Below, piece by piece: positions 1 through 64,000 of a stretch of DNA of 64,000 bases. Position numbers and translations under genes: made by a program. The stretch covers positions 1 to 64,000 of the forward strand of contig CAJVYQ010000012.1 in assembly GCA_913009825.1 (NCBI GenBank), read 5' to 3'. This DNA comes from an uncultured Deferribacteres bacterium. Lineage in GTDB: Bacteria > Zhuqueibacterota > JdFR-76 > DREG01. The notes under the pieces were generated by a model. That model was not told the origin of the DNA. It worked only from the letters and a program-made list of their open reading frames with translations, and made no database searches. Every line of letters begins with the position of its first letter. Position 1 is the first letter of the stretch.

Positions 1-61
1 CGGTATTGTCACTACTCAGGCAGCCCGCGAAAGACTCAAAAAAAAACAGGAAAAAAGTTAG
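1..61 (+). CDS. 3' end of an unidentified gene (partial)
   Basis: The frame starting at base 2 is open to a TAG at 59-61 and would encode a basic, charged 19-residue tail (GIVTTQAARERLKKKQEKS). It is too short to assign to a family. It could be a chance open frame, but the Lys/Arg/Gln-rich ending is typical of real C-termini. Nothing else coding is visible between it and the convergent gene ending at 428. Confidence 0.35.
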   Translation, partial: GIVTTQAARERLKKKQEKS

Positions 62-427
62 ATGAGATCTTTCGATTGTTTCGTGTGCTTTCTGCCTGTG
101 TCAGACAGACGTGAGCTGAATAGTTACTATGAATCTTTGTGCCTTGGTGTTTTAATGGCTAAAACTAAAAATACCACTAAATATTGAGTGGATACAAATC
201 TTTGTGGTAACTGTTCAGGCAGGGTGGAGAAACACACTCCTGAATCCCCTGTCAAGAGGGGACTTTTAACTCCGGGAATATAATGGAGAGGGCTTCAGTC
301 CACCCGAATCGTTACATCAAATTATTAAGCTTGCCCACCAAACATTCTAAATACATTGAAAGATCAGAAATTGAATAGAACCTTTTGTATGTTTAATATG
401 TTTCGTTGGCTGAACGGCACCACAAAT
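62..427. other. Intergenic region, no gene seen
   Basis: This stretch lies between the plus-strand tail and the 3' end of the minus-strand M14 gene. I see no convincing gene. It holds what may be decayed pieces of the local interspersed repeats: phrases such as ATCTTTGTG and GTGCCTTGG resemble the arms of the inverted-repeat elements near 16.2 and 22.9 kb. No clear terminator was found. Confidence 0.4.
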
Positions 428-3118
428 TTAATAAAAAATCGCGTTAAACAAAAGCTTAAAATTTCCGTAAGACTGACACCGGTTATGAACATTGAAACCG
501 AACAGCACCACATCACCTTTGCCGAACGGGACATTTAAAATAGCGGCTTTGCGGCGGATCAGTTTATCGCCTAAAACCCAACCGCTGATGAGAAGGTTTT
601 CATCGGGATAGCTGGCGATAATTTCCGGCTTCACTTTTGCGTAGTGAATTTTTTCTTTTTTCGCCGTTTTTTTTACTCCTTTTTGTGCATTATTTTCTTG
701 TTTGGCTGTTTCTTTTTTCCCGGCCTGCTTTCCGGTGTCAACCGTGTCGGAAATCATTACAAAAGCCCAACCGCGGGAAAAGAAGGCAAACCCTTTCTTT
801 TGCTGACCAAAAGCCAGCGGATGAGTGATATCATAATTAACTTTGAGAAGTGATCCGGGACAACTGAAACTGTCCGGTTTTACTTTCTGCAACCGGTTCC
901 TGATCGGAAATTTAAACTGTTTGACAGGCAGATCTACCGAGCCTTTATTGCAAATAAGCGTGCCGCCATTCAAAACGAATTCTTTGAGATTTTCCACACC
1001 GTCCAATGTGATGCCGCCCACATAATTGAGTGGAATGGTTCCTTTACGGAACCCGTTGATAATGGAAGATGGACGTTGATCCGGCAGGATAATCACATCG
1101 AATCGTTTATTCAGATTTCCCGCCTTCACTTCTGCGTTTGTCAGTTCGTGGTAAGGGAACTGGTATTTTTCCAGCATATAAGAAATCCAACCTTCGTCTA
1201 TGCTGGGTACCCAGGATTTATAGAGAGCAATTCGCCTTTCGACTATCGGCCTGGTTTTTACCTGAATTTTCCCTCCGTGCAAAGAAATATTCGCGGCTGC
1301 AGAAATTTCCTTTAATTTGCCTCTTTTCACGCTGCCTGCCTGCAGCACGAGTGTGCCTTTGGGATATTTTTTTTCGCGCAGCGTAAAGCCGGCAAGCGCG
1401 TAGCTCACTTTTCCGCCGGCTTGCAATAAACGGTTTACCGCGAGGAAACTGCCGTTGTCCGCCGGACTGAAAACATAGACGGAACCGCCGCCCTTCACGG
1501 TTCCGGCCGGAGCGATAACCGTATCCACCAGGGTTGTTTTAACAGGCAACGGGCTGGTAATCTCATGATAGTCAGCGCCCATCTGAATCGGCAGGGTCCA
1601 TCCGGCGCCGTCATAAGCCCGGATAGGTTCCTTGCCCGGTTTTTCCGTACCTACAATTCCCTGCCACAGATAGGTGTATTTGCGTAAATCGGGGTAATCC
1701 TGTCTTTCAAAAATATGTTTCACAAACAGGCCGAAAGGCTGGCTGGTCGGGATGATGTACGTACCTTTGGGATAGGTGATGCCGTTGTGTGCAAATTTTT
1801 CTTCCGCTTTGTACACTTCGGTGCCGTTGAGGATGCACCGGTTCAGCATCTGTGCGGTTGAATTTTGATCCCGTTGATCGGCGGAAATGATCCAGCCGTA
1901 GGGCGGCTCCTTTTTGAACCGTTCGATCACATCGGTAGCGATCCGCCATTTGTTGAACAGAAATTCATATTTGAATTTTGCCGCAACTTCGAGGACCGAT
2001 TTGGAAGCGGTTAACTCGTAGGCGACCGCATCACCCAGATGCCACCAGCCTCCCCACCAGGGATCGGGATAGAAAACGCCCTTCACCAAATCCTGGTATT
2101 TTTTTGGAAAATCGTACAGCGTGTAGTAGTGCGGTGTGGCGTATCGATAGTTAGCCGTCTCGGTTAAAATAGAGGGGATATTGTGACCACCGACAAACTG
2201 GGTGACGTACCCCGGATACCAACTATCGAAATTGATTCGGGAAATAGCGCCCGGCTGGCCGGCTTCTTCAAATGCTTTGCCCATGGCGGCGCCGATGAGG
2301 TTTTTCCAGCGCACAACGATGGGATGTAAATTGGGATTCATCGGCTCCGATTCCGGTGGAATCCAGATTCGGGCCGGGAACGGCGCCGTCTCGTGCTGGT
2401 TGAAGAGAATCTCCGGATACCATTCATGGCAGGTTACACGGTTCATATTTTGCACCTCCTGCAGATTAGCGATGAAAGAATCCCGGTTGTTGTCATGTCC
2501 CGCATATTTCTGATACAGCCTGGGCAGGGGACTCACTTCGTATTGGGTGCCGAGATTTTTTTTATACCAATCGGAAATCATGGTCAGACCATCCGGATTG
2601 GCGAAAACCAGCAGGAAAATTACATTTTTCCGGATCAGGCGGGTGCGGCGGTCGTTGCCGGTGACAATGTCGTAAGCAAGCTGGAGGGCGTGCTGCGCCG
2701 GGGAGGTTTCGGAAGCATGCAGCCCGCAGTCGATCCACACCACCGCTTTCCCTTCATCGGCCAACTTTTCCGCTTCCGCTCTGGAAACACCGCGCGCCAA
2801 ACTCAACTTCCGGTTTATCTCTTTGAACCGTGCCAATTTAGCCATGTTTTCTGCCGATGAAATGACGGCGTATTTCATTCTCCTGCCGTAGGAAGTCGGG
2901 CCCATATCGAAAACCTGCATGCGGTCGGTCTGGCCGGCAATCAATTCAAAATAACCGATGGCCTGTTCGTAATTTGCCAGATGGAAATCGGCGCCCGGTT
3001 TAAATCCCAGGTAGTCCTCCGGCGGCGTAACCTGCCCGAAACAAACCGCAGCAGACACAATAAAAATGAAAAAGAATGAAAATAAAAAAAATGACCTGCC
3101 ATGTTTGCGCACGTTCAT
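428..3118 (-). CDS. Secreted M14-family zinc carboxypeptidase-like protein
   Basis: About 896 aa. The start at 3118 is chosen because a perfect GGAGG lies five bases upstream. The longest frame would start 17 codons earlier without such a site. The N-terminus (MNVRKHGRSFF then a hydrophobic run to VCFGQ) is a Sec signal peptide. The M14 zinc site is visible as H-x-x-E near residues 134-137 (LHASE) and a later His in FNQHE near 242. A downstream TET motif may supply the general-base Glu. The long C-terminal part resembles the ThuA/GATase-like tail common in large bacterial M14 proteins, an inference only. Expected role: removal of residues from peptides outside the cytoplasm. It is last in a minus-strand run with three esterase paralogs and a second M14 protein. 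Between residues about 830 and 850 there is a Lys/Gln-rich low-complexity linker. Confidence 0.8.
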   Translation of the reverse strand: MNVRKHGRSFFLFSFFFIFIVSAAVCFGQVTPPEDYLGFKPGADFHLANYEQAIGYFELIAGQTDRMQVFDMGPTSYGRRMKYAVISSAENMAKLARFKEINRKLSLARGVSRAEAEKLADEGKAVVWIDCGLHASETSPAQHALQLAYDIVTGNDRRTRLIRKNVIFLLVFANPDGLTMISDWYKKNLGTQYEVSPLPRLYQKYAGHDNNRDSFIANLQEVQNMNRVTCHEWYPEILFNQHETAPFPARIWIPPESEPMNPNLHPIVVRWKNLIGAAMGKAFEEAGQPGAISRINFDSWYPGYVTQFVGGHNIPSILTETANYRYATPHYYTLYDFPKKYQDLVKGVFYPDPWWGGWWHLGDAVAYELTASKSVLEVAAKFKYEFLFNKWRIATDVIERFKKEPPYGWIISADQRDQNSTAQMLNRCILNGTEVYKAEEKFAHNGITYPKGTYIIPTSQPFGLFVKHIFERQDYPDLRKYTYLWQGIVGTEKPGKEPIRAYDGAGWTLPIQMGADYHEITSPLPVKTTLVDTVIAPAGTVKGGGSVYVFSPADNGSFLAVNRLLQAGGKVSYALAGFTLREKKYPKGTLVLQAGSVKRGKLKEISAAANISLHGGKIQVKTRPIVERRIALYKSWVPSIDEGWISYMLEKYQFPYHELTNAEVKAGNLNKRFDVIILPDQRPSSIINGFRKGTIPLNYVGGITLDGVENLKEFVLNGGTLICNKGSVDLPVKQFKFPIRNRLQKVKPDSFSCPGSLLKVNYDITHPLAFGQQKKGFAFFSRGWAFVMISDTVDTGKQAGKKETAKQENNAQKGVKKTAKKEKIHYAKVKPEIIASYPDENLLISGWVLGDKLIRRKAAILNVPFGKGDVVLFGFNVHNRCQSYGNFKLLFNAIFY

Positions 3119-3244
3119 TGTTGCCTCCATTTTTTGTTGTTTCCGGTTTTTTGTGATAAACTTTTTCACATCATTACTATATTTAAGCAGTACCTGATTG
3201 TTCTCTGATTTTATGTAGTATCTGAGCGAAAACTCCCTTTCTTT

Positions 3245-3395
3245 GTCATTCCCGCATGCTTTTAGGGGAATCCATCGCTAGATTCCCTGCCCGCAGCAGG
3301 CGGGCAAGCGCTCAGCAAGGCTATTTAAGCAGGCCTAAGCACTTTCGGCAAGTTTATCCTGAGCTAGCTTGTCGAAGGGCTTCAGGATAAACTCA
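3245..3395. repeat. Compound interspersed palindromic repeat
   Basis: The gap 3119-3471 contains no gene but a stacked repeat. Bases 3281-3352 (GATTCCCTGCCCGCAGCAGG ... TTTCGGCAAG) match, in reverse orientation, the element at 22060-22145. Directly after it, GTTTATCCTGA (3352-3362) and TCAGGATAAAC (3382-3392) form a perfect 11-bp hairpin around TTGTCGAAGGG. It lies upstream of the M14 start. Such units are typical of REP/MITE-like repeats and no protein is encoded. Confidence 0.7.
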
Positions 3396-3471
3396 GTAGA
3401 AAGCTTTCTGCACATCAAACAATAAGTATACCTGAGTAGTTACCATTCAAAATAATTTACCGGTCGATATT

Positions 3472-5136
3472 TCAATATTTCCATTTTTGCGTATCCGCCT
3501 CCCGGGGCGCATTTTGGGTTACCTGTTCCGCCATCAGTCTAATCGCCTCAATGCCGAACGGTCCCCAGCAGTGGGGTTTGCCGTTGCCATATTTTATGGT
3601 TCCGGCATAATAAGGATTTTTGGTATTCTCAAGAAAATCTTCCAACAGGGTGACAGCGTTATTCAGGTAATAAGTGTCCATGTCGCCAACATAGATATGG
3701 AGTTTGCCAACCAATTTGGGACCAATCTGCGCCCAGTTTTTTTCCAGATGGGAACGTATATCATAGTGCTCCCGCCAATAATCGGCCACGGAAGAATCAA
3801 TCTTTCCGGTTATTTTATCGAATAACGGTTTGACGTAACCGTCGTCGCCAATGGGGCCAAAGGCTGCTTCGAAAATATCAATCTGCCCGCCGGAGCGATT
3901 TTTGGTGCCCAACACCAATTCCATATAATTTCTCTGTTTGTAGGTGAAGTGTACGATACCATCGGTGGAACGGTCGCTGGCTGTCGGTACTTTCAGCCAG
4001 CCGAATTTTTTGTAGTAGGCATTTTCATCTTTGTAAATATTGACACACTGAAAATAGTTGAAATCGACCGGATCGGGACAGAGAGAATAAACGCCGCCGA
4101 AGAAATCCGGTTGGTACACTTGCAGCATCAAAGAAATCCAGCCGCCGGTGGAGCCGCCGGAAAGAATTCGGGCATATGGTTGGTCGATGATGCGAAATTT
4201 TTTTTCCACTTCAGGAATCAGCTCCTGCATAATTGCATCATGATAGGGCCCCACATTGGGAGAATCGACCGCGTACGAATCATCGTAGTACGGGCAGGGA
4301 TGCTGAAACGTAACCAAAATCATGCGGGGACAGGAATCTGACAGCCAGAATTTCGAAAATTTCATCCTCCCGGGCAGCCAGGGATTTTTACTTTTCACTT
4401 GTTTTTCCGAAAATCCGTTGGGCGCCCGTAATGAAAAATGTCCCTGAATATAATTTACCGGGTAATAAACATTAGGATGAGTATCATAACCCGTTGGCAG
4501 CAGAACGGTAGCGCCGAGATAAATAGGCTGACCCCAGAATTCGGAAAGCATTTTGCTTTTAAATTTGATCCGTTTAACAAATTTCGTGTCCGGTGGAATT
4601 TTGACGGGAGGGATCACTTTGTCGCAAATCAGGCGGATCGTTTTCCCGAAGTCTGAATCAATTTTAATTTTTTGCGGTTCGCTGTAAAGGTTGCCGGGCG
4701 ACCGGTTCCAGTGCTGGCCTTCCCATTGATCGTTGTGCAGCCACAAAGTATGATCATCGGAACGCCTGAATTCTGTGCAAATATCGATGAATCCCTGCAC
4801 ATTGTATTCACCCGGAGGTAAGTCCCGTAACCTATTGATGGGAAAGCCGAAAACTTCATCGCCGATGGTGACTGTTTCTCCGGCGGGAAGCGAATAGATG
4901 TTTTTACCCCACATCAGTGAATTCCTGGGATATCTCTGAAATCTTGGTTCCCGGCTCGAATCAGCACTGAAAATCAAGTAGGCCCGTCCGGTAATCTCAG
5001 CAGAATGAACGCTACCGGAAAATGAAATTTCAAATTTTAAGTCCGGTTTTTCCCGGCCGGAGACCAGGCTGCCGTTCAGACAGATCGCAAAAAATAGCAG
5101 CGCAACGGATGCTATGGCCAAAATACGTTTTTGCAC
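3472..5136 (-). CDS. Secreted alpha/beta-hydrolase, esterase-like (paralog 1 of 3)
   Basis: 554 aa, starting at a GTG with AAAGGA about six bases upstream; an N-terminal hydrophobic segment is a signal peptide. The first ~190 residues form a conserved domain shared with the two neighbours. The rest is an alpha/beta-hydrolase of the putative (enterochelin-like) esterase type. The nucleophile elbow G-G-S-T-G-G is near residue 328, an acidic candidate lies in GDMDTYYLNN, and the histidine is in KPHCW near 521, so the triad looks complete. The substrate is unknown. It may cleave esters or peptides in the periplasm or outside the cell. Only 28 bp separate it from the upstream paralog, which implies cotranscription. 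Confidence 0.75.
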   Translation of the reverse strand: MQKRILAIASVALLFFAICLNGSLVSGREKPDLKFEISFSGSVHSAEITGRAYLIFSADSSREPRFQRYPRNSLMWGKNIYSLPAGETVTIGDEVFGFPINRLRDLPPGEYNVQGFIDICTEFRRSDDHTLWLHNDQWEGQHWNRSPGNLYSEPQKIKIDSDFGKTIRLICDKVIPPVKIPPDTKFVKRIKFKSKMLSEFWGQPIYLGATVLLPTGYDTHPNVYYPVNYIQGHFSLRAPNGFSEKQVKSKNPWLPGRMKFSKFWLSDSCPRMILVTFQHPCPYYDDSYAVDSPNVGPYHDAIMQELIPEVEKKFRIIDQPYARILSGGSTGGWISLMLQVYQPDFFGGVYSLCPDPVDFNYFQCVNIYKDENAYYKKFGWLKVPTASDRSTDGIVHFTYKQRNYMELVLGTKNRSGGQIDIFEAAFGPIGDDGYVKPLFDKITGKIDSSVADYWREHYDIRSHLEKNWAQIGPKLVGKLHIYVGDMDTYYLNNAVTLLEDFLENTKNPYYAGTIKYGNGKPHCWGPFGIEAIRLMAEQVTQNAPREADTQKWKY

Positions 5137-5164
5137 AATTCATCCTTTCAAATCTGTTCAGCGG

Positions 5165-6832
5165 TTAATAGTTCCACCACAGTGTTTCCACGTTCCGCGG
5201 CGTGTTTTTGGCAATATATACCGCAAAAAATTTAATGCGCTCTGCCGAAGTAAATGGTCCGGCCCAGCAGTGCGGTTTGCGCGGCGCGTACCAGAAAAAT
5301 CCTTCGTAATGGGGATTTTTTGTCTTCTTTAAAAAAGCTTCGAACAGATGTACGCCATTGTTCAAATAAAAAGTATCCATATCTCCGGTGAAGACATGGA
5401 GTTTACCGACGAGTTTGGCACCAATCCATGACCAATTTTGCTCCAGATAATATCGTAAATCAAAATGTTCTTGCCAATAGAAAGCTACGGTAGAATCAAT
5501 TTTCCCGCTTACTTTATCATAAAGGGGTTTGAAATAACCGTCGTCCCCAACCGGTCCGTAAACGGCCGACCAGATATCGAACTGTTCTCCCGATCTGCCT
5601 TTTGTGCCTCTTACTAATTCATAATAATTTTTTTGTTTTGCTGAAATTTGTATGGAGCCATCCGGATTTCTGACACTGATGGTCGGCGTTCTTACCCAGT
5701 TATTCACTTTGTAGTAGGCGTTTTTATCTTTGTAGATATTGATCCCTTCCACATCGCTGAAATCGAGTGGATCAGGACAGTAACCGAAGGCTCCGCCAAA
5801 GAAATCGGGATGAAAAATCTGTAACGCCAGCGTTTCCCAGCCTCCGGTGGAACCGCCTTCCAGAATGCGGGCGTAGGGCTGGCGGATCACACGGAAACGG
5901 GTTTCAATTTCCGGGATCAACTCCGTCAGAATGGCGTCACCGTACGGGCCGCAATTGACAGAATTTACGGCGTAGGAGTCATCAAAATAGGGACAGGGAT
6001 GCTGGAAGGTGACCAGAATCATGCGCGGGAAATTGTCCGATATCCAGGCCTGGTAGAAATCGAATCCCCGTTTTCCCCAGCGACTTTTGCCCTGCGGCGG
6101 TTCTCCGGTGAATCCATAAGGAGAACGAGTAGAAAAGTGTCCCTGAATGTAATCCACCGGATAGTAGATTGCCGGATGATCTTCATAACCCCGGGGTAGA
6201 AGAATCGTTGCGCCCAAATACATGGGTTGGCCCCAAAAATCGGATAGCAGCTTGCTGCGGATTTTAATTCGTTTGACCCATTTGGTGTCCGGAATTTTTT
6301 TGATTGGCGGTATTTTTCTTGTTGCAATCAGTTTGAAATTGTAACCTTTCTTATGATCCAAATGGATTTTTACCGCCGGACTGTATAAGTTGCCCGGTGA
6401 AATGTTGAACCGCTGTCCTTCCCATCGATCCTTGTGTAACCATACCGTGTGTCCGTCCGCTCTTTTGAATTGAGTGTAAATATTCACGATGCACTGCACA
6501 AAATAATCACCTTCTGGAATTTCTGTTAAACTCTCCACCGGGGAACCCAATGTATGTTCATCGATAGTGACCGGGCTGCCCGGTTTAAGATTCCCGATGT
6601 CCAATCCAAAAAAAGGCGTTCCTCTCCGGCTTATCTGTGTTCTCGGTTCCCGGTTGTTGGTTTTGGAGATAACCACATAAACCCGGCCGGTAACCGGTGT
6701 GGCATGGATCGATTTTGCAAAAGATATTTGGAAGCGTAGATGAGAGGGAGTTCCTTCTCGTCCGAATAAAAAAGATGTAGATAAAAATACTATCAGAATG
6801 GAAGGTAAAAAAATACGTTTGATCAACTGCAT
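5165..6832 (-). CDS. Secreted alpha/beta-hydrolase, esterase-like (paralog 2 of 3)
   Basis: 555 aa with an ATG start preceded by AGGAG and a clear signal peptide (MQLIKRIFLPS ... FLFGREG). Domain layout is the same as in both neighbours: an N-terminal conserved domain containing an HTVWLHKDRWEGQ segment, then an alpha/beta-hydrolase with GGSTGGW near residue 329, GDMDTFYLNN, and the C-terminal KPHCW histidine. All catalytic residues are kept, so this is not a decaying copy. The three genes differ enough that duplication is old. An 84-bp gap separates it from paralog 3. Function beyond esterase/peptidase-like hydrolysis cannot be inferred. Confidence 0.75.
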   Translation of the reverse strand: MQLIKRIFLPSILIVFLSTSFLFGREGTPSHLRFQISFAKSIHATPVTGRVYVVISKTNNREPRTQISRRGTPFFGLDIGNLKPGSPVTIDEHTLGSPVESLTEIPEGDYFVQCIVNIYTQFKRADGHTVWLHKDRWEGQRFNISPGNLYSPAVKIHLDHKKGYNFKLIATRKIPPIKKIPDTKWVKRIKIRSKLLSDFWGQPMYLGATILLPRGYEDHPAIYYPVDYIQGHFSTRSPYGFTGEPPQGKSRWGKRGFDFYQAWISDNFPRMILVTFQHPCPYFDDSYAVNSVNCGPYGDAILTELIPEIETRFRVIRQPYARILEGGSTGGWETLALQIFHPDFFGGAFGYCPDPLDFSDVEGINIYKDKNAYYKVNNWVRTPTISVRNPDGSIQISAKQKNYYELVRGTKGRSGEQFDIWSAVYGPVGDDGYFKPLYDKVSGKIDSTVAFYWQEHFDLRYYLEQNWSWIGAKLVGKLHVFTGDMDTFYLNNGVHLFEAFLKKTKNPHYEGFFWYAPRKPHCWAGPFTSAERIKFFAVYIAKNTPRNVETLWWNY

Positions 6833-6916
6833 ACTCTGTTCTCCTGATAAATTTTCAATAGTTGTTCAGATTCCATGATTAAATAACCTGTGCCGGAAGG
6901 AGCGATGGGTGAGACA

Positions 6917-8593
6917 CTATTTATTCCACCACGCATTCTTCTCATTCCCGGGTGCATTTTTAACGATTAAATTGCCGATAAATTTCATCCGTTCCGCTTC
7001 ATTCCTGAAATGACCCGTCCAGCAGTGGACCTGTCTGGGAGCATAAACAAAAAAGCCGGCATAATGGGGATTCATGGTTTGTTCCATAAATTTCTGCATT
7101 TCATGTACCGGATTGTTGAGATAATAAGTGTCCATATCACCGACAAAGAAGAACAGCTTGTCTTTAATTTTGGCTCCCACCGCAGCCCAGTTTTGTTCAA
7201 GATAGTAGCGTAAATCGTAATGCTCTTTCCAATATCTTGCCACTTCCGGATCGATTTTGCCGGTGGTTTTGTCGATCAGTAATTTGGTGTAGCCATCGTC
7301 GCCCACAGGTCCCCAGACAGCCTGCCAGATATCCCATTGTTCGCCGGATCTGCCTTTTGTGCCCAGCACGTGTTCGTATTGTTGAATCTGCCGTGAGGTC
7401 AGAATCAGAGAGCCGTCAAAACGGCGGCTATCCGGAATGACGGTTTTTCGCCAGCCGATTTTTCGGTAAAAAGCATTACGATCCTGATAAACATGCACAC
7501 CCTCCACATCACTGAATTCCACGGGATCAGGACAGTAAATAAGAGCGCCGCCGAAAAAATCGGCATGAAATATTTGCAGTGCGGCGGCTTCCCAACCGCC
7601 GGTGGAACCTCCTTCCAAAATGCGGGCGTATGGTTTGCGAATAATGCGGAATTTGGATTCGATTTTAGGGATCAGCTCTTTCATGACAGCATTGCCGTAC
7701 GGCCCGCAGTTTGCCGAATTAACAGCGTAGGAATCATCAAAATAGGGACAGGGATGCTGGAAGGTGACATAAATCATTCTGGGCACGTCATCGGAGATCC
7801 AGCTTTTGTAAAATTCGTATCCCCGTCGTCCCCATTTGTTTTTGGCACCCGGGTCCCCGGTGCTAAAACCTTTCGGTGCCCGCAGGGAGAAATGACCCTG
7901 TAAGTAATTAACCGGATAGTAGCGTTTTTTATTCTTATCGTAATCCCTGGGCAGCAGAACTGTAGCGCCGAGATAGATCGGCTGTCCCCAAAAATCAGAT
8001 AGTATTTTACTTCTAAATTTGATCCGCTTCACCCATTTTGTGTCTTTAGGAATCACTACGGGGGGGATCACATGATTACAGTTCAGCCGGATGGTTTGAT
8101 CTGCGGAAGGATCCATGTGGATTTTGATCACGTCGCTGTAGATATTGCCGGGCGACCGGTTCCAATGCTGTCCTTCCCATTGGTCATTGTGCAGCCAGAT
8201 GGTGTGACCGTCGGCGCGGTTGAATTTTGTGTAAATATTGATGAATCCCTGTACAAAATAATCGCCGGTGGGAATTTCGGCAAGATTTTTCAGCGGGAAA
8301 CCCAACACATCATTGTCGATGATTGTCGCTTCGCCCGGCATCAGATTTTCCACATCTTTGCCGAAAAAAGGTGAGCTGTGCGATCTGCGCGTCTGAAATC
8401 TGGGTTCGCGCAGTGTATCTCTGGCGATGATAACAAAAACACGACCGGTAATATTTTGCGGATGAGTTTGAAATGGGAATGAAATCTCAAATTTCAATTT
8501 TGTTTGATTTCCCGGTTTGCCTGCTGTGGAAAAGAAGCAGATGAACAGGGCGGTTAGTAAAACGGCTTTGCTAAATTTTGCAATGTGTTTCAA
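6917..8593 (-). CDS. Secreted alpha/beta-hydrolase, esterase-like (paralog 3 of 3)
   Basis: 558 aa. The likely start is a TTG at 8593 with AAGGAG six bases upstream, followed by a signal peptide ending near FFSTAG. It carries the same two-domain plan as the other copies, with GGSTGGW near residue 329, GDMDTYYLNN, and QVHCW in place of KPHCW at the histidine position. It is first of the three in transcription order and lies 190 bp after the upstream M14 gene. The different start codons (TTG, ATG, GTG) suggest separately tuned translation, an inference only. Confidence 0.75.
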   Translation of the reverse strand: MKHIAKFSKAVLLTALFICFFSTAGKPGNQTKLKFEISFPFQTHPQNITGRVFVIIARDTLREPRFQTRRSHSSPFFGKDVENLMPGEATIIDNDVLGFPLKNLAEIPTGDYFVQGFINIYTKFNRADGHTIWLHNDQWEGQHWNRSPGNIYSDVIKIHMDPSADQTIRLNCNHVIPPVVIPKDTKWVKRIKFRSKILSDFWGQPIYLGATVLLPRDYDKNKKRYYPVNYLQGHFSLRAPKGFSTGDPGAKNKWGRRGYEFYKSWISDDVPRMIYVTFQHPCPYFDDSYAVNSANCGPYGNAVMKELIPKIESKFRIIRKPYARILEGGSTGGWEAAALQIFHADFFGGALIYCPDPVEFSDVEGVHVYQDRNAFYRKIGWRKTVIPDSRRFDGSLILTSRQIQQYEHVLGTKGRSGEQWDIWQAVWGPVGDDGYTKLLIDKTTGKIDPEVARYWKEHYDLRYYLEQNWAAVGAKIKDKLFFFVGDMDTYYLNNPVHEMQKFMEQTMNPHYAGFFVYAPRQVHCWTGHFRNEAERMKFIGNLIVKNAPGNEKNAWWNK

Positions 8594-8783
8594 CTTGCTC
8601 TCCTTTTTTGGTATGTTGATATAAAGTTTTTCACTGAAAAGGGAAAATGGATTGTGAAATTTTTCCTCATTACACTTTACACTTTTTTTATTTTAGAATG
8701 CGTTCATTTTGTAAACATTATTCAATTATTTTATCAGGTCTTTTTACACTGCCCTGTATCCCCCCTCAAGGCAGGGAATATAA

Positions 8784-11387
8784 CTAAAAATCCAACCCCG
8801 GCCCTAATAAAATCGCATTCAGAAACAGTTTGTTCAATCCGTCATAAGAAGCGCGGAAATTTGGGTCTTCGGTGAACATAATCAATTTTCCGCGACCGAA
8901 CGGTTCATTGTAAAGAAATACCTTTCCCGCCAGATATTTTTCCGTTTTTGGCCAGATGAAACCGCTCAGACGCAGTTCATTCAGCCCGGCGAACAAACCT
9001 ACATTTTTTCTTTTGTCATTTTCAAAAGGAAGATAAATGGTGCTTGAACGCAGCAGAGCCGCAACGTTTGGCCGGCAGCCGTAACTGAGAAAACTGTTCC
9101 GATTCAAATTTACTTTCACAATAGCGCCGGGCGTGCGATCCGGTCGGATATTTTTACCTTTGTTGTTTGGCTCCGGCATACCGTTGAGGATTTTAGCTCT
9201 CGACAACGAATCTTGCCGCAGCCAATTTACGGCGCCGGAGACGGCAACCACTGTACCGCCGGCGCGAATCCAGTTTTTCAGTGAATGCAGCGCGATTTTG
9301 GAAACATTGTCGACATAATTTCCGCCGGGCAGCACCAGTACATTAAAATCTTTGAGGTTGCCCAGACTCTTCATATTGATGCGGGTGAACGGCAGGTCAA
9401 ATTCACGTTCGAAAAGAAAGTTTATCGCGCCGTAAGAATAGGGCGCCGTAGGCGCTTCGGCCAGCAGCGCGATTTTGGGCTTAACAATGGTAGCAATATT
9501 GTTGGAACCCAGATCGATCCCCCTCTCTGCCAAACCGTGGTGGATGGCAGTTACGGTCACGCCAAATTTTTTTGCCAATTGTCGTATTATTTCGTGGATC
9601 GATTCCCGGTTTCGGTTTACACGTACAACCAAAGTCCCTTTTGGCCATTCTTTCCCGTCGAGGGCAAACGATTTGCGGGCGATGCGTACCCGGTAGTCTC
9701 CGGCAAGCAACTGAATCAACAGCTTTGACGCCGCCAACGTATTGAATGGAATAAGATAAGCCTGTTTGGCCCGACCGTTCGTAACGCTGCCGACAATTGC
9801 CGGAACCGACGTAACCGTTACCGTTTTCACCGGTAATGGAATTCCGGTCCAATAAGCGTCTACTCCGTACGTCAGCGGCATGGACCAGGCGGTGATATCG
9901 TAAAAATGGCTTCGCTCGCGGTTAGCTTTTCGCTGCTTTTCTTCTTCGATAAACGCTTTGTTAAGCGGCGATTCAGGGGCGAGTATCGCTTTGATCAAAA
10001 CCTTCTGCGGCTGATTAAGGCTGATGATATAGCTGCCGGCCGGAAATGATTTGACGCCGGTCTTTTTTGTAAAATAAGAAGTGACTTTTTTGCTGGAAAA
10101 AGAGGCGGTTGCCTGTTTTATTTCTATCCCTTCAACAAGAAGATTCTTCACTAATTTGGCCGTAATTTGTGGATCGCTATCGGGAATCAGGACGATCTCC
10201 TTCATGGGATCGGTTTTCGCTTCCTGTAGCGCCGTAACGAAAAACTTATAAAAATCTTTTACCTTTTCCCGCCGGTTTTCGGCGATTATCTTCAGAGTAG
10301 CCATGGAGGTGGTAAAATGATGCCAGGCAGCTTCGCGCAGGGTAAGGATGGAACCATCGTCCCGCTGAATACTGACGCCTCTGGCCGCTGCTTCCTCGTA
10401 GGTCATGCCGATGGCGCCGTTGATGGAGGGGTAGGAGACCCCGTAACCGGGATAGAAGGCATCGAAACTCTCTTTGGTGTAGTAGCCCCAGCTAAAATGA
10501 TCGAACGCTTTTGCATTGGCTGCGGCGATGATGTTCCACCATTTCTTCAATTCCGGCTTCACATATTCATTGTAGGGCGACATGGGCGGCGCAAAGAAGT
10601 AGGTTGAATTAGAACCCATTTCGTGGAGATCGGCAAAAACATGGGGCATCCAATGATGATAAACTTTAGCTTTTTGTTGCGATTCCACTTGGGTTTTGAG
10701 GAAGAAGTCCCGGTTTAGATCGAACAGATAATGATTGGTTCTGCCGCCCGGCCAGGGGCTCGAATGTTCAATATCGATGGGATCCGGATGTGAGTGGAGC
10801 GTAACAATGGAGCGAACGGTCTGCACGTAGCGGTCGTGTCCATCCGGGTTTTGTAACGGATCGATGATACAAACTACATTTTTCATGATGCTTTGGGTAA
10901 CTTTGTCTGTTCCGGCTGTTAGTTGATAAATGGTACGAATAGCCGCTTCCATGCCGGAGGCTTCGTTGCCATGGATGTTGTAGCCCAACCAGACAATGGA
11001 GGGCAGCCATTGGGAAATCCGGTCGGCTTCGGCCCGGCTTGTTTTTCCCGGGTCGGTCAGTTTCAGGTTTGCCTGACGAATTTCCTTCAACCGTCCCATG
11101 TTTTCCGGCGAGCTGATGATGACGGTATATAATTTTCTACCCTGATAAGTTTTCCCGTAACTTTGAACCTTTACCCGATCGGATTCTTTGTCCATCGCCA
11201 GAATGAAATCTTCCATTTCCCAATAGTAGGTGTGCAGTTGGCCGAAACGGTGACCGGTGAGTTCCGCCGGAGTGGAAATGTTGGGATTATATTTTCCGCC
11301 GGGGAACAGGTCTTCGTCCTGACCGGGAGAAGAAAAAGGCAGAGAAAATAAAAGCAGGAACAGGAACAGCAGTTTAAATATCTTCAT
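8784..11387 (-). CDS. Secreted M14-family zinc carboxypeptidase-like protein
   Basis: 867 aa; ATG start with AAGGAG five bases upstream and a signal peptide (MKIFKLLFLFLLLFS ... SSPGQ). The M14 zinc site is H-x-x-E in NIHGNEASG near residue 138 and a third His in ADLHEMG near 255. GMTYEEAA contains the likely catalytic Glu. The C-terminal third (LLAEAPTAPYSYGAINFLFE, then VLPGGNY and GGTVVAVSG) resembles a class I GATase-like domain found fused to bacterial M14 peptidases. The protein is distantly related to the M14 gene at 428-3118 in the same strand run. Expected role is extracytoplasmic peptide trimming. Confidence 0.8.
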   Translation of the reverse strand: MKIFKLLFLFLLLFSLPFSSPGQDEDLFPGGKYNPNISTPAELTGHRFGQLHTYYWEMEDFILAMDKESDRVKVQSYGKTYQGRKLYTVIISSPENMGRLKEIRQANLKLTDPGKTSRAEADRISQWLPSIVWLGYNIHGNEASGMEAAIRTIYQLTAGTDKVTQSIMKNVVCIIDPLQNPDGHDRYVQTVRSIVTLHSHPDPIDIEHSSPWPGGRTNHYLFDLNRDFFLKTQVESQQKAKVYHHWMPHVFADLHEMGSNSTYFFAPPMSPYNEYVKPELKKWWNIIAAANAKAFDHFSWGYYTKESFDAFYPGYGVSYPSINGAIGMTYEEAAARGVSIQRDDGSILTLREAAWHHFTTSMATLKIIAENRREKVKDFYKFFVTALQEAKTDPMKEIVLIPDSDPQITAKLVKNLLVEGIEIKQATASFSSKKVTSYFTKKTGVKSFPAGSYIISLNQPQKVLIKAILAPESPLNKAFIEEEKQRKANRERSHFYDITAWSMPLTYGVDAYWTGIPLPVKTVTVTSVPAIVGSVTNGRAKQAYLIPFNTLAASKLLIQLLAGDYRVRIARKSFALDGKEWPKGTLVVRVNRNRESIHEIIRQLAKKFGVTVTAIHHGLAERGIDLGSNNIATIVKPKIALLAEAPTAPYSYGAINFLFEREFDLPFTRINMKSLGNLKDFNVLVLPGGNYVDNVSKIALHSLKNWIRAGGTVVAVSGAVNWLRQDSLSRAKILNGMPEPNNKGKNIRPDRTPGAIVKVNLNRNSFLSYGCRPNVAALLRSSTIYLPFENDKRKNVGLFAGLNELRLSGFIWPKTEKYLAGKVFLYNEPFGRGKLIMFTEDPNFRASYDGLNKLFLNAILLGPGLDF

Positions 11388-11460
11388 ATCGACTCCTTAA
11401 ATGGAATACATGCTGAATCACAGTAACCGGAAAATAATGGTGGATCGCCCGGCACAGGCC

Positions 11461-14400
11461 TTAATTTACTTCTGTTACAATAATGCCTGCCATGTCATTT
11501 TGTTTTAAAAAATTATTGAATGCGGGCAGATCACTTTTCAGGATTTGCTCAAATTGATCGCTGTAAGTATGCAGTCGTTGTTTTAACAATTCATGCACTT
11601 CCCGTTGTTGTTTGTTGGGTGCAAAATCCACGTTCTGTGCTACATCTCCTGCCAGCACCGACAGCTTGGAATAGAGCAGATTAGGGTAACGAAAAGATTT
11701 GGAATCGCCTTCTCTGGACATGGGTTGCAACATTTTATCTTCCAATCCAGCCAGTTTTTTGTCAAAATTGTTGATTTTCTGCTGAATTACTTTCCGGCCG
11801 CCGCTTTTCAAAATCTGCTGCAAATCGACAAGTTGTTTTCTCATCCATTCCATTTTATTGATCAGGTCGGCAGTGGCACTGATATTATTCCGTAATTCCA
11901 GTTGCATGGCAATCAGTTGCTGAATATTATCCGGAGTGCCTGCGGATTTGGGATCTTTTTTTACCGTTAATTTTTGGCCGAACCGTTTGCCGTCCACGGT
12001 TAATTCTACTATGTAGGTTTGGGGAGCAACGGTTACACCCACAAAACCGCCGCCGGTTCCCCAGCTTTGCAACGGGTACCAACCCTCTCTGGCCCAACGA
12101 GTACGAAATCGTTTTTCTTCAACTACAGTAGGGTTGCCCGGTGGTTTAATTCGTAACTTCACCTGCCGGGGCGGAGGATAGCGAAGATTCCAGATAACCC
12201 GGTTGATCCCTTTGTTTTTGCTGCCTTTGAGTCTGCTAACTAATTTCCCATTGGCATCGAGTATTCTAATAAATACATCGTTTTTGGGTTGAACGTTCAA
12301 AAAATAATTGATTGTGGCTGAACTATTTACCCCCGGACCTCCGGTGATCCGGTGCATCCGATAAGCAGGACGAGGCATGAAGAGATGCACATCGGATTTT
12401 AACACCTCATCCGTTAATTGCTGCAACGGCGTAATATCGTCCATAATCCAGAAACCTCGACCATAAGTTGCCAAAACCAGATCATTAAATTGCTGCTGCA
12501 CGACTATCTGAGAGACCGGCGCATGGGGAAGATTGTTTTGCAGCGGGAGCCAGGTTTTGCCGTCGTTCAGAGAGAAATAGATGGCATTCTCGGTACCAAG
12601 ATAAAGCATCCCTTTGCGCACCGGATCTTCGTGAATCCAATGACAGTAACTGAACACGCCGGCAGGAAGATTGGCCCGGATTGATTTCCAGCTTTTACCA
12701 TAATTGGTAGTTTTGTAAACAAAAGGATCCCGGTTATTCATTTGATGAAAATCAACCGTGATGTAGCAGGTGCCGGCGTCATACCGGGAGGGCTCCACAT
12801 TGCTGATTGTGCCCCATGGTGGTAGATCCGGTATATTTTTAGTTACGTCGGTCCAGGTTTTTCCGGTGTTCCGGGTTACATGAACCAGACCGTCATTGGT
12901 GCCGGCCCAGATGCAGCCCTGCTCGACGGGGGACTCGGCAATGGCAAAAACGATACAGCCGTATTCCACACCCAGGTTATCTTTAGTCAACCCGCCGGAA
13001 TAGTCCATTTTATTCTGATCGTTTGTGCTTAAATCGGGACTGATCACCTGCCAGCTCGCACCGCCGTCGGTGGTAACATGCACAAACTGGCTGCCGGCAT
13101 AGACCTTGTTATGATCAAAAGGCGAGATGGCGATGGGAAATGTCCAGTTGAATCGGTATTTCAGAATCCCTGCCGGAGCGCCGTAGGCGGATTCCGGCCA
13201 GATTTTCACGGTTTTCTGATGCCCGGTTCGATAATCCACTCGTGTAAATCCGGCATTGTAACTACCGCCCCAGACAATGTTGGGATCGACCGGATCCGGC
13301 ACAATAAAGCCGCATTCGCCGCCTGCCGTTGCCTGCCATTCCGCATCATTGCGGCCGCTTGCCGTGCCGGGACCTTTGTAACCGCTGCCATCCTGTTTGC
13401 CGCCGTAAACATAATAGGGAATCTGATTATCGACCGCCACGTGATACATCTGGGCGTTGGGTAATTTTATTCTTTTCCAGGATTTTCCACGGTTCAATGT
13501 GATAACTACGCCGCCGTCGTCACTGATCATCATTCGGTCGGGCAGCAACGGATCAGCCCACATATCGTGACTGTCACCGCTCCAGTGAGACCGTTCCGTA
13601 GTGATGCCGCCATCGTAAGTAATACTGTGACTGTTCGCCGCGAAATATACTTCGTTTTCATCGGCGGGATTTACCATGATGCGCGAAGCGTAGTGGGGAC
13701 GTTCGTTTAAGATTCTGTCGTAACTCACTAATTGCCAATTTTCTCCGCCATCGCCGGAACGCCACAATACGCCACGGTTTGGTGTGCCGGTTTCCATAAG
13801 AGCGTAGACTACTTTTGAATTACTTGGCGCGATAGCAATGCCCACTTTACCGATGGGAGGATCGGGTAAACCATGTCCGGTGAGGTGTTTCCAGGAGACG
13901 CCCTCATCGCGGGACATCCAGATGCCGCCGTTTGGGCCGCCGCTTTCCCGTCCCCAGGTTCTGATAATGATAGGCCACATGCCGGCAAAAAGGATGCGAG
14001 GGTTATTCGGATCCATAGCTATCTCGAAGCAGCCGGTATTTTCATCTGCAAACAGAACCCGTTTCCAGGTGTTCCCGCCGTCCGTGGTACGGAAAACACC
14101 GCGTTCCTGCTGCGGTCCGTAACAATGACCCAGAGCCGCCACTAATACGATGTTCGGGTTTTGTGGGTCGATGACAACCCTGCCGATCCTACCGGTCAGT
14201 GCCAGTCCTTTATGCTGCCAGGTTTTTCCGCCATCGGTGGATTTGTACACGCCGTTGCCGATGGATATATTGCTGCGTACAAACGGTTCTCCTGTGCCGG
14301 CCCAGACAATATTGGCGTCGGACCGGGCGATGGCCAGAGCGCCGATAGATTGCGCCGGTTGGTTATCGAACACGGGGAACCAATTGATACCGCCGTCCCC

Positions 14401-14643
14401 GGTTTTCCAGATTCCGCCTGAAGAAGCGCCGATGTAATACACCATTTCATCGCCGGGTACACCAACTACCGCAGATGTACGGTTTCCAGGCGGGCCGATG
14501 TAACGGTATTTCAACCCGCTGTAAAGTTCCGGCTTGAGTTGCTGCGCGCTGCTTTGAAAAACAAAGCAGACGGTCACCAGCAAAACAAGTAAAACCGCAA
14601 GATGATGATGTCTTGACATGAAAAACAAATTTTTGTGCGACAT
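11461..14643 (-). CDS. Secreted Asp-box (BNR / sortilin-like) beta-propeller protein
   Basis: 1060 aa; the ATG at 14643 has GGAGG five to six bases upstream and starts a signal peptide ending SSAQQ. Residues about 40-730 hold around ten Asp-box repeats of the form S/T-x-D-x-G-x-T/S-W, for example KSTDGGKTW, RTTDGGNTW, VTTDGGASW and KTTNYGKSW, as in the VPS10/sortilin and BNR sialidase-like propellers. The C-terminal ~300 residues combine an Ig-like beta segment (RVIWNLRYPPPRQV) with a helical end. Such proteins are common beside M14 and S9 peptidases in FCB genomes and are often labelled glycosyl hydrolase, but no catalytic site is visible here. A binding or scaffold role is as likely as an enzymatic one. 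Confidence 0.75.
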   Translation of the reverse strand: MSHKNLFFMSRHHHLAVLLVLLVTVCFVFQSSAQQLKPELYSGLKYRYIGPPGNRTSAVVGVPGDEMVYYIGASSGGIWKTGDGGINWFPVFDNQPAQSIGALAIARSDANIVWAGTGEPFVRSNISIGNGVYKSTDGGKTWQHKGLALTGRIGRVVIDPQNPNIVLVAALGHCYGPQQERGVFRTTDGGNTWKRVLFADENTGCFEIAMDPNNPRILFAGMWPIIIRTWGRESGGPNGGIWMSRDEGVSWKHLTGHGLPDPPIGKVGIAIAPSNSKVVYALMETGTPNRGVLWRSGDGGENWQLVSYDRILNERPHYASRIMVNPADENEVYFAANSHSITYDGGITTERSHWSGDSHDMWADPLLPDRMMISDDGGVVITLNRGKSWKRIKLPNAQMYHVAVDNQIPYYVYGGKQDGSGYKGPGTASGRNDAEWQATAGGECGFIVPDPVDPNIVWGGSYNAGFTRVDYRTGHQKTVKIWPESAYGAPAGILKYRFNWTFPIAISPFDHNKVYAGSQFVHVTTDGGASWQVISPDLSTNDQNKMDYSGGLTKDNLGVEYGCIVFAIAESPVEQGCIWAGTNDGLVHVTRNTGKTWTDVTKNIPDLPPWGTISNVEPSRYDAGTCYITVDFHQMNNRDPFVYKTTNYGKSWKSIRANLPAGVFSYCHWIHEDPVRKGMLYLGTENAIYFSLNDGKTWLPLQNNLPHAPVSQIVVQQQFNDLVLATYGRGFWIMDDITPLQQLTDEVLKSDVHLFMPRPAYRMHRITGGPGVNSSATINYFLNVQPKNDVFIRILDANGKLVSRLKGSKNKGINRVIWNLRYPPPRQVKLRIKPPGNPTVVEEKRFRTRWAREGWYPLQSWGTGGGFVGVTVAPQTYIVELTVDGKRFGQKLTVKKDPKSAGTPDNIQQLIAMQLELRNNISATADLINKMEWMRKQLVDLQQILKSGGRKVIQQKINNFDKKLAGLEDKMLQPMSREGDSKSFRYPNLLYSKLSVLAGDVAQNVDFAPNKQQREVHELLKQRLHTYSDQFEQILKSDLPAFNNFLKQNDMAGIIVTEVN

Positions 14644-14962
14644 TTTTTCCTCCGTTCTTTGTTGGGAAGTGCTTTTAACTTGATGGAAAATTTGCCGGGT
14701 TTTCCCGGTCGGTTTGCCAATTTTTAGAATTCGCCCAAATATAATTGCGAATTATAGACAACTCCTGCTGATTCCGAATGATATGGTCATGATAATTTCT
14801 TTGCTAAACTTTTGCACACGGTGTTCCTCTCAACCGATTAATCTTTGTGGTTACCGAAGATTGAAATCCTGCCATTAATGATGAGAGCGATTTGGGCCTC
14901 ATTTAAAATTTGCGTTGATTTTTGGCTGATTTGTGTTGGGGAACATTATTTATGGTGGAATC
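14644..14962. other. Intergenic region upstream of the Asp-box gene
   Basis: No gene is visible. The stretch must hold the promoter of the minus-strand Asp-box gene, though I cannot place it. A short CCGGG-TTTT-CCCGG hairpin lies near 14690-14705. A phrase around 14840-14865 (AATCTTTGTGGTTACC) resembles one near 195-215, which suggests old repeat debris. Confidence 0.35.
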
Positions 14963-15000
14963 GGTTTGTAGGGGCGAACGGCCGTTCGCCCCTACAAACC
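14963..15000. repeat. 38-bp perfect palindrome (terminator-like hairpin)
   Basis: GGTTTGTAGGGGCGAACGG and its exact reverse complement meet at a CGGCCG centre, so all 19 base pairs match with no loop. It lies 30 bp past the stop of the minus-strand serine hydrolase gene, where a transcript hairpin could act as a terminator or 3' protection. The core TAGGGGCGAACGGCCGTTCG is, from memory, a palindrome repeated in many environmental bacterial genomes. Confidence 0.8.
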
Positions 15001-15029
15001 AATTAACCTACAGTTTTCCAACAGTTTTT

Positions 15030-16193
15030 TCATTTCCCTTTATATCCCAAATTCACCGGTGGTAAAAAAAGTTGCGCAATGGCATTGCCGTATTTTACCG
15101 GATCGAATGGCAGAATATTGGTAATCAGAGCGATCACCAGGTCTTGTTCGGGATAATTTAAAAAATAGGAACGGCATCCTTTTACGGTGCCGGTGTGACT
15201 GATAAATTTTCGTCCCTGGGCATCGGTGCGGATAAACCAGATCAGCGCCTGTTTGTGGTTCTGCTTGATCGGCCTTCCTTTGGGATTGAATTTCATCACC
15301 GGGTCAACCTGTACTTCATACATTTTGGCGAGGGTTTCCGGTTTCAGCAGTTTGCCATGATTAAGAGCAATCCCGAAATGCACCAGATCTTCCACGGTTG
15401 AAATAATACCGCCGCCCGCATATTTGTAACTAACATCCACATACGGAGTGTTGATTAAAATTCCCTGTTTATTGCGAATGTACCCTTTGCCGCGATTATG
15501 AACGATCCGTTCCGGCACATCAAATTGAGTACTCAGCATACCGGCCGGTTCCCAGATGTATTTTTTTAAGTAATCCTCGAATTTCATGCCGGTGACGGTT
15601 TCGATAACGCCTTCCATCAAATTGGCAGCATGAGACGAGTAAAACCAGTAACTGCCCGGTTTGAAGAGCAAGGTGTCGTTCTTAAAAATGTTGATAGCAT
15701 CTTTAAAATGATCATAATGAATTTTTTCTTTATACCGTTGTTCGCCGAATTCTCCTTTCCGGTAGTGACGAATACCGGAAGTATGGGTGAGGATGCTGCG
15801 CAGTGTAATCTTCCATTTCTTTTTGGGAAAATAGGGAACATATTTCTGGATCGGTGCGTCCAGATCTACTTTTCCCTGTTCTACTAATTGCATGATGGCT
15901 ACAGCGGCGTTGGTTTTGGAAATGGAAGCGATATTGTGCACGGTTGTACCGGCAGCCGGAGTAAGATTGTCCAATTCCGCATAACCGGTACCATCGGAAA
16001 AAATGATTTTACCCTCCCGGGCAATAGCCAGCGAAATACCCGGCGCCCCGGATTCGCTGCGGATTCGCTGCAGATAATCTTTGATCTGTTGTGAATTTAC
16101 CTGCGCAAAACCGGCGGAAAGCGGAGAAAAAAGGAGAAGTAAAAATAGGAATACAAAGGTGTTACTTTTGGGGGATTGTTTTTTTTGTCTCAT
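15030..16193 (-). CDS. Secreted beta-lactamase-family (class C-like) serine hydrolase
   Basis: 387 aa with a signal peptide (MRQKKQSPKSNTFVFLFLLLL ... GFAQ). The S-x-x-K motif is SISK. The usual Y-x-N is YSS in WFYSSHAANL, and the third motif is HTG in ISHTGTVKG. This fits the penicillin-binding/beta-lactamase-fold hydrolases such as D-aminopeptidases, esterases and PBP4*-like proteins rather than a resistance enzyme. The Asn-to-Ser change in the second motif is seen in non-lactamase members. No strong ribosome site precedes the ATG. An inverted-repeat element starts only a few bases upstream, so its leader may come from that element. Confidence 0.75.
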   Translation of the reverse strand: MRQKKQSPKSNTFVFLFLLLLFSPLSAGFAQVNSQQIKDYLQRIRSESGAPGISLAIAREGKIIFSDGTGYAELDNLTPAAGTTVHNIASISKTNAAVAIMQLVEQGKVDLDAPIQKYVPYFPKKKWKITLRSILTHTSGIRHYRKGEFGEQRYKEKIHYDHFKDAINIFKNDTLLFKPGSYWFYSSHAANLMEGVIETVTGMKFEDYLKKYIWEPAGMLSTQFDVPERIVHNRGKGYIRNKQGILINTPYVDVSYKYAGGGIISTVEDLVHFGIALNHGKLLKPETLAKMYEVQVDPVMKFNPKGRPIKQNHKQALIWFIRTDAQGRKFISHTGTVKGCRSYFLNYPEQDLVIALITNILPFDPVKYGNAIAQLFLPPVNLGYKGK

Positions 16194-16200
16194 GATAAAC

Positions 16201-16395
16201 TTTAACCTGAGTTATTCATAAACTTTTGCCACAAAGGCACAAAGACACGAAGAATATTAATAATAGGGCAGCCTGGTAATTTAAACTCTGTTTATTTTAC
16301 ATATTCATTAGTAAAGAACAATCTCATTATAACCGTTTGTTTTTGAAATTTTAGTGTCTTTGTGCCTTTGTGGCGAATATATTTTTCAGGTTAAA
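16201..16395. repeat. MITE-like inverted-repeat element
   Basis: The ends are TTTAACCTGA (16201-16210) and TCAGGTTAAA (16386-16395), exact inverted repeats. Inside each end the match continues: TTGCCACAAAGGCACAAAGACAC on the left mirrors GTGTCTTTGTGCCTTTGTGGC on the right. The AT-rich middle is non-coding. A related element lies at 22914-23144. No transposase is encoded, so it would be a non-autonomous mobile repeat. Confidence 0.75.
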
Positions 16396-16440
16396 AACAT
16401 TTAGCCCACGAAAAACACAAAATACACGAAAAAATCTGCA

Positions 16441-17991
16441 TCAATCCTTTCTGTAAATGGGGTAAATATCCTTGGGAATATTCTTGTACGGCAGCGATGT
16501 CAAATCAGCCGGCCCCCAACCGGGCGCATCCACTTCGAAAATGGATCCTGCAAAACCGTTCTCGTAATAACCGCGGCGAAAATGAACCCTTGATTTCAAA
16601 ACAATAATATCCAGACCGGCCGGATCGATCCCCAGCGGCTGAAAGATTCGGGTATTGGTAATCTGCATCAGGTGCTCGGTAAGGATGACATGGTTGTTAC
16701 TGCCAAAAGAAAGCACAACCGTTTCATCCCGGTTATATTTACCGATAAATGTAATTTTGCCGTTGATGGTTACCGGATCTCCGGCAAATTTATCCGTGTA
16801 GCCGCCTACATCGATTTTAATCGGCTCTCCCATACGATACGATTTTTTAATTTTGTCGATGGCTTTCTCATCGCGCAGGGTTGTAATACAAAAATTTTTG
16901 GCTCCCTGTTTGATCAACTCCACTAATATCCAGGACGAACCGCCGGTGCGGTCGCTGTGATCGGCGATGACCACCGGCGCTTTTCCCTCCTTCACTGCTT
17001 TAATTGCCAGTGCAACTCCTTCTTTGGTTTTGGGCAGTTTTTTCCCGGCAAACTCTTTGCGCACACGCCAGATGTACTCAGACATATCATCGGCAATCTT
17101 ATCCGCCAATTTTTGATCGTTGTTGGTGACAACCATCACCGTTGCACCCACATTGGGCACGTCGGCATAGGCAAAACCGAACGCAACGGAAACGTAAGCA
17201 TCGTTGGTGCGGCATTCCCATCTTCGGGCGCGTTCCATGATATCCATTGCCGGCGACACACCGGTTCCCTGAAAAACGCTGGGTGTGATAATGCCCGGTT
17301 TCCGTGTAGCCATGGTGGGTTTGTAATGGCCTCTCAGCGTTTTTACCATAATCCTGGCGGCTCGCTCTCCCTGCAGGGCGGAATCGTAATGAGGATAGCG
17401 TTTGACAATAAAAACGGCGTCGGCAACATCCGGTAAAGAATGATCCTCGTTGCCGTGTAAATCCAGTGTGATCATGATGGGGATTTTACCGGCAACTTTT
17501 CGCAATCGACGCACAATTTCCGCCTCCGGATTAGCCAGGCCGGCAACAGCCATGGCGCCATGTAAAGCCAGGTAAATGCCGTCGAAAGGTCCCTGTTTCC
17601 GCAAATCTTCCGCCATTAAATTGGTGTATTTATCGAATGCTTTTTTGGTGATCCAGCTTTTTGATGAACCGCCGCGGGACCGTTCCGGCGAAATGACCGG
17701 CACCAATTCTAAGCAGCCAAATTCCGATGCCATTTGTTTGAACCCGTCCACATACGGGTTGTGCCGTTCCAGGACATCGCGCGCCGGCGGGCCGTAATAT
17801 TCCCAATCTGCAATGGTAGTAGAATCGGGACAAAAAGTGCAGGTTTCGTGCATGAAAGTGGCAACCGCCACACGGAATTTTTTCTCTCCCTGATTTGTGC
17901 AACCGATCGTTGCCGGAAAAATAAAAAGAAGAATTGAAACCAACCATAAAGTTTGGCGGAAATGAAAAAGAGGATGGAATGTTTTTTCCAT
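16441..17991 (-). CDS. M81-family metallopeptidase (MlrC/microcystinase-like), putative lipoprotein
   Basis: 516 aa; the ATG has AAGGAG eight bases upstream. The N-terminal hydrophobic segment ends TIGC, compatible with a lipobox, so the protein is probably anchored in a membrane facing the periplasm. MlrC-type signatures are present: TFMHETCTFCP near the start, LDLHGNEDHS and YPHYDSALQGERAARIM with the expected Asp and His zinc ligands, and a C-terminal MlrC domain with DHSDRTGGSSW. The family includes the linearised-microcystin peptidase MlrC, but most members have unknown substrates, so general peptide or amide hydrolysis is the safe call. It stands divergently from the T9SS-tagged gene. 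Confidence 0.8.
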   Translation of the reverse strand: MEKTFHPLFHFRQTLWLVSILLFIFPATIGCTNQGEKKFRVAVATFMHETCTFCPDSTTIADWEYYGPPARDVLERHNPYVDGFKQMASEFGCLELVPVISPERSRGGSSKSWITKKAFDKYTNLMAEDLRKQGPFDGIYLALHGAMAVAGLANPEAEIVRRLRKVAGKIPIMITLDLHGNEDHSLPDVADAVFIVKRYPHYDSALQGERAARIMVKTLRGHYKPTMATRKPGIITPSVFQGTGVSPAMDIMERARRWECRTNDAYVSVAFGFAYADVPNVGATVMVVTNNDQKLADKIADDMSEYIWRVRKEFAGKKLPKTKEGVALAIKAVKEGKAPVVIADHSDRTGGSSWILVELIKQGAKNFCITTLRDEKAIDKIKKSYRMGEPIKIDVGGYTDKFAGDPVTINGKITFIGKYNRDETVVLSFGSNNHVILTEHLMQITNTRIFQPLGIDPAGLDIIVLKSRVHFRRGYYENGFAGSIFEVDAPGWGPADLTSLPYKNIPKDIYPIYRKD

Positions 17992-18452
17992 TTTGATCTC
18001 TCCTTAATATTACAGTCGTATATAATTTTTGTAACGATTATTGATTATGTGTCCATGGTTTGCAGCCCGATCAACCGAACCGGCCGGTATGATGTGTTTT
18101 TTAATTACCAGGAACCGTTTCCTCCGCTTTGTGGTAATTAGACTTCATGTTGAATAGTTGCCCGGCAAAAATAAATGAGAGGGTGACAAAAATGAATACA
18201 ACGACAAATGAAAAATAATTTGCGCTTCTTTTTTATTGATTGCATGAAAAATTCCTCTCTTAATAGTAAAAACGGATCGTCCCGGAGGTTCAAATATGTT
18301 TTGAAAATATTATTGCCTGATATTCCGTTTAGATTATTTCTTTTCAGTTTAACGGGTTTCAGTCTAAAATGCAAGGACAAAATTTATCAGTATTTCAATG
18401 ATTAAAATAAAATTGTCTTTCGATTTTGCCAATAATGTTTTATACTATAACT
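17992..18452. other. Divergent intergenic region
   Basis: This 460-bp space separates the minus-strand M81 gene from the plus-strand T9SS-tagged hydrolase and should contain both promoters. It is AT-rich and I find no convincing gene; the short frames here lack ribosome sites and family motifs. No inverted repeat of note is visible. Confidence 0.4.
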
Positions 18453-19655
18453 ATGAAAGTCTACAGAAACATTTTGGGCATAATAATATTTGGTCTTTTT
18501 TTGGGCGGAATAGCTTTTGCCCAGTCTTATTCTCCGGGACAAATTTATTATGGTCGTAATCAATATATTGAATATCATGCCGGAGATTTACCACTGATTT
18601 TTTCTGCACCCCATGGTGGAAAATTAATCCCCGATGAAATTCCCGATCGCAACTATGGAACAACAGTGACAGATTCATATACCAAAGAAACCGTTTTAGC
18701 TATCCGTGACGCAATTTTTAGTTTTACCGGCCATTATCCTCATATAATCATCGCCAATCTTAAACGAACGAAATTAGACCCGAACCGTGAAATCGAAGAA
18801 GGAGCACAGGGGGATCAATTTGCCGAGCAAGCCTGGAATGAGTATCATGATTTTATTGAAATGGCGGAAGATTCCGTAACTGTGAATTTTGGCAAAGGAT
18901 TCTATGTGGATATCCATGGCCACGGGCACGCCATTCATCGATTGGAATTGGGATACCTGATTTCGGGATCGAGTCTGTTTAAATCCGATGAACAATTGAA
19001 CACAAGTACTTATATTAATTCAAGCAGTATTCACGCTTTGGCTCTGCAAACATCCGTTGATTTTTCCCAATTGCTGCGCGGTCAAAAAAGTCTGGGCACG
19101 TTATTTGAAAAAAAAGGAATTCCGGCCGTACCAAGTTTGAGTCAGCCGAATCCGGGGAATGGGAATCCATATTTTAGCGGCGGTTATGATACAAAAATTC
19201 ATGGTTCCCGTGATGGCAGTATGATCAGCGGTGTACAGATAGAGGCATATAAAATTGGCCTGAGAGATACTCAGGCCAATCGGGAGAGATACGCTCAAAT
19301 CATCACAGAAGTTTTTGATGAGTTTTTTAGTGAATATTTTGGTTGGGATGGGATCATCACCAGTGTTCAAAAAGATGAACCGATAATCCCTGCTGAATTG
19401 AGCCTGGAGCAGAATTATCCTAATCCTTTTAATTCGCTGACAACTATCACTTATCGAATCGCCGAAAAGAGTTTTGTAACTTTGATTGTTTTCAATCCAT
19501 TAGGGGAGGAAATCGCTCGATTGGTTGCGGAAGAGAAGCAACCAGGGGAACATGTTATTAGTTTTGATGCTTCCAATTGGTCCAACGGCGTGTATTTTTA
19601 CCGCTTGCAAAATAATAGAAGAACGATTATAAAAAAATTATTGTTACTTGAGTAA
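18453..19655 (+). CDS. N-formylglutamate-amidohydrolase-like protein with T9SS sorting domain
   Basis: 400 aa. The start at 18453 puts a signal peptide (MKVYRNILGIIIFG ... IAFAQ) at the N-terminus; the frame is open upstream from a TTG at 18426 but that would bury the signal. There is no evident Shine-Dalgarno. Residues ~25-290 match the N-formylglutamate amidohydrolase fold: FSAPHGGKLIPDEIPDR, the NREIEEGAQGD region, and a metal-binding DIHGHGH. The last ~80 residues are a type A T9SS sorting domain (LEQNYPNPFN, then GVYFYRL, and a final KKLLLLE). The protein is therefore predicted to be exported across the outer membrane. The substrate may be an N-acylated amino acid or peptide. Confidence 0.8.
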   Translation: MKVYRNILGIIIFGLFLGGIAFAQSYSPGQIYYGRNQYIEYHAGDLPLIFSAPHGGKLIPDEIPDRNYGTTVTDSYTKETVLAIRDAIFSFTGHYPHIIIANLKRTKLDPNREIEEGAQGDQFAEQAWNEYHDFIEMAEDSVTVNFGKGFYVDIHGHGHAIHRLELGYLISGSSLFKSDEQLNTSTYINSSSIHALALQTSVDFSQLLRGQKSLGTLFEKKGIPAVPSLSQPNPGNGNPYFSGGYDTKIHGSRDGSMISGVQIEAYKIGLRDTQANRERYAQIITEVFDEFFSEYFGWDGIITSVQKDEPIIPAELSLEQNYPNPFNSLTTITYRIAEKSFVTLIVFNPLGEEIARLVAEEKQPGEHVISFDASNWSNGVYFYRLQNNRRTIIKKLLLLE

Positions 19656-19775
19656 AGAAATTATTGCTAATAACGCTGAACAATAAAAATGGTGTGCTTT
19701 TTATTTTTATTCGGATGATTCGTGGAAAAAGCGGATTAACTAATTTCCGTTGAAATAATTGGTTTCTTTGTTTGC

Positions 19776-19907
19776 ATAGCAGGAGATGTTTCTATTCCAT
19801 TCCGATTAAAACCACCGGAACTCCGCTCAACATGACAATTTTCAACGTTGTCACCCTGAGCGCAATCCCGATGGTTTTTATCGGGATGAGTCGAAGAGTC
19901 TCATGCC
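19776..19907. repeat. Imperfect inverted repeat between T9SS gene and GGT gene
   Basis: Within the gap 19656-19976, the left arm around 19798-19836 (ATTCCGATTAAAACCACCGG ...) pairs with the right arm around 19850-19889 (... CCCGATGGTTTTTATCGGG). The match weakens outward over a total of about 130 bp. The right part carries CACCCTGAGCG and GTCGAAGAGTCTCATGC, phrases of a widespread interspersed repeat. No coding sequence is present in the gap. Confidence 0.6.
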
Positions 19908-19976
19908 TGTTTTTTCTCATCACAAGTTTGAATTTTTCCAAAACTAAAATATTAAAAAAATAAAGGATCAAATGAA

Positions 19977-21689
19977 ATGAAAAAAAATTATCTGAAGTTT
20001 GTAGCCGTATTAAGTCTGCTTGTTTTTTTATTTTTGCAATCGCTTTACGCCACCGGCGGGAAGCTTCCTGCGTATGCGAAGCACGGCATGGTAACTTCTT
20101 CATCCATCATTGCTTCGGAAGTCGGCAGGGATGTATTGAAAAGCGGCGGGAACGCCGTCGATGCAGCCGTGGCTACAGCGCTGACGTTAGCCGTCACCTG
20201 GCCTTCGGCCGGAAATATCGGCGGCGGGGGATTCATGATATATTACAGCCATGATGGAAAGGCAACTGCGTTCGATTTCCGTGAAAAAGCGCCCCTTGCC
20301 GCTTTCGAGAAAATGTATCTGACACCGGACGGGAAAATCAGAAACAATTCCAATCATGATGGGATTCTTGCCGTTGGTGTGCCCGGAACCGTGGCGGGGC
20401 TTTATCTCGCCCATCAAAAACTGGGCCGGAAACCATGGAAAGAATTGGTGGCGCCGGCAATCAAACTGGCTGGGAAAGGATTTCCATATACATGGGCTCT
20501 GCACCGGGCGGTAACTTCATACTATGCAAAAATATTTAAAAAATATCCATCCACCGCAAAAAAGATGCTTAAAAAAAGTGGACAGGTTTATGAGCCGGGG
20601 GAAATCTGGCGCCAACCCGATCTGGCGAAGACATTGAAACGTATTCAAAAATATGGGCGCGACGGTTTTTATAAGGGTGAAACCGCCAGAAAACTTGCGG
20701 ATTTCATGAAAAAAAACGGCGGTTTGATTACCGGGGAGGACCTGGCAAAATATCAGGCGGTTGAACGGAAGCCGATCCACGGTACCTACCGCGGCTACGA
20801 TGTCTATTCCATGTGTCCGCCAAGTTCCGGCGGTGTTGTTTTGGTGGAAATGTTGAATATCTTGGAAGGATATAATCTGAAGGAAATCGGCTGGAATTCT
20901 GCGCTCTATCTGCACCTGTTAACCGAAGCTATGCGCCGGGCTTATGCCGACCGGGCTTACTATTTGGGCGACCCGGATTTTAATCCGGATATGCCGCTGG
21001 ACAAACTTACTTCCAAATCTCATGCCGCCGCATTGCGTAAGAGCATCCAGTTGTTCAAAGCTTCGCAGAGCGATTCCGCATCGTTCAGCCAAATTTACGA
21101 AGGCGATCATACAACTCATTTTTCCATCATCGATGCCAACGGCAATGCGGTATCGATGACATTCACACTGGAGCGAAGTTTCGGTTCGAAAATTGTGGCT
21201 GACGGACTTGGATTTTTACTCAATAATGAAATGGGCGATTTCAATCCCATCCCCGGTGTAACCGATTCCCGCGGTCATATCGGCACGCCGCCCAACCGAA
21301 TTGCGCCGGAAAAACGGATGCTGTCCAGCATGACGCCCACTATTGTCGCCAAAGCCAACAAACCGGTATTGCTGATCGGCAGCCCCGGCGGCCGTACGAT
21401 CATCAATACGGTGCTGCAGGTGATTCTGAACGTGATCGATCACGAAATGAATATCGCCCAGGCTGTGGAAGCCGGTCGCATTCATCACCAGTGGCTGCCG
21501 GACGTGACCTCTTTTGAAAGGTGGGCTGTCTCCAAAGATACGCGCCAGTTATATGAAAATATGGGACATAAAGTTCGTATCCGCAATTATCAGGGCAGCG
21601 CCATGGGAATCTACATCGATTGGAAAACCGGTCTCATCACCGGCGCCGCCGATTCCCGCAGTCCTGACGGCGGCGTGGCAGGATTTTAA
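19977..21689 (+). CDS. ggt: Gamma-glutamyltransferase, exported
   Basis: 570 aa, the usual length of the family. The ATG follows AAAGGAT by eight bases and begins a signal peptide (MKKNYLKFVAVLSLLVFLFLQ ... LYATGG). Gamma-glutamyltranspeptidase signatures are clear: GGNAVDAAVATALTLAV, GGGGFMIYY, FREKAP, and the autoprocessing site HTTHFSIID, where Thr379 should be the catalytic nucleophile freed by self-cleavage. PSSGGVVLVEML and a C-terminal GSPGGRTIINTVLQ complete the fold. It would cleave glutathione and other gamma-glutamyl compounds in the periplasm. It extends the amino-acid salvage theme of the cluster. The next gene fragment is a peptidase relic. Confidence 0.92.
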   Translation: MKKNYLKFVAVLSLLVFLFLQSLYATGGKLPAYAKHGMVTSSSIIASEVGRDVLKSGGNAVDAAVATALTLAVTWPSAGNIGGGGFMIYYSHDGKATAFDFREKAPLAAFEKMYLTPDGKIRNNSNHDGILAVGVPGTVAGLYLAHQKLGRKPWKELVAPAIKLAGKGFPYTWALHRAVTSYYAKIFKKYPSTAKKMLKKSGQVYEPGEIWRQPDLAKTLKRIQKYGRDGFYKGETARKLADFMKKNGGLITGEDLAKYQAVERKPIHGTYRGYDVYSMCPPSSGGVVLVEMLNILEGYNLKEIGWNSALYLHLLTEAMRRAYADRAYYLGDPDFNPDMPLDKLTSKSHAAALRKSIQLFKASQSDSASFSQIYEGDHTTHFSIIDANGNAVSMTFTLERSFGSKIVADGLGFLLNNEMGDFNPIPGVTDSRGHIGTPPNRIAPEKRMLSSMTPTIVAKANKPVLLIGSPGGRTIINTVLQVILNVIDHEMNIAQAVEAGRIHHQWLPDVTSFERWAVSKDTRQLYENMGHKVRIRNYQGSAMGIYIDWKTGLITGAADSRSPDGGVAGF

Positions 21690-21782
21690 TTTCTGCCGGC
21701 GCTACTGAGTTCTTCGTGGTTTGAATAGTCAGGCTGGTAAAAAAAATACTGCTGTATTCTTGCTTGTTTTGTTTGCCAGAGA

Positions 21783-22040
21783 TTGGCTTATGATTCTTCC
21801 CCTGTAGCCGATGTTGCATTTTGGCCATCACCGGTTTTATTCATACACGGAAATGATGACCGAAATGTAGATTTTATTCAAACCGCGGATTTAGTACAGA
21901 GGCTTCGCCATCTGGGACGAGCCCATGTGGAATTTTTAATCTTTCCGGATGAAGTACATGGCTTTCTAAGACATGAAAATTGGTTGCGCGCATACCATGC
22001 GGCGGCAGACTTTTTTGACCGATTCTTAAAAGTAGAATGA
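21783..22040 (+). pseudogene. C-terminal stump of an S9 prolyl oligopeptidase
   Basis: 85 residues from a TTG match the end of S9-family peptidases: LAYDSSPVADV, then PVLFIHGNDDRNVDF, FPDEVHGFL with the catalytic His, and a helical end. The nucleophile Ser domain and the propeller are missing. The frame upstream is open back to a TAA at 21738 but shows no further similarity. There is no ribosome site. It is best read as the remnant of a deleted peptidase gene next to ggt. An interspersed repeat begins 20 bp after its stop and could have taken part in the deletion. Confidence 0.7.
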
Positions 22041-22059
22041 GGGTGACTCTTTAGTCAAG

Positions 22060-22145
22060 CTTGCCGAAAGGGCTCAGGCTGGCCTAAATAGCTATGCTGA
22101 GCACTTGCCCGCCTCTGCGGGCCTGCCTGCTGCGGGCGGGGAATC
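22060..22145. repeat. Interspersed repeat, inverted copy of 3281-3352
   Basis: CTTGCCGAAAGGGCTCAGG through GCTGCGGGCGGGGAATC matches the reverse complement of 3281-3352 over nearly the whole length, including the shared CTCAGC(A)nGGCTATTTA core. This copy has an extra GCCCGCAGAGGCGGGC-like palindrome. The two copies bracket the hydrolase cluster in opposite orientation. Confidence 0.7.
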
Positions 22146-22267
22146 GAAGCGTGATTAAAGTTGAAATTTTAAGCATACCTGAAAAGTTACAATATTTTAA
22201 TAATTCGATGTATAAATCTATCTCAGAAGTTTTATTTGACGATAAGTTTTTATGGAGGATTTAAAAA

Positions 22268-22633
22268 ATGAATCGAAAAGAATTAGGATATTTCCGAAGC
22301 CTCATTCTGCAAAAACGAGAAGAAGCATTACAAAATGTAGAATTGATGGAATCAAACAGCAACGGCAGTAACAAAGCAGATGCCAGAGAGGATTCCCGTT
22401 ACACCTCACATTTGGCGGAACAGGGCAGCGTTACCATGGAAAAAGAACTGAATTCATATTTTGGTACGCGCACCAGAAAATATATCGCCCAGTTGGATGC
22501 CGCTTTGCACCGTATTGAAGACGGCTCCTACGGTATTTGTATCGATTGCGGAAAGCCAATCTCCCGTGAAAGGCTGGCAGAGGTTCCTCATACCCGCCAT
22601 TGTGTCCCGTGTAAAACGAAAAAATCAGGGTGA
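22268..22633 (+). CDS. DksA/TraR-family zinc-finger protein
   Basis: 121 aa. The start has GGAGG nine bases upstream. The N-terminal half is helical and charged (MNRKELGYFRSLILQKREEAL), like the coiled coil of DksA/TraR proteins. The C-terminal half has a complete C4 zinc finger, CIDCGKP ... HCVPCK. Family members bind RNA polymerase through the secondary channel and modulate initiation, often with ppGpp. Small versions of this length are common in FCB bacteria, where they are often called TraR/DksA C4-type. There are no clear operon partners. Confidence 0.85.
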   Translation: MNRKELGYFRSLILQKREEALQNVELMESNSNGSNKADAREDSRYTSHLAEQGSVTMEKELNSYFGTRTRKYIAQLDAALHRIEDGSYGICIDCGKPISRERLAEVPHTRHCVPCKTKKSG

Positions 22634-22913
22634 TCCTTTGCGATACTCTGTTTTCATATAAACGAGTGGCAATGCAGACACTGAAAAAACAGCCCAAATT
22701 AAAATTACCCGAAAAATGCAACAAACGTTTTGATGTTATTTAAACCTTTATTAATATATTGTTTAACAACTTAAACTCAGCATTTTTCGGGACAAGTGTA
22801 CTTTCATCTAAATTCAATAAAATTAAATACGAAACATATAAATTTGCTATTCGTTGCAGTTTTTGGGAATTAGATATTTTAATTGAGAAACGATCAAACT
22901 GAACTAAAACCTT
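22634..22913. other. Intergenic region, no gene seen
   Basis: AT-rich sequence between the zinc-finger gene and the inverted-repeat element. No family motif or ribosome-site-supported frame was found. The remaining gap up to the HIRAN gene at 23451 is mostly the two repeats listed next. Confidence 0.35.
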
Positions 22914-23144
22914 TTTAACCTGTATTATTCACAAACCGTTGCCACCCCGCCTGCACGGGCAGGAAAGACACTAAGGCACGAAGAATATTATATTTAAAGT
23001 AAAAACCTAATATTAACTCAGTTTATTTTGTGTATTTTTCTATTTACGCATAATTTTATATAACACTTTATTTTTTCAACCTTTGTGTCTTTCCTGCCCG
23101 TGCAGGCGGGGTGCCTTCGTGGCGAATGAATTTTTCAGGTTAAG
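22914..23144. repeat. Second MITE-like inverted-repeat element carrying a nested palindrome
   Basis: TTTAACCTG (22914) and CAGGTTAAG (23136-23144) form the ends, as at 16201-16395. Both arms contain the palindrome-bearing block CCCCGCCTGCACGGGCAGG plus AAAGACAC (left near 22945-22972) and its reverse complement (right near 23080-23111). That block is absent from the 16.2 kb copy. The middle is AT-rich and non-coding. Confidence 0.75.
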
Positions 23145-23250
23145 ATACTTCTTATTGATTCCTGCCATGAGTAAAATAGCTTGATTCTTCCGATAAAATA
23201 ATTAACTTAAAACTACAGTATTTTGGCATATTTTGAAACGGCGACATCAT

Positions 23251-23306
23251 TCCCCGCCTGCGTCGGGCCTGCCTGCTGCAGGCGAGCCTGCTGTTGCAGG
23301 CAGGTG
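23251..23306. repeat. GC-rich palindromic repeat cluster
   Basis: A run of overlapping GCCTGC/GCAGGC units (CCCCGCCTGCGTCGGGCC, GCCTGCTGCAGGC, CCTGCTGTTGCAGGCAGG) in otherwise AT-rich intergenic DNA upstream of the HIRAN gene. It uses the same building block as the repeats at 3281, 22100 and 22945. Confidence 0.6.
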
Positions 23307-23450
23307 AGTGTTTTGAAGAATCTCTGTTGTGGGATCAGATTCTTTGCTGTGTTCAGAATAACATTTTTGTCAGACTAAAGTGTTACCAAAAATATTACCT
23401 GCCCAAATTGAACAAGAAAAATCAGAAGATGAAACGGGGCGTTCATTCTT

Positions 23451-23873
23451 ATGCGTAAAAAGAATTCCCAAAATCCTTCCAGAAGAACATTTTTACATAT
23501 CCTGTTAGGGCTTCCATTTGGTATGTCCGCGGTAAAAAAAGTATATGGCCATAAAAGAGAAAAAAGGAAGCTGCTGCTTAATGTTTTCTCCGTCGCCGGT
23601 TATCAGTTTTATGACGACGACACAGTAGAACACAGATTAAAAGCCGGCGAGCTCCTCACACTCAAAGCAGACCCTGATAATCCCTACGATGAATTTGCAG
23701 TTGAAATATTGACGGCAAATGGCATAAAACTGGGTTATGTACCAAAAAGCGATAATAAAGCGATTAGCAGGTTATTGCGGCAGGGAGCGAATGTGGAAGC
23801 CCGGATAGAGAAAGTGGATTTAGAGGCAGTGAGTTGGCAGAGGATGAAGGTAGGATTAAGTTTAATATTATAA
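23451..23873 (+). CDS. HIRAN-domain protein with a Tat-type signal
   Basis: 140 aa. Residues ~10-30 read SRRTFLHILLGLPFG, a twin-arginine motif followed by a hydrophobic stretch. Residues ~40-140 are a HIRAN domain: LNVFSVAGYQFYDDD, LKADPDNPYDEFAVEIL, KLGYVPKSDNKAISRLL. HIRAN domains bind DNA ends in helicases such as HLTF, yet stand-alone bacterial versions exist. A Tat signal would place it outside the cytoplasm, which does not fit a DNA-binding job. Either the N-terminus is not a working signal or the domain has another ligand. It lies 128 bp upstream of the BREX operon on the same strand, but without a visible link. Confidence 0.7.
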   Translation: MRKKNSQNPSRRTFLHILLGLPFGMSAVKKVYGHKREKRKLLLNVFSVAGYQFYDDDTVEHRLKAGELLTLKADPDNPYDEFAVEILTANGIKLGYVPKSDNKAISRLLRQGANVEARIEKVDLEAVSWQRMKVGLSLIL

Positions 23874-24001
23874 GATTTTGAACAAAAATGAAAAATTTTA
23901 GGTTACTTTGAAATTAGATGTAACAATACAAGATTTCCATAAAAAAAAATAAACTAAAAAATATAGCATCCAAAATAGAATTTAACTTCTTAGGAGAAAC
24001 A

Positions 24002-27000
24002 ATGAATACATCCCTATCTTCCTTACTTATTCAAGCTGATGCACTACGCTTTAAATTGCTTGCGATTCTTGGCAGAAACGAATCTAAGAAGAAGCATATT
24101 ATTTCCCAATTAAAAAAGGATGGCTGGACACTTGTAGACGTTGAGGCTGAGTTGCTTTCTATTCGCAAAGAATTGGAGCAAGAAGGTAATGAAGCGGATA
24201 TCGAACTTGGGCTCAAGATAAAAGAATGGTTTAATTCAAAACCCAATAACATCATTCTGACAAATGCCAGCATCCTTTACCATGACATGTTTCTTAAAAC
24301 CTCCCCTATAGGGGCTTTTAAATACAATTCAAGAAATAAAAATTGCGTACTTTTTCTGGAAGATGAAAAAAAATTAGGTTCAAGGATCTATTATAGTACT
24401 GTGGGAAAAAGTGATTATTACGATCGGGAAATTAACGATATTCGACTTGTGAATATTGAGGATGTGGATATCGATGAAAGCAATGCTTATTCATTGGCTA
24501 GTGAATCAGCTAGTAATATTGCTGAAAAAAGTGCTAATTTTGTTGACGGTATTGGATCGCTCTTTCAATTCAATCAAATCAAAGATGTTGTTGATATTGA
24601 TTCCGATCTGATCGAAGAGAACAAAATCAGAGAATTGGTTCGTAGTTATATTATTTCCGAATCTTTAGAAAAACAGATTATTGAATTCTTTGAAAATGTG
24701 CAAAAGCCAACGCACAATGGAAGAACCGTTATAGGCAACTACGGCAGCGGTAAATCTCATTTGGTGGGATTTTTGGTTAGTTTAGTCGAAAATCCGGATT
24801 TAACTGGTTCTATTACAAATGAAAATATTAAACAAAAAGTAAAAGAGCTTAATCATCAATTTTTCACCGTCCAATTTGAATTAGGCGCCTCTCAGGTTCC
24901 TTTAAAACGTTGGTTTTATGGGAAGGTGCGCAAACAGTTAAAACAAAAATACAACATAGAGATTCCTGTCTTTCATGAAAAAAAAGATTTTGATGATAAA
25001 GAAAATATCATCCGTATTATGGAAATTGTCAAACAGAATAATCCAACGGCAGGGCTTCTTGTTGCCATTGATGAAATTTCAGATTTTTTAGCTACCCGCC
25101 AAAAAGAAGAAATGAAGGCCGATTTGCAGTTCCTGCGTGTTATCGGTCAGGTGTGCCAGGATCAGGATTTTATGTTTGTCGGTTCCATGCAGGAGGATGT
25201 GTTTACCAGTCCAAAATTCAAAGATGTCGCTTCGGAAATTGGTCGTGTAGGAGAACGCTTTCAAAATATCATTATCCATAAAGAAGATGTTAAGCAAGTC
25301 ATTTCAAAAAGAATCGTTCCAAAATCTAATGGACAAAGACATACGCTGGAAGAAAAGTTTAAACCTTTTGCTGAAAAAATTGATCAGGTGAGCCGTAATA
25401 TTGACGACTATATCGATTTGTTTCCATTAACACCGTTCATCATCGAGCTATTTAGTGATCTGCCTTATTTTGAGAAGCGCGGTGTTATTCAATTTGCCAT
25501 GTCGGAAATTAAATATATTCTGAAGAAACCTTTTCCCTATTTTATCACGTTCGACAAAATTTATGATTTGCTGGAAAACAATCCCAATAAGCGCAATCTC
25601 GAAGAAATTTATGAGCTTGCCAAAGCGATGGATATCCTGAAACAAAAAATCAGTTTGCTGGAATCCAAATATCAAAACGATGCCCTGAAGGTGGTGAAAG
25701 GATTAGCGGTCTACTCTTTATGGAATAAACAGGAACGAGGCGCCGCCGCTAAGGAATTAGCCAACAATTTAATGCTTCTGCCACAAAACAAACATTTCAG
25801 CGCAGCGGATAACATCGGATTAATTGTTAAAAAAATCCGCGAAGTAACAGAAGGCGAATATATCAAAATCAACAAAGATAAAAGCAGCGGCATTGAATAT
25901 TTTCGTTTTGACACCAAAGCTGGGATGGACCCTGAACAAAAAATAGAACAAAAGGCAGCCTCTGTTTCCAATGACGAGCTGGAGCATGAGCTGTTTGTAC
26001 AACTAAAAGATATATTGGAACTGGAGCCATATAACGGTTACCCGGATGTATTTGAAGACGAAAGCGTTTGGCAATCCGTTAAATCTTTTCGTATAGGCTT
26101 TGTCATGTTCGTCAAAAAGGGTTTTAATATACCGGAGCTGCCGCCACGGGGTTATGCCATCATTTTTGTTTCGCCTTTTGTAGAGGGTTTTAAACAAGCC
26201 ATTTCTAAGAATCAGTTTGTGATTAAGCTGCATTTGGAAGGTGTCGAGAATATTGAGTTGCTTAAAGAAATCGTGGCCATTAATAATTTGATTAATAATA
26301 ATTTTCAAAAATCTGTAATGGCAAAAAAACTACAGGGACGAATTGAGGGTTATTCAATTGGACAAACAAATAATACAGGATTCAAATACAGGCTTTCCAA
26401 GCTCTTGATGTACCATTCAGAAACCAGTTTAAATGGTAAAAACTATTCCATAAAAAAAGTCATTGGACGTGACCATGCCAGTGTACTGGAAATTGTTGAA
26501 GAATTGAAAACAGCGTTGTTTGATAATTTATTTAACCAAAATTATCCGCTGCATCCCAACTATCCCATTCAGCTTTCCAGCCGCAATATTGAGAATTCAT
26601 TAAGTTCCATTGCCAATGAATTAACGCGTGGTAATTTTACCGGTCTGGGCCGAAACAGCAAATTCTTTTTACAAAGCCTGGATTTACTGGATGCGCAGGA
26701 ATATCCTGATTTATCCCATTCCAAGATAGCACAAAATATTCTGGATATTCTCAAAAAGAAACCGAAACAGGTAACGGATATTGATAAGGAAATCGTAAAA
26801 CCTTTGCAAGCGCCAGATTATGGATTGGAAACGGAAGTGGTTTATCTATTTCTGATTGCGATGACTGTGCTGGGGAAAATCTATTTGCAGGCCAAAGGCG
26901 GCGACCGCATTGACATTAACAATATCAGGGAAAAAGTAAAATCTTTGGCGGCCTTTGAAACCATCGCTTATGCCCGCTTGCAGGAAAACTATTCTTATGA

Positions 27001-28216
27001 CTTTGCCGCCCGGTTGCTAAACGCTTTGGGATTGAATGGTAGTAAAATTACCATTGAAAAAGAACGCCTAGGCGCCTTTAAAGAATACAAAGAAAAAATC
27101 AATACCATTTTGCAGCATATTCAGCGATTAGAACAAATGATCGGAAAATTAGCGCAGCGCCCGCAGATTTTTTTGGATATGGATGCTGTTCGTAAGGCTT
27201 TTGGTAAAATTCAGGAAATTGACTGGGACAAGCTCAACATTAGCAACCATGCTCAGTTTGGCAGTATTGAATCGTTTAACGAGCGACTTCCCAGGATAAC
27301 CATTGCTCTCGATGAAATAACCAATTTATCCGCAGCCCTGCAAGATTATGATGAACACATTCACGATGCCATTCTTTATATGGAAGATGCTTTAAAATTA
27401 TTAGCGGGAAATGCGATTCTGGTAACGGACGAACAAAAGCTGAAAACCTTGCAGGATTTTCATGATGAAGTGAAATTGATTTGCAGTGATTTTTCTTCAT
27501 TCGTTGACCGCGGACAGCGCAATCCTATTCGCGGTAAGATTCAGCAGTTTAAAAAAAGTTATATGTATGATTTCTATTTACCGGCGCATGAAAAATATGT
27601 GGGCAAAAAAGTAAATTGGACGGCATTAGATACTTTCCCACAAAATGAAACGTTTAAAAAACTCACGTTGTTTAAACAACTCAACTGCATTAACAGCGCT
27701 CTCTTTGATCAGATGGTCATCAAATGGAATGATTTGAAACAATATCAATGTTTGAACACCAATTTGGAAGAAAACCTGCAAAACAACGTACGCTGTCCGC
27801 GCTGTTTGTTTCCTGTTCATCAGGGCGCCTATGCCACCATTCCTGCAACACTTGAACGTATTGAAGACGAATTGGATGATTTGTACAAATCCTACGAAAA
27901 AACAGTTTTACATGAAATGCGCGCTTACCGCGATAATATTCAGTATCTGGATAGTAAACAGGAAAAACAAATGGTGGAAGCCATTCTGAAGGAGCAAAAA
28001 CTTCCGCTAATGCTCACACCGCATATGGTGCGGACCATCAATAAATTATTTAAAGAGATTGATGTGGTGGAAATAGACCGGGAGACGCTGATCAAAACAT
28101 TGTTCCCCAACCAGGAAATGACGACCATTGAAGAATTGCGGAAAAGTTTTTTTGCTGTGCTTGAAGAATTGAAAAAGAATAAAGATGAAAACAGTATTCG
28201 CATAAAACTGAAATAG
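24002..28216 (+). CDS. brxC: BREX type 3 ATPase: BrxF-like domain fused to BrxC (DUF6079-like)
   Basis: 1404 aa, ATG with AGGAG upstream. Residues ~1-150 resemble the separate small BREX-3 protein BrxF: QADALRFKLLAILG, a beta-strand ending in NIILTNASILYHDMFLKTSP, then SRNKNCVLFLEDE. The position of its P-loop reads GRNESKKKH, so Walker A is lost. From residue ~183 (LFQFNQIKDVVDID) the protein follows BrxC/PglY, with Walker A GNYGSGKSH near 244-252 and Walker B LLVAIDEIS near 350-358. Long helical regions follow, and a CPRC half-finger lies near 1262. BrxC is the large ATPase required for BREX phage defence. The gene heads the operon; pglX follows 41 bp on. The family call is confident; the fusion call rests on remembered BrxF sequence features. 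Confidence 0.75.
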   Translation: MNTSLSSLLIQADALRFKLLAILGRNESKKKHIISQLKKDGWTLVDVEAELLSIRKELEQEGNEADIELGLKIKEWFNSKPNNIILTNASILYHDMFLKTSPIGAFKYNSRNKNCVLFLEDEKKLGSRIYYSTVGKSDYYDREINDIRLVNIEDVDIDESNAYSLASESASNIAEKSANFVDGIGSLFQFNQIKDVVDIDSDLIEENKIRELVRSYIISESLEKQIIEFFENVQKPTHNGRTVIGNYGSGKSHLVGFLVSLVENPDLTGSITNENIKQKVKELNHQFFTVQFELGASQVPLKRWFYGKVRKQLKQKYNIEIPVFHEKKDFDDKENIIRIMEIVKQNNPTAGLLVAIDEISDFLATRQKEEMKADLQFLRVIGQVCQDQDFMFVGSMQEDVFTSPKFKDVASEIGRVGERFQNIIIHKEDVKQVISKRIVPKSNGQRHTLEEKFKPFAEKIDQVSRNIDDYIDLFPLTPFIIELFSDLPYFEKRGVIQFAMSEIKYILKKPFPYFITFDKIYDLLENNPNKRNLEEIYELAKAMDILKQKISLLESKYQNDALKVVKGLAVYSLWNKQERGAAAKELANNLMLLPQNKHFSAADNIGLIVKKIREVTEGEYIKINKDKSSGIEYFRFDTKAGMDPEQKIEQKAASVSNDELEHELFVQLKDILELEPYNGYPDVFEDESVWQSVKSFRIGFVMFVKKGFNIPELPPRGYAIIFVSPFVEGFKQAISKNQFVIKLHLEGVENIELLKEIVAINNLINNNFQKSVMAKKLQGRIEGYSIGQTNNTGFKYRLSKLLMYHSETSLNGKNYSIKKVIGRDHASVLEIVEELKTALFDNLFNQNYPLHPNYPIQLSSRNIENSLSSIANELTRGNFTGLGRNSKFFLQSLDLLDAQEYPDLSHSKIAQNILDILKKKPKQVTDIDKEIVKPLQAPDYGLETEVVYLFLIAMTVLGKIYLQAKGGDRIDINNIREKVKSLAAFETIAYARLQENYSYDFAARLLNALGLNGSKITIEKERLGAFKEYKEKINTILQHIQRLEQMIGKLAQRPQIFLDMDAVRKAFGKIQEIDWDKLNISNHAQFGSIESFNERLPRITIALDEITNLSAALQDYDEHIHDAILYMEDALKLLAGNAILVTDEQKLKTLQDFHDEVKLICSDFSSFVDRGQRNPIRGKIQQFKKSYMYDFYLPAHEKYVGKKVNWTALDTFPQNETFKKLTLFKQLNCINSALFDQMVIKWNDLKQYQCLNTNLEENLQNNVRCPRCLFPVHQGAYATIPATLERIEDELDDLYKSYEKTVLHEMRAYRDNIQYLDSKQEKQMVEAILKEQKLPLMLTPHMVRTINKLFKEIDVVEIDRETLIKTLFPNQEMTTIEELRKSFFAVLEELKKNKDENSIRIKLK

Positions 28217-28257
28217 CAATGACAGACTGGATATAATTACAACGGAGATGGAAGCAT

Positions 28258-30888
28258 ATGAAAAACCCCACAAAACCACTCAAAAAATTACTCGATTCCA
28301 TACGCAATATCGAAGGCTTTCCCATTGGCAAAGACGAAGACATTTTAGCTCTGTCCGATCCGCCGTATTACACGGCCTGCCCCAATCCGTATATTAACGA
28401 TTTTATTGAGGAACACGGCAAGCCCCTTCGACGAGCTCAGGGCAACGCATACGACGAAGCAACCGACGATTACCACCGCGAACCCTTTGTGGGCGACGTG
28501 AGCGAAGGCAAGAACGACCCCATTTACAACGCCCATTCTTACCACACCAAGGTGCCGCATAAAGCCATTATGAAATACATCGAGCATTACACCGAAGAAG
28601 GCGACATTGTGTTTGACGGCTTTTGCGGCACGGGCATGACCGGCGTGGCCGCACAACTGTTAAACCGTAAAGCCATTTTATCTGACCTGTCGCCCATTGC
28701 CACCTTTATTGCCTACAACTACAACAAAAAAGTGGATGTGGCCGAATTTGAACGCGAAGCCAACCGTATTTTACAGGAAGTGGAAGACGAATGCGGCTGG
28801 ATGTACGAGACCAACCATGTTCCCGCTGTCATTTCGAGGAGCGAAGCGACGAGAAATCTTTCCACCGAACAGGAGAAGATGCCTCCCCCGAATGCTCTTG
28901 GACAAAATGACAAGATGGATAATAATAAGACTGTTGAAGGCGTGCAAATGAATGCCTTTGGTAAAGATGAAAAAATAGGCAAGGGCAAAATAAACTACAC
29001 CGTCTGGTCGGACGTGTTCATTTGCCCCTATTGCGGAGAAGAAATTGTCTTCTGGGAGGTGGCGGTGGATAAAGAAGCCGGCAGCGTAAAAAAAGAATTT
29101 GCTTGCTCACAGTGTAACGCCACAATAACAAAAAGAGACTGCCAACGAGCCACAGTCACTTTTTTTGATGCTGCCATTGGACAGGAAGTAACGCAAACTA
29201 AACAGGTGCCGGTGCTCATTAAATACACCTACAACGGCAAACGCTACGAAAAAACGCCCGACGCCGATGATGTGGCTTTGATCAAAAAGATTGAAGAAAG
29301 CGAAATCCCCTATTGGTTCCCGACAAATCCAATGATGAATCAGGGCGAAAGATGGGGCGATACATGGCGGAAAGGATACCATTTTGGCATTACCCATGTG
29401 CATCATTTTTATACGAAGAGGAATTTGTGGGTATTTTCTAAACTATTTAAAGAAGGTGAAAAAATTAAATTTATATTAACATCTTTTTCAGATAGACATA
29501 TTGTTTTGAGAAATAGATTTTTATTAACAGGTCCAACTCGACCATTATCTGGTACGCTCTATATACCAACATTAAAAACAGAAGTAAACGTAATAAATAT
29601 TTTTAAAAGGAAAATTAATGATATAATAAAATCTTATAATTCTTATTATGTAAAAGAAAATCTTGTAATTATCTCAACTAATTCACTTACAAAAACAAGT
29701 ATAAAGAAAAATTCAATTGATTACATTTTTATTGACCCCCCATTTGGGGAAAATATAATGTATTCTGAATTAAATTTTGTAAATGAATCATGGTTAAAAG
29801 TTTGTACTAATAATACTAAAGAAGCAATTATTAATGATACACAAAAAAAAGATATAGATGAATATGGTATATTAATGATAAATTCTTTAAAGGAATGTTA
29901 TAGAATTTTAAAACCAAATAGATGGATAACTATTGAATTTCATAATACTAGTAATAAGATTTGGAATCTAATACAAAATTGTGTGACAAAAGCAGGTTTT
30001 GTTATTTCAAATGTAAGCATATTAGATAAAAAGCATGGAGGAATTCAACCGGTAGGAGCAAATTATGCTAATAAAGACTTAGTCATTTCCGCTTACAAAC
30101 CCAAACAGAGTTTTGAACGGCGCTTTTTGGAGCAAACCGGCGCCGGGCTGGAGGAAGAATTTATCCGCATGCATCTGTCTCATTTGCCGGCGGAGCCGTC
30201 CATCGAGCGCACCGAGCAGATGCTCTATTCCAAACTGTTGGCCTATTACGTGCAGCGCGGCTACGCGGTTAAATACGACGCCAAAACCTTTTACAAAATG
30301 CTGCACCATCATTTTAAGGAAGAAGACGGCTACTGGTTCAATGCCGATCAGTTGGCCGCTTACCGTGAATACAAGAAAAAACTCAAATTGGAAGGCCTTG
30401 CCGATGTAAAACAGGGACAGTTGAGCCTGTTCGTGTGCGATGAAAAATCGGCTTTGCAATGGCTGTATGTTTTTCTGGATAGAGGGAAGGATTTAAAAAC
30501 TACCCATCCGGCTTTTACTAAAGTATCCAATATCAGCGGCGATCAGGTGCCGGATTTAAAAGAACTGTTAGAAGATAATTTTATCCGCGAAGGCGACGCC
30601 TACCGCCGTCCAAAATCGGAAGAAGAGAAGACGAGCATCATTCAAAAACGGGAAAAAGATTTGTTACGAGAATTTGAGTCGTTATTGTTGCAGGCCAAAG
30701 CGTCGCAAAAGAAAATCAAGGAATGCCGCAAACAGGCCGTGCTGTTTGGTTTTGAGCATTGCTATAAGAATAACCGTTTTCAGGATATTCTCACTTTGGC
30801 CAAACGCCTGGACAAACGCATCATCGAGAACGATGCGGAAATCAATGATTTTATCGAAGTGGCCGAGTTGAAGGTGGAGGGATTTTAA
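28258..30888 (+). CDS. pglX: BREX type 3 adenine-specific DNA methyltransferase PglX
   Basis: 876 aa; GGAGATGGAAG precedes the ATG. Family features: SDPPYYTACPNPYINDF near 33-49, VSEGKNDPIYNAHSYHTKVPHK, the SAM-binding motif FDGFCGTGMTG near 120-130, a zinc ribbon CPYC ... CSQC near 256-286, and the catalytic DPPF at 493-496. Motif I lies before motif IV with the ribbon between. In BREX this enzyme marks host DNA so that phage DNA is told apart. Two short segments look like translated interspersed repeats (LRRAQGNA near 56-63; VISRSEATRNLSTEQ near 191-205), both in frame. Bases ~29425-30087, coding residues ~390-610, are far more AT-rich than either side and look recombined in. Whether the enzyme still works is open. 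Confidence 0.85.
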   Translation: MKNPTKPLKKLLDSIRNIEGFPIGKDEDILALSDPPYYTACPNPYINDFIEEHGKPLRRAQGNAYDEATDDYHREPFVGDVSEGKNDPIYNAHSYHTKVPHKAIMKYIEHYTEEGDIVFDGFCGTGMTGVAAQLLNRKAILSDLSPIATFIAYNYNKKVDVAEFEREANRILQEVEDECGWMYETNHVPAVISRSEATRNLSTEQEKMPPPNALGQNDKMDNNKTVEGVQMNAFGKDEKIGKGKINYTVWSDVFICPYCGEEIVFWEVAVDKEAGSVKKEFACSQCNATITKRDCQRATVTFFDAAIGQEVTQTKQVPVLIKYTYNGKRYEKTPDADDVALIKKIEESEIPYWFPTNPMMNQGERWGDTWRKGYHFGITHVHHFYTKRNLWVFSKLFKEGEKIKFILTSFSDRHIVLRNRFLLTGPTRPLSGTLYIPTLKTEVNVINIFKRKINDIIKSYNSYYVKENLVIISTNSLTKTSIKKNSIDYIFIDPPFGENIMYSELNFVNESWLKVCTNNTKEAIINDTQKKDIDEYGILMINSLKECYRILKPNRWITIEFHNTSNKIWNLIQNCVTKAGFVISNVSILDKKHGGIQPVGANYANKDLVISAYKPKQSFERRFLEQTGAGLEEEFIRMHLSHLPAEPSIERTEQMLYSKLLAYYVQRGYAVKYDAKTFYKMLHHHFKEEDGYWFNADQLAAYREYKKKLKLEGLADVKQGQLSLFVCDEKSALQWLYVFLDRGKDLKTTHPAFTKVSNISGDQVPDLKELLEDNFIREGDAYRRPKSEEEKTSIIQKREKDLLREFESLLLQAKASQKKIKECRKQAVLFGFEHCYKNNRFQDILTLAKRLDKRIIENDAEINDFIEVAELKVEGF

Positions 30889-30904
30889 TGGGCGTAGGTA
30901 TGGG

Positions 30905-31140
30905 CATCCCTATTTTGTCATTCCGAGGGACGCTCACCCACCGTGTCATTTCGACGATCCCGCTTTAGCAGGAGAGGAGAAATCTGATCACTCAGGAATG
31001 AAAGATTTCTCGCTACGTTCGAAATAACAAGATGACGCAGTCATTCCGAGGAGTCAGCGACGAGGGATATTTCTACGGAAAGGGAAAAGGATTTCTCGTC
31101 TCGAGGACTCGGGGCTCGAAATAACTGTTATTCCGATTCA
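30905..31140. repeat. Two tandem interspersed repeat units after pglX
   Basis: The gap 30889-31233 holds two units of the same repeat. The first runs from GTCATTTCGACGATCC to CTACGTTCGAAATAAC, with inner GAGGAGAAATCT and AGATTTCTCG arms that can pair. The second runs from GTCATTCCGAGGAGTCAGCG to GGGCTCGAAATAAC. No gene is visible. It marks the left edge of the RloA/RloB insert. Confidence 0.7.
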
Positions 31141-31233
31141 AACGAAATATTCTTCTTGCATCTTCTTTTTTATTTTTATATTTTAGCTTAAAGTGAAATT
31201 ATCACCAAAACAAACAATATAAAGGTAAAATAC

Positions 31234-32586
31234 ATGTTAATTCGTTATTCAGTCGAGAATTATTTGTGCTTTAATAAAAGAGCGGAGTTTTCTATGATTC
31301 CCGGGAAAGGCAGGTTATTGCCGACTCATCGAATAAAGGGGAAAAATACCACGGATATCGATGCGCTTAAGCTTGCTTTGATTTATGGGGCAAATGCTTC
31401 CGGGAAATCCAGTTTAATTAAATCTATGAATTTTGCTAAAAATTTTATCTTACAAGGTGTTAAAGTCGAGAGCAATATTCCCCTTCGTAAATTTAAACTA
31501 TCAAAAAAGGCCGAGACCAGTCCGAGTCGCTTTGAATTTGAATTTAAAATAAATGGTTTTAGCTATGCATACGGATTTTTAGCAGATTATGATAAAGTTA
31601 GCGAAGAATGGCTTTATCAGATTACAAAATTTTCTGAAAAGGCCATATTTGAAAGAATGATTTTAGAAAACAATAAAACAAAAATTAAATTCCCGGGAAT
31701 ACGGTTTAAATCGAAAGAAGAAAAACAGTTTTTAGATTTTGTTGCTTTAGGCACCAGGCCCAATAAACTTTTTTTAACAGAATGTCTGGAAAGAAATGTG
31801 TCTGCCAATGTTCGGGGAATAGAAGCTATTACAGATACATTAAATTGGTTTGGCAATAAACTGACAATCATCTTTCCCGATTCAAAATTTCAGGGATTGG
31901 AATTTGAATTCGAAAAAAGCAGTAAGTTAGCGGAAGAATTTAGAAAGTATATGAAAATCTTCGATACGGGTATTGATGACATTGAATTAAAACCAATTGA
32001 TTTTGATAAAATAAAAGATATTCCGGAGGAAATAAGGAATGACATTATCGGCAGGTTGAAAACCAATAGTAAAACAATTATTTCCAATAAGGCTAATAAT
32101 ATTACATATACTTTATATAAAGATAAAAAAAATAATGTAAAGGTTTTCAGGCTTAATAGTAAACACAAAGTAGTTGATAATGACGATTATGCATATTTTG
32201 AAATTAATGAAGAATCCGATGGCACGCAGAGGTTAATCGATTTAATCCCTGCATTAATAGACCTTTTCAAAGACAACAAAGTCTTTGTAATTGATGAATT
32301 GGATAGGAGCTTACATCCGAATTTGTCAGCATCTTTTATTGATATTTTTTTAAATGCTACAACTGGGGTTGCAAGTCAGTTAATTGTCACAACCCATGAA
32401 TCGAGCCTGTTAAACCTTCGCAAGGTTAGAAAAGATGAAATCTGGTTCATTGAAAAAAATAAAAAAGGTGAGGCGGAGTTATTCTCTTTGGAAGAGTTTA
32501 AACCGAGATTTGACAAAGAGATTCGCAAAAATTATTTGGTAGGGCGTTTTGGCGCGGTTCCTTCGATTTCATTACATCAGGATTAA
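31234..32586 (+). CDS. OLD/RloA-like AAA ATPase (AbiLi-like)
   Basis: 450 aa. The N-terminal LIRYSVENYLCFNKRAEFSM is the typical entry strand of ABC-like AAA_15/AAA_21 ATPases. Walker A is GANASGKSS at residues ~52-60. Walker B is FVIDELDRSLHP near 350, with the downstream TTHESSLL switch histidine. Genes of this type pair with RloB proteins, and such a pair was described as the lactococcal abortive-infection system AbiL. Here the RloB gene follows after 22 bp. The role is probably sensing phage and controlling the RloB nuclease-like partner. The pair is inserted between BREX pglX and brxHII, on the same strand, with repeats on both sides. Confidence 0.8.
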   Translation: MLIRYSVENYLCFNKRAEFSMIPGKGRLLPTHRIKGKNTTDIDALKLALIYGANASGKSSLIKSMNFAKNFILQGVKVESNIPLRKFKLSKKAETSPSRFEFEFKINGFSYAYGFLADYDKVSEEWLYQITKFSEKAIFERMILENNKTKIKFPGIRFKSKEEKQFLDFVALGTRPNKLFLTECLERNVSANVRGIEAITDTLNWFGNKLTIIFPDSKFQGLEFEFEKSSKLAEEFRKYMKIFDTGIDDIELKPIDFDKIKDIPEEIRNDIIGRLKTNSKTIISNKANNITYTLYKDKKNNVKVFRLNSKHKVVDNDDYAYFEINEESDGTQRLIDLIPALIDLFKDNKVFVIDELDRSLHPNLSASFIDIFLNATTGVASQLIVTTHESSLLNLRKVRKDEIWFIEKNKKGEAELFSLEEFKPRFDKEIRKNYLVGRFGAVPSISLHQD

Positions 32587-32608
32587 CAATTGCACAAAGA
32601 GAATTGAT

Positions 32609-33265
32609 ATGGGAAGAGAAAGAAGAGAATTTAAACGCCCTTCGTTTAAGCGTGATGTAAATAAACTATTTGTTATTGCAACGGAAGGCCAAAAAACCGA
32701 AAAGGTATATTTCGAAGGATTGATTTCAGAAAATCCGCATCCAAAGACCAAAATATATATGGAAATACTACCAAAACTTGATTCAAAGAGTTCACCGAGT
32801 GCGGTGTTAAGAATGTTAGATTCTTTTAGAAAGGAATTCCTTCTTCGCAATGGTGATGAATTATGGATGGTCATTGACAGGGATAAGCAAAGCTGGCAAG
32901 TTTCTGAAATCAGTGAAATAGCCCAAATGGTATCTCAGAAAAAATATTATCTTGCATTAAGCAATCCTGCCTTTGAGGTATGGTTGTTATTGCATGTAAA
33001 GGATGTCAATGAATATTCCCCGGCTGAGATTCAGGAATTATTTGCGAATAGTCGAACAGGGTCCAGAACAAGATTGGAACGGGAATTGGTTCGGATATGT
33101 GGCAGCTACAATAAAATCAAGCCGAACTTAGGCCATTTTTTACCTAATGTTAGGACAGCTATATCGCGGGCCGAGATCTTAGTCAGAGATCCAAGTGAAA
33201 GATGGCCGGATTATTTTGGCACTCATGTGTTTAAATTGGTAAAGAAACTAATCAACATAAACTAA
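32609..33265 (+). CDS. RloB-family TOPRIM-like nuclease candidate (AbiLii-like)
   Basis: 218 aa from the ATG at 32609. The open frame extends upstream to 32549, but that would overlap the ATPase gene and add 20 residues with no similarity. Family features: KLFVIATEGQKTEKVYFEGL (a TOPRIM-like Glu), ELWMVIDRDKQSW (the D-x-D region), NPAFEVWLLLH and a basic C-terminus. TOPRIM-fold proteins of the OLD group cut nucleic acid, and RloB is thought to be the effector of its ATPase partner. The ribosome site (AAAGAGAA) is weak, so translation may be coupled to the preceding gene. Confidence 0.78.
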   Translation: MGRERREFKRPSFKRDVNKLFVIATEGQKTEKVYFEGLISENPHPKTKIYMEILPKLDSKSSPSAVLRMLDSFRKEFLLRNGDELWMVIDRDKQSWQVSEISEIAQMVSQKKYYLALSNPAFEVWLLLHVKDVNEYSPAEIQELFANSRTGSRTRLERELVRICGSYNKIKPNLGHFLPNVRTAISRAEILVRDPSERWPDYFGTHVFKLVKKLININ

Positions 33266-33339
33266 TGAAGAGTTCTTCATTCCGATAAATTGAGATTCTA
33301 AATGACATAATGGGGTGTGGATATTTTCCACCAATGTCC

Positions 33340-33450
33340 CATTCCTTGTCATTTAGACGAACGAAGTGAGGATAAATCTTTCCACTACAAAAGACTAAGA
33401 TTTCTCGCTTACCTTCGAAATGACAGTACGCATTTTGTCATGCCAGAATC
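33340..33450. repeat. Interspersed repeat between RloB and AbiEi
   Basis: One palindromic unit: TGTCATTTAGACGAACGAAG on the left, AGATTTCTCGCTTACC and TTCGAAATGACAG on the right, with pairing inner arms GGATAAATCTTTCC/AAGATTTCTCGC. It is the same family as the units after pglX and before brxHII. A short extra TTTTGTCATGCC follows. No gene is seen in 33266-33486. Confidence 0.65.
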
Positions 33451-33486
33451 ATAACAACGAGGAATCTTGAATGATAAAAAAAACTT

Positions 33487-33530
33487 GTTAAAAACGCATA
33501 CATTCATTAATTTGTGTGTGCACTTTTAAC
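33487..33530 (+). promoter_or_regulatory. Putative AbiEi operator (inverted repeat)
   Basis: GTTAAAAACGCATA (33487-33500) and TGTGCACTTTTAAC (33517-33530) are inverted repeats matching at 11 of 14 positions, 16 bp apart, ending right at the ATG. The third AbiEi gene has the same layout at 43439-43482. AbiEi proteins are known to repress their own operons by binding inverted repeats, so this is the likely autoregulatory site. Confidence 0.6.
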
Positions 33531-34157
33531 ATGAGGCAAATTGTGAGTACCGACGAAGTAGTAAAACTATTCAAACAGCATCACTATTATCTGAGATCAG
33601 GGCAGCTTGCCAAATATAAAGTTCATACATCCCTTATTCGCAAAATGCTGGACAGCGGTCAACTGGAAAAGATAAAGCGCGGCCTGTACCGCCTGCCGGT
33701 TGCAACGATTCCCGAGCATGAGAATTTCACTTTTGATTATTTCGATGCAGCCGTAGCCGTTCCCAAAGGCATTTTTTGTTTGGCAACGGCTCTATATTAT
33801 TATGGTTTGTCCACGCAACGGCCTGCCGTATTTGATATGGCCATTCCGCGCACACAGCGTACTCCAAAAATATACACCGTTTCCGTCCGTTTTTACCGTT
33901 TTCTTGAGCCGTATTATTCCTATGGCGTGGAGGAAATACAGACCGAATTGGCGCCGTTGAGAATCTATAACAGGGAAAAATCCATTTGCGACGCCTTTCG
34001 CCAGCGACGCATCATCGGTGAAGATATTGCCTTGGAAAGCCTGAACGCCTATCTGAAACAGGGTAAAAAAAATATTAACAAATTGCTCAAAATGGCCGCA
34101 TTCTGCAAAATCAAACATATCATTGAACCGGTCGTCAAAGCCATGGTCGGATTTTAG
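33531..34157 (+). CDS. abiEi: AbiEi-like antitoxin/autorepressor
   Basis: 208 aa from the ATG at 33531; an in-frame GTG at 33516 lies inside the operator and is less likely. The N-terminal winged-helix domain (QLAKYKVHTSLIRKMLDSGQLEKIKRGLYRL) and the AbiEi C-terminal domain (IFCLATALYYYGLSTQRP, REKSICDAFRQR, IIEPVVKAM) are both complete. AbiEi represses the operon and counteracts the AbiEii toxin, a type IV toxin-antitoxin and phage-exclusion pair. The toxin gene follows after one base. Its closest relative in the window is the orphan copy at 43499-44113. Confidence 0.88.
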   Translation: MRQIVSTDEVVKLFKQHHYYLRSGQLAKYKVHTSLIRKMLDSGQLEKIKRGLYRLPVATIPEHENFTFDYFDAAVAVPKGIFCLATALYYYGLSTQRPAVFDMAIPRTQRTPKIYTVSVRFYRFLEPYYSYGVEEIQTELAPLRIYNREKSICDAFRQRRIIGEDIALESLNAYLKQGKKNINKLLKMAAFCKIKHIIEPVVKAMVGF

Positions 34158-34158
34158 C

Positions 34159-34977
34159 ATGGCAAAAAGACCGGTGAAAAATATTGAGGCGTCGATTCGG
34201 GCCAGGCTGTTGAATCTTTCCCAAAAGACCGGCGAGAACTATAACGCTGTTTTGCTGCGTTTTTTTCAGGAACGTTTTCTCGCCCGGCTTGGCAACTCTG
34301 CCTATCGCGAACATTTTGTACTCAAAGGCGGATTATTGCTTTTAACGCGGTATATCACCACATTCCGGCCAACGGTTGATATCGATATGCTCGGCATCGC
34401 CATTGCCAATGATCCCGAACATTTGTCAGCGGTCCTAAAAGAAATTGCCGGACTGGTATTGAACGATGGCATTCGTTTTGATACGGATACAATCAATTAT
34501 AAGATAATTAAAGAAGATGCTGAATATGAAGGGTTACGTTTTACTTTTGATGTTTTTCTTGGTGTCATAAGATCGCGTATACAACTTGACATTGGCTTTG
34601 GCGATAAAGTTCCCACGGTATTTTCAAAGAGCACTCTGCCGCCGCTGCTTCCGGATTTACCGGCGCCTGAATTATTGTGTTACCCGCTGGAATCCGTGAT
34701 TGCCGAGAAATTTCAAGCGATTGTATATCTTGGCTTTGCGACCAGTCGTATGAAAGATTTTTTTGATATTTTGTTCCTGGCGGAAAATAACGTGTTTCAG
34801 TTAAACAGACTCAAATCTGCGCTTGATACAACATTTTCAAGCAGAGAAACCGCTATGGAAAGCCGTTATTTTATTTATCAACAGGAGTATATTTCAGAAA
34901 AAGATAAACTCTGGAAACCGTTTTTAAAAAAGATTGGTCGTCATGAATCTTCTGATTTTTCACAGGTCGTTACTTAA
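34159..34977 (+). CDS. abiEii: AbiEii nucleotidyltransferase toxin
   Basis: 272 aa from the ATG at 34159; the longer frame from 34123 would overlap abiEi. The nucleotidyltransferase core is intact: VLKGGLLLLTRY then TVDIDMLG with the D-x-D metal site, and later PLESVIAEKFQAIVYLG and RMKDFFDILFLAE as in AbiEii/Tox proteins. The toxin transfers nucleotides to a cellular target, reported as tRNA acceptor stems for relatives, and stops growth on phage infection. This is the only full-length AbiEii among the three abiE loci here, so it is the only locus likely to be a working pair. Confidence 0.88.
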   Translation: MAKRPVKNIEASIRARLLNLSQKTGENYNAVLLRFFQERFLARLGNSAYREHFVLKGGLLLLTRYITTFRPTVDIDMLGIAIANDPEHLSAVLKEIAGLVLNDGIRFDTDTINYKIIKEDAEYEGLRFTFDVFLGVIRSRIQLDIGFGDKVPTVFSKSTLPPLLPDLPAPELLCYPLESVIAEKFQAIVYLGFATSRMKDFFDILFLAENNVFQLNRLKSALDTTFSSRETAMESRYFIYQQEYISEKDKLWKPFLKKIGRHESSDFSQVVT

Positions 34978-35104
34978 ATTAAAGAATTTCTGGAGCCGGT
35001 AATAATGGCCAAAGAGAGTAATAAAAATCTAATATGGGATACAAAGGCTTGGAGTTGGAGAATTAATGCTTAATCCTAAAGTTTCTTGGGAACTCGATAT
35101 GATA

Positions 35105-35265
35105 CTCTGTATAAGAAATGACAATAGTGGGTCTGTCCTTGCGGGACGCCCACTTTTTGTCATTTTGACGAACGCCCTTATATCCTGTCAATTAGACGAA
35201 CGCGTGAGGAGAAATCTTAGCGCTTGGCAGGAAAGATATCTAGCTTCGCTCGAAACGACAAAGGG
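35105..35265. repeat. Interspersed repeat between AbiEii and brxHII
   Basis: AGTGGGTCTGTCC ... GGGACGCCCACTTTTTG forms a terminator-like hairpin near 35128-35160. It is followed by a repeat unit TGTCAATTAGACGAACG ... GGAGAAATCT ... TAGCTTCGCTCGAAACGAC of the same family as at 33340-33450. It marks the right edge of the insert in the BREX operon. An open frame across it looks like read-through, not a gene. Confidence 0.65.
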
Positions 35266-35304
35266 AAGAAACAAAAAGCACACTAAAAAATCAGGTAGAT
35301 GTAA

Positions 35305-38160
35305 ATGAACATTGGCGACAAAGTACAAAGTCGATTATATGCTGATAAAGGCATAGGAACAATTATTGGTTTTAACACCTTATTCGGCGAACAGTATGCG
35401 GAAGTGCTGTTTAATGATGGGATGACCTTGTCCACCAAAACCGGTGACCTGCGTATCGAAAATGATCCGCTTCAGCTTTTACAAACCGGCCAGGTCAGTC
35501 TACCGCCCATTTTTTTCGCTAATAACATGCTGTTACGCTTGAAGGCCAATATTTCTGAAAACGCCATTGTTACTTCCACCAACTATAAAATTCAACCGTT
35601 ACCCCATCAATTATTGGCCGTTGATTTTGTTATCAATCGTTTTGAACCGCGCAGCCTGATTGCCGATGAAGTGGGCTTGGGAAAAACCATTGAGGCCATC
35701 CTGGTTTATGAAGAGTTCAAATTGCGCGGCATTATCAAAAAGGTTCTGGTTGTGGTGCCGTCCGGTCTTGTTTTACAGTGGCACGCAGAGTTGCAGGAAA
35801 AATTCAATGAAAAATTCATCATCTATACCAAAGATTACATCCGTACGCTCAAGCAAAGCTATGGGGAAGAAACCAATGTCTGGAAACTGCACGATAAAAT
35901 CATTGCATCCATCGATTCTATCAAACCCTGGAAAATAGACGATGAGCTGGATCAGCAGGAACGTAAACGGCGTGAATGGCACAATAAGCATATCTTTGAA
36001 GATATTACCACCGCCGGTTTTGATATGGTTATTATTGACGAAGCCCATAAATTAAGCAAACATGGCGACGGGCATGAATCGGCTCGTTTCAAATTGGGCG
36101 AAAAGCTCAGCGAAGCCATTCCCATTCTTCTATTGCTCACCGCTACACCGCATCAGGGCGATGAACATCTTTTTTTGAATTTATTACGCCTAATCGATCC
36201 CGTCTTGTTTGCCAGCAAAGCATCTCTTAAACCGGATATGGTGCAAGAAGTAACCGTGCGTAATAAAAAACGAGCCGCTGTGGATTTTGACGGTAATCGC
36301 ATTTTTAAACACCGCATCACATCACTCATGGAGATTAACCGAACTATTCCCGAAAATCAGGAAGAAATTGAGCTCTATCAGTATGTAACGGAGTATACCA
36401 GTCAATATTATAATCTTGCCCGGCGCAACAATAATCAGATTATGATGCTCTTGGTTATGCTCTACCAGCGTATGGTTTCATCCAGCAGCTTTGCTTTATT
36501 AGATGCCATGAAACGAAGGCGGCTCTTTTTGCAAGGTGAATCGGCCAGGTTGGAACAGATGCAGCCTGAACTATTGGATGAAGAAGAATATGAAGTTGAA
36601 GAGCTATTAAACAAGAGTATTTCCACATCGCGTGAGGAAATTGAAACCGAACTTCAATTTGTGCGCGCCTGTATAACGATGGCCGAAAAGCTGACCGTAT
36701 CTTTCAAAGATGCCAAATTCCGCAAGCTGATCGAGGTAATCGATGAAATTAAAAAACGCGAGCAAAAACCTGAGTTAAAATTTATCATTTTCACAGAATT
36801 CAGAGCAACGCAAGATGCTATCATCCGGTTTTTAAGCCAATTCGGCTATTCTTGTTCCTACATCAACGGTTCGCTTTCCCGTGAAGAGAAAGTGCAGCAG
36901 GTGGAATTATTCCGCACTCAAAATCAAATCATGGTTTCTACCGATGCCGGCGGCGAAGGCATCAACCTGCAATTTTGTTATTGTATGATCAATTTTGATT
37001 TGCCCTGGAATCCTTCGCGCCTGGAACAGCGCATAGGACGCATTGACCGTATCGGCCAAAAACACGACAGTCTCATTTTTAACTTTCATCTTACCGATAC
37101 GGTGGAAGACCGCGTTCGTCGCATTTTGGAAATCAAATTGGAGCGAATTAAAAATCAATTTGGTGAAGATAAGTTCGCCGACGTACTTACTTTAATTCAG
37201 GATGAGTTTTCCTTTGACCAGATTTATATAGATGCCGTTAAAATCAAAGCTGTTGAGGATCGTCAACTTGATGAAATAGCCGATAGAATCTATAAACGGG
37301 CCAAAGAAATACTGGATAAAGATGAATTACTGTTGCCTTTTTCTCAATTCGCACAGGATGCAAAAGGGTTGGTCAACAATGAATTAAACACGATTATCCG
37401 AGAACTTACGCTGAATTATCTTGCTCACAAAGGTATTCCGGTTAATTGGTATAAAGACGAGCCGGGATTTTGCTATTTCCAGAATCCATTTCATTCATCA
37501 GATGACGAACCTTCCATTTACCGCAATGTAACCTTCGATAATGCCCGCTCTATGGATAAAGCAAATGTCGAGTTTATTAATATAGAACATCCTTTACTTA
37601 CCCATATTCAACAGGATATTGAAAAAAATACAAGCTCCGGCAATACAACTGCTGTTCGTGTTCGTATCAATAAATTTCAAAATATGAGCGGTTTTTGGTT
37701 TGTTTACCGTTTACGTATGACCAACCATTTAAACAAAAATAAAATAGCGCTTGTCTCGGTTTTTATGGAAGATGAATCTTTTCCCAATAATCGCATCAGT
37801 AATTATCTCGAGCAGAACTACTTTGAAGAAGCAGAGCTCATTCAAAATTTCAGTTATCAAGGCGATATTCAAGCTCTGGCTGAAGCTGCCCTGAAGCTTG
37901 CTGAACAGAAGGCCGGTGATATTTTTACCGCCACGAAGTTAACCTGGTTAAATGAAATTAGTCAGTACGAACAAAAATTTAGGGATTATTTTAAGTTTAA
38001 GCGCAATGCCTATGTCAAAATTCAAATTGACAATATCCGAGAATCCAAATTAAAATCCCTTGAAATGGAAGAACAGGAGCAGCAAAAGAAATTTCAACTT
38101 CAACGCAATATTATTCCCAAATTGGAATTGGTTCAGATTGCCTATGTGGAGTTTGCCTGA
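35305..38160 (+). CDS. brxHII: BREX type 3 helicase BrxHII (SNF2-like)
   Basis: 951 aa. The N-terminal ~60 residues form a small beta domain (KVQSRLYADKGIGTIIGFN). Walker A is DEVGLGKTIEA near 119-129, the DEAH box is VIIDEAHKLS near 243-250, motif III is LLLTATPHQGD, and the C-terminal RecA domain has STDAGGEGINLQ and RIGRIDRIGQ near 575. This is a superfamily 2, SNF2/DEAH-type helicase as in BREX type 3. The role is presumed to be translocation on DNA during defence. The stop overlaps the pglZ start (TGATG), so the two are translationally coupled. The gene belongs after pglX in the standard order; here a 4.4-kb insert comes between. Confidence 0.85.
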   Translation: MNIGDKVQSRLYADKGIGTIIGFNTLFGEQYAEVLFNDGMTLSTKTGDLRIENDPLQLLQTGQVSLPPIFFANNMLLRLKANISENAIVTSTNYKIQPLPHQLLAVDFVINRFEPRSLIADEVGLGKTIEAILVYEEFKLRGIIKKVLVVVPSGLVLQWHAELQEKFNEKFIIYTKDYIRTLKQSYGEETNVWKLHDKIIASIDSIKPWKIDDELDQQERKRREWHNKHIFEDITTAGFDMVIIDEAHKLSKHGDGHESARFKLGEKLSEAIPILLLLTATPHQGDEHLFLNLLRLIDPVLFASKASLKPDMVQEVTVRNKKRAAVDFDGNRIFKHRITSLMEINRTIPENQEEIELYQYVTEYTSQYYNLARRNNNQIMMLLVMLYQRMVSSSSFALLDAMKRRRLFLQGESARLEQMQPELLDEEEYEVEELLNKSISTSREEIETELQFVRACITMAEKLTVSFKDAKFRKLIEVIDEIKKREQKPELKFIIFTEFRATQDAIIRFLSQFGYSCSYINGSLSREEKVQQVELFRTQNQIMVSTDAGGEGINLQFCYCMINFDLPWNPSRLEQRIGRIDRIGQKHDSLIFNFHLTDTVEDRVRRILEIKLERIKNQFGEDKFADVLTLIQDEFSFDQIYIDAVKIKAVEDRQLDEIADRIYKRAKEILDKDELLLPFSQFAQDAKGLVNNELNTIIRELTLNYLAHKGIPVNWYKDEPGFCYFQNPFHSSDDEPSIYRNVTFDNARSMDKANVEFINIEHPLLTHIQQDIEKNTSSGNTTAVRVRINKFQNMSGFWFVYRLRMTNHLNKNKIALVSVFMEDESFPNNRISNYLEQNYFEEAELIQNFSYQGDIQALAEAALKLAEQKAGDIFTATKLTWLNEISQYEQKFRDYFKFKRNAYVKIQIDNIRESKLKSLEMEEQEQQKKFQLQRNIIPKLELVQIAYVEFA

Positions 38161-39590
38161 TGACCTGGCCGGAAATTATTTTCAATCGCCTGAATTTATC
38201 ACTGCAAGTAAAAACAATAATAGTCGACCATATTGGGCTTTTGGACGATTTAGCTTTTACAAATTATTTAACCGGTCAAGGATTTAAATGGGATTTGGCG
38301 CAGGATGTACAAAATATTTTGTACGCTTTTAAAATAGCTCAACTTGTTATTGTTCCGCACACCGTAGAACTACCGGACTATCTAAAAAAACAAGTGTCCC
38401 TTATTCATTTTGATATTCAAAAATTGCCATTCGAAATAGATCCGGCCATTCTCGAAAATTTATCTAAGGAGCAGCTTGAAACTTTGACCGAGTATGCCAA
38501 TGATACCGGATTAATGCAGCTTGTCAGTAAAGCCAATTATAAAAAATATCTTGCAAACACCGAACGTCATTGTTGGCAGAAAGAACTTAGGGAACTCGAA
38601 ACAATCATTTTAAGGCAATGTCAATCGGCTAAAAGCTATAATGACCTGTTAAACATAGGGAAATTATGGGGACGTTTCATTTATCTTAATTATCAATTAG
38701 ATCAGTCCCCTAACCCCAAAGTTTTAAATGAAACCGATCAGATAACCGAAATCCTTGTACTTAACCACGTTGTACGTAATGCTTTTTATGAATCCAGCGC
38801 TAATCTTAAAACAGTCGATAAGATTATTCCCCATATTAAGTCTCGCCATCCGCAAAAAGTAGCACTTGTTTGCTTTGATGCCATGGGCGTTGCCGAATGG
38901 CATTTGCTCAAACAGTATTTAAAGAGTAGCGGCTTTCAATTTAATAAAAAAATGCTTTTTGCCTTAATTCCAACCATGACGCGCATTTCCCGCTCGGCTA
39001 TTTTTTACGGGAATGCTGAGCAGGTTTATCATTTAAATTCACCTAATGAAGATAAAGCTTTTACAGAAATTTTTTCGGATTATACGGTACGTTCGTTTCG
39101 CGAAGGTGAACTTTCTTCTGAAGAACAATTATTAGGCATCGATGCGGTTAAAGTTATTTACAATGTGTTTGATGATTTAGCGCATAAAACCATCCTGCCG
39201 CCAATGGAAACGACAAAGCATCTTTATTTCAAAAATGTTTTGAATTATTTGGCAAAATCCAGCATTAAAGACGAATTGCAATTACTTATTAATGAAGGAT
39301 TCAAAGTATGGCTTTGTTCCGATCATGGCAGTGTGGTGGCCAGAGGCAATGGACAAAAAATAGATAAATATTTAATCGAAGCATCCAGTAAACGGGCAAC
39401 GATTATTGAGAAGTCCGACTTAGCTGAGTTTTATGATGTCAATCAATATGAAATTCCTTTTGGCCAGGGAAAGATTGTCTTATTGGCCAAAGGTCGGACG
39501 TGTTTTTCGACAAAAAATAAAACAGAAATTACACATGGCGGAATTACACTGGATGAACTCATTGTACCATTTATTGAGGTGGAAAATTGA
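38160..39590 (+). CDS. pglZ: BREX PglZ alkaline-phosphatase-fold protein
   Basis: 476 aa. The PglZ core is visible: VALVCFDAMGVAEWHLL near 239 (metal-binding Asp), FALIPTMTRISRSAIFYG (nucleophile-position Thr region), VWLCSDHGSVVARG near 386, and ITHGGITLDELIVPFIEV near 458. PglZ is the shared marker of BREX systems and carries a phosphatase/nuclease-like metal site whose exact task is unsettled. It is shorter than most PglZ proteins I recall, the difference being in the N-terminal part. It overlaps brxHII by one base and brxA by four, so the three genes form one translational unit. Confidence 0.85.
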   Translation: MTWPEIIFNRLNLSLQVKTIIVDHIGLLDDLAFTNYLTGQGFKWDLAQDVQNILYAFKIAQLVIVPHTVELPDYLKKQVSLIHFDIQKLPFEIDPAILENLSKEQLETLTEYANDTGLMQLVSKANYKKYLANTERHCWQKELRELETIILRQCQSAKSYNDLLNIGKLWGRFIYLNYQLDQSPNPKVLNETDQITEILVLNHVVRNAFYESSANLKTVDKIIPHIKSRHPQKVALVCFDAMGVAEWHLLKQYLKSSGFQFNKKMLFALIPTMTRISRSAIFYGNAEQVYHLNSPNEDKAFTEIFSDYTVRSFREGELSSEEQLLGIDAVKVIYNVFDDLAHKTILPPMETTKHLYFKNVLNYLAKSSIKDELQLLINEGFKVWLCSDHGSVVARGNGQKIDKYLIEASSKRATIIEKSDLAEFYDVNQYEIPFGQGKIVLLAKGRTCFSTKNKTEITHGGITLDELIVPFIEVEN

Positions 39591-40312
39591 TTGGATTGGA
39601 CAGGCCGGTAAAACCGGAATGGATATACAAAACGTTAAAAATGGTTAATCCCGGAGAAAACCCATCGGTTTATAATGAACCCTTTGAGCACATTGCTAAA
39701 GAACTGGTTGGCAAAGAAGGAAAACGTAAAGTACGCACCATCATTTTTCGTAGCTTTATCTATTCATTTCAAGAGAAAAGAACGGTTATTGAAAATAATA
39801 TGTTTATTGAATGGGCAAAACAGCACCCATTGGAATATTTGCGTCCGTTGTTTTTAGCTAAGTTGCTAATGGATTATGAAATCACCCGTTTTATTACCAA
39901 GAAAATTGAACTAAGCTTTGATCATACCAATCAACTCTCTTCGGCCATTCTTTCGCAAAAAATGATTCAGGAATTTGGTGACCGGGAAGTCGTGCGCCAT
40001 TCTGTAAATGATTTTCTTAAAACCTTGGTGCATTTTAAAATATTTGAGAAGATAAAATTAAGGGAGTTTCGATTTGTTAAGAAATTTAACCTATCAAATG
40101 AACAAGTAAAAGATTTTTTGTTATTATATGCCCGTGCATTTCTAAAATCCAATTTTGTTGATTTATCAAAAATAGATTTAACTATTTTATATTTTTATGA
40201 AGATATTGATTTGAAGAATGTTGCACGAAAGTATCATGTAAACACCTGGGAATACATCAGAGATGTGAATAGAGATATAGTGATGTTAAAAAATAACAAT
40301 TATATGAAATAA
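39587..40312 (+). CDS. brxA: Probable BrxA (last gene of the BREX type 3 operon)
   Basis: 241 aa, starting at a TTG that overlaps the pglZ stop (TTGA), with GAGGTGG upstream as ribosome site. The protein is all-helical by appearance and basic, without catalytic motifs. [20 protein letters not shown] and [20 protein letters not shown] lie early, and [20 protein letters not shown] ends it. In BREX type 3 the final gene is brxA, a NusB-like helical protein of the DUF1819 group with DNA-binding ability. The assignment rests mainly on place and general character because sequence similarity is weak by eye. An unrelated accessory protein is the alternative. Confidence 0.5.
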
Positions 40313-40582
40313 GCGATCAGTGCATCAAAGCGAATATCCCTTTTTTCTTTAAGCAATGGGGTGGAGTGAATAAGAAAAAGAATGGGAGGGAGCTTGAGGG
40401 AGTGACCTGGGGGCAGGCACCGGGAAAAAATATTTAGCATTTGATTTAAATAGAATTGCGATGAAACTTGTTGCCAGACAAAACATCAATAATTGTACAG
40501 TATTTCTAAAATCCACCTGGGAAAATTTACTTTACCGGGCGAGCTTTATTTATATTTAAATCCTTCTTTTTCCCCTTGCATT

Positions 40583-40628
40583 CGTTCCATATTTCTGCAT
40601 ATATTCATAAGTGCAGAATAATAGAACG
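40583..40628 (+). promoter_or_regulatory. Putative operator overlapping the second AbiEi start
   Basis: CGTTCCATATTTCTGCA (40583-40599) and TGCAGAATAATAGAACG (40612-40628) are inverted repeats, 14 of 17 positions matching, 12 bp apart. The right half covers the first codons after the GTG at 40611. An in-frame TAA lies just before that GTG, so no earlier start exists. Binding here would block both transcription and start-site access. The preceding gap 40313-40582 shows no gene. Confidence 0.6.
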
Positions 40629-41234
40629 GAGAAAATTATAACGGAAGTTATTCAATATTTTAAACGTAACTACGGCTATGCGTATCTGAAAGATCTGAAA
40701 AAAGAGGGCGTGCATACGGATACAGTGCGTAAACTTCTAAAAGATGGTATCATTGAAAAAGTAAAACCGGGAGTTTACAAACTTACCGATCTGCCGATGC
40801 TTTCCAACCAAAGCATGATAGATATTTGCATGGCAATGCCAAAAGCAGTCGTCTGTCTGCATTCCGCGCTATCCTATTATGGCCTGACAACGACGCTGCC
40901 TTCTTTAGTGCTGGTAGCCATTTCCAGAGATTCTAAACCGGTAAAAATTGCATACCCTCCGGTTGAGGTGTTCTATTTTTCCAGGCAAAATTATCGTACG
41001 GAAATTGATGAAATCCATGAGAAAACCGGGAAATTCAAAATCTACAATATTGAAAAAACAATTATCGATTGTTTCAGATATCGTAATAAACTTGGCGAGG
41101 ATACGGCATTGGAAGGTCTAAGAAATTATCTAAAAGGAGAAAATTCTAATATAAATAAATTGTTGAAATATGCAAAAATCGGCAGAATGACGAATATAAT
41201 AAAACCCTATATTGAGGCAATGCTAACTCAGTGA
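40611..41234 (+). CDS. AbiEi-like antitoxin, toxin partner decayed
   Basis: 207 aa, GTG start. Winged-helix N-terminus (YLKDLKKEGVHTDTVRKLLKDGIIEKVKPGVYKL) and AbiEi C-terminal domain (AVVCLHSALSYYGLTTTLP, IEKTIIDCFRYRNKLGEDTALEGL, IIKPYIEAM) are complete. It is more divergent from the other two AbiEi copies than they are from each other. The stop TGA overlaps the GTG of an AbiEii reading frame, as in a normal abiE operon, but that frame is broken. It survives as an orphan repressor or antitoxin. Confidence 0.82.
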   Translation: MQNNRTEKIITEVIQYFKRNYGYAYLKDLKKEGVHTDTVRKLLKDGIIEKVKPGVYKLTDLPMLSNQSMIDICMAMPKAVVCLHSALSYYGLTTTLPSLVLVAISRDSKPVKIAYPPVEVFYFSRQNYRTEIDEIHEKTGKFKIYNIEKTIIDCFRYRNKLGEDTALEGLRNYLKGENSNINKLLKYAKIGRMTNIIKPYIEAMLTQ

Positions 41235-41524
41235 AATCAAAGAATATAAAAAATCTTCCGGCTTTAATAAGGAAACGACTGCTTAATTTGGCAAGAGAGC
41301 TTGGTATAGATTTTAATCGGATATTATTGCTCTATATTCAGGGATGATTCGCACAAACAGGTTTTATGGAAAGCTTTTTTAAGAAAGCTCCATTTAGAAG
41401 TTCCCTCTGATTTCTCAAATATCATATTTCAAATCGCAACTTTTCTCGAGCCGATTACAAATTCAATTATTTCAGAGAATAAATTTTATAAAGTATGGGA
41501 CCCGTCACTACAGAAATGGGCATA
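41231..41524 (+). pseudogene. AbiEii toxin remnant (internal deletion and frameshift)
   Basis: From the GTG at 41231, 38 codons match an AbiEii N-terminus (LPALIRKRLLNLARELGIDF, then LLLYIQG) and end in TGA. In the next frame, from ~41347, about 60 codons match an AbiEii C-terminus (QVLWKAFLRKLHLEVPSDFS ... FYKVWDPSLQKWA) up to TAA at 41522-41524. The nucleotidyltransferase core (GG...D-x-D) is gone, so the toxin is dead. Confidence 0.75.
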
Positions 41525-41765
41525 ATCCCATTAAAATGATGGTTTCTCCCCATTTGGAGAGGGTAAAAAATTTTTGCTACTTCATCATTGTGTGTGGGTA
41601 ATTTGGATAAATCTATTACCAATATTTAGTACACTCAATAAAGGCAGGCGCAACAGTTTTTTTCTTTAGTCGCGCTTATATCTTCTTGGCACCATCCTTT
41701 CTGTGAAAATGAGAAAAGAGCGTTTCGAAAACGATCGGAACGATTCATAAATTTACCCACCCCAA

Positions 41766-41945
41766 ATGGGAAGGAGCCGAACTCGAATTGAAAAGTTGCT
41801 AAGAGAGCTTCATAATTATGAGAGGAATTATCTCTATACACTGGCAACCCCAAAAATCGAAATCGATTTGGACGACGGCGTGAAAGTGAATTATTGCAGG
41901 TTTGGCAAAGCGCTTTACCCTATCCCTGAATTGAGAGAGAAATGA
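41766..41945 (+). pseudogene. Relic: C-terminus of a BREX-1 PglX/Eco57I-type methyltransferase
   Basis: A 59-codon frame ends RIEKLLRELHNYERNYLYTL, ATPKIEIDLDDGVKVNY, CRFGKALYPIPEL. The IDLDDGVKVNY-x-x-FGKAL phrase is, from memory, the C-terminal signature of PglX-like adenine methyltransferases of BREX type 1. The upstream ~900+ residues are missing. The gap 41525-41765 before it shows no gene. It precedes the Fic gene, and a PglZ-like 5' relic follows Fic, in the gene order of a BREX-1 operon. Confidence 0.5.
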
Positions 41946-41988
41946 AAACCGGAGATCGGAAAAAGAAAACCGAAAAATAGATTAATTT

Positions 41989-42182
41989 GCGAACCTTAAT
42001 AAAAAGTTCGATATGTAATTCCATAATAAATAAATTATTGTGAAGTAAGTGGGGTTCGCAAAGTTCGGTAGTTCAGAATAAATGCTTTTTATGCTATTTC
42101 CGAACCTATAGAGAAAGTTCGATTGCATATAGTATTGAAATTTATTATATTACCGATAATATAAAGTTCGGAAAGTTCGAAA
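41989..42182 (+). promoter_or_regulatory. Duplicated GTTCG-box array upstream of fic
   Basis: Eight GTTCG or CGAAC boxes occur in ~190 bp directly before the Fic start. They fall in two ~110-bp units with the same plan: CGAAC, 15-16 bp, GTTCG, 49 bp, GTTCG, 8-9 bp, GTTCG (unit 1 at 41991, 42006, 42055, 42063; unit 2 at 42101, 42117, 42166, 42175). The unit starts are similar: CGAACCTTAATAAAAAGTTC versus CGAACCTATAGAGAAAGTTC. It is probably an operator region, perhaps for the Fic protein's own C-terminal DNA-binding domain. Confidence 0.6.
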
Positions 42183-42192
42183 GGATTATTTC

Positions 42193-43209
42193 ATGCAAGA
42201 TATAATAAAAGAATTTCAGAAAATAAGAAAACTCAAACCCCAATTTATTTCAGTATTAAATAGTGAATGGTATGCTCTGTTTAAAGATGAGATTCGGAAT
42301 TCAATCGCCATTGAAGGTGTGTTTGCCAATCGAAATGACCTATTGGATGTGCTGGAGAAACAAAAAAGAATAAGTGATGAAAAGACTGCCGCCATTCTTG
42401 GCTATTTTGAATCCGCCAGCACAAGCTACGAATATGCAAACAATCTTTATAAAAATAATGAATTCAGACTCAGGTTGTCTGACATTAAACAGATTCACAC
42501 GCTGTTAATGCGTTATGAACAGCAGGTTGGAACATTCAATGGCATTCTGGGAGAATTCCGGAGTGAAGATGTTGAAGTCACTGAATCCAGGTTTACACCT
42601 TTGAAAGCTGATTTCCTGGATAGAGTGATGAAAGTCTATGTCAATTGGCTGAACAGTGAGATTGAAAATGGTAAGAACGAACAAGTAAAACTTTTTGCCG
42701 CCAGCCATGTTTTGTTTGAAACAATTCATCCTTTCAGAGATGGCAACGGCAGGGTTGGTAGAATTTTGCTTTCATTTTTAATGATTGGCCTGGGGTATGC
42801 AAATATTGCCATAAAGGGAATAGCCAAAGCCGCAAGAGAAAAATATTACCATGCGTTGGAAAGCGGTGACGGCCGGTTTGAAGAAATGTTAAGGAAAATT
42901 GAAAAAGGAGAATCGATCACACCTCAAAAAATTAGTTACTATATGGAAAAAAGTAATCTCAGCTTTTTGGAGCAGATGATCAAAGAGGGATTAAACGATT
43001 CACTGCAGCGCTTAAAAATCAATGAGTTGGTGCAATATGATGGTGATGCACTTCTACCGCTAAGAGATGCGGCAAAATATTTTGATTATTCACAGGATTA
43101 TTTAAGAAATTTGATTAATAAAGGCAATCTTGCCGCACAAAAAAAGGGAAAGTTATGGTATGTCCGGGTCAGAGATTTAAGAAATTATATCGACTCAATG
43201 AACAAGTGA
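42193..43209 (+). CDS. Fic/DOC-family AMP-transferase with C-terminal helix-turn-helix
   Basis: 338 aa; AAAGGATTATTTC precedes the ATG. The catalytic Fic motif is complete: HPFRDGNGRVGR at residues 179-190, with the catalytic His179. An inhibitory helix motif S-x-x-x-E-G (SIAIEG, residues 37-42) places it in class II, in which Glu41 blocks ATP until relieved. Residues ~285-335 form an excisionase/MerR-like helix-turn-helix (LPLRDAAKYFDYSQDYLRNLINKG then KGKLWYVRVRDL). Expected activity is AMP transfer to a protein hydroxyl, probably self or a cellular target in a defence or toxin role. It sits between BREX-1-like relics, where defence operons often carry accessory genes. Confidence 0.88.
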   Translation: MQDIIKEFQKIRKLKPQFISVLNSEWYALFKDEIRNSIAIEGVFANRNDLLDVLEKQKRISDEKTAAILGYFESASTSYEYANNLYKNNEFRLRLSDIKQIHTLLMRYEQQVGTFNGILGEFRSEDVEVTESRFTPLKADFLDRVMKVYVNWLNSEIENGKNEQVKLFAASHVLFETIHPFRDGNGRVGRILLSFLMIGLGYANIAIKGIAKAAREKYYHALESGDGRFEEMLRKIEKGESITPQKISYYMEKSNLSFLEQMIKEGLNDSLQRLKINELVQYDGDALLPLRDAAKYFDYSQDYLRNLINKGNLAAQKKGKLWYVRVRDLRNYIDSMNK

Positions 43210-43215
43210 GAGTTT

Positions 43216-43371
43216 ATGAATATGATTATTGAAACATTAGAGAAACTATTTTAAAAACATCGAATTCTGTTCTGGTATGATGATAAAGCTGAGATGCAGG
43301 AAATTTCTAATGAAATATTTATTACTCAAATTATCACCTGTGAACCTTTTCACCTTTCAAATCCAGGTTAA
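43216..43371 (+). pseudogene. Relic: N-terminus of a BREX-1-type PglZ
   Basis: From ATG at 43216 the translation is MNMIIETLEKLF, a TAA stop at codon 13, then in the same frame KHRILFWYDDKAEMQEISNE. BREX-1 PglZ proteins open with a helix ending LF-x-KHRIVFWYD, which this matches on both sides of the stop. After ~codon 35 similarity is lost and a second stop comes at 43369-43371. The rest of the gap to 43438 holds no gene. Confidence 0.6.
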
Positions 43372-43438
43372 TCACCTTTGATACTACAAGAAAATCTTTA
43401 AAAGAATAGATTAAAATGTAAGAGGAGAAAAAATACTT

Positions 43439-43482
43439 GCTAAAAGTGCATATACATATTAAAATAGTTATGCAGTTTTAAC
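43439..43482 (+). promoter_or_regulatory. Putative operator of the third AbiEi gene
   Basis: GCTAAAAGTGCATA (43439-43452) and TATGCAGTTTTAAC (43469-43482) are inverted repeats with 12 of 14 positions matching and 16 bp between them, the same half-site and the same spacing as at 33487-33530. An AAAGGA ribosome site follows immediately, before the TTG start at 43499. Confidence 0.6.
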
Positions 43483-43498
43483 AAGAAAGGAATATCCG

Positions 43499-44113
43499 TT
43501 GCAGCGTGAAGAGATAATTAAACTTTTTAGGAAAAATAAGGGATACCTGTCCTCTGCAAATCTGCAAAAATACAAGGTGCATACTTCAATTATTCGGGAA
43601 ATGGTAGAGCAAGGTGAGTTGGAGCGCATAAAAAGAGGCATTTACCGATTGACTCCGGAGAATCTGCCACAAGATGAAACCTTTACCTATGATTACTTTG
43701 ACGCTGTTATGTCCGTTCCAAAAGGTGTGTTTTGTTTGAGAACAGCCCTTTATTATTACGGACTTACCACATTTAATCTTGCTGGATTTGATATGGCAAT
43801 ACTGCCGACAAACAGGAATTCAAAAATATTGACGGTTAATGTCCGTTTTTTTCGCTTCCAGGAACCATACTACTCAAATCATATCGAGACAATAAAGACC
43901 TCGCTTTTCCCGCTCAAGATATACAGTCAGGAAAGAACCGTTTGTGATATAATAAGGCTGCGGCATTTAGTCGATGAAGATATTGCTATGGAAGGGTTGA
44001 ACAACTATATAAAAAAGTCACAGAAGGATATTAATAAACTTTTTGCCATGGCAAAATTCTGCAAAGTAAGACACATCGTCGAACCAGCGGTTAAAGCGAT
44101 GACTGGGTTTTAG
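43499..44113 (+). CDS. AbiEi-like antitoxin, orphan
   Basis: 204 aa from a TTG with AAAGGA seven bases upstream. It is close to the AbiEi at 33531-34157 along the full length, for example NLQKYKVHTSIIREMVEQGELERIKRGIYRL, VFCLRTALYYYGLTT, ILTVNVRFFRFQEPYYS, CKVRHIVEPAVKAMTGF. All of the protein is intact, yet the toxin gene after it is cut off within the first codons. It could still bind the operator of the complete abiE pair, since half-sites and spacing match, and so cross-regulate it. Confidence 0.82.
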   Translation: MQREEIIKLFRKNKGYLSSANLQKYKVHTSIIREMVEQGELERIKRGIYRLTPENLPQDETFTYDYFDAVMSVPKGVFCLRTALYYYGLTTFNLAGFDMAILPTNRNSKILTVNVRFFRFQEPYYSNHIETIKTSLFPLKIYSQERTVCDIIRLRHLVDEDIAMEGLNNYIKKSQKDINKLFAMAKFCKVRHIVEPAVKAMTGF

Positions 44114-44114
44114 C

Positions 44115-44162
44115 ATGCCCCAAAAGGTCATTAAAAATTATGGTAACATTTTAGTTTTTTGA
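44115..44162 (+). pseudogene. AbiEii toxin 5' stub
   Basis: One base after the AbiEi stop, as in the complete pair, an ATG opens MPQKVIKN, like the MAKRPVKN start of AbiEii at 34159. The match then ends and a TGA follows at codon 16. The remaining toxin gene is absent; the sequence beyond is a repeat. Confidence 0.55.
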
Positions 44163-44250
44163 AAACCCCTGTTTCACTTCTCTTCATTTTTTTTCATAGA
44201 AAACTCAGGATAAACCTTGTTAAGAGCTGGGAAATGAGAGACTATTATTG

Positions 44251-44434
44251 CGCCCCTTCAGGGCTTCAGAAAATAGCTATGATTTTACCCGGGGCGTTGC
44301 CCCGGGCGGAGTTATTTCACCCTTTCAGGGTAATAAAAACTTCTATGAATACGCTCTGAAAGAGCAAAATATACCAGCCCGGTGCGGAGCGCGGGGGTTC
44401 AAAGTAAAGACATGTTTTTAGCCCTGAAGGGGCG
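44251..44434. repeat. Interspersed inverted-repeat element (CGCCCCTTCAGGGC ends)
   Basis: CGCCCCTTCAGGGC (44251-44264) and its exact inverse GCCCTGAAGGGGCG (44421-44434) bound ~184 bp containing further palindromes (CCCGGGGCGTTGCCCCGGG). The open frame across it is not a gene. The surrounding gap 44163-44733 shows no other feature. It lies between the defence island and tRNA-Arg. Confidence 0.7.
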
Positions 44435-44733
44435 AAATAGATTGTAAAAAACAATATCTTTGTGCAACAATGAGTGAGAAATGAATCACCCTTTCATGAA
44501 AGAGTAATTTTTTTTCAAAGAACTAAAGTGCTACAAGATAAAAAAAACTGTTTTGCAAAATTGAAATTTAAAGATTTGAATCTTATTGATCACCAAAAAA
44601 TAATTTCCGGTGTGAAGAAATGGCGATTAAGCAATTGTATTTGATGGTTTAATTGAAGGGAGGATATTAATATGGGAAAAAAAAAGAGGGATATGAAAAT
44701 CGAAAAATAATTCTATTCCCTTTCAGAAAAATC

Positions 44734-44762
44734 TTGCAATGCTACTTCAATATTATTATTTT
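44734..44762 (+). promoter_or_regulatory. Possible sigma70-type promoter of tRNA-Arg
   Basis: TTGCAA (44734-44739), a 17-bp spacer and TATTTT (44757-44762), about 33 bases before the tRNA. The region is AT-rich, so chance matches are possible. Confidence 0.35.
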
Positions 44763-44795
44763 ACTTAGTCATATTTTTACAGTTGCAGAAAATCT

Positions 44796-44869
44796 GCCCC
44801 TGTAGCTCAGGTGGATAGAGCACTGGTTTCCTAAACCAGGTGTCGCAGGTTCGAATCCTGCCAGGGGTA
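44796..44869 (+). tRNA. tRNA-Arg (anticodon CCT)
   Basis: A full cloverleaf is present: acceptor GCCCCTG/CAGGGGT with a G-U first pair, D arm GCTC...GAGC, anticodon stem CTGGT/ACCAG around loop TTCCTAA giving CCT, a five-base variable loop, and T arm GCAGG-TTCGAAT-CCTGC. CCA is not encoded. It lies at the border between defence island and housekeeping region, though no duplicated tRNA end marking an integration was found on the left. Confidence 0.93.
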
Positions 44870-44932
44870 CTTGGGGTTCGAAAAGTTGAATAATTTTTTT
44901 GGAATTAGAGTAAACAGGTAAAGGAAAACAAA

Positions 44933-45613
44933 ATGTTACAACCAAAAAAGAAGCTGAAAAGAAAACAGATCAAAGAAGATAAGTTGATGACCAATATAAA
45001 CAATGCAATCAACTTTTTTAATGAAAACAGCAAAATAATCACCATGGCGTTATTGGGTGTGGTGATAGTGGTTGTTATCGGTTTCTTTGTTATCAAGAGT
45101 AAAAGGGACGCAAACATTGCCGCCTCCGGCAGGTTAATTATGGCGATCGACCAATTTCATGCCAACAATTACGATCAGGCAATTCCGCAACTTTTGGATA
45201 TTACGCAGCGATTTGACGGCACAGAAAATGCAGGATACGCCTGCTTTTATCTGGCCAATGCCTATTATGCCAAAGGAAATTACACCGAAGCCAAAAAATA
45301 CTTTAATACCTACATTGACGATTATGGTGACAACAAACTGTTTGAAAGCGCCGCTCTGGCAGGGATTGCGGCCTGCTATGCTCAGGAAGGCAACAAAGAA
45401 CAGGCCGCCAGCTACTATCAACAGGCAGCGAAAAAAAACCCGGAATTGTACACCGCAGCAGATTATCTTTTTTCCGCCGCGCAGAATTATGTGGAACTGA
45501 ACCAGAAAGAAACGGCAAAACAGTTGTTACAAAAAATTGTGGATGACTATTCGAAATCCGAAAAAACAAACGAAGCAAAATTATTGCTGGCACAATTATC
45601 GGCGGAATCCTGA
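44933..45613 (+). CDS. Membrane-anchored tetratricopeptide-repeat protein
   Basis: 226 aa, AAAGGA seven bases before the ATG. A short basic cytoplasmic N-terminus is followed by one transmembrane helix at ~37-56 (ITMALLGVVIVVVIGFFVI). The rest is TPR-like helical repeats, for example AIPQLLDITQRFDGTENAGYACFYLANAYYAKGNYTEAKKYF split over two units, and AACYAQEGNKEQAASYYQQA. This plan resembles YfgM/Tol-pal-associated TPR proteins, which act as periplasmic scaffolds. No partner gene identifies the exact role. A terminator follows. Confidence 0.7.
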   Translation: MLQPKKKLKRKQIKEDKLMTNINNAINFFNENSKIITMALLGVVIVVVIGFFVIKSKRDANIAASGRLIMAIDQFHANNYDQAIPQLLDITQRFDGTENAGYACFYLANAYYAKGNYTEAKKYFNTYIDDYGDNKLFESAALAGIAACYAQEGNKEQAASYYQQAAKKNPELYTAADYLFSAAQNYVELNQKETAKQLLQKIVDDYSKSEKTNEAKLLLAQLSAES

Positions 45614-45657
45614 TGCTATTGCTTCAGTTTTTAATTAAGATATGTATTAAAATGGAT

Positions 45658-45681
45658 AAAGCCGGTGATACCGGCTTTTTT
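45658..45681 (+). terminator. Intrinsic terminator after the TPR gene
   Basis: AAAGCCGGT-GAT-ACCGGC followed by six T. The stem is six G-C-rich pairs extended by A-T pairs. It lies 44 bp past the TPR stop and shows that the next gene must start downstream of it. Confidence 0.85.
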
Positions 45682-45733
45682 CAATTTGGTTGCAAAAAGC
45701 GAACTATCATACAACTGGATAACGGATTTGAAT

Positions 45734-47944
45734 ATGGAACCTCTTAATGTCGCTATTTTATGGCACCAACACCAGCCAAATTACAAACAACCGGATCAAA
45801 ATATTTTCATACTGCCCTGGGTTAGGTTTCATGCTCTAAAAGATTATTATGATCTTGTTGCCATTCTGGATGACTTCCCACAGATTCATCAAAACTTCAA
45901 TTTGGTTCCATCGCTTGTTATGCAACTGGAAGATTACATCCATGACCGATGCCGGGATAAAGTGGAAATACTCAGCAGGAAAAAAGCGAAGGAACTGAAT
46001 CAAGAGGAGAAAATCGAACTGCTGAAATATTTTTTTCAGTTAAATCCTGCTACCATGGTGGAAATCTATCCCGGTTATCTAAGTCTGTGGCACAAGAGAG
46101 GCGAGCAGTTCGATGAAAACAATTCCATTCATGCTTTGAACCGTTTTTCCGACCACGACTATCTGGATTTGCAGGTTTGGTACAATTTAAGTTGGGTAGG
46201 GGAACAGCATAAAAAAGAGGCTCTTTTTATAGATCTCATCGCCAAAGATCACCATTTTTCTGAAACGGACAAACAAAATCTTTTTACGGCGCAAAAGGAA
46301 ATTCTGAAAAAAATCTTACCCAAACATGCAGAATTAAAAAAAAGAGGCCAGATTGAAATTTCCACCACACCGCTGTACCATCCCATTTTACCGTTACTAT
46401 GTGATACCGACATTGCCCGCGTATCTCAGCCGGAGATCAAACTGCCGAAACGCCGGTTCCGGTATCCACAGGATGCAAACGAACAGATAGCCAAAGCCAT
46501 CGCGTTTCACCGGGATCATTTCGGGGAAAAGCCGGTAGGAATGTGGCCTTCAGAAGGCAGCATAAGCGAGGAGGTTGTTCAGCTTTTTGCCGGGAATCAG
46601 ATCAAATGGATCGCCACCGATGAAGAGATTCTGTTCCATTCCTGGAAACAGATGAATATCCACACCAACATGAAAAGGGAAAACTTATATGCTCCCTGGA
46701 ACTTCAAAACACTGTCAGGGGATGTGTCTATTTTTTTTCGGGATCACACACTGTCGGATCTGATAGGATTTGTCTACCAGACCTGGGATGCTGAAAAAGC
46801 TGCGCAGGATTTTGTTGCCAGGTTGCAGTCTATCCGTAAAAATATTGCCGATAATTTTGGCGAACCACATCTGAAAAATGCCATCGTTTCCATTATTCTC
46901 GACGGTGAAAATTGTTGGGAATATTACCCAAATAATGGCAAAGATTTTTTGCAGGCGTTGTACCGGAAATTAACCGATACATCTGAAATCAAAACAGTTA
47001 CATTTGCAGAATTTTTACACAGAAAAATTGAACAACCCAGCTTAACAAAAATTTTTCCCGGTTCGTGGATCAATCACAACTACAACATTTGGATCGGTCA
47101 CAAAGAGGACAACACGGCTTGGGATTATGTCACCGAAGCAAGGGAATTACTCGATCAGGCCGAAAAAGAAAAAACAATTCCGGAAGAAAAATTACAACAG
47201 GCGAAGGAAGAAATATTTATTGCGGAGGGCTCCGACTGGTGCTGGTGGTACGGCGAAGATCATGAGACTGAAAATGCGCCGGAGTTCGATCAGATATTTC
47301 GCTCACATGTGATTCGCGTTTATGAATTATTAGGCAAAGAAGTTCCCGCGAAGTTGTTCGATCCGATTCGTAAACAAACGCATAAAAAACTTGTTACGAC
47401 GAAACCGACAGGCTTCATAACTCCGGTGATCGACGGATTGGAAACCAACTATTTTGAATGGATGGCTGCCGGACTTTTTGATGCCAACCGTCAGGGCGCG
47501 GCCATGCACCAGACGGCGCAAACCATAAGCACCATCCATTACGGTTTCGATCTGGAGAATTTTTATTTGAAAGTGGCTTTTCATGATAACGCAACTATGG
47601 AGGCACTGCGTAAATATGAGTTGGAGATCAATATTTTAGCACCGCAAACCATCGGTCTTTTTGTGGCCATTAATCAGTTGCTGCAAAAAGATTTCACCGA
47701 TGAAATTACTATCCGCAAAAACGGTAAAAAAGCAAAGATGAAAAATGGAGTTGAAGCGGCTTTCCGGCATTTTTTTGAGATAAAAATCCCCTTTAAGCTA
47801 TTGGCCTGTTCAACCGGCGATCTGATCAAATTACAAATCAGTCTGTGGCAGCAGGGACAAAAGCAGGAAACCTGGCCACAAAACGGTGTTTTAAAATTTG
47901 AAGTTCCCGGCCCCGATTTTGAACAGATTGAATGGAAAGTTTAA
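45734..47944 (+). CDS. Glycoside hydrolase family 57 protein
   Basis: 736 aa from the ATG at 45734 (MEPLNVAILWHQHQPNY). The frame is open from 45665, but that start would lie inside the terminator hairpin. GH57 signatures: WHQHQPNY near residue 10, the catalytic-Glu motif GMWPSEGSIS, and FFRDHTLSDLIGF with the likely general-acid Asp. A later NCWEYYPNNGKDFL segment and SDWCWWYGEDH (a common tail motif) follow, then a beta-rich C-terminal domain. It has no signal peptide, so it acts in the cytoplasm. Family members are alpha-amylases, 4-alpha-glucanotransferases and branching enzymes; glycogen or maltodextrin turnover is the probable role. Confidence 0.85.
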   Translation: MEPLNVAILWHQHQPNYKQPDQNIFILPWVRFHALKDYYDLVAILDDFPQIHQNFNLVPSLVMQLEDYIHDRCRDKVEILSRKKAKELNQEEKIELLKYFFQLNPATMVEIYPGYLSLWHKRGEQFDENNSIHALNRFSDHDYLDLQVWYNLSWVGEQHKKEALFIDLIAKDHHFSETDKQNLFTAQKEILKKILPKHAELKKRGQIEISTTPLYHPILPLLCDTDIARVSQPEIKLPKRRFRYPQDANEQIAKAIAFHRDHFGEKPVGMWPSEGSISEEVVQLFAGNQIKWIATDEEILFHSWKQMNIHTNMKRENLYAPWNFKTLSGDVSIFFRDHTLSDLIGFVYQTWDAEKAAQDFVARLQSIRKNIADNFGEPHLKNAIVSIILDGENCWEYYPNNGKDFLQALYRKLTDTSEIKTVTFAEFLHRKIEQPSLTKIFPGSWINHNYNIWIGHKEDNTAWDYVTEARELLDQAEKEKTIPEEKLQQAKEEIFIAEGSDWCWWYGEDHETENAPEFDQIFRSHVIRVYELLGKEVPAKLFDPIRKQTHKKLVTTKPTGFITPVIDGLETNYFEWMAAGLFDANRQGAAMHQTAQTISTIHYGFDLENFYLKVAFHDNATMEALRKYELEINILAPQTIGLFVAINQLLQKDFTDEITIRKNGKKAKMKNGVEAAFRHFFEIKIPFKLLACSTGDLIKLQISLWQQGQKQETWPQNGVLKFEVPGPDFEQIEWKV

Positions 47945-48142
47945 ATTCCCTTACGCCGTTAACGCTACAGCTAACCACTACACGATATTTTTGTCTGTTC
48001 TGTTTATCGCGAGTTTTAAGCCACAGCTATAAAAAAAGTATAAAATACATCTCTCGCATTTTCCGGTGTTTGGCATGTTTTTCCTTTTTTTCTGCAATTT
48101 TCTCTTCAAAACCGGTAAGTTACAGTAAGTTCATTATTTTTA

Positions 48143-48171
48143 TTGCATTCTTATTATTTATTTGTTATCTT
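48143..48171 (+). promoter_or_regulatory. Putative promoter of the rimP-nusA-infB operon
   Basis: TTGCAT (48143-48148), exactly 17 bp, TATCTT (48166-48171). Transcription would begin near 48178, immediately before the leader hairpin. The gap from the GH57 stop at 47944 holds no other feature. Confidence 0.55.
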
Positions 48172-48180
48172 AATGGCCGA

Positions 48181-48206
48181 AGTGGGTTCAAAAGACCCAC
48201 TTTTTT
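48181..48206 (+). terminator. Leader hairpin / attenuator in front of rimP
   Basis: AGTGGGT-TCAAAAG-ACCCACT then TTTTT, a textbook terminator only 15 bases before the rimP start and right at the inferred transcript start. A GTGGG...CCCAC leader hairpin before rimP is, from memory, frequent in other phyla, so it probably regulates the operon, perhaps through NusA, rather than closing the previous gene. Confidence 0.7.
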
Positions 48207-48221
48207 ATTGGGTAAAAGTTT

Positions 48222-48671
48222 ATGAGTTTTGTGGAGAAAATTAAAGAAATTATTGAACCGGTAATCAGGAAAGAGAACGCCGAGCTGATTGATCTGGAAT
48301 TACACGGAAAGCCGGGCGGTTACCGGTTTTCTGTTTTTGCCGATACGGATCACGGAATTTCCGTTGAGCAGTGTACAAAGATTTCCCGGAAATTGGTTCG
48401 CTTACCGGAACTGGACAAACAGTTAGGTGAAAAATATCGACTGGAAGTTTCTTCGCCGGGAATCGACCGGCAACTGAAAACTGAAAAAGATTTTAAAAGA
48501 AAAATAAACATTGAAATAGAGGTTCAATACAGGGACGGCGAAACGGTTCAAAAAATAAAAGGAAAGCTGAAAAAAATAGCTCACGGCTCGCTTTTTCTTA
48601 CCACAAAAGACAGTGAATTGACAATCCCTGTTAAAAAAATTGAGAAGGCAGTGCAGGCATTACCCTGGTAA
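48222..48671 (+). CDS. rimP: Ribosome maturation factor RimP
   Basis: 149 aa, the usual size. N-terminal IIEPVIRKENAELIDLELHGKPGGYRFSVF, split by the typical glycine turn, then DHGISVEQCTKISRKL and YRLEVSSPGIDRQLK are family signatures. RimP assists assembly of the 30S subunit. It is followed by nusA after 41 bp, the conserved order of this transcription/translation operon in most bacteria. Confidence 0.93.
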   Translation: MSFVEKIKEIIEPVIRKENAELIDLELHGKPGGYRFSVFADTDHGISVEQCTKISRKLVRLPELDKQLGEKYRLEVSSPGIDRQLKTEKDFKRKINIEIEVQYRDGETVQKIKGKLKKIAHGSLFLTTKDSELTIPVKKIEKAVQALPW

Positions 48672-48712
48672 TTTAAAAGCCCAAAGAAATTATTTTGGAG
48701 GAAACCTAAAAA

Positions 48713-49954
48713 ATGAAGATCGAAATTGCCGAAGCGATTTCTTTATTAACCAAAGAAAAAAATGTAGATCGCGAGGTGTTAGCTGAGATATTGGAAGATG
48801 TCCTCATCATGATGATTCGGAAAAAATATGGCACGGCGGACAACTTTGATATCTTTGTGAATATCGATAAGGGGGAAATCGAGATATATCAAAATAAGGT
48901 AATTGTTGAGGAGATTACGGACAACAGCCTTGAAATTGACGTTGATACGGCAAGAAAAATAGAGCCGGACCTGGAGTTGGGTGACGAGTTTGTTGAAATT
49001 ATCGATCCGCGTTCGTTTGGCAGAAGATTGGTGGTTGCAGCCAAACAGAATTTAAGTCAAAAATTACGTGAGCTGGAAAAAGATCATATTTTTGATGAAT
49101 ATAAAAATAGGGTCGGTGAAATTATCATCGGGGATATTCGACAGATCAACCGAAATGAAATTTACATGAATTTAGAAAAAACCGAAGTGGTTCTTCCCAA
49201 AAGTGAGCAGATTCAGAACGAAAGATATCATCGAGGCGAAAGCGTACGTGCCGTTATCAAAGACGTTGTCAGATCGAGCAGAGGGCCGGAAATAATTGTC
49301 TCCCGCAGAGATCCTCTGTTTCTGATTCGATTGCTGGAACTGGAAGTGCCGGAAATTTATGACGGTGTCATCGAGATTAAAGGTGTTATCAGGCATTCCG
49401 GCGAGCGGGCAAAAATTGCCGTTTATTCCAACGACAAAAGAATCGATGCCGTCGGAGCTTGTGTCGGCATGAAAGGAATTCGCATTCAGCAAATTGTCCG
49501 GGAGTTGAATAACGAAAAAATCGATGTGATTAATTGGAACAGGGATCCGGAAATTTTTATTTCTCGTGCGCTCAGCCCCGGTAAACCATTGTTTGTTACC
49601 ATCGATGAAGAGAATAAAACGGCAACGGCAGTGATTCCCGATGAATTTGTTTCGGTAGCAATAGGACGAGGCGGAGTAAACCGGAAATTAGCTTCTCAGC
49701 TATCCGGTTACGAAATCGAAATATTAAAAGAATCCGAACACCGTCAGATTGTGACGCGCGCGAGGAGAAAACTCGACGAATTGGAAATAAAGGGGTTGGG
49801 ACCATCAGTCATTGCCAAATTGCAGGCAGGAGAAATTGAGACGGTGGAAGATGTGTTAAAAACGAATGGAGACACTCTCACTGCCATACCGGGCATTGGT
49901 GCAAAAACCGCAGTAAAAATAATTGAAACAATAAAAAACTATTTTGAGCAATAA
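48713..49954 (+). CDS. nusA: Transcription termination/antitermination factor NusA
   Basis: 413 aa; GGAGG lies 11 bases upstream. Domains in order: N-terminal RNA-polymerase-binding domain (IAEAISLLTKEKNVDREVL), S1 domain (residues ~130-200), two KH domains (RIDAVGACVGMKGIRIQQIV and FVSVAIGRGGVNRKLASQL), and a short helix-hairpin-helix end (LTAIPGIGAKTAVKII). It lacks the acidic C-terminal repeats of the E. coli protein. NusA binds elongating polymerase and controls pausing and termination. The stop overlaps the infB start by one base. Confidence 0.95.
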   Translation: MKIEIAEAISLLTKEKNVDREVLAEILEDVLIMMIRKKYGTADNFDIFVNIDKGEIEIYQNKVIVEEITDNSLEIDVDTARKIEPDLELGDEFVEIIDPRSFGRRLVVAAKQNLSQKLRELEKDHIFDEYKNRVGEIIIGDIRQINRNEIYMNLEKTEVVLPKSEQIQNERYHRGESVRAVIKDVVRSSRGPEIIVSRRDPLFLIRLLELEVPEIYDGVIEIKGVIRHSGERAKIAVYSNDKRIDAVGACVGMKGIRIQQIVRELNNEKIDVINWNRDPEIFISRALSPGKPLFVTIDEENKTATAVIPDEFVSVAIGRGGVNRKLASQLSGYEIEILKESEHRQIVTRARRKLDELEIKGLGPSVIAKLQAGEIETVEDVLKTNGDTLTAIPGIGAKTAVKIIETIKNYFEQ

Positions 49955-52707
49955 TGGCAGAAGTCGAAGAAAAAGTAGCAACCGTAAAAAGAACAAAAAA
50001 ACAGCGTGTAATCAAAGTTGCAAAAGAATTCCGCATTTCGGTAGAATCTTTGGTGGAATATCTCCAGACAGAGGGTTATGACGTAAAAAATCCCATGAGT
50101 CCTGTTACCGAAGAGATGCATGAAAAGATTTCCGAAAAATACGGCAAGGAAACAATGAAGGTTCCTTCTGAGACGATGGTGGAATTGGATATGCAGCGGA
50201 AAGACCAGGAGTTGCGGAGAGAGCAGGAACGGCTGGATTCGGTAAGAAAAAAATTACTTGATTTGTCGAAAAAAAAGCCACCCTCTTTAGAAGAAGTCCA
50301 GCGTGAAGCGATTCGCATTGCGAAAAAAGAGAAAGAAGCCGAGAAGGAGAGAAAAGCTGAAGCCGTTAAAGAAAAACAAAAGAAGGAAAAGCTTAAAAAG
50401 AAACAGGAAGAAGCGAAGCGTTTAGAAGAAGTGGCGAAAAAGAAAACCGAAGGGGAGAAGAAATTAGAAGAGAAAAAAACGCGGCGTTTGGAACAGCTTT
50501 TAGCTCACTCAGCCACAGAAAAGAAGAAAGAAGCGCTGGCTAAAAAAACTGACCAGGTTGGACCAAAACCGGTTGCTAAAATAGAAAAAGAAAAACCGGA
50601 AGAAAAAGTTGAAGTAACCAAAGGAAAACCGGTTGAAAAGGTTGTTGCAGGAGAGGCACCAACTAATAAAGTTGGTAGCGAAGCCGCAACCAAAAAAACC
50701 GGCGAACAGAAAAAAAAGAAGAAAAAAAAGAAAGAACGTCTGGCCGAAGAAAAGAAAAGAGCGGCAAGCCGGGAAGGTGTTAAAGGCAATCGCAAGAAAA
50801 AGAAAAGAGAGAAAAAGCGTAAGGTTTCGGAAGAGGATGTAACTGCCGCCATCAAAAAAACCATGTTGGCGATGGAGGATAAAGGTAAAACAAAACGGAA
50901 ACGTCATCAGTCCGTAAAAGAAGAATTCCAGGAGGAGCTTGAAGAAAATGTGATCAAGGTTAGTGAATTTATTTCGGTTTCCGAGCTTTCCCAGGCGATG
51001 AATGTGGAAGCAAACGAAGTGATTAAAAAATGTTTAACTCTGGGAACCCTGGTTTCAATCAATCAACGATTGGATATGGATACTATAATTATGGTTGCTG
51101 ATGAGTTCGGTTTTGAAGTCAAGCAGGAAGAGATGTATGGCATGGATGTGATTGACGACCTTGAGGAAGAGGTTGATGAGCCGGAGAATCTTGAAGAACG
51201 GCCGCCTGTGGTCACCATCATGGGGCATGTGGATCATGGAAAAACTTCGCTTTTGGATCATATCCGTAGTAGTGACATCATTGCCGGAGAAGCAGGCGGA
51301 ATTACACAGCATATTGGAGCTTATGTTGTGACCTTTAACGAAAAAAAGATTACCTTTCTGGATACACCGGGTCATGAAGCTTTCACTGCAATGCGAGCAC
51401 GAGGTGCACAGGTTACGGATATCGTGATCCTTGTAGTTGCGTCTGATGATAATGTGATGCCGCAGACTATTGAAGCGATCAATCATGCGCGTGCCGCAAA
51501 TGTACCAATTATTATTGCTATCAATAAAATTGACAAGCCGAACGCAAATCCTGAACTAATCAAAAAACAGCTTTCTGAAATTGATATTTTAGTCGAAGAT
51601 TGGGGGGGGAAATATTCATCGGTTGAACTCTCCGCTAAAACCGGAGAAAACGTGGATCAACTAATGGAATTAGTTGTATTGCAGGCAGAACTTCTTGAAT
51701 TAAAAGCAAATCCGAACCGCTATGCAAAAGGAGTGGTTATCGAATCCGAACTGGACAAAGGGCGCGGCCCCGTTGCAACTATTTTAGTTAAGGAAGGTAG
51801 TCTTAATATTGGTGATGTTGTGGTGGTTGGCACTATTTTCGGAAAAGTCAGGGCTATGTTTGATGAACGAGGAAAAAAAGTAAAAATAGTACCTCCGGCA
51901 ATGCCGGTTCAAGTATTAGGATTTGATGATATCCCCAATACGGGTGATGTCTTAAACAGCCTGAAGAATGAGCGCAGTGCAAGAGAAATAAGTACAAAAC
52001 GGCAACAATTAAAAAGAGAACGGGATTTTAGAAAAAAGAGTTATATCACTTTGGATGAATTCTCTAAACGAATGAGAAATAAGAGCTTTAAAGAATTGAA
52101 GTTGATTGTGAAAGCGGATGTGGCAGGATCTGTGGAAGCGTTGAGCGATTCACTGATTAAGCTTTCTAACGATGAGGTGAAGGTGAATGTGATTCACAAA
52201 GGAGTTGGCGCAATTACAGAAACGGATGTGCTCTTAGCCTCTGCTTCTGAAGGGATCATTATCGGTTTTCAAATTCGACCCAATGCAAAAGCCTGGGAAG
52301 TTGCCGAAACAGAAAAAGTTGATATAAGAACATATTCAATCATCTACGATGTGATCAATGACATAAAAAGCGCCCTGGAAGGTATGCTTGAACCGGAAGA
52401 AAAAGAAGAGCTATTGGGAGTTGCAGAAATACGGGAAGTATTTCGTATTCCCAAGGCCGGAAATATTGCCGGTTGTTATGTGCAGAATGGTAAAATTATG
52501 CGTAACGGCAGGATAAGGGTGGTAAGGGAAGGAAAAGTTGTTTATGAAGGGATGATCGACTCCTTGAGAAGATTCAAAGATGATGTTAAAGAGGTGCAGT
52601 CCGGTTACGAGTGCGGCATCGGTGTAGAAAATTTTAACGACATAAAAGTTAGTGATTCTTTGGAAGTTTTTAAAATTGTTCAGATTAAAAGAATGATTGA
52701 AGCATAA
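49954..52707 (+). CDS. infB: Translation initiation factor IF-2
   Basis: 917 aa. An N-terminal IF2-N domain ([22 protein letters not shown]) is followed by ~280 residues of Lys/Glu-rich low-complexity linker, a second IF2-N-like segment near 325-390, and then the GTPase: G1 GHVDHGKT at ~424-431, G3 DTPGHEAF, G4 NKID, G5 SAKTG. The C-terminal domains bind fMet-tRNA. The strongly charged linker explains long spurious frames on the other strand. IF-2 brings initiator tRNA to the 30S subunit and promotes subunit joining. Confidence 0.97.
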
Positions 52708-52721
52708 TTATTATTGCGGAT

Positions 52722-53000
52722 ATGGTTGGTTTCTATCGGTTGGAAGTTCATATTCCCGGCGCTTTATCGCTTAAAGAGAAACGCTTTGTAATAAAGAGTA
52801 TAAAGGAAAAGTTAAAAAATAAATTTAATGTTTCCGTTGCCGAATTGGCAGGCGAGGATAAATGGCAAAAAAGTCTCATCGGTATTGCCATGGTTTCCAA
52901 AGACAGACTATTTATTGAAAAGAATTTTAGCCGGATTTTAAATATGATCGATGCTGACAGCAGAGTGGAAGTCGTGGACCGGTCAATTGAATATTTTTAG
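52722..53000 (+). CDS. DUF503 / YlxP-like protein
   Basis: 92 aa. It opens with VGFYRLEVHIPGALSLKEKRFVIKSIKEKLKNKFNVSVAE in the usual pattern, followed by LIGIAMVSKDR. Small DUF503 proteins regularly stand between infB and rbfA, as here; Bacillus YlxP is an example. The function is not settled; its place suggests ribosome assembly or translation. It lies 14 bp after infB and 13 bp before rbfA. Confidence 0.88.
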   Translation: MVGFYRLEVHIPGALSLKEKRFVIKSIKEKLKNKFNVSVAELAGEDKWQKSLIGIAMVSKDRLFIEKNFSRILNMIDADSRVEVVDRSIEYF

Positions 53001-53013
53001 CTTTGGTTGCAAT

Positions 53014-53364
53014 ATGTCTCATCACAGACCAAAAAGAGTAGGGGATTTGATCAAAAGAAAGATCGGCGATCTTCTTTTGAAAGAAATAAAAGATCCACGT
53101 ATTGGTTTTGTTACAATAACCCGGGTGCGGGTTACGCCGGATTTGAAAATTGCCAGGGTTTATTTTTCTGTGTTGGCTGCGAAAGGTGACCCCGAAGAAT
53201 CTTTAGCAGGCCTGCTAAGCGCGACTGAATTTATTCGTTCCGAATTAAAAAGGCGGGTGCGTTTACGGTTTATTCCAAGTTTGGAATTTATTCTGGACGA
53301 CACACTCGATTATGCGGAAAAAATTGGCACTTTGTTGGCCAAAGTGAAAGAGGAGAAAGAATAA
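53014..53364 (+). CDS. rbfA: Ribosome-binding factor A
   Basis: 116 aa from the ATG at 53014 (MSHHRPKRVGDLIKRKIGDLL). The frame is open from 52951, inside the DUF503 gene, but the family start is at MSHHR. Signatures: KDPRIGFVTITRVRVTPDLKIARVYFS in two short blocks, RRVRLRFIPSLEFILDDTLDYAEKI split at RFIP. RbfA helps mature the 16S rRNA 5' end in the small subunit and works in cold adaptation. It lies 6 bp before truB. Confidence 0.93.
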   Translation: MSHHRPKRVGDLIKRKIGDLLLKEIKDPRIGFVTITRVRVTPDLKIARVYFSVLAAKGDPEESLAGLLSATEFIRSELKRRVRLRFIPSLEFILDDTLDYAEKIGTLLAKVKEEKE

Positions 53365-53370
53365 CCTCCG

Positions 53371-54072
53371 GTGACCGGGAAAGAAAAAGGAATTTATCAT
53401 TTTGAAAGCGGCGAAGTGCTGAATATCAATAAACCGGAAGGTGTTACTTCGTTTCTTGTGGTAAAAAAAATCAGAAGCCGTTTTAAAATTAAGAAAGTAG
53501 GCCATGCCGGCACGTTGGATCCATTTGCAACCGGAGTTTTGCTTATATTAACCGGCAAGGCCACAAAGAGATCGCAAGAGATGTCGGCCCTGGAAAAGCA
53601 ATATGTGGCCGAAGTTGAATTTGGTATGGAAACAGATACATTGGACAGAGACGGCGAAATAGTTAATCGTTGTAGTAATATGACGGAACCGCAACGGGCT
53701 ACTCTGATCAACATTTTCCGATCGTTTGAGGGGGAAATCGAACAAATACCGCCTATTTATTCCGCCATTAAATACAAAGGACGCCGTTTGTATAAATATG
53801 CCAGAAAAGGCGTTGCGGTTGAGTTAAAACCAAGAAGGGTAAGGATAGGAAAAATCTCGTTATTAAAGTTCAACTGGCCGTTTATTACCATCGATGTTAC
53901 CTGTTCAAAGGGAACCTATATCCGCTCGCTGGCAAGAGATCTGGGCAAAGAATTACGGACGGGAGCATACTTGAAATCATTGGTCAGAATCAGAATCGGC
54001 GAGTATTCAATTGACGACGCAATGGAATTAGAGGAATTTTTGCAAATAAGTAATGACAGGTGGTGCGGGTGA
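53371..54072 (+). CDS. truB: tRNA pseudouridine(55) synthase TruB
   Basis: 233 aa from a GTG six bases after rbfA; a GAGGAG-like purine run in the end of rbfA can serve as ribosome site. The catalytic Asp50 lies in GHAGTLDPFATGVL. NINKPEGVTSF near the start and CSKGTYIRSLARDLG are family motifs. TruB makes pseudouridine 55 in the T loop of tRNAs. It is a short form lacking most of the C-terminal PUA domain. The stop overlaps the ribF start. Confidence 0.95.
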   Translation: MTGKEKGIYHFESGEVLNINKPEGVTSFLVVKKIRSRFKIKKVGHAGTLDPFATGVLLILTGKATKRSQEMSALEKQYVAEVEFGMETDTLDRDGEIVNRCSNMTEPQRATLINIFRSFEGEIEQIPPIYSAIKYKGRRLYKYARKGVAVELKPRRVRIGKISLLKFNWPFITIDVTCSKGTYIRSLARDLGKELRTGAYLKSLVRIRIGEYSIDDAMELEEFLQISNDRWCG

Positions 54073-55004
54073 TGAAGGTATTACGCAAGCTTGATGAAAT
54101 TGAGCAAGTTTCAGATCCTGTAATTACAATTGGAACTTTTGATGGGATTCACTTAGGGCATCAGCAGCTAATTAAACATTTGCAGGAAAAAAAGCGGCGT
54201 TATCGAGGTCATTCGTATGTCATCACATTTGAGCCGCACCCCCAATTAATTTTGCAATCGAAAATTTCTCCCATTCAGATATTATCCACACTGGATGAAA
54301 AAATTGGCTATATCAGCGAATTTAATATTGACTACTTGCTTGTTCTTGAATTCACGCCCGAGCTTTCGCGCCTGACCGGGGAGCAGTTTATTGAAGATGT
54401 TCTGATAAAAAGAATCGGCATGGTTGATGTGGTTATCGGCTATGATCATGCGTTCGGTTATAAACGATCGGGGAATATCGATACGCTGCGCCGCTTTGGC
54501 AAAAGTCATAATTTTAATGTGAATGTTGTCGAACCTTTTTTACTGCAAAACACCGTAATTAAAAGTACCGTAATTCGAGACGCGATAAAGAGCGGCAGCA
54601 TTGAGAATGCCAACAAATACTTAGGGAAAAGTTACCAACTTTCCGGGACAGTGGTGAAAGGACGAGGGCGGGGGAGAGAATTGTCATTTCCTACCGCCAA
54701 TCTGGAACTAAACAATCCCAATAAATTAGTGCCGGGCAATGGAATTTATGCTGCTCAAATCGATATCGACGGCAAGATATATGATAGCGCTGTCAGCATA
54801 GGTATCCGGCTAACATTTGATGAAACAGACAGAACCATCGAAGCATATATTTTCGATTTTTCGGAAAATATTTATGGAAAAGAAATTACCATAAATTTCA
54901 TAAAAAAATTGCGTGATGAGAAAAAATTTTCAACAATTGATGCTTTGATTTCCCAGATGCACAATGATATTGAATTTGCTAAAAAAGTTTTGAACGAATA
55001 TTAA
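54072..55004 (+). CDS. ribF: Bifunctional riboflavin kinase / FAD synthetase
   Basis: 310 aa from the ATG at 54072, which overlaps the truB TGA (TGATG); the frame is open four codons further but the overlap start is the better choice. N-terminal nucleotidyltransferase: TIGTFDGIHLGHQQLI, FEPHP, GYDHAFGYKRSG. C-terminal kinase: GRGRGRELSFPTANL, then GNGIYAA. It converts riboflavin to FMN and FAD. The neighbourhood truB-ribF-rpsO-pnp is highly conserved. Confidence 0.95.
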   Translation: MKVLRKLDEIEQVSDPVITIGTFDGIHLGHQQLIKHLQEKKRRYRGHSYVITFEPHPQLILQSKISPIQILSTLDEKIGYISEFNIDYLLVLEFTPELSRLTGEQFIEDVLIKRIGMVDVVIGYDHAFGYKRSGNIDTLRRFGKSHNFNVNVVEPFLLQNTVIKSTVIRDAIKSGSIENANKYLGKSYQLSGTVVKGRGRGRELSFPTANLELNNPNKLVPGNGIYAAQIDIDGKIYDSAVSIGIRLTFDETDRTIEAYIFDFSENIYGKEITINFIKKLRDEKKFSTIDALISQMHNDIEFAKKVLNEY

Positions 55005-55022
55005 AAATTAATCGGAGGAAAG

Positions 55023-55292
55023 ATGCCTTTAACAAGCGAGCAAAAAACTGAAATTTTTAAAGAATATGGGCTTCATGGCAAGGATACGGGTAGTGTTGAA
55101 GTTCGTATTGCCATGTTAACCCAAAGAATCAATGAATTGACGGAACATTTCCGCAGCCATTCCAAAGATCATCATTCCCGGCGTGGGTTGTTGAAAATGG
55201 TTGGCCAGCGCCGTCGATTATTAAATTATATAATTAGCAAAGATATTGAAAAATACCGCGAACTGATTCGTCGGTTGAATATTCGCCGGTAA
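55023..55292 (+). CDS. rpsO: 30S ribosomal protein S15
   Basis: 89 aa, standard length; GGAGGAAAG lies just upstream of the ATG. The sequence [43 protein letters not shown] shows all S15 hallmarks. It binds 16S rRNA central domain early in 30S assembly. In other bacteria S15 also represses its own mRNA. The next gene is pnp. Confidence 0.97.
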
Positions 55293-55313
55293 TGTACGTT
55301 ATTAAAATAGGAC

Positions 55314-55337
55314 TAACTCATCATAGTAGGTGAGTTA
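55314..55337 (+). promoter_or_regulatory. rpsO-pnp intergenic hairpin
   Basis: TAACTCA (55314-55320) and TGAGTTA (55331-55337) form a seven-pair hairpin directly before the GGAGG of pnp. There is no T run, so it is not an intrinsic terminator. In E. coli a stem in this position is processed by RNase III and controls pnp; a like role here is only inference. Confidence 0.45.
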
Positions 55338-55348
55338 TTGGAGGATTA

Positions 55349-57430
55349 ATGGTACACAGGTTAGAAATGGAATTGGGGGGAGAACAACTCATTATTGAAA
55401 CCGGAAAAATGGCAAGGCAGGCTTCCGGTGCTGTAACGGTTCAATTTGGCGAAACAGTTGTATTTGCTTCTGCTGTTGCATCAGACAAACCGGTCAGTCA
55501 ACGGGATTTTATGCCATTGCAGATTGAGTACAGGGAAAGAGCGTATGCCGCAGGTAAAATACCCGGTGGTTTTTTTAAGAGGGAAGGTAAACCCAGTGAA
55601 AAAGAGGTGGTTAGCGCCAGATTAACAGATCGACCCATCCGGCCTCTATTTCCTGAAGACTTTAGAAATGAAGTTCAGGTCATTATTTTCATTCTATCAG
55701 CAGATAAAGAACATGATGCCGATATCTTGGGAACTATCGCTGCTTCTGCAGCTTTGTCTATTTCGGATATCCCATTTCTCGGCCCCATCGGCGCTGTTCG
55801 GATTGGAAGAATTGACGGAGAATTTGTATTAAATCCAACGTTCCAACAACTGGAATCTTCAGACCTGGATGTTGTGGTTTCCGGCACGCGTGATTCAATT
55901 TTAATGGTCGAAGGCTGGAGCAATGAATTATCCGAAGAAGAAATGGTGGCCGCTTTAGGATTTGGCTCGAAGGAGATCACAAAACTTGTTGAATTACAAG
56001 ATGAATTGGTAGAAAAAGCAGGCAAGCCCAAAATGGAATATATACCGGTAAAACCACCGGAAGAATTGGTTAAACTGATTGAAGAAAACTATTCCGACCG
56101 TATTGTAGAGATTCTTGAATTGAAAGATAAAGCGAATAGACAAAAAACATTCAATACCATCGTTGAAGATATCACAACCGATATGACTGAAAAATTTCCG
56201 GACGATCTTGGTTTTATAGTTCCTGCAACCGAGGATATTCTGAAAGGAAAAATGAGAAACCGGGTTTTGGCAACCTCGCAGAGAATAGACGGTCGCGGCC
56301 TTGGCGATATCCGGCCCATTGCATGTGAAGTGGGCCTGATCCCGCGGGCACATGGCTCGGCTCTTTTTACCAGAGGACAAACGCAAAGCCTCTCTGCCAC
56401 AACGCTGGGAACCAAGGTGGACGAACAAAAAATAGAAGGAATCGATGGTGGATCCTGGAAACGATATATGCTTCATTATAATTTTCCGCCATTCAGTGTC
56501 GGTGAAGTTCGCTTTATTCGGGGTCCGGGCAGAAGAGAAATCGGCCATGGTCAATTAGCGGAACGTGCATTGAAGCCGCTCATTCCTTCGGAAGAAAAAT
56601 TTCCATACACCATTCGCATTGTGTCCGATATTATGGAGTCTAACGGTTCATCGTCCATGGCCACTGTTTGTGCCGGCTCACTTTCCCTGATGGACGCAGG
56701 CGTGCCCATTCGTACCAATGTCGCCGGCATTGCCATGGGGCTGATCAAAGAAGATAATCAGGTGGCTATCCTGACGGATATCATTGGCGATGAAGATCAT
56801 TTGGGTGATATGGATTTTAAAGTAGCGGGTACAACAGAGGGAATTACCGCTTTCCAGATGGATATTAAAATTCATGGCATTACTTTCGAAATTATCCGGG
56901 AAGCTTTGCAAAACGCCAAAGCAGCAAGATTTCATATCCTTAAACTGATGAATGCAACCATTGATGCACCAAGAAGTGATATTTCTCCACATGCACCCAG
57001 AATCATGACTATTCAAATCCCGGTTGATTCCATCGGGTTGGTTATTGGACCCGGCGGCAAAAATATACGGGGAATCATCGAGGAAACCGGCGCAAGTATT
57101 GATATTGATGATAACGGTGTTGTAACCATCGCTTCAGTGGGCGAAGAGGGAAGCCATGAAGCGCGGCGTATTATTGAAGAGATGACGGCTTCTCCTGAAG
57201 TTGGCAAAATCTATAAGGGTAAGGTCAAGAAGATTACAAACTTCGGCGCCTTCGTGGAAATCATTCCCGGCAAAGAAGGGCTACTGCACATTTCCCAAAT
57301 TGATAATCGCCGCATCGAAAAGGTAGAGGATGTGTTGAAGGTTGGGGAAGAGGTAGAAGTTAAATTACTTGCAGTCGAAAATGGCGGGAAAATGAGATTA
57401 AGTAGAAAGGTTTTGTTGGAGAGAAAATAA
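55349..57430 (+). CDS. pnp: Polyribonucleotide nucleotidyltransferase (PNPase)
   Basis: 693 aa, full length; GGAGG precedes the ATG. Two RNase PH domains flank a helical linker (RDFMPLQIEYRERAYAAGKI in the first; the catalytic GDEDHLGDMDFKVAGT in the second), then a KH domain (IGLVIGPGGKNIRGI) and an S1 domain (GKVKKITNFGAFVEIIPGKEG). It degrades mRNA phosphorolytically and can add 3' tails. A 32-bp gap separates it from the M16 peptidase gene. Confidence 0.97.
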   Translation: MVHRLEMELGGEQLIIETGKMARQASGAVTVQFGETVVFASAVASDKPVSQRDFMPLQIEYRERAYAAGKIPGGFFKREGKPSEKEVVSARLTDRPIRPLFPEDFRNEVQVIIFILSADKEHDADILGTIAASAALSISDIPFLGPIGAVRIGRIDGEFVLNPTFQQLESSDLDVVVSGTRDSILMVEGWSNELSEEEMVAALGFGSKEITKLVELQDELVEKAGKPKMEYIPVKPPEELVKLIEENYSDRIVEILELKDKANRQKTFNTIVEDITTDMTEKFPDDLGFIVPATEDILKGKMRNRVLATSQRIDGRGLGDIRPIACEVGLIPRAHGSALFTRGQTQSLSATTLGTKVDEQKIEGIDGGSWKRYMLHYNFPPFSVGEVRFIRGPGRREIGHGQLAERALKPLIPSEEKFPYTIRIVSDIMESNGSSSMATVCAGSLSLMDAGVPIRTNVAGIAMGLIKEDNQVAILTDIIGDEDHLGDMDFKVAGTTEGITAFQMDIKIHGITFEIIREALQNAKAARFHILKLMNATIDAPRSDISPHAPRIMTIQIPVDSIGLVIGPGGKNIRGIIEETGASIDIDDNGVVTIASVGEEGSHEARRIIEEMTASPEVGKIYKGKVKKITNFGAFVEIIPGKEGLLHISQIDNRRIEKVEDVLKVGEEVEVKLLAVENGGKMRLSRKVLLERK

Positions 57431-57462
57431 CGTAGCAATGAACTCCGACAACATTTGTTTGA

Positions 57463-58701
57463 ATGACAAAAGACTTTCTCTACAATAAAACTACATTGAA
57501 TAATGGCCTGCGAGTTGTAACTGAAAAGATCCCTTATGTCCATTCGGTCTCAATCGGTTTATGGATTTTAAGCGGAACTATCGATGAAACCCGTGAAAAC
57601 AATGGTGTGGCTCATTTTCTTGAGCACATGGTTTTCAAAGGTACCGAATCCCGCAGCGCTTTCGAGATAGCCGATTCCCTGGAAGCATTAGGCGGACATC
57701 TGAATGCCTTCACCGGCAAAGAGATTACCTGCTATTATGCGCACATTTTGGATGAGAATATCGATCTTGCCGTCGATATTCTCACCGATTTAATCATGAA
57801 CCCCGGTTTGTCGGAAGAAGATATCAGCAAAGAAAAGCAGGTAGTATTAGAGGAAATTAATGAGCTGAAAGATTCACCGGACGAATTAGTGCAGGAATAC
57901 TTCATTCAATCGCTGTACGAACCCCATCCGATAAGTTTCTCAACCCTTGGGACAAAAATATCTGTTAATTCATTGACACGCAAAAATATTCTTGATTTTC
58001 TGAAATTAAATTATACGGCTGATCGCATTGTAGTAGCCGCTGCAGGAAATCTGAAACATGAGAAAATTGTCGAGCTGAGCCGAAAATTCCTGCAGAAACT
58101 TCCTGTTTCATCCAAGAGGAATTCAAGTTCGCTGCCGGAAGAAAATCAGATCACCAAAAGAATATCAAACAATTTTCAGCAAGCTCATATCTGTATGGGG
58201 AGGCGTAGCTTTTCCTATTCTGATCAACGTCGTTATCCCATGCTGCTATTGAATACTATTTTGGGATTTGGCATGAGCTCCAAATTATTTCAAAATATCA
58301 GAGAAAAACACGGTCTTGCTTATTCCATCTATTCTTTTGCCGATTTTCTGAAGAATACCGGCGTTTTTGGCATTTATCTTGGCACCGACAAGGATAAAAT
58401 TGATAAGGCTATTGAACTTGTCGAGTTTGAATTGGATGCGTTTAAATGTAATCCGGTCGGAGAAGAAGAATTGATAAAGAAAAAGAACCAATTGAAGGGT
58501 AATTTACTCCTTGGTCTGGAAAGTACTTCCAACCGGATGAACCGTCTGGCCAAAACAGAGATTAATTACAACCGATTTTTCTCAATCAATTCTATTATTA
58601 CTGCAATCGATTCGGTTACTATTGATCAGATATACGATATCTCCTGCTGGCTTTTCGAAGAAGGGAAATTAAGCAAATTTATTTTGGAACCGGCCGGCTG
58701 A
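57463..58701 (+). CDS. M16-family zinc peptidase (YmxG/PqqL-like)
   Basis: 412 aa. The inverted zinc motif H-x-x-E-H is HFLEH at residues 51-55, with the distal Glu in KEKQVVLEEINE. The family landmark LRVVTEKIPYVHSVSIGLW starts it, and the second, inactive repeat contains HGLAYSIYSFADFL. No signal peptide is visible, so it is probably cytoplasmic or exported by an unknown route. Genes of this type follow pnp in many bacteria, including Bacillus ymxG. It cleaves small peptides within a closed chamber; the substrate is unknown. Confidence 0.88.
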   Translation: MTKDFLYNKTTLNNGLRVVTEKIPYVHSVSIGLWILSGTIDETRENNGVAHFLEHMVFKGTESRSAFEIADSLEALGGHLNAFTGKEITCYYAHILDENIDLAVDILTDLIMNPGLSEEDISKEKQVVLEEINELKDSPDELVQEYFIQSLYEPHPISFSTLGTKISVNSLTRKNILDFLKLNYTADRIVVAAAGNLKHEKIVELSRKFLQKLPVSSKRNSSSLPEENQITKRISNNFQQAHICMGRRSFSYSDQRRYPMLLLNTILGFGMSSKLFQNIREKHGLAYSIYSFADFLKNTGVFGIYLGTDKDKIDKAIELVEFELDAFKCNPVGEEELIKKKNQLKGNLLLGLESTSNRMNRLAKTEINYNRFFSINSIITAIDSVTIDQIYDISCWLFEEGKLSKFILEPAG

Positions 58702-58720
58702 AAATCCCACTACCATAATT

Positions 58721-59527
58721 ATGACAAATTCGATTTCGAATATCAACCCGGTTATTTTAGGATACCATCATGTGTGCAACCACATATATCCTTCTATCAC
58801 CAGGGCTACCGTTAAGCAATTTTTAAAACAGGTACAATATTTAAAAACACATCATTACAGTATTTCTGTTTTATCTGAACTACTACTTGATAATCAATCG
58901 ATAAACAAAAACAGCATATTCTTAACATTTGATGATGCGTTATCCTGCCTATATGAGAATATGATCGAGCTATTATTGGCCCGGGAGATGAAAGGAACTA
59001 TTTTCGTTATTACAAAATATGCGGGGAAAGAAACTCATTGGGATTATTACAAATCATCCAAATGCAGCCAACTGAATTGGCGGCAATTGCAGGAGATCGC
59101 CAACGCCGGATTTGAGATTGGCAGCCATTCCCATACTCACATCGATTTAAATTCTGTGACTCATAAGGAAGTGAAATTTGAAATGGAGTACTCAAAAAAA
59201 ATAATAGAAGATAAATTGGGCCGGCCTGTTCATTTCTTTTCCTACCCGTTTGGCAGGTTTAACCATGAGTTAACCGACATTTGCCGGGAAACCGGATACA
59301 AGGGAGCAATCACGATGAAACCGAAAATATCCCGACAAAATATATTCCAATTACCCAGATCCGCCGTCTACCTGTTCGATACGTTGACACAGTTCAAAGC
59401 AAAATTAAATCAATCAGTTATGGAACAGAAAAAATTAGAATTCATCAACTTTTTTTCTCTGGGAACCATCATTATAAAAAATTTCCGGAAAAATAATGGT
59501 TCCAATAAAAATTTCTTGCAATTTTAA
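58721..59527 (+). CDS. Polysaccharide deacetylase family protein
   Basis: 268 aa. The NodB domain is seen in FLTFDDALSCLYENM (Asp-Asp pair near 68), IGSHSHTHIDLN (metal His) and FFSYPFGRFNHELTDIC. YHHVCNHIYPSITRATVKQF at the start is typical of the xylanase/chitin-deacetylase subgroup acting on cell-surface glycans. I see no signal peptide, which may mean a cytoplasmic or intermediate substrate. It lies 19 bp after the M16 gene and is probably cotranscribed. Confidence 0.82.
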   Translation: MTNSISNINPVILGYHHVCNHIYPSITRATVKQFLKQVQYLKTHHYSISVLSELLLDNQSINKNSIFLTFDDALSCLYENMIELLLAREMKGTIFVITKYAGKETHWDYYKSSKCSQLNWRQLQEIANAGFEIGSHSHTHIDLNSVTHKEVKFEMEYSKKIIEDKLGRPVHFFSYPFGRFNHELTDICRETGYKGAITMKPKISRQNIFQLPRSAVYLFDTLTQFKAKLNQSVMEQKKLEFINFFSLGTIIIKNFRKNNGSNKNFLQF

Positions 59528-59571
59528 GAAAATATGCTTAATATAAAATATTATATTAATTGGGGTTATAT

Positions 59572-59936
59572 ATGCAAAATAAACCCATTAAAAAGCTGTA
59601 CTATTCGATCAGCGACGTTAGTAAGATTGCAGATGTAAAGCAGCATGTTCTGCGCTACTGGGAAAACCAATTTGATGAATTACGTCCAACGAAGAATAGG
59701 GCAGGGAACAGGATCTACCGGCTGAGAGAAGTTAAACTGGTTTTTTTGATTAAGCGTTTGCTGTATCAGGAAAAATTTACCATAGAAGGTGCAAAAAAGC
59801 AGTTGAAAACTAGGCTAAAAAATGATGCCGATTTAGATACAATCAAGGTGGAAGCTCCAAAAGACGATGTGAAAGAAATGGTTCAATCTTTGAAATATGA
59901 TATTTGGGAATTGAAAAAGATCATTTTTAGCGAAGT

Positions 59937-59946
<10 letters not shown>
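59572..59946 (+). CDS. MerR-family transcriptional regulator
   Basis: 124 aa from the ATG at 59572, with GGGGTT eight bases upstream; the longer frame from a TTG at 59560 would consume that site. The winged-helix DNA-binding domain is KKLYYSISDVSKIADVKQHV, LRYWENQFDELRP, AGNRIYRLREVKLVFLI. A short helical tail follows, with no ligand-binding domain, as in the stand-alone MerR genes located near tRNA genes in FCB bacteria. Its last ten bases lie inside the tRNA-Pro gene. Confidence 0.85.
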
Positions 59947-60014
<68 letters not shown>

Positions 60015-60016
60015 GT

Positions 60017-60048
60017 AAAAGCCTGTGACAAAAGTTACAGGCTTTTTT
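60017..60048 (+). terminator. Intrinsic terminator after tRNA-Pro(GGG)
   Basis: AAAAGCCTGTGAC-AAAA-GTTACAGGC then six T. The stem is about eleven pairs including one G-T. It closes the long operon that ends in merR and the tRNA. Confidence 0.88.
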
Positions 60049-60225
60049 ATGTTTATTCCCGGAATTATTTTTACAATTTTTGGAAACTATTGAAGAAAGC
60101 AACCTTTTTGTACAAGGCTACATTCTTTTTATTTGTGAGTGGAATTTGTCATCCTGATTACTTTTTGTATTGATTTTCAAAAAAAATAATATTAAATTTA
60201 CCGACATTTAATTTTGCAGTAAATT

Positions 60226-60933
60226 ATGAAAAATGCAGGGAAGCAAATTCAGAATAGGAACGATTTTTTAGTTATCATCCCTGCTTATAATGAAGAAGAA
60301 AATATAGAAAGTACGCTTCGACGTGTTTTAGCTGTTGTTAAAGAACCCGGAAAAATTGTTGTTGTAGATGACGGCTCAACGGACGGTACTGTTCAAATAG
60401 TAAAAAAATTTGATCTTGTTCTTTTAAAACACTGCCAAAATAAAGGGAAGGGAGCCGCAATAAAAACCGGTTTTGATTTTGCCATCAGATGCAAGAAACC
60501 CTTCGTATTTACTTTAGACGCTGATGCGCAGCATGATCCGGCATTCATCCCTGTTTTTTTGAAAAAGGGCGGGGAAGAGCAGGATATTGTTATCGGTACG
60601 AGAAAGATTCGAACCCATCTGATGCCTTTAGACCGGTATGCAAGCAATCAAATCACCAGCCTGGTTATTTCGCTTTTAGGCGGAGCTCGGATTAAAGATT
60701 CGCAGTGTGGTTACCGATTCATTAAATTAGATTTGTTGAAGAAAATTCATCTGAAAACAGATCATTTTGAGATGGAAAGTGAACTGTTGCTTAAATATCT
60801 TCTCTGCGGCGCGAGAATAAGTCAGGTTCCGGTTTCGACGATCTATTCCGGTGAATCCAGTTCAATTCGGCGCGGTTTGGATACATTCCGTTTTATTTTG
60901 ATGATTGGGAAGACGATTTTACATGGATGCTGA
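60226..60933 (+). CDS. Family 2 glycosyltransferase (dolichyl-phosphate mannosyltransferase-like)
   Basis: 235 aa. The GT-A fold is clear: FLVIIPAYNEEENIESTLRR, VVVDDGSTDGTVQIV, LDADAQHDP (metal site), and DSQCGYRFIKLDLLKK. It lacks transmembrane segments, so it is the catalytic type that transfers a sugar from a nucleotide or to a polyprenyl carrier. The target glycan is unknown. The 3' end overlaps the next gene by 11 bases. Confidence 0.82.
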   Translation: MKNAGKQIQNRNDFLVIIPAYNEEENIESTLRRVLAVVKEPGKIVVVDDGSTDGTVQIVKKFDLVLLKHCQNKGKGAAIKTGFDFAIRCKKPFVFTLDADAQHDPAFIPVFLKKGGEEQDIVIGTRKIRTHLMPLDRYASNQITSLVISLLGGARIKDSQCGYRFIKLDLLKKIHLKTDHFEMESELLLKYLLCGARISQVPVSTIYSGESSSIRRGLDTFRFILMIGKTILHGC

Positions 60934-61423
60934 ACAGGTTGCACAAATTTTTAATTTCTTACCCAAAGAAATAACCACACTTCTTTTGGCGATGCTCCCC
61001 ATTTTAGAACTGCGGGGCGCCATCCCCTGGGCGTTGGCAGGCCCGCCGTTCGGCGGTGGATTGGATTGGCAAAGTGCCTATCTTTTTGCGGTGATTGGAA
61101 ATTTTATACCTGTGATTCCGATCCTGTTATTGCTGGAACCGGTATCCAATCGTTTAAGAAAAATACGGTTGTTCGATCGTTTTTTTGAGTGGCTTTTTAA
61201 ACGCACCCGGAAAAGGGGGAAAATGATCGAAAAATATGAAATGCTTGGTTTGATGTTGTTTGTGGGGATTCCGCTACCTGTAACCGGGGCATGGACGGGC
61301 GCAGTGGCTGCCTTTATCTTCGGCGTTCGTTTTTTTCAATCGGTAACATCTATAATTTTGGGAATTTGTATTTCGGGAGTGATTGTAACACTTGCATCTT
61401 TGGGTATAATTGCTATATTTTAA
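60923..61423 (+). CDS. Small multidrug-export-like integral membrane protein
   Basis: 166 aa from the ATG at 60923; a TTG six codons upstream is possible. ITTLLLAMLPILELRGAIPW, then FAVIGNFIPVIPILLLLEPV, and MLFVGIPLPVTGAWTGAVAA mark the putative small multidrug export family (COG2426-like). There are about four membrane helices. Despite the name, transport activity is poorly established. The gene ends 6 bp before a tRNA. Confidence 0.78.
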   Translation: MDAEQVAQIFNFLPKEITTLLLAMLPILELRGAIPWALAGPPFGGGLDWQSAYLFAVIGNFIPVIPILLLLEPVSNRLRKIRLFDRFFEWLFKRTRKRGKMIEKYEMLGLMLFVGIPLPVTGAWTGAVAAFIFGVRFFQSVTSIILGICISGVIVTLASLGIIAIF

Positions 61424-61429
61424 CAGAAT

Positions 61430-61505
<76 letters not shown>

Positions 61506-61508
61506 ATT

Positions 61509-61542
61509 TAAAAAAAGCTGAGGATTTTTCTTCAGCTTTTTT
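61509..61542 (+). terminator. Intrinsic terminator after tRNA-Pro(CGG)
   Basis: AAAAAAGCTGA-GGATTTTTCT-TCAGCTTTTTT. The A/T tracts on both sides make it readable in either direction. It separates the tRNA from leuS. Confidence 0.8.
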
Positions 61543-61576
61543 CTTATGAACAACTTTATAACCGAGTGAGGAAGGA

Positions 61577-64000
61577 ATGAGTCAATATCCGTTTGAAGAG
61601 ATCGAGCAGAAGTGGAAAAAATATTGGGATGAATCTAAAATATATCAAATCGATCTTAACGATGTGGCAAAGAAATTATACGCATTAGTCATGTTTATTT
61701 ATCCGTCGGGTGACCGGCTTCATATCGGGCATTGGTACAATTACGGGCCGACAGATACATGGGCCCGCTTTAAAAAAATGCAGGGCTACAATGTGCTCGA
61801 ACCTATCGGATATGATGCGTTTGGTCTCCCTGCCGAAAATTTTGCTATCAAAAAAGGAGTACATCCGGCCGAAAGTACGGCAGAGAATATCAAAAAAATA
61901 CGCGGGCAATTAAAATCCATTGGCGCCATGTATGACTGGAGCAAAGAAATTGATACAAGCTCGCCCGAATATTACAAATGGACGCAATGGTTATTCCTGC
62001 AGCTTTATAAACACGGCCTGGCATATCGCAAAAAAGCACCGGTAAACTGGTGTCCCGGTTGCAATACGGTTCTGGCCAATGAACAGGTTATCGACGGCCA
62101 TTGCGAGCGCTGTGATACAGAAGTTACCCGCAAAGATCTGAAGCAATGGTTTTTCAAAATTACCGATTATGCCGACCGTTTGTTAGCGGATCATAAAAAA
62201 ATCGATTGGCCGGAAAAAACCATTGCCATGCAGAAAAACTGGATCGGCAGAAGTGAGGGTGCACTGATCAAATTCAGGATTACCGAAACGGATGATCAGA
62301 TTGAAGTGTTTACCACCCGGCCGGATACACTTTTTGGTGTAACATATATGGTATTGGCGCCGGAACATCCCCTAGTGGAAAAAATCACAACGGATGAGCA
62401 AAAAAGAGATGTCTATACTTATGTTAAGAAAACAAGAAAACAATCCGAAATTGAGCGAACCTCAACGGGTGTGGAAAAAACCGGCGTTTTCACCGGCGCG
62501 TATGCCGTCAATCCGGTGAATGATGAAAAAGTACCTATTTGGATTGCGGATTATGTACTGCTTAGCTATGGCACCGGTGCGGTGATGGCGGTTCCTGCTC
62601 ACGACCAACGGGATTTTGAATTTGCCCGCAAATACAAACTTGAGATTCGTATAGTAATCTCTCCGGATGGACTTGAGCTAAAAGATGAATTGACAGAGGC
62701 TTTGTCCGAACCGGGTGTTATGATTCATTCCGGTCGGTTTAACGGATTGCCTGTAAAAGAAGGAATAAAAAAGGTGACAAACTTTTTAAGAACCAATGGA
62801 GTAGGGAAGGAGCATGTGACATACAAATTGCGTGACTGGCTCATTTCCCGCCAACGCTATTGGGGCGCACCTATTCCGATTGTTTATTGTGGCAAATGCG
62901 GGGAATTGCCTGTGGATGAAAGAGAACTGCCCGTTAACTTACCGGAAGAAGTGGATTTCTCCGGTAAAGGTAAATCCCCTTTATCAACTGCGTCTGAATT
63001 TGTCCATACAAAATGTCCCAATTGTGGTGGACCAGCGGTGAGAGAAGTGGATACCATGGATACTTTTGTTTGCTCCTCGTGGTATTTCCTGCGCTATTTG
63101 AGCCCTCATAAAGATGATCGGCCGTGGGATAGGAATTTGGCGGACAAATGGCTTCCGGTTGACCAATATGTGGGCGGCGCGGAACATGCCGTGATGCATC
63201 TGCTTTATGCCCGGTTTGTAACGAAAGCGTTATACGATATGAAACTCATTGGGTTTGACGAACCGTTTAAAAAATTAATTCATCAGGGGACCATAACCAA
63301 CAAAGGGGCCAAGATGTCAAAATCCCGGGGAAATGTTGTCAACCCGGATCATTTTATCAAAAAATATGGCTCGGATACATTTAGAATGTACATGATGTTT
63401 ATGGGTTCGTACGAGGACGGGGGAGACTGGAGCGATGAAGGGATTACAGGAATAGCACGCTTTTTGAATCGAATCTGGCGTTTAGTTAATGGGTATAAAC
63501 ATATAAATATCCAGAGTAATGATGAATCTAACTCAATGAACGTCAAAAGAATACAGCATTATACAGTCAAAGAAGTTACAAATGATCTTGAGCGATTCCA
63601 TTTTAATACGGCAATCAGTCGTCTGATGGAGTTTTATAATGAAATTAATAATTACAGATCTAGAAATAAACAGAATCAAGCTGTCATCAAAGAGGCAATT
63701 AAAACCATTGTAATTTTGCTGGCGCCATTTGCGCCGCATATTGCTGAGGAGTTATGGGAAAAATTGGGAAATAAACCGAGTATCTTTCAATTAGATTGGC
63801 CGGTTTACGAAGAATCACTATTAAAACAAGAGACGGTGAAAGTGGTTATTCAAGTTAATGGCAAATTAAGAGATCAAATTCAGGTCGATGCAAATATTTC
63901 CGATGATGATTTAATCGCTAAAGCGGTGACAGCGGATAAAATACAAAAATATACCAACGGCAAGAACATTTTGAAAAAAATCATTGTGCCGAAAAAATTA
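61577..64000 (+). CDS. leuS: Leucyl-tRNA synthetase (3' end outside the window)
   Basis: 808 codons to the window edge with no stop. The ATG follows GAGGAAGGA. Class I signatures: HIGH at residues 49-52 (RLHIGHWYNYGPTD) and KMSKS at 579-583. A zinc-binding CPGC ... CERC module lies near 160-180, the CP1 editing domain includes TTRPDTLFGVTYMVLAPEHP and YGTGAVMAVPAHDQRD, and the anticodon domain has APFAPHIAEELWEKLG. The end (VVIQVNGKLRDQI ... KKIIVPKKL) is near the family C-terminus, so only a few codons are missing. It charges tRNA-Leu in the cytoplasm. Confidence 0.97.
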   Translation, partial: MSQYPFEEIEQKWKKYWDESKIYQIDLNDVAKKLYALVMFIYPSGDRLHIGHWYNYGPTDTWARFKKMQGYNVLEPIGYDAFGLPAENFAIKKGVHPAESTAENIKKIRGQLKSIGAMYDWSKEIDTSSPEYYKWTQWLFLQLYKHGLAYRKKAPVNWCPGCNTVLANEQVIDGHCERCDTEVTRKDLKQWFFKITDYADRLLADHKKIDWPEKTIAMQKNWIGRSEGALIKFRITETDDQIEVFTTRPDTLFGVTYMVLAPEHPLVEKITTDEQKRDVYTYVKKTRKQSEIERTSTGVEKTGVFTGAYAVNPVNDEKVPIWIADYVLLSYGTGAVMAVPAHDQRDFEFARKYKLEIRIVISPDGLELKDELTEALSEPGVMIHSGRFNGLPVKEGIKKVTNFLRTNGVGKEHVTYKLRDWLISRQRYWGAPIPIVYCGKCGELPVDERELPVNLPEEVDFSGKGKSPLSTASEFVHTKCPNCGGPAVREVDTMDTFVCSSWYFLRYLSPHKDDRPWDRNLADKWLPVDQYVGGAEHAVMHLLYARFVTKALYDMKLIGFDEPFKKLIHQGTITNKGAKMSKSRGNVVNPDHFIKKYGSDTFRMYMMFMGSYEDGGDWSDEGITGIARFLNRIWRLVNGYKHINIQSNDESNSMNVKRIQHYTVKEVTNDLERFHFNTAISRLMEFYNEINNYRSRNKQNQAVIKEAIKTIVILLAPFAPHIAEELWEKLGNKPSIFQLDWPVYEESLLKQETVKVVIQVNGKLRDQIQVDANISDDDLIAKAVTADKIQKYTNGKNILKKIIVPKKL

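Follow-up and report, generated by a model that had tools for sequence, protein, structure and literature searches.

Results

A single gene for BrxF and BrxC in a type-3 BREX operon

We analysed a stretch of 64,000 nucleotides (the window) and found in it a BREX operon, all on the same strand, with the following features.

24002..28216, + strand: brxFC fusion gene, 1404 aa (one open frame; 12 homologous single-ORF fusions)
24011..24472, + strand: BrxF (inactive AAA+/iSTAND) domain, residues 4–157 (PADLOC and NCBIfam profiles; AlphaFold2 and Foldseek best match BrxB, 9zll_G/E; motif table)
24473..24550, + strand: variable linker, residues 158–183 (mean pairwise identity and pLDDT, given below)
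24551..28213, + strand: BrxC domain, residues 184–1404, ORC/Cdc6-type AAA+ and then C-terminal regions (DUF6079/BrxC profiles; Foldseek 9zll_D/9zdx_C; alignments)
28258..30888, + strand: pglX (PglXI, type-3 adenine methyltransferase; PADLOC PDLC02541, 2e-291)
31234..32586, + strand: cargo, AbiLi/AriA-like AAA ATPase (PADLOC AbiLi 9.3e-87, Pfam AAA_21 4.8e-32)
32549..33265, + strand: cargo, RloB/AbiLii-like protein (Pfam RloB 4.2e-32, PADLOC AbiLii 5.3e-22)
33516..34157, + strand: cargo, AbiEi antitoxin
34123..34977, + strand: cargo, AbiEii nucleotidyltransferase toxin
35305..38160, + strand: brxH, Swi2/Snf2-type helicase in the BrxHII role (PADLOC BrxHI|BrxHII 9.2e-194; RapA/DrmD relatives)
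38160..39590, + strand: pglZ, short form, 476 aa (PglZ profiles; lengths; N-terminal domain comparison)
39587..40312, + strand: brxA (PADLOC BrxA 1e-37)

The translation of 24002–28216 is uninterrupted and yields 1404 residues. The ATG start codon at 24002 comes after TTAGGAGAAACA, with a well-placed AGGAG upstream. An AGGAG ahead of an ATG is not rare within the window. Residues 1–199 alone match the PADLOC BrxF profile PDLC02498 (3.4e-20; residues 14–157 on profile positions 13–154 of 158) and the NCBIfam family NF033453, BREX_3_BrxF (55.5 bits against a cut-off of 50 bits; residues 4–152 on positions 3–149 of 149), so that BrxF profiles are covered at near full length by residues 4–157. The remainder matches PADLOC BrxC PDLC02487 (residues 186–1402, 2e-206) and the whole DUF6079 profile (residues 184–1404, 2.4e-195). 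A preliminary description, made from the letters of this DNA, had proposed a BrxF and a BrxC fused in one 1404-aa protein, and the full-length matches to both profiles within one ORF bear this out. It had also located a P-loop of BrxC's own at about residue 244, which we find as GNYGSGKS at 245–252, and it had seen no separate brxF upstream; there is none in the window operon.

Downstream come the other genes of a type-3 BREX operon: pglX, brxH, pglZ and brxA (28258–40312). A DUF6079-type BrxC/PglY is accompanied by PglXI, an SNF2-type BrxH, PglZ and BrxA, and BrxF is present as an N-terminal domain rather than as the separate upstream gene of the canonical organisation. Since a single ORF stands in place of the separate brxF, the window operon is a variant of type-3 BREX. 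Two defence-type cargo modules sit between pglX and brxH. A HIRAN gene lies upstream (23451), and no such gene was recognised near the other fusions described below.

The BrxF domain has lost its Walker motifs

The N-terminal ~150 residues had been described as BrxF. This identification is upheld by the PADLOC and NCBIfam profiles, but not in the sense of a P-loop NTPase. The window protein has GRNESKKK in place of Walker A and ILTNASILY in place of Walker B, and both Walker A and the Walker B acid are gone in all 13 fused BrxF domains known to us (see below). The BrxC part, on the other hand, retains an intact P-loop (245–252) and Walker B (D357-E358), as well as Arg415/Arg419. Among 68 separate BrxF proteins, the GxxxxGK[ST] motif is kept in at least 45 and lost in up to 23, a few of the losses being artefacts of long N-termini. 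Walker A is therefore not strictly defining for NF033453, a family named as a ‘P-loop-containing protein’. The nearest separate BrxF, from Halanaerobium (locus L035), shows the same degeneration (GSEENHKNNI and ITNTSIIY), which indicates from the sequences that the Walker loss probably preceded the fusion.

An arginine at position 111 (SRNK, at the end of helix 102–112) is conserved in 13 of 13 fusions and in nearly all separate BrxF proteins. Arginine fingers of AAA+ proteins usually occupy this position. Arg182 of BrxB, the type-1 BREX counterpart of BrxF, was not mappable onto BrxF by sequence profile, and Arg111 is therefore only a candidate for the arginine donor.

Predicted structures match two subunits of one complex

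Residues 1–640 were modelled with AlphaFold2 from an alignment of 49 sequences without plasmid-derived rows (pLDDT 90, pTM 0.83), and the first seven PDB matches of this model in Foldseek are all BREX BrxC chains, headed by 9zll_D (1.5e-13). For the AlphaFold2 model of residues 1–160 (pLDDT 93, pTM 0.88), the top two matches are BrxB chains, 9zll_G (E 1.0e-3, probability 1.00) and 9zll_E (5.9e-3, 0.98), followed by ORC subunits. The structure prediction suggested in the preliminary description thus agrees with the fusion. The BrxB matches are weak by E-value, yet the top BrxB and BrxC matches are subunits of a single solved complex (9zll).

BrxB and BrxF have been described as iSTAND domains with a cap (PMC12839542). 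In our model of residues 1–160, strand elements at E114–119 and E148–151 flank a cap (E123–125/E128–131/E140–143), so the fused BrxF is predicted to have the alpha/beta/alpha core and the three-stranded cap after strand 4 that characterise this fold.

Separate brxF genes are the rule in type-3 BREX

If typical BREX-3 BrxC proteins carried this N-terminal region, the fusion reading would fail. Of 549 relatives found in the genome collection, the best 80 were examined. Nearly all of the loci L031–L098 that reach far enough upstream have a separate BrxF of 137–217 aa (rarely longer) before BrxC; in a few, no BrxF was recognised, mostly where a contig end truncates the locus. With at least 62 loci having a separate BrxF, ordinarily of ~155 aa, and a BrxC of ~1240 aa, the N-terminal region is not a part of ordinary BrxC. 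Plasmid loci of Leisingera, Enterococcus and Roseicitreum have an annotated 152-aa brxF located 10–20 bases before brxC, and their BrxC proteins (~1240 aa) begin at about residue 183 of the window protein. The genome of the window encodes one more BrxF, a separate one on contig C17 (L007:10450-10929; 6.1e-59) with an intact GQTGSGKT; it lies at the contig end and belongs to another locus.

Such systems with separate genes, for example L035 (Halanaerobium) and L014 (a Leisingera plasmid), share with the window operon the gene set and mostly the gene order, with BrxF directly before a BrxC that is homologous over its whole length. They differ in having two chains, and in a BrxF that often has an intact Walker A and evolves faster. 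They also differ in PglZ, which is mostly 572–749 aa long in systems with a separate BrxF and 476–495 aa long in the fused ones. In the short PglZ, ~140 aa are missing from the helical middle, the stretch after the N-terminal domain, but the ~110-aa N-terminal domain itself is retained (hhalign probability 94%, E 1.6e-7). Comparison of the N-terminal domains showed that the seeming absence of the entire PglZ N-terminus was an alignment artefact. The window PglZ, a short form, scores 179 bits on NF033449, below the cut-off of 250. The short PglZ was also rejected as a strict correlate of the fusion: an Enterococcus faecium locus with a separate BrxF (L015) encodes a PglZ of 488 aa.

The fusion forms one small clade across several phyla

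A search for further proteins of this domain architecture, as had been suggested, found at least 12 more fusions among the matches listed. These (L019–L030) are single ORFs of 1397–1425 aa, aligning end to end with the window protein at 43–74% identity. The fusion hosts belong to the NCBI phyla Calditrichota, Spirochaetota, Candidatus Cloacimonadota, Bacteroidota (six), Myxococcota and Thermodesulfobacteriota, with one unplaced bacterium; the named strain among them is Sediminibacterium sp. C3. A tree built from only the BrxC part, with 82 rows, groups all 13 fusions in one clade (support 100). One clade and one change of state fit the data, indicating a single origin of the fusion. The nearest rows with a separate BrxF are from Halanaerobium, two Methanobacteriaceae, a nanoarchaeote record and two Anaerolineae, although the tree was made by a quick method and the deeper placement is provisional. 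The fusion clade is small and ancient, and is spread over at least six phyla.

In a family search, no BrxF other than the fusion was found in 11 of 12 fusion genomes; the exception, from Desulfococcaceae, also encodes a separate BrxF. No further fusion was found in six other genomes of the window's order, nor in 81 of its phylum. Among 396 genomes of the Sediminibacterium phylum, BrxC-type matches occur in 15 others, and none of these matches extends over both BrxF and BrxC. Nor was any relative found in viral contigs or phage records. The fusion is rare.

The linker between the two domains (residues 158–183) has a mean pairwise identity of 0.23 and no invariant column among the 13 fusions, and its model confidence is low (pLDDT 55–62 in the blocks of 161–180). 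The window linker contains in-frame GTG155 and TTG165, and most fusion members are metagenome-assembled, so one might suspect an artefact of assembly or frameshifting behind the fusion, or additional production of free BrxC by initiation within the gene. We consider this scarcely credible. The artefact part is refuted by the 13 single-ORF cases in unrelated assemblies, including Sediminibacterium sp. C3. As for an internal start, residues 151–192 contain no in-frame ATG, GTG or TTG in 8 of the 13 fusions, and BrxC is thus not separately translatable from there.

The fused BrxF evolves more slowly

Among pairs whose BrxC AAA+ domains are 50–60% identical, identity in BrxF is 52% for the fused form and 29% for the separate one. 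The BrxC C-terminus at the same AAA+ divergence shows no such gap (38% fused vs 36% separate). We also compared disjoint pairs, aligned pairwise: BrxF divergence divided by AAA+ divergence came to 1.07–1.41 in six fused pairs and to 1.79–3.90 in 29 separate ones, and the two ranges do not overlap (p 1.2e-6, a value that overstates independence, as the fused pairs are related and one clade represents one event). The ratio for the control region does not differ between fused and separate pairs (p 0.62). Relative to BrxC AAA+, the fused BrxF therefore evolves about half as fast as the separate one. This slowdown may come from the fusion, or from another change in the same ancestor.

These rates bear on two other explanations. 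One is neutral operon compaction: brxF would have lost its stop codon, and the product would act just as two separate chains do, with no new constraint or regulation. This would agree with the adjacency of brxF and brxC, which in L031 and L049, the nearest relatives with separate genes, even overlap, with a Walker loss probably older than the fusion, as in the separate L035, and with the conventional nature of the remaining BREX parts. However, the lineage has been kept across at least six phyla with no split detected, and the constraint on BrxF has risen about two-fold over that on separate BrxF while the BrxC C-terminus is unchanged; we think that compaction of this kind is unlikely. The other follows the iSTAND sensor model (Rakesh and Krishnan 2026): the fused BrxF would sense phage components and evolve rapidly, its output now going to the ATPase instead of a nuclease effector. 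Some plausibility comes from type 2, where an iSTAND domain is fused to PglW, and from type 4, where the fusion partner is PglZ; these domains have been proposed to be sensors (PMC12839542). Nevertheless, the mean identity among fusions is nearly as high for the BrxF domain (0.57) as for the BrxC AAA+ domain (0.61), and the fused BrxF evolves more slowly than the separate one, which argues that the BrxF domain is not mainly a fast-evolving phage sensor; a sensor role is highly improbable.

Discussion

A close known parallel is the type-1 BrxB:BrxC:PglZ complex (PDB 9zll, 9zdx and 9zn5; PMC13326643), in which an inactive AAA+ subunit is likewise paired with the BrxC AAA+ domain. There, BrxB sits on the AAA+ ATP site of BrxC, supplies Arg182 and excludes another BrxC; it also bridges to PglZ, whose residues 1–98 bind BrxB, and raises the ATPase activity 2–6-fold (PMC13326643). 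A BrxB R82E mutation that breaks the BrxB–BrxC contact leaves 84.6% of sites methylated but abolishes restriction (PMC13326643). Both fused domains find their best structural matches in this complex, and the N-terminal domain of PglZ is retained in the fused systems. The analogy with type 1 nevertheless spans a wide gap in sequence, as structural alignments show only about 13% identity. In type 1, moreover, BrxB is a separate chain. The only fusion there is artificial, made to stabilise the complex by joining BrxC 1–551 to BrxB (PMC13326643); BrxB there follows the N-terminal module of BrxC, so that the domain order is opposite to that of the natural BrxF–BrxC. The type-2 PglW and type-4 PglZ fusions (PMC12839542) also place a BrxB/BrxF-like domain covalently on a core BREX protein, but their partner has a nuclease domain, whereas here it is the BrxC ATPase.

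On this comparative analysis, the fused protein is probably an architectural variant of BREX-3, in which an inactive AAA+ BrxF is tethered to the N-terminus of the BrxC ATPase and would work in a BrxB-like manner. The BrxF domain, held at the BrxC N-terminus by the loose linker of ~25 residues, may dock on the open ATP-site face of the BrxC AAA+ module, either its own or a neighbour's. The docked domain would offer a conserved arginine, possibly Arg111, and would compete at the AAA+ site with another BrxC subunit, which could affect oligomerisation. It may also recruit PglZ through the N-terminal domain of the latter. The tether would make the BrxF–BrxC contact permanent and stoichiometric. 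By analogy with type 1, this contact would be needed for phage restriction and largely dispensable for host methylation. The preliminary description held that the fusion fixes the two as partners at 1:1; the fusion implies equal synthesis of the BrxF and BrxC parts, and such an arrangement is plausible.

A more far-reaching proposal is that these systems constitute a distinct BREX-3 subtype, in which an exchangeable, fast-evolving BrxF has become a fixed and slowly evolving ATPase regulator. The restriction-competent contact between BrxF and BrxC would then always be formed, and the switch between methylation and restriction would lie elsewhere, for example in the shortened PglZ. We regard this as possible, though rather doubtful.

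The BrxF–BrxC fusion is apparently undescribed. We found no published report of it in the literature that we compared, and the main text of the 2026 survey of all BREX types (PMC12839542) treats the type-3 domain only as the component BrxF, with no BrxC fusion. A natural covalent tether of the contact equivalent to that of type-1 BrxB and BrxC provides a direct test case for how BREX switches between host methylation and phage restriction, and the fused protein offers structural biologists a weak complex in the form of one chain. The fusion supports BrxF as the partner of BrxC in type 3, and points to BrxF and BrxC working as one unit.

Genes associated with the fusion operon

Within the BREX operon of the window, two defence modules occupy 31234-34977, between pglX and brxH. 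The first comprises an AbiLi/AriA-like ATPase and a RloB/AbiLii-like partner, and the second is an AbiEi/AbiEii toxin-antitoxin pair. Two other BrxF-BrxC fusion loci, L023 and L029, carry cargo that differs in kind from that of the window, located between the fusion gene and pglX:

L023:5987-7198, PD-(D/E)XK-type PDC-S02
L029:10100-11752, HEC-01A-type ATPase

The window operon is also flanked by the following genes:

23451-23873, HIRAN-domain ORF (140 aa), immediately 5' of the brxFC fusion gene
40611-41234, lone AbiEi-type antitoxin gene
42193-43209, Fic-domain gene
43499-44113, lone AbiEi-type antitoxin gene

The HIRAN-domain ORF matches only the C-terminal part of PDC-M03B and is possibly a truncated defence gene. 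The group at 40611-44113 starts directly 3' of brxA, with the Fic-domain gene flanked on both sides by AbiEi-type genes that have no adjacent AbiEii.

Related genes elsewhere

Two further contigs of the window's own genome (G000) carry related genes:

L007:9691-10086, short AbiEi-like ORF (assigned by eye), just 5' of the separate BrxF
L007:10450-10929, an additional BrxF encoded as its own gene, P-loop intact, at the end of contig G000:C17
G000:C36:4256-5602, minus strand, 1767-aa open frame matching DUF6079 (profile 2-383)

The BrxC partner of this separate BrxF is absent from the G000 assembly. The weak DUF6079 matches of the 1767-aa frame suggest another, putative BrxC-like ATPase. In the Bacteroidota fusion operons L024, L025, L026 and L030, no brxH lies between pglX and pglZ, and thus the helicase may be dispensable in these systems or encoded elsewhere.
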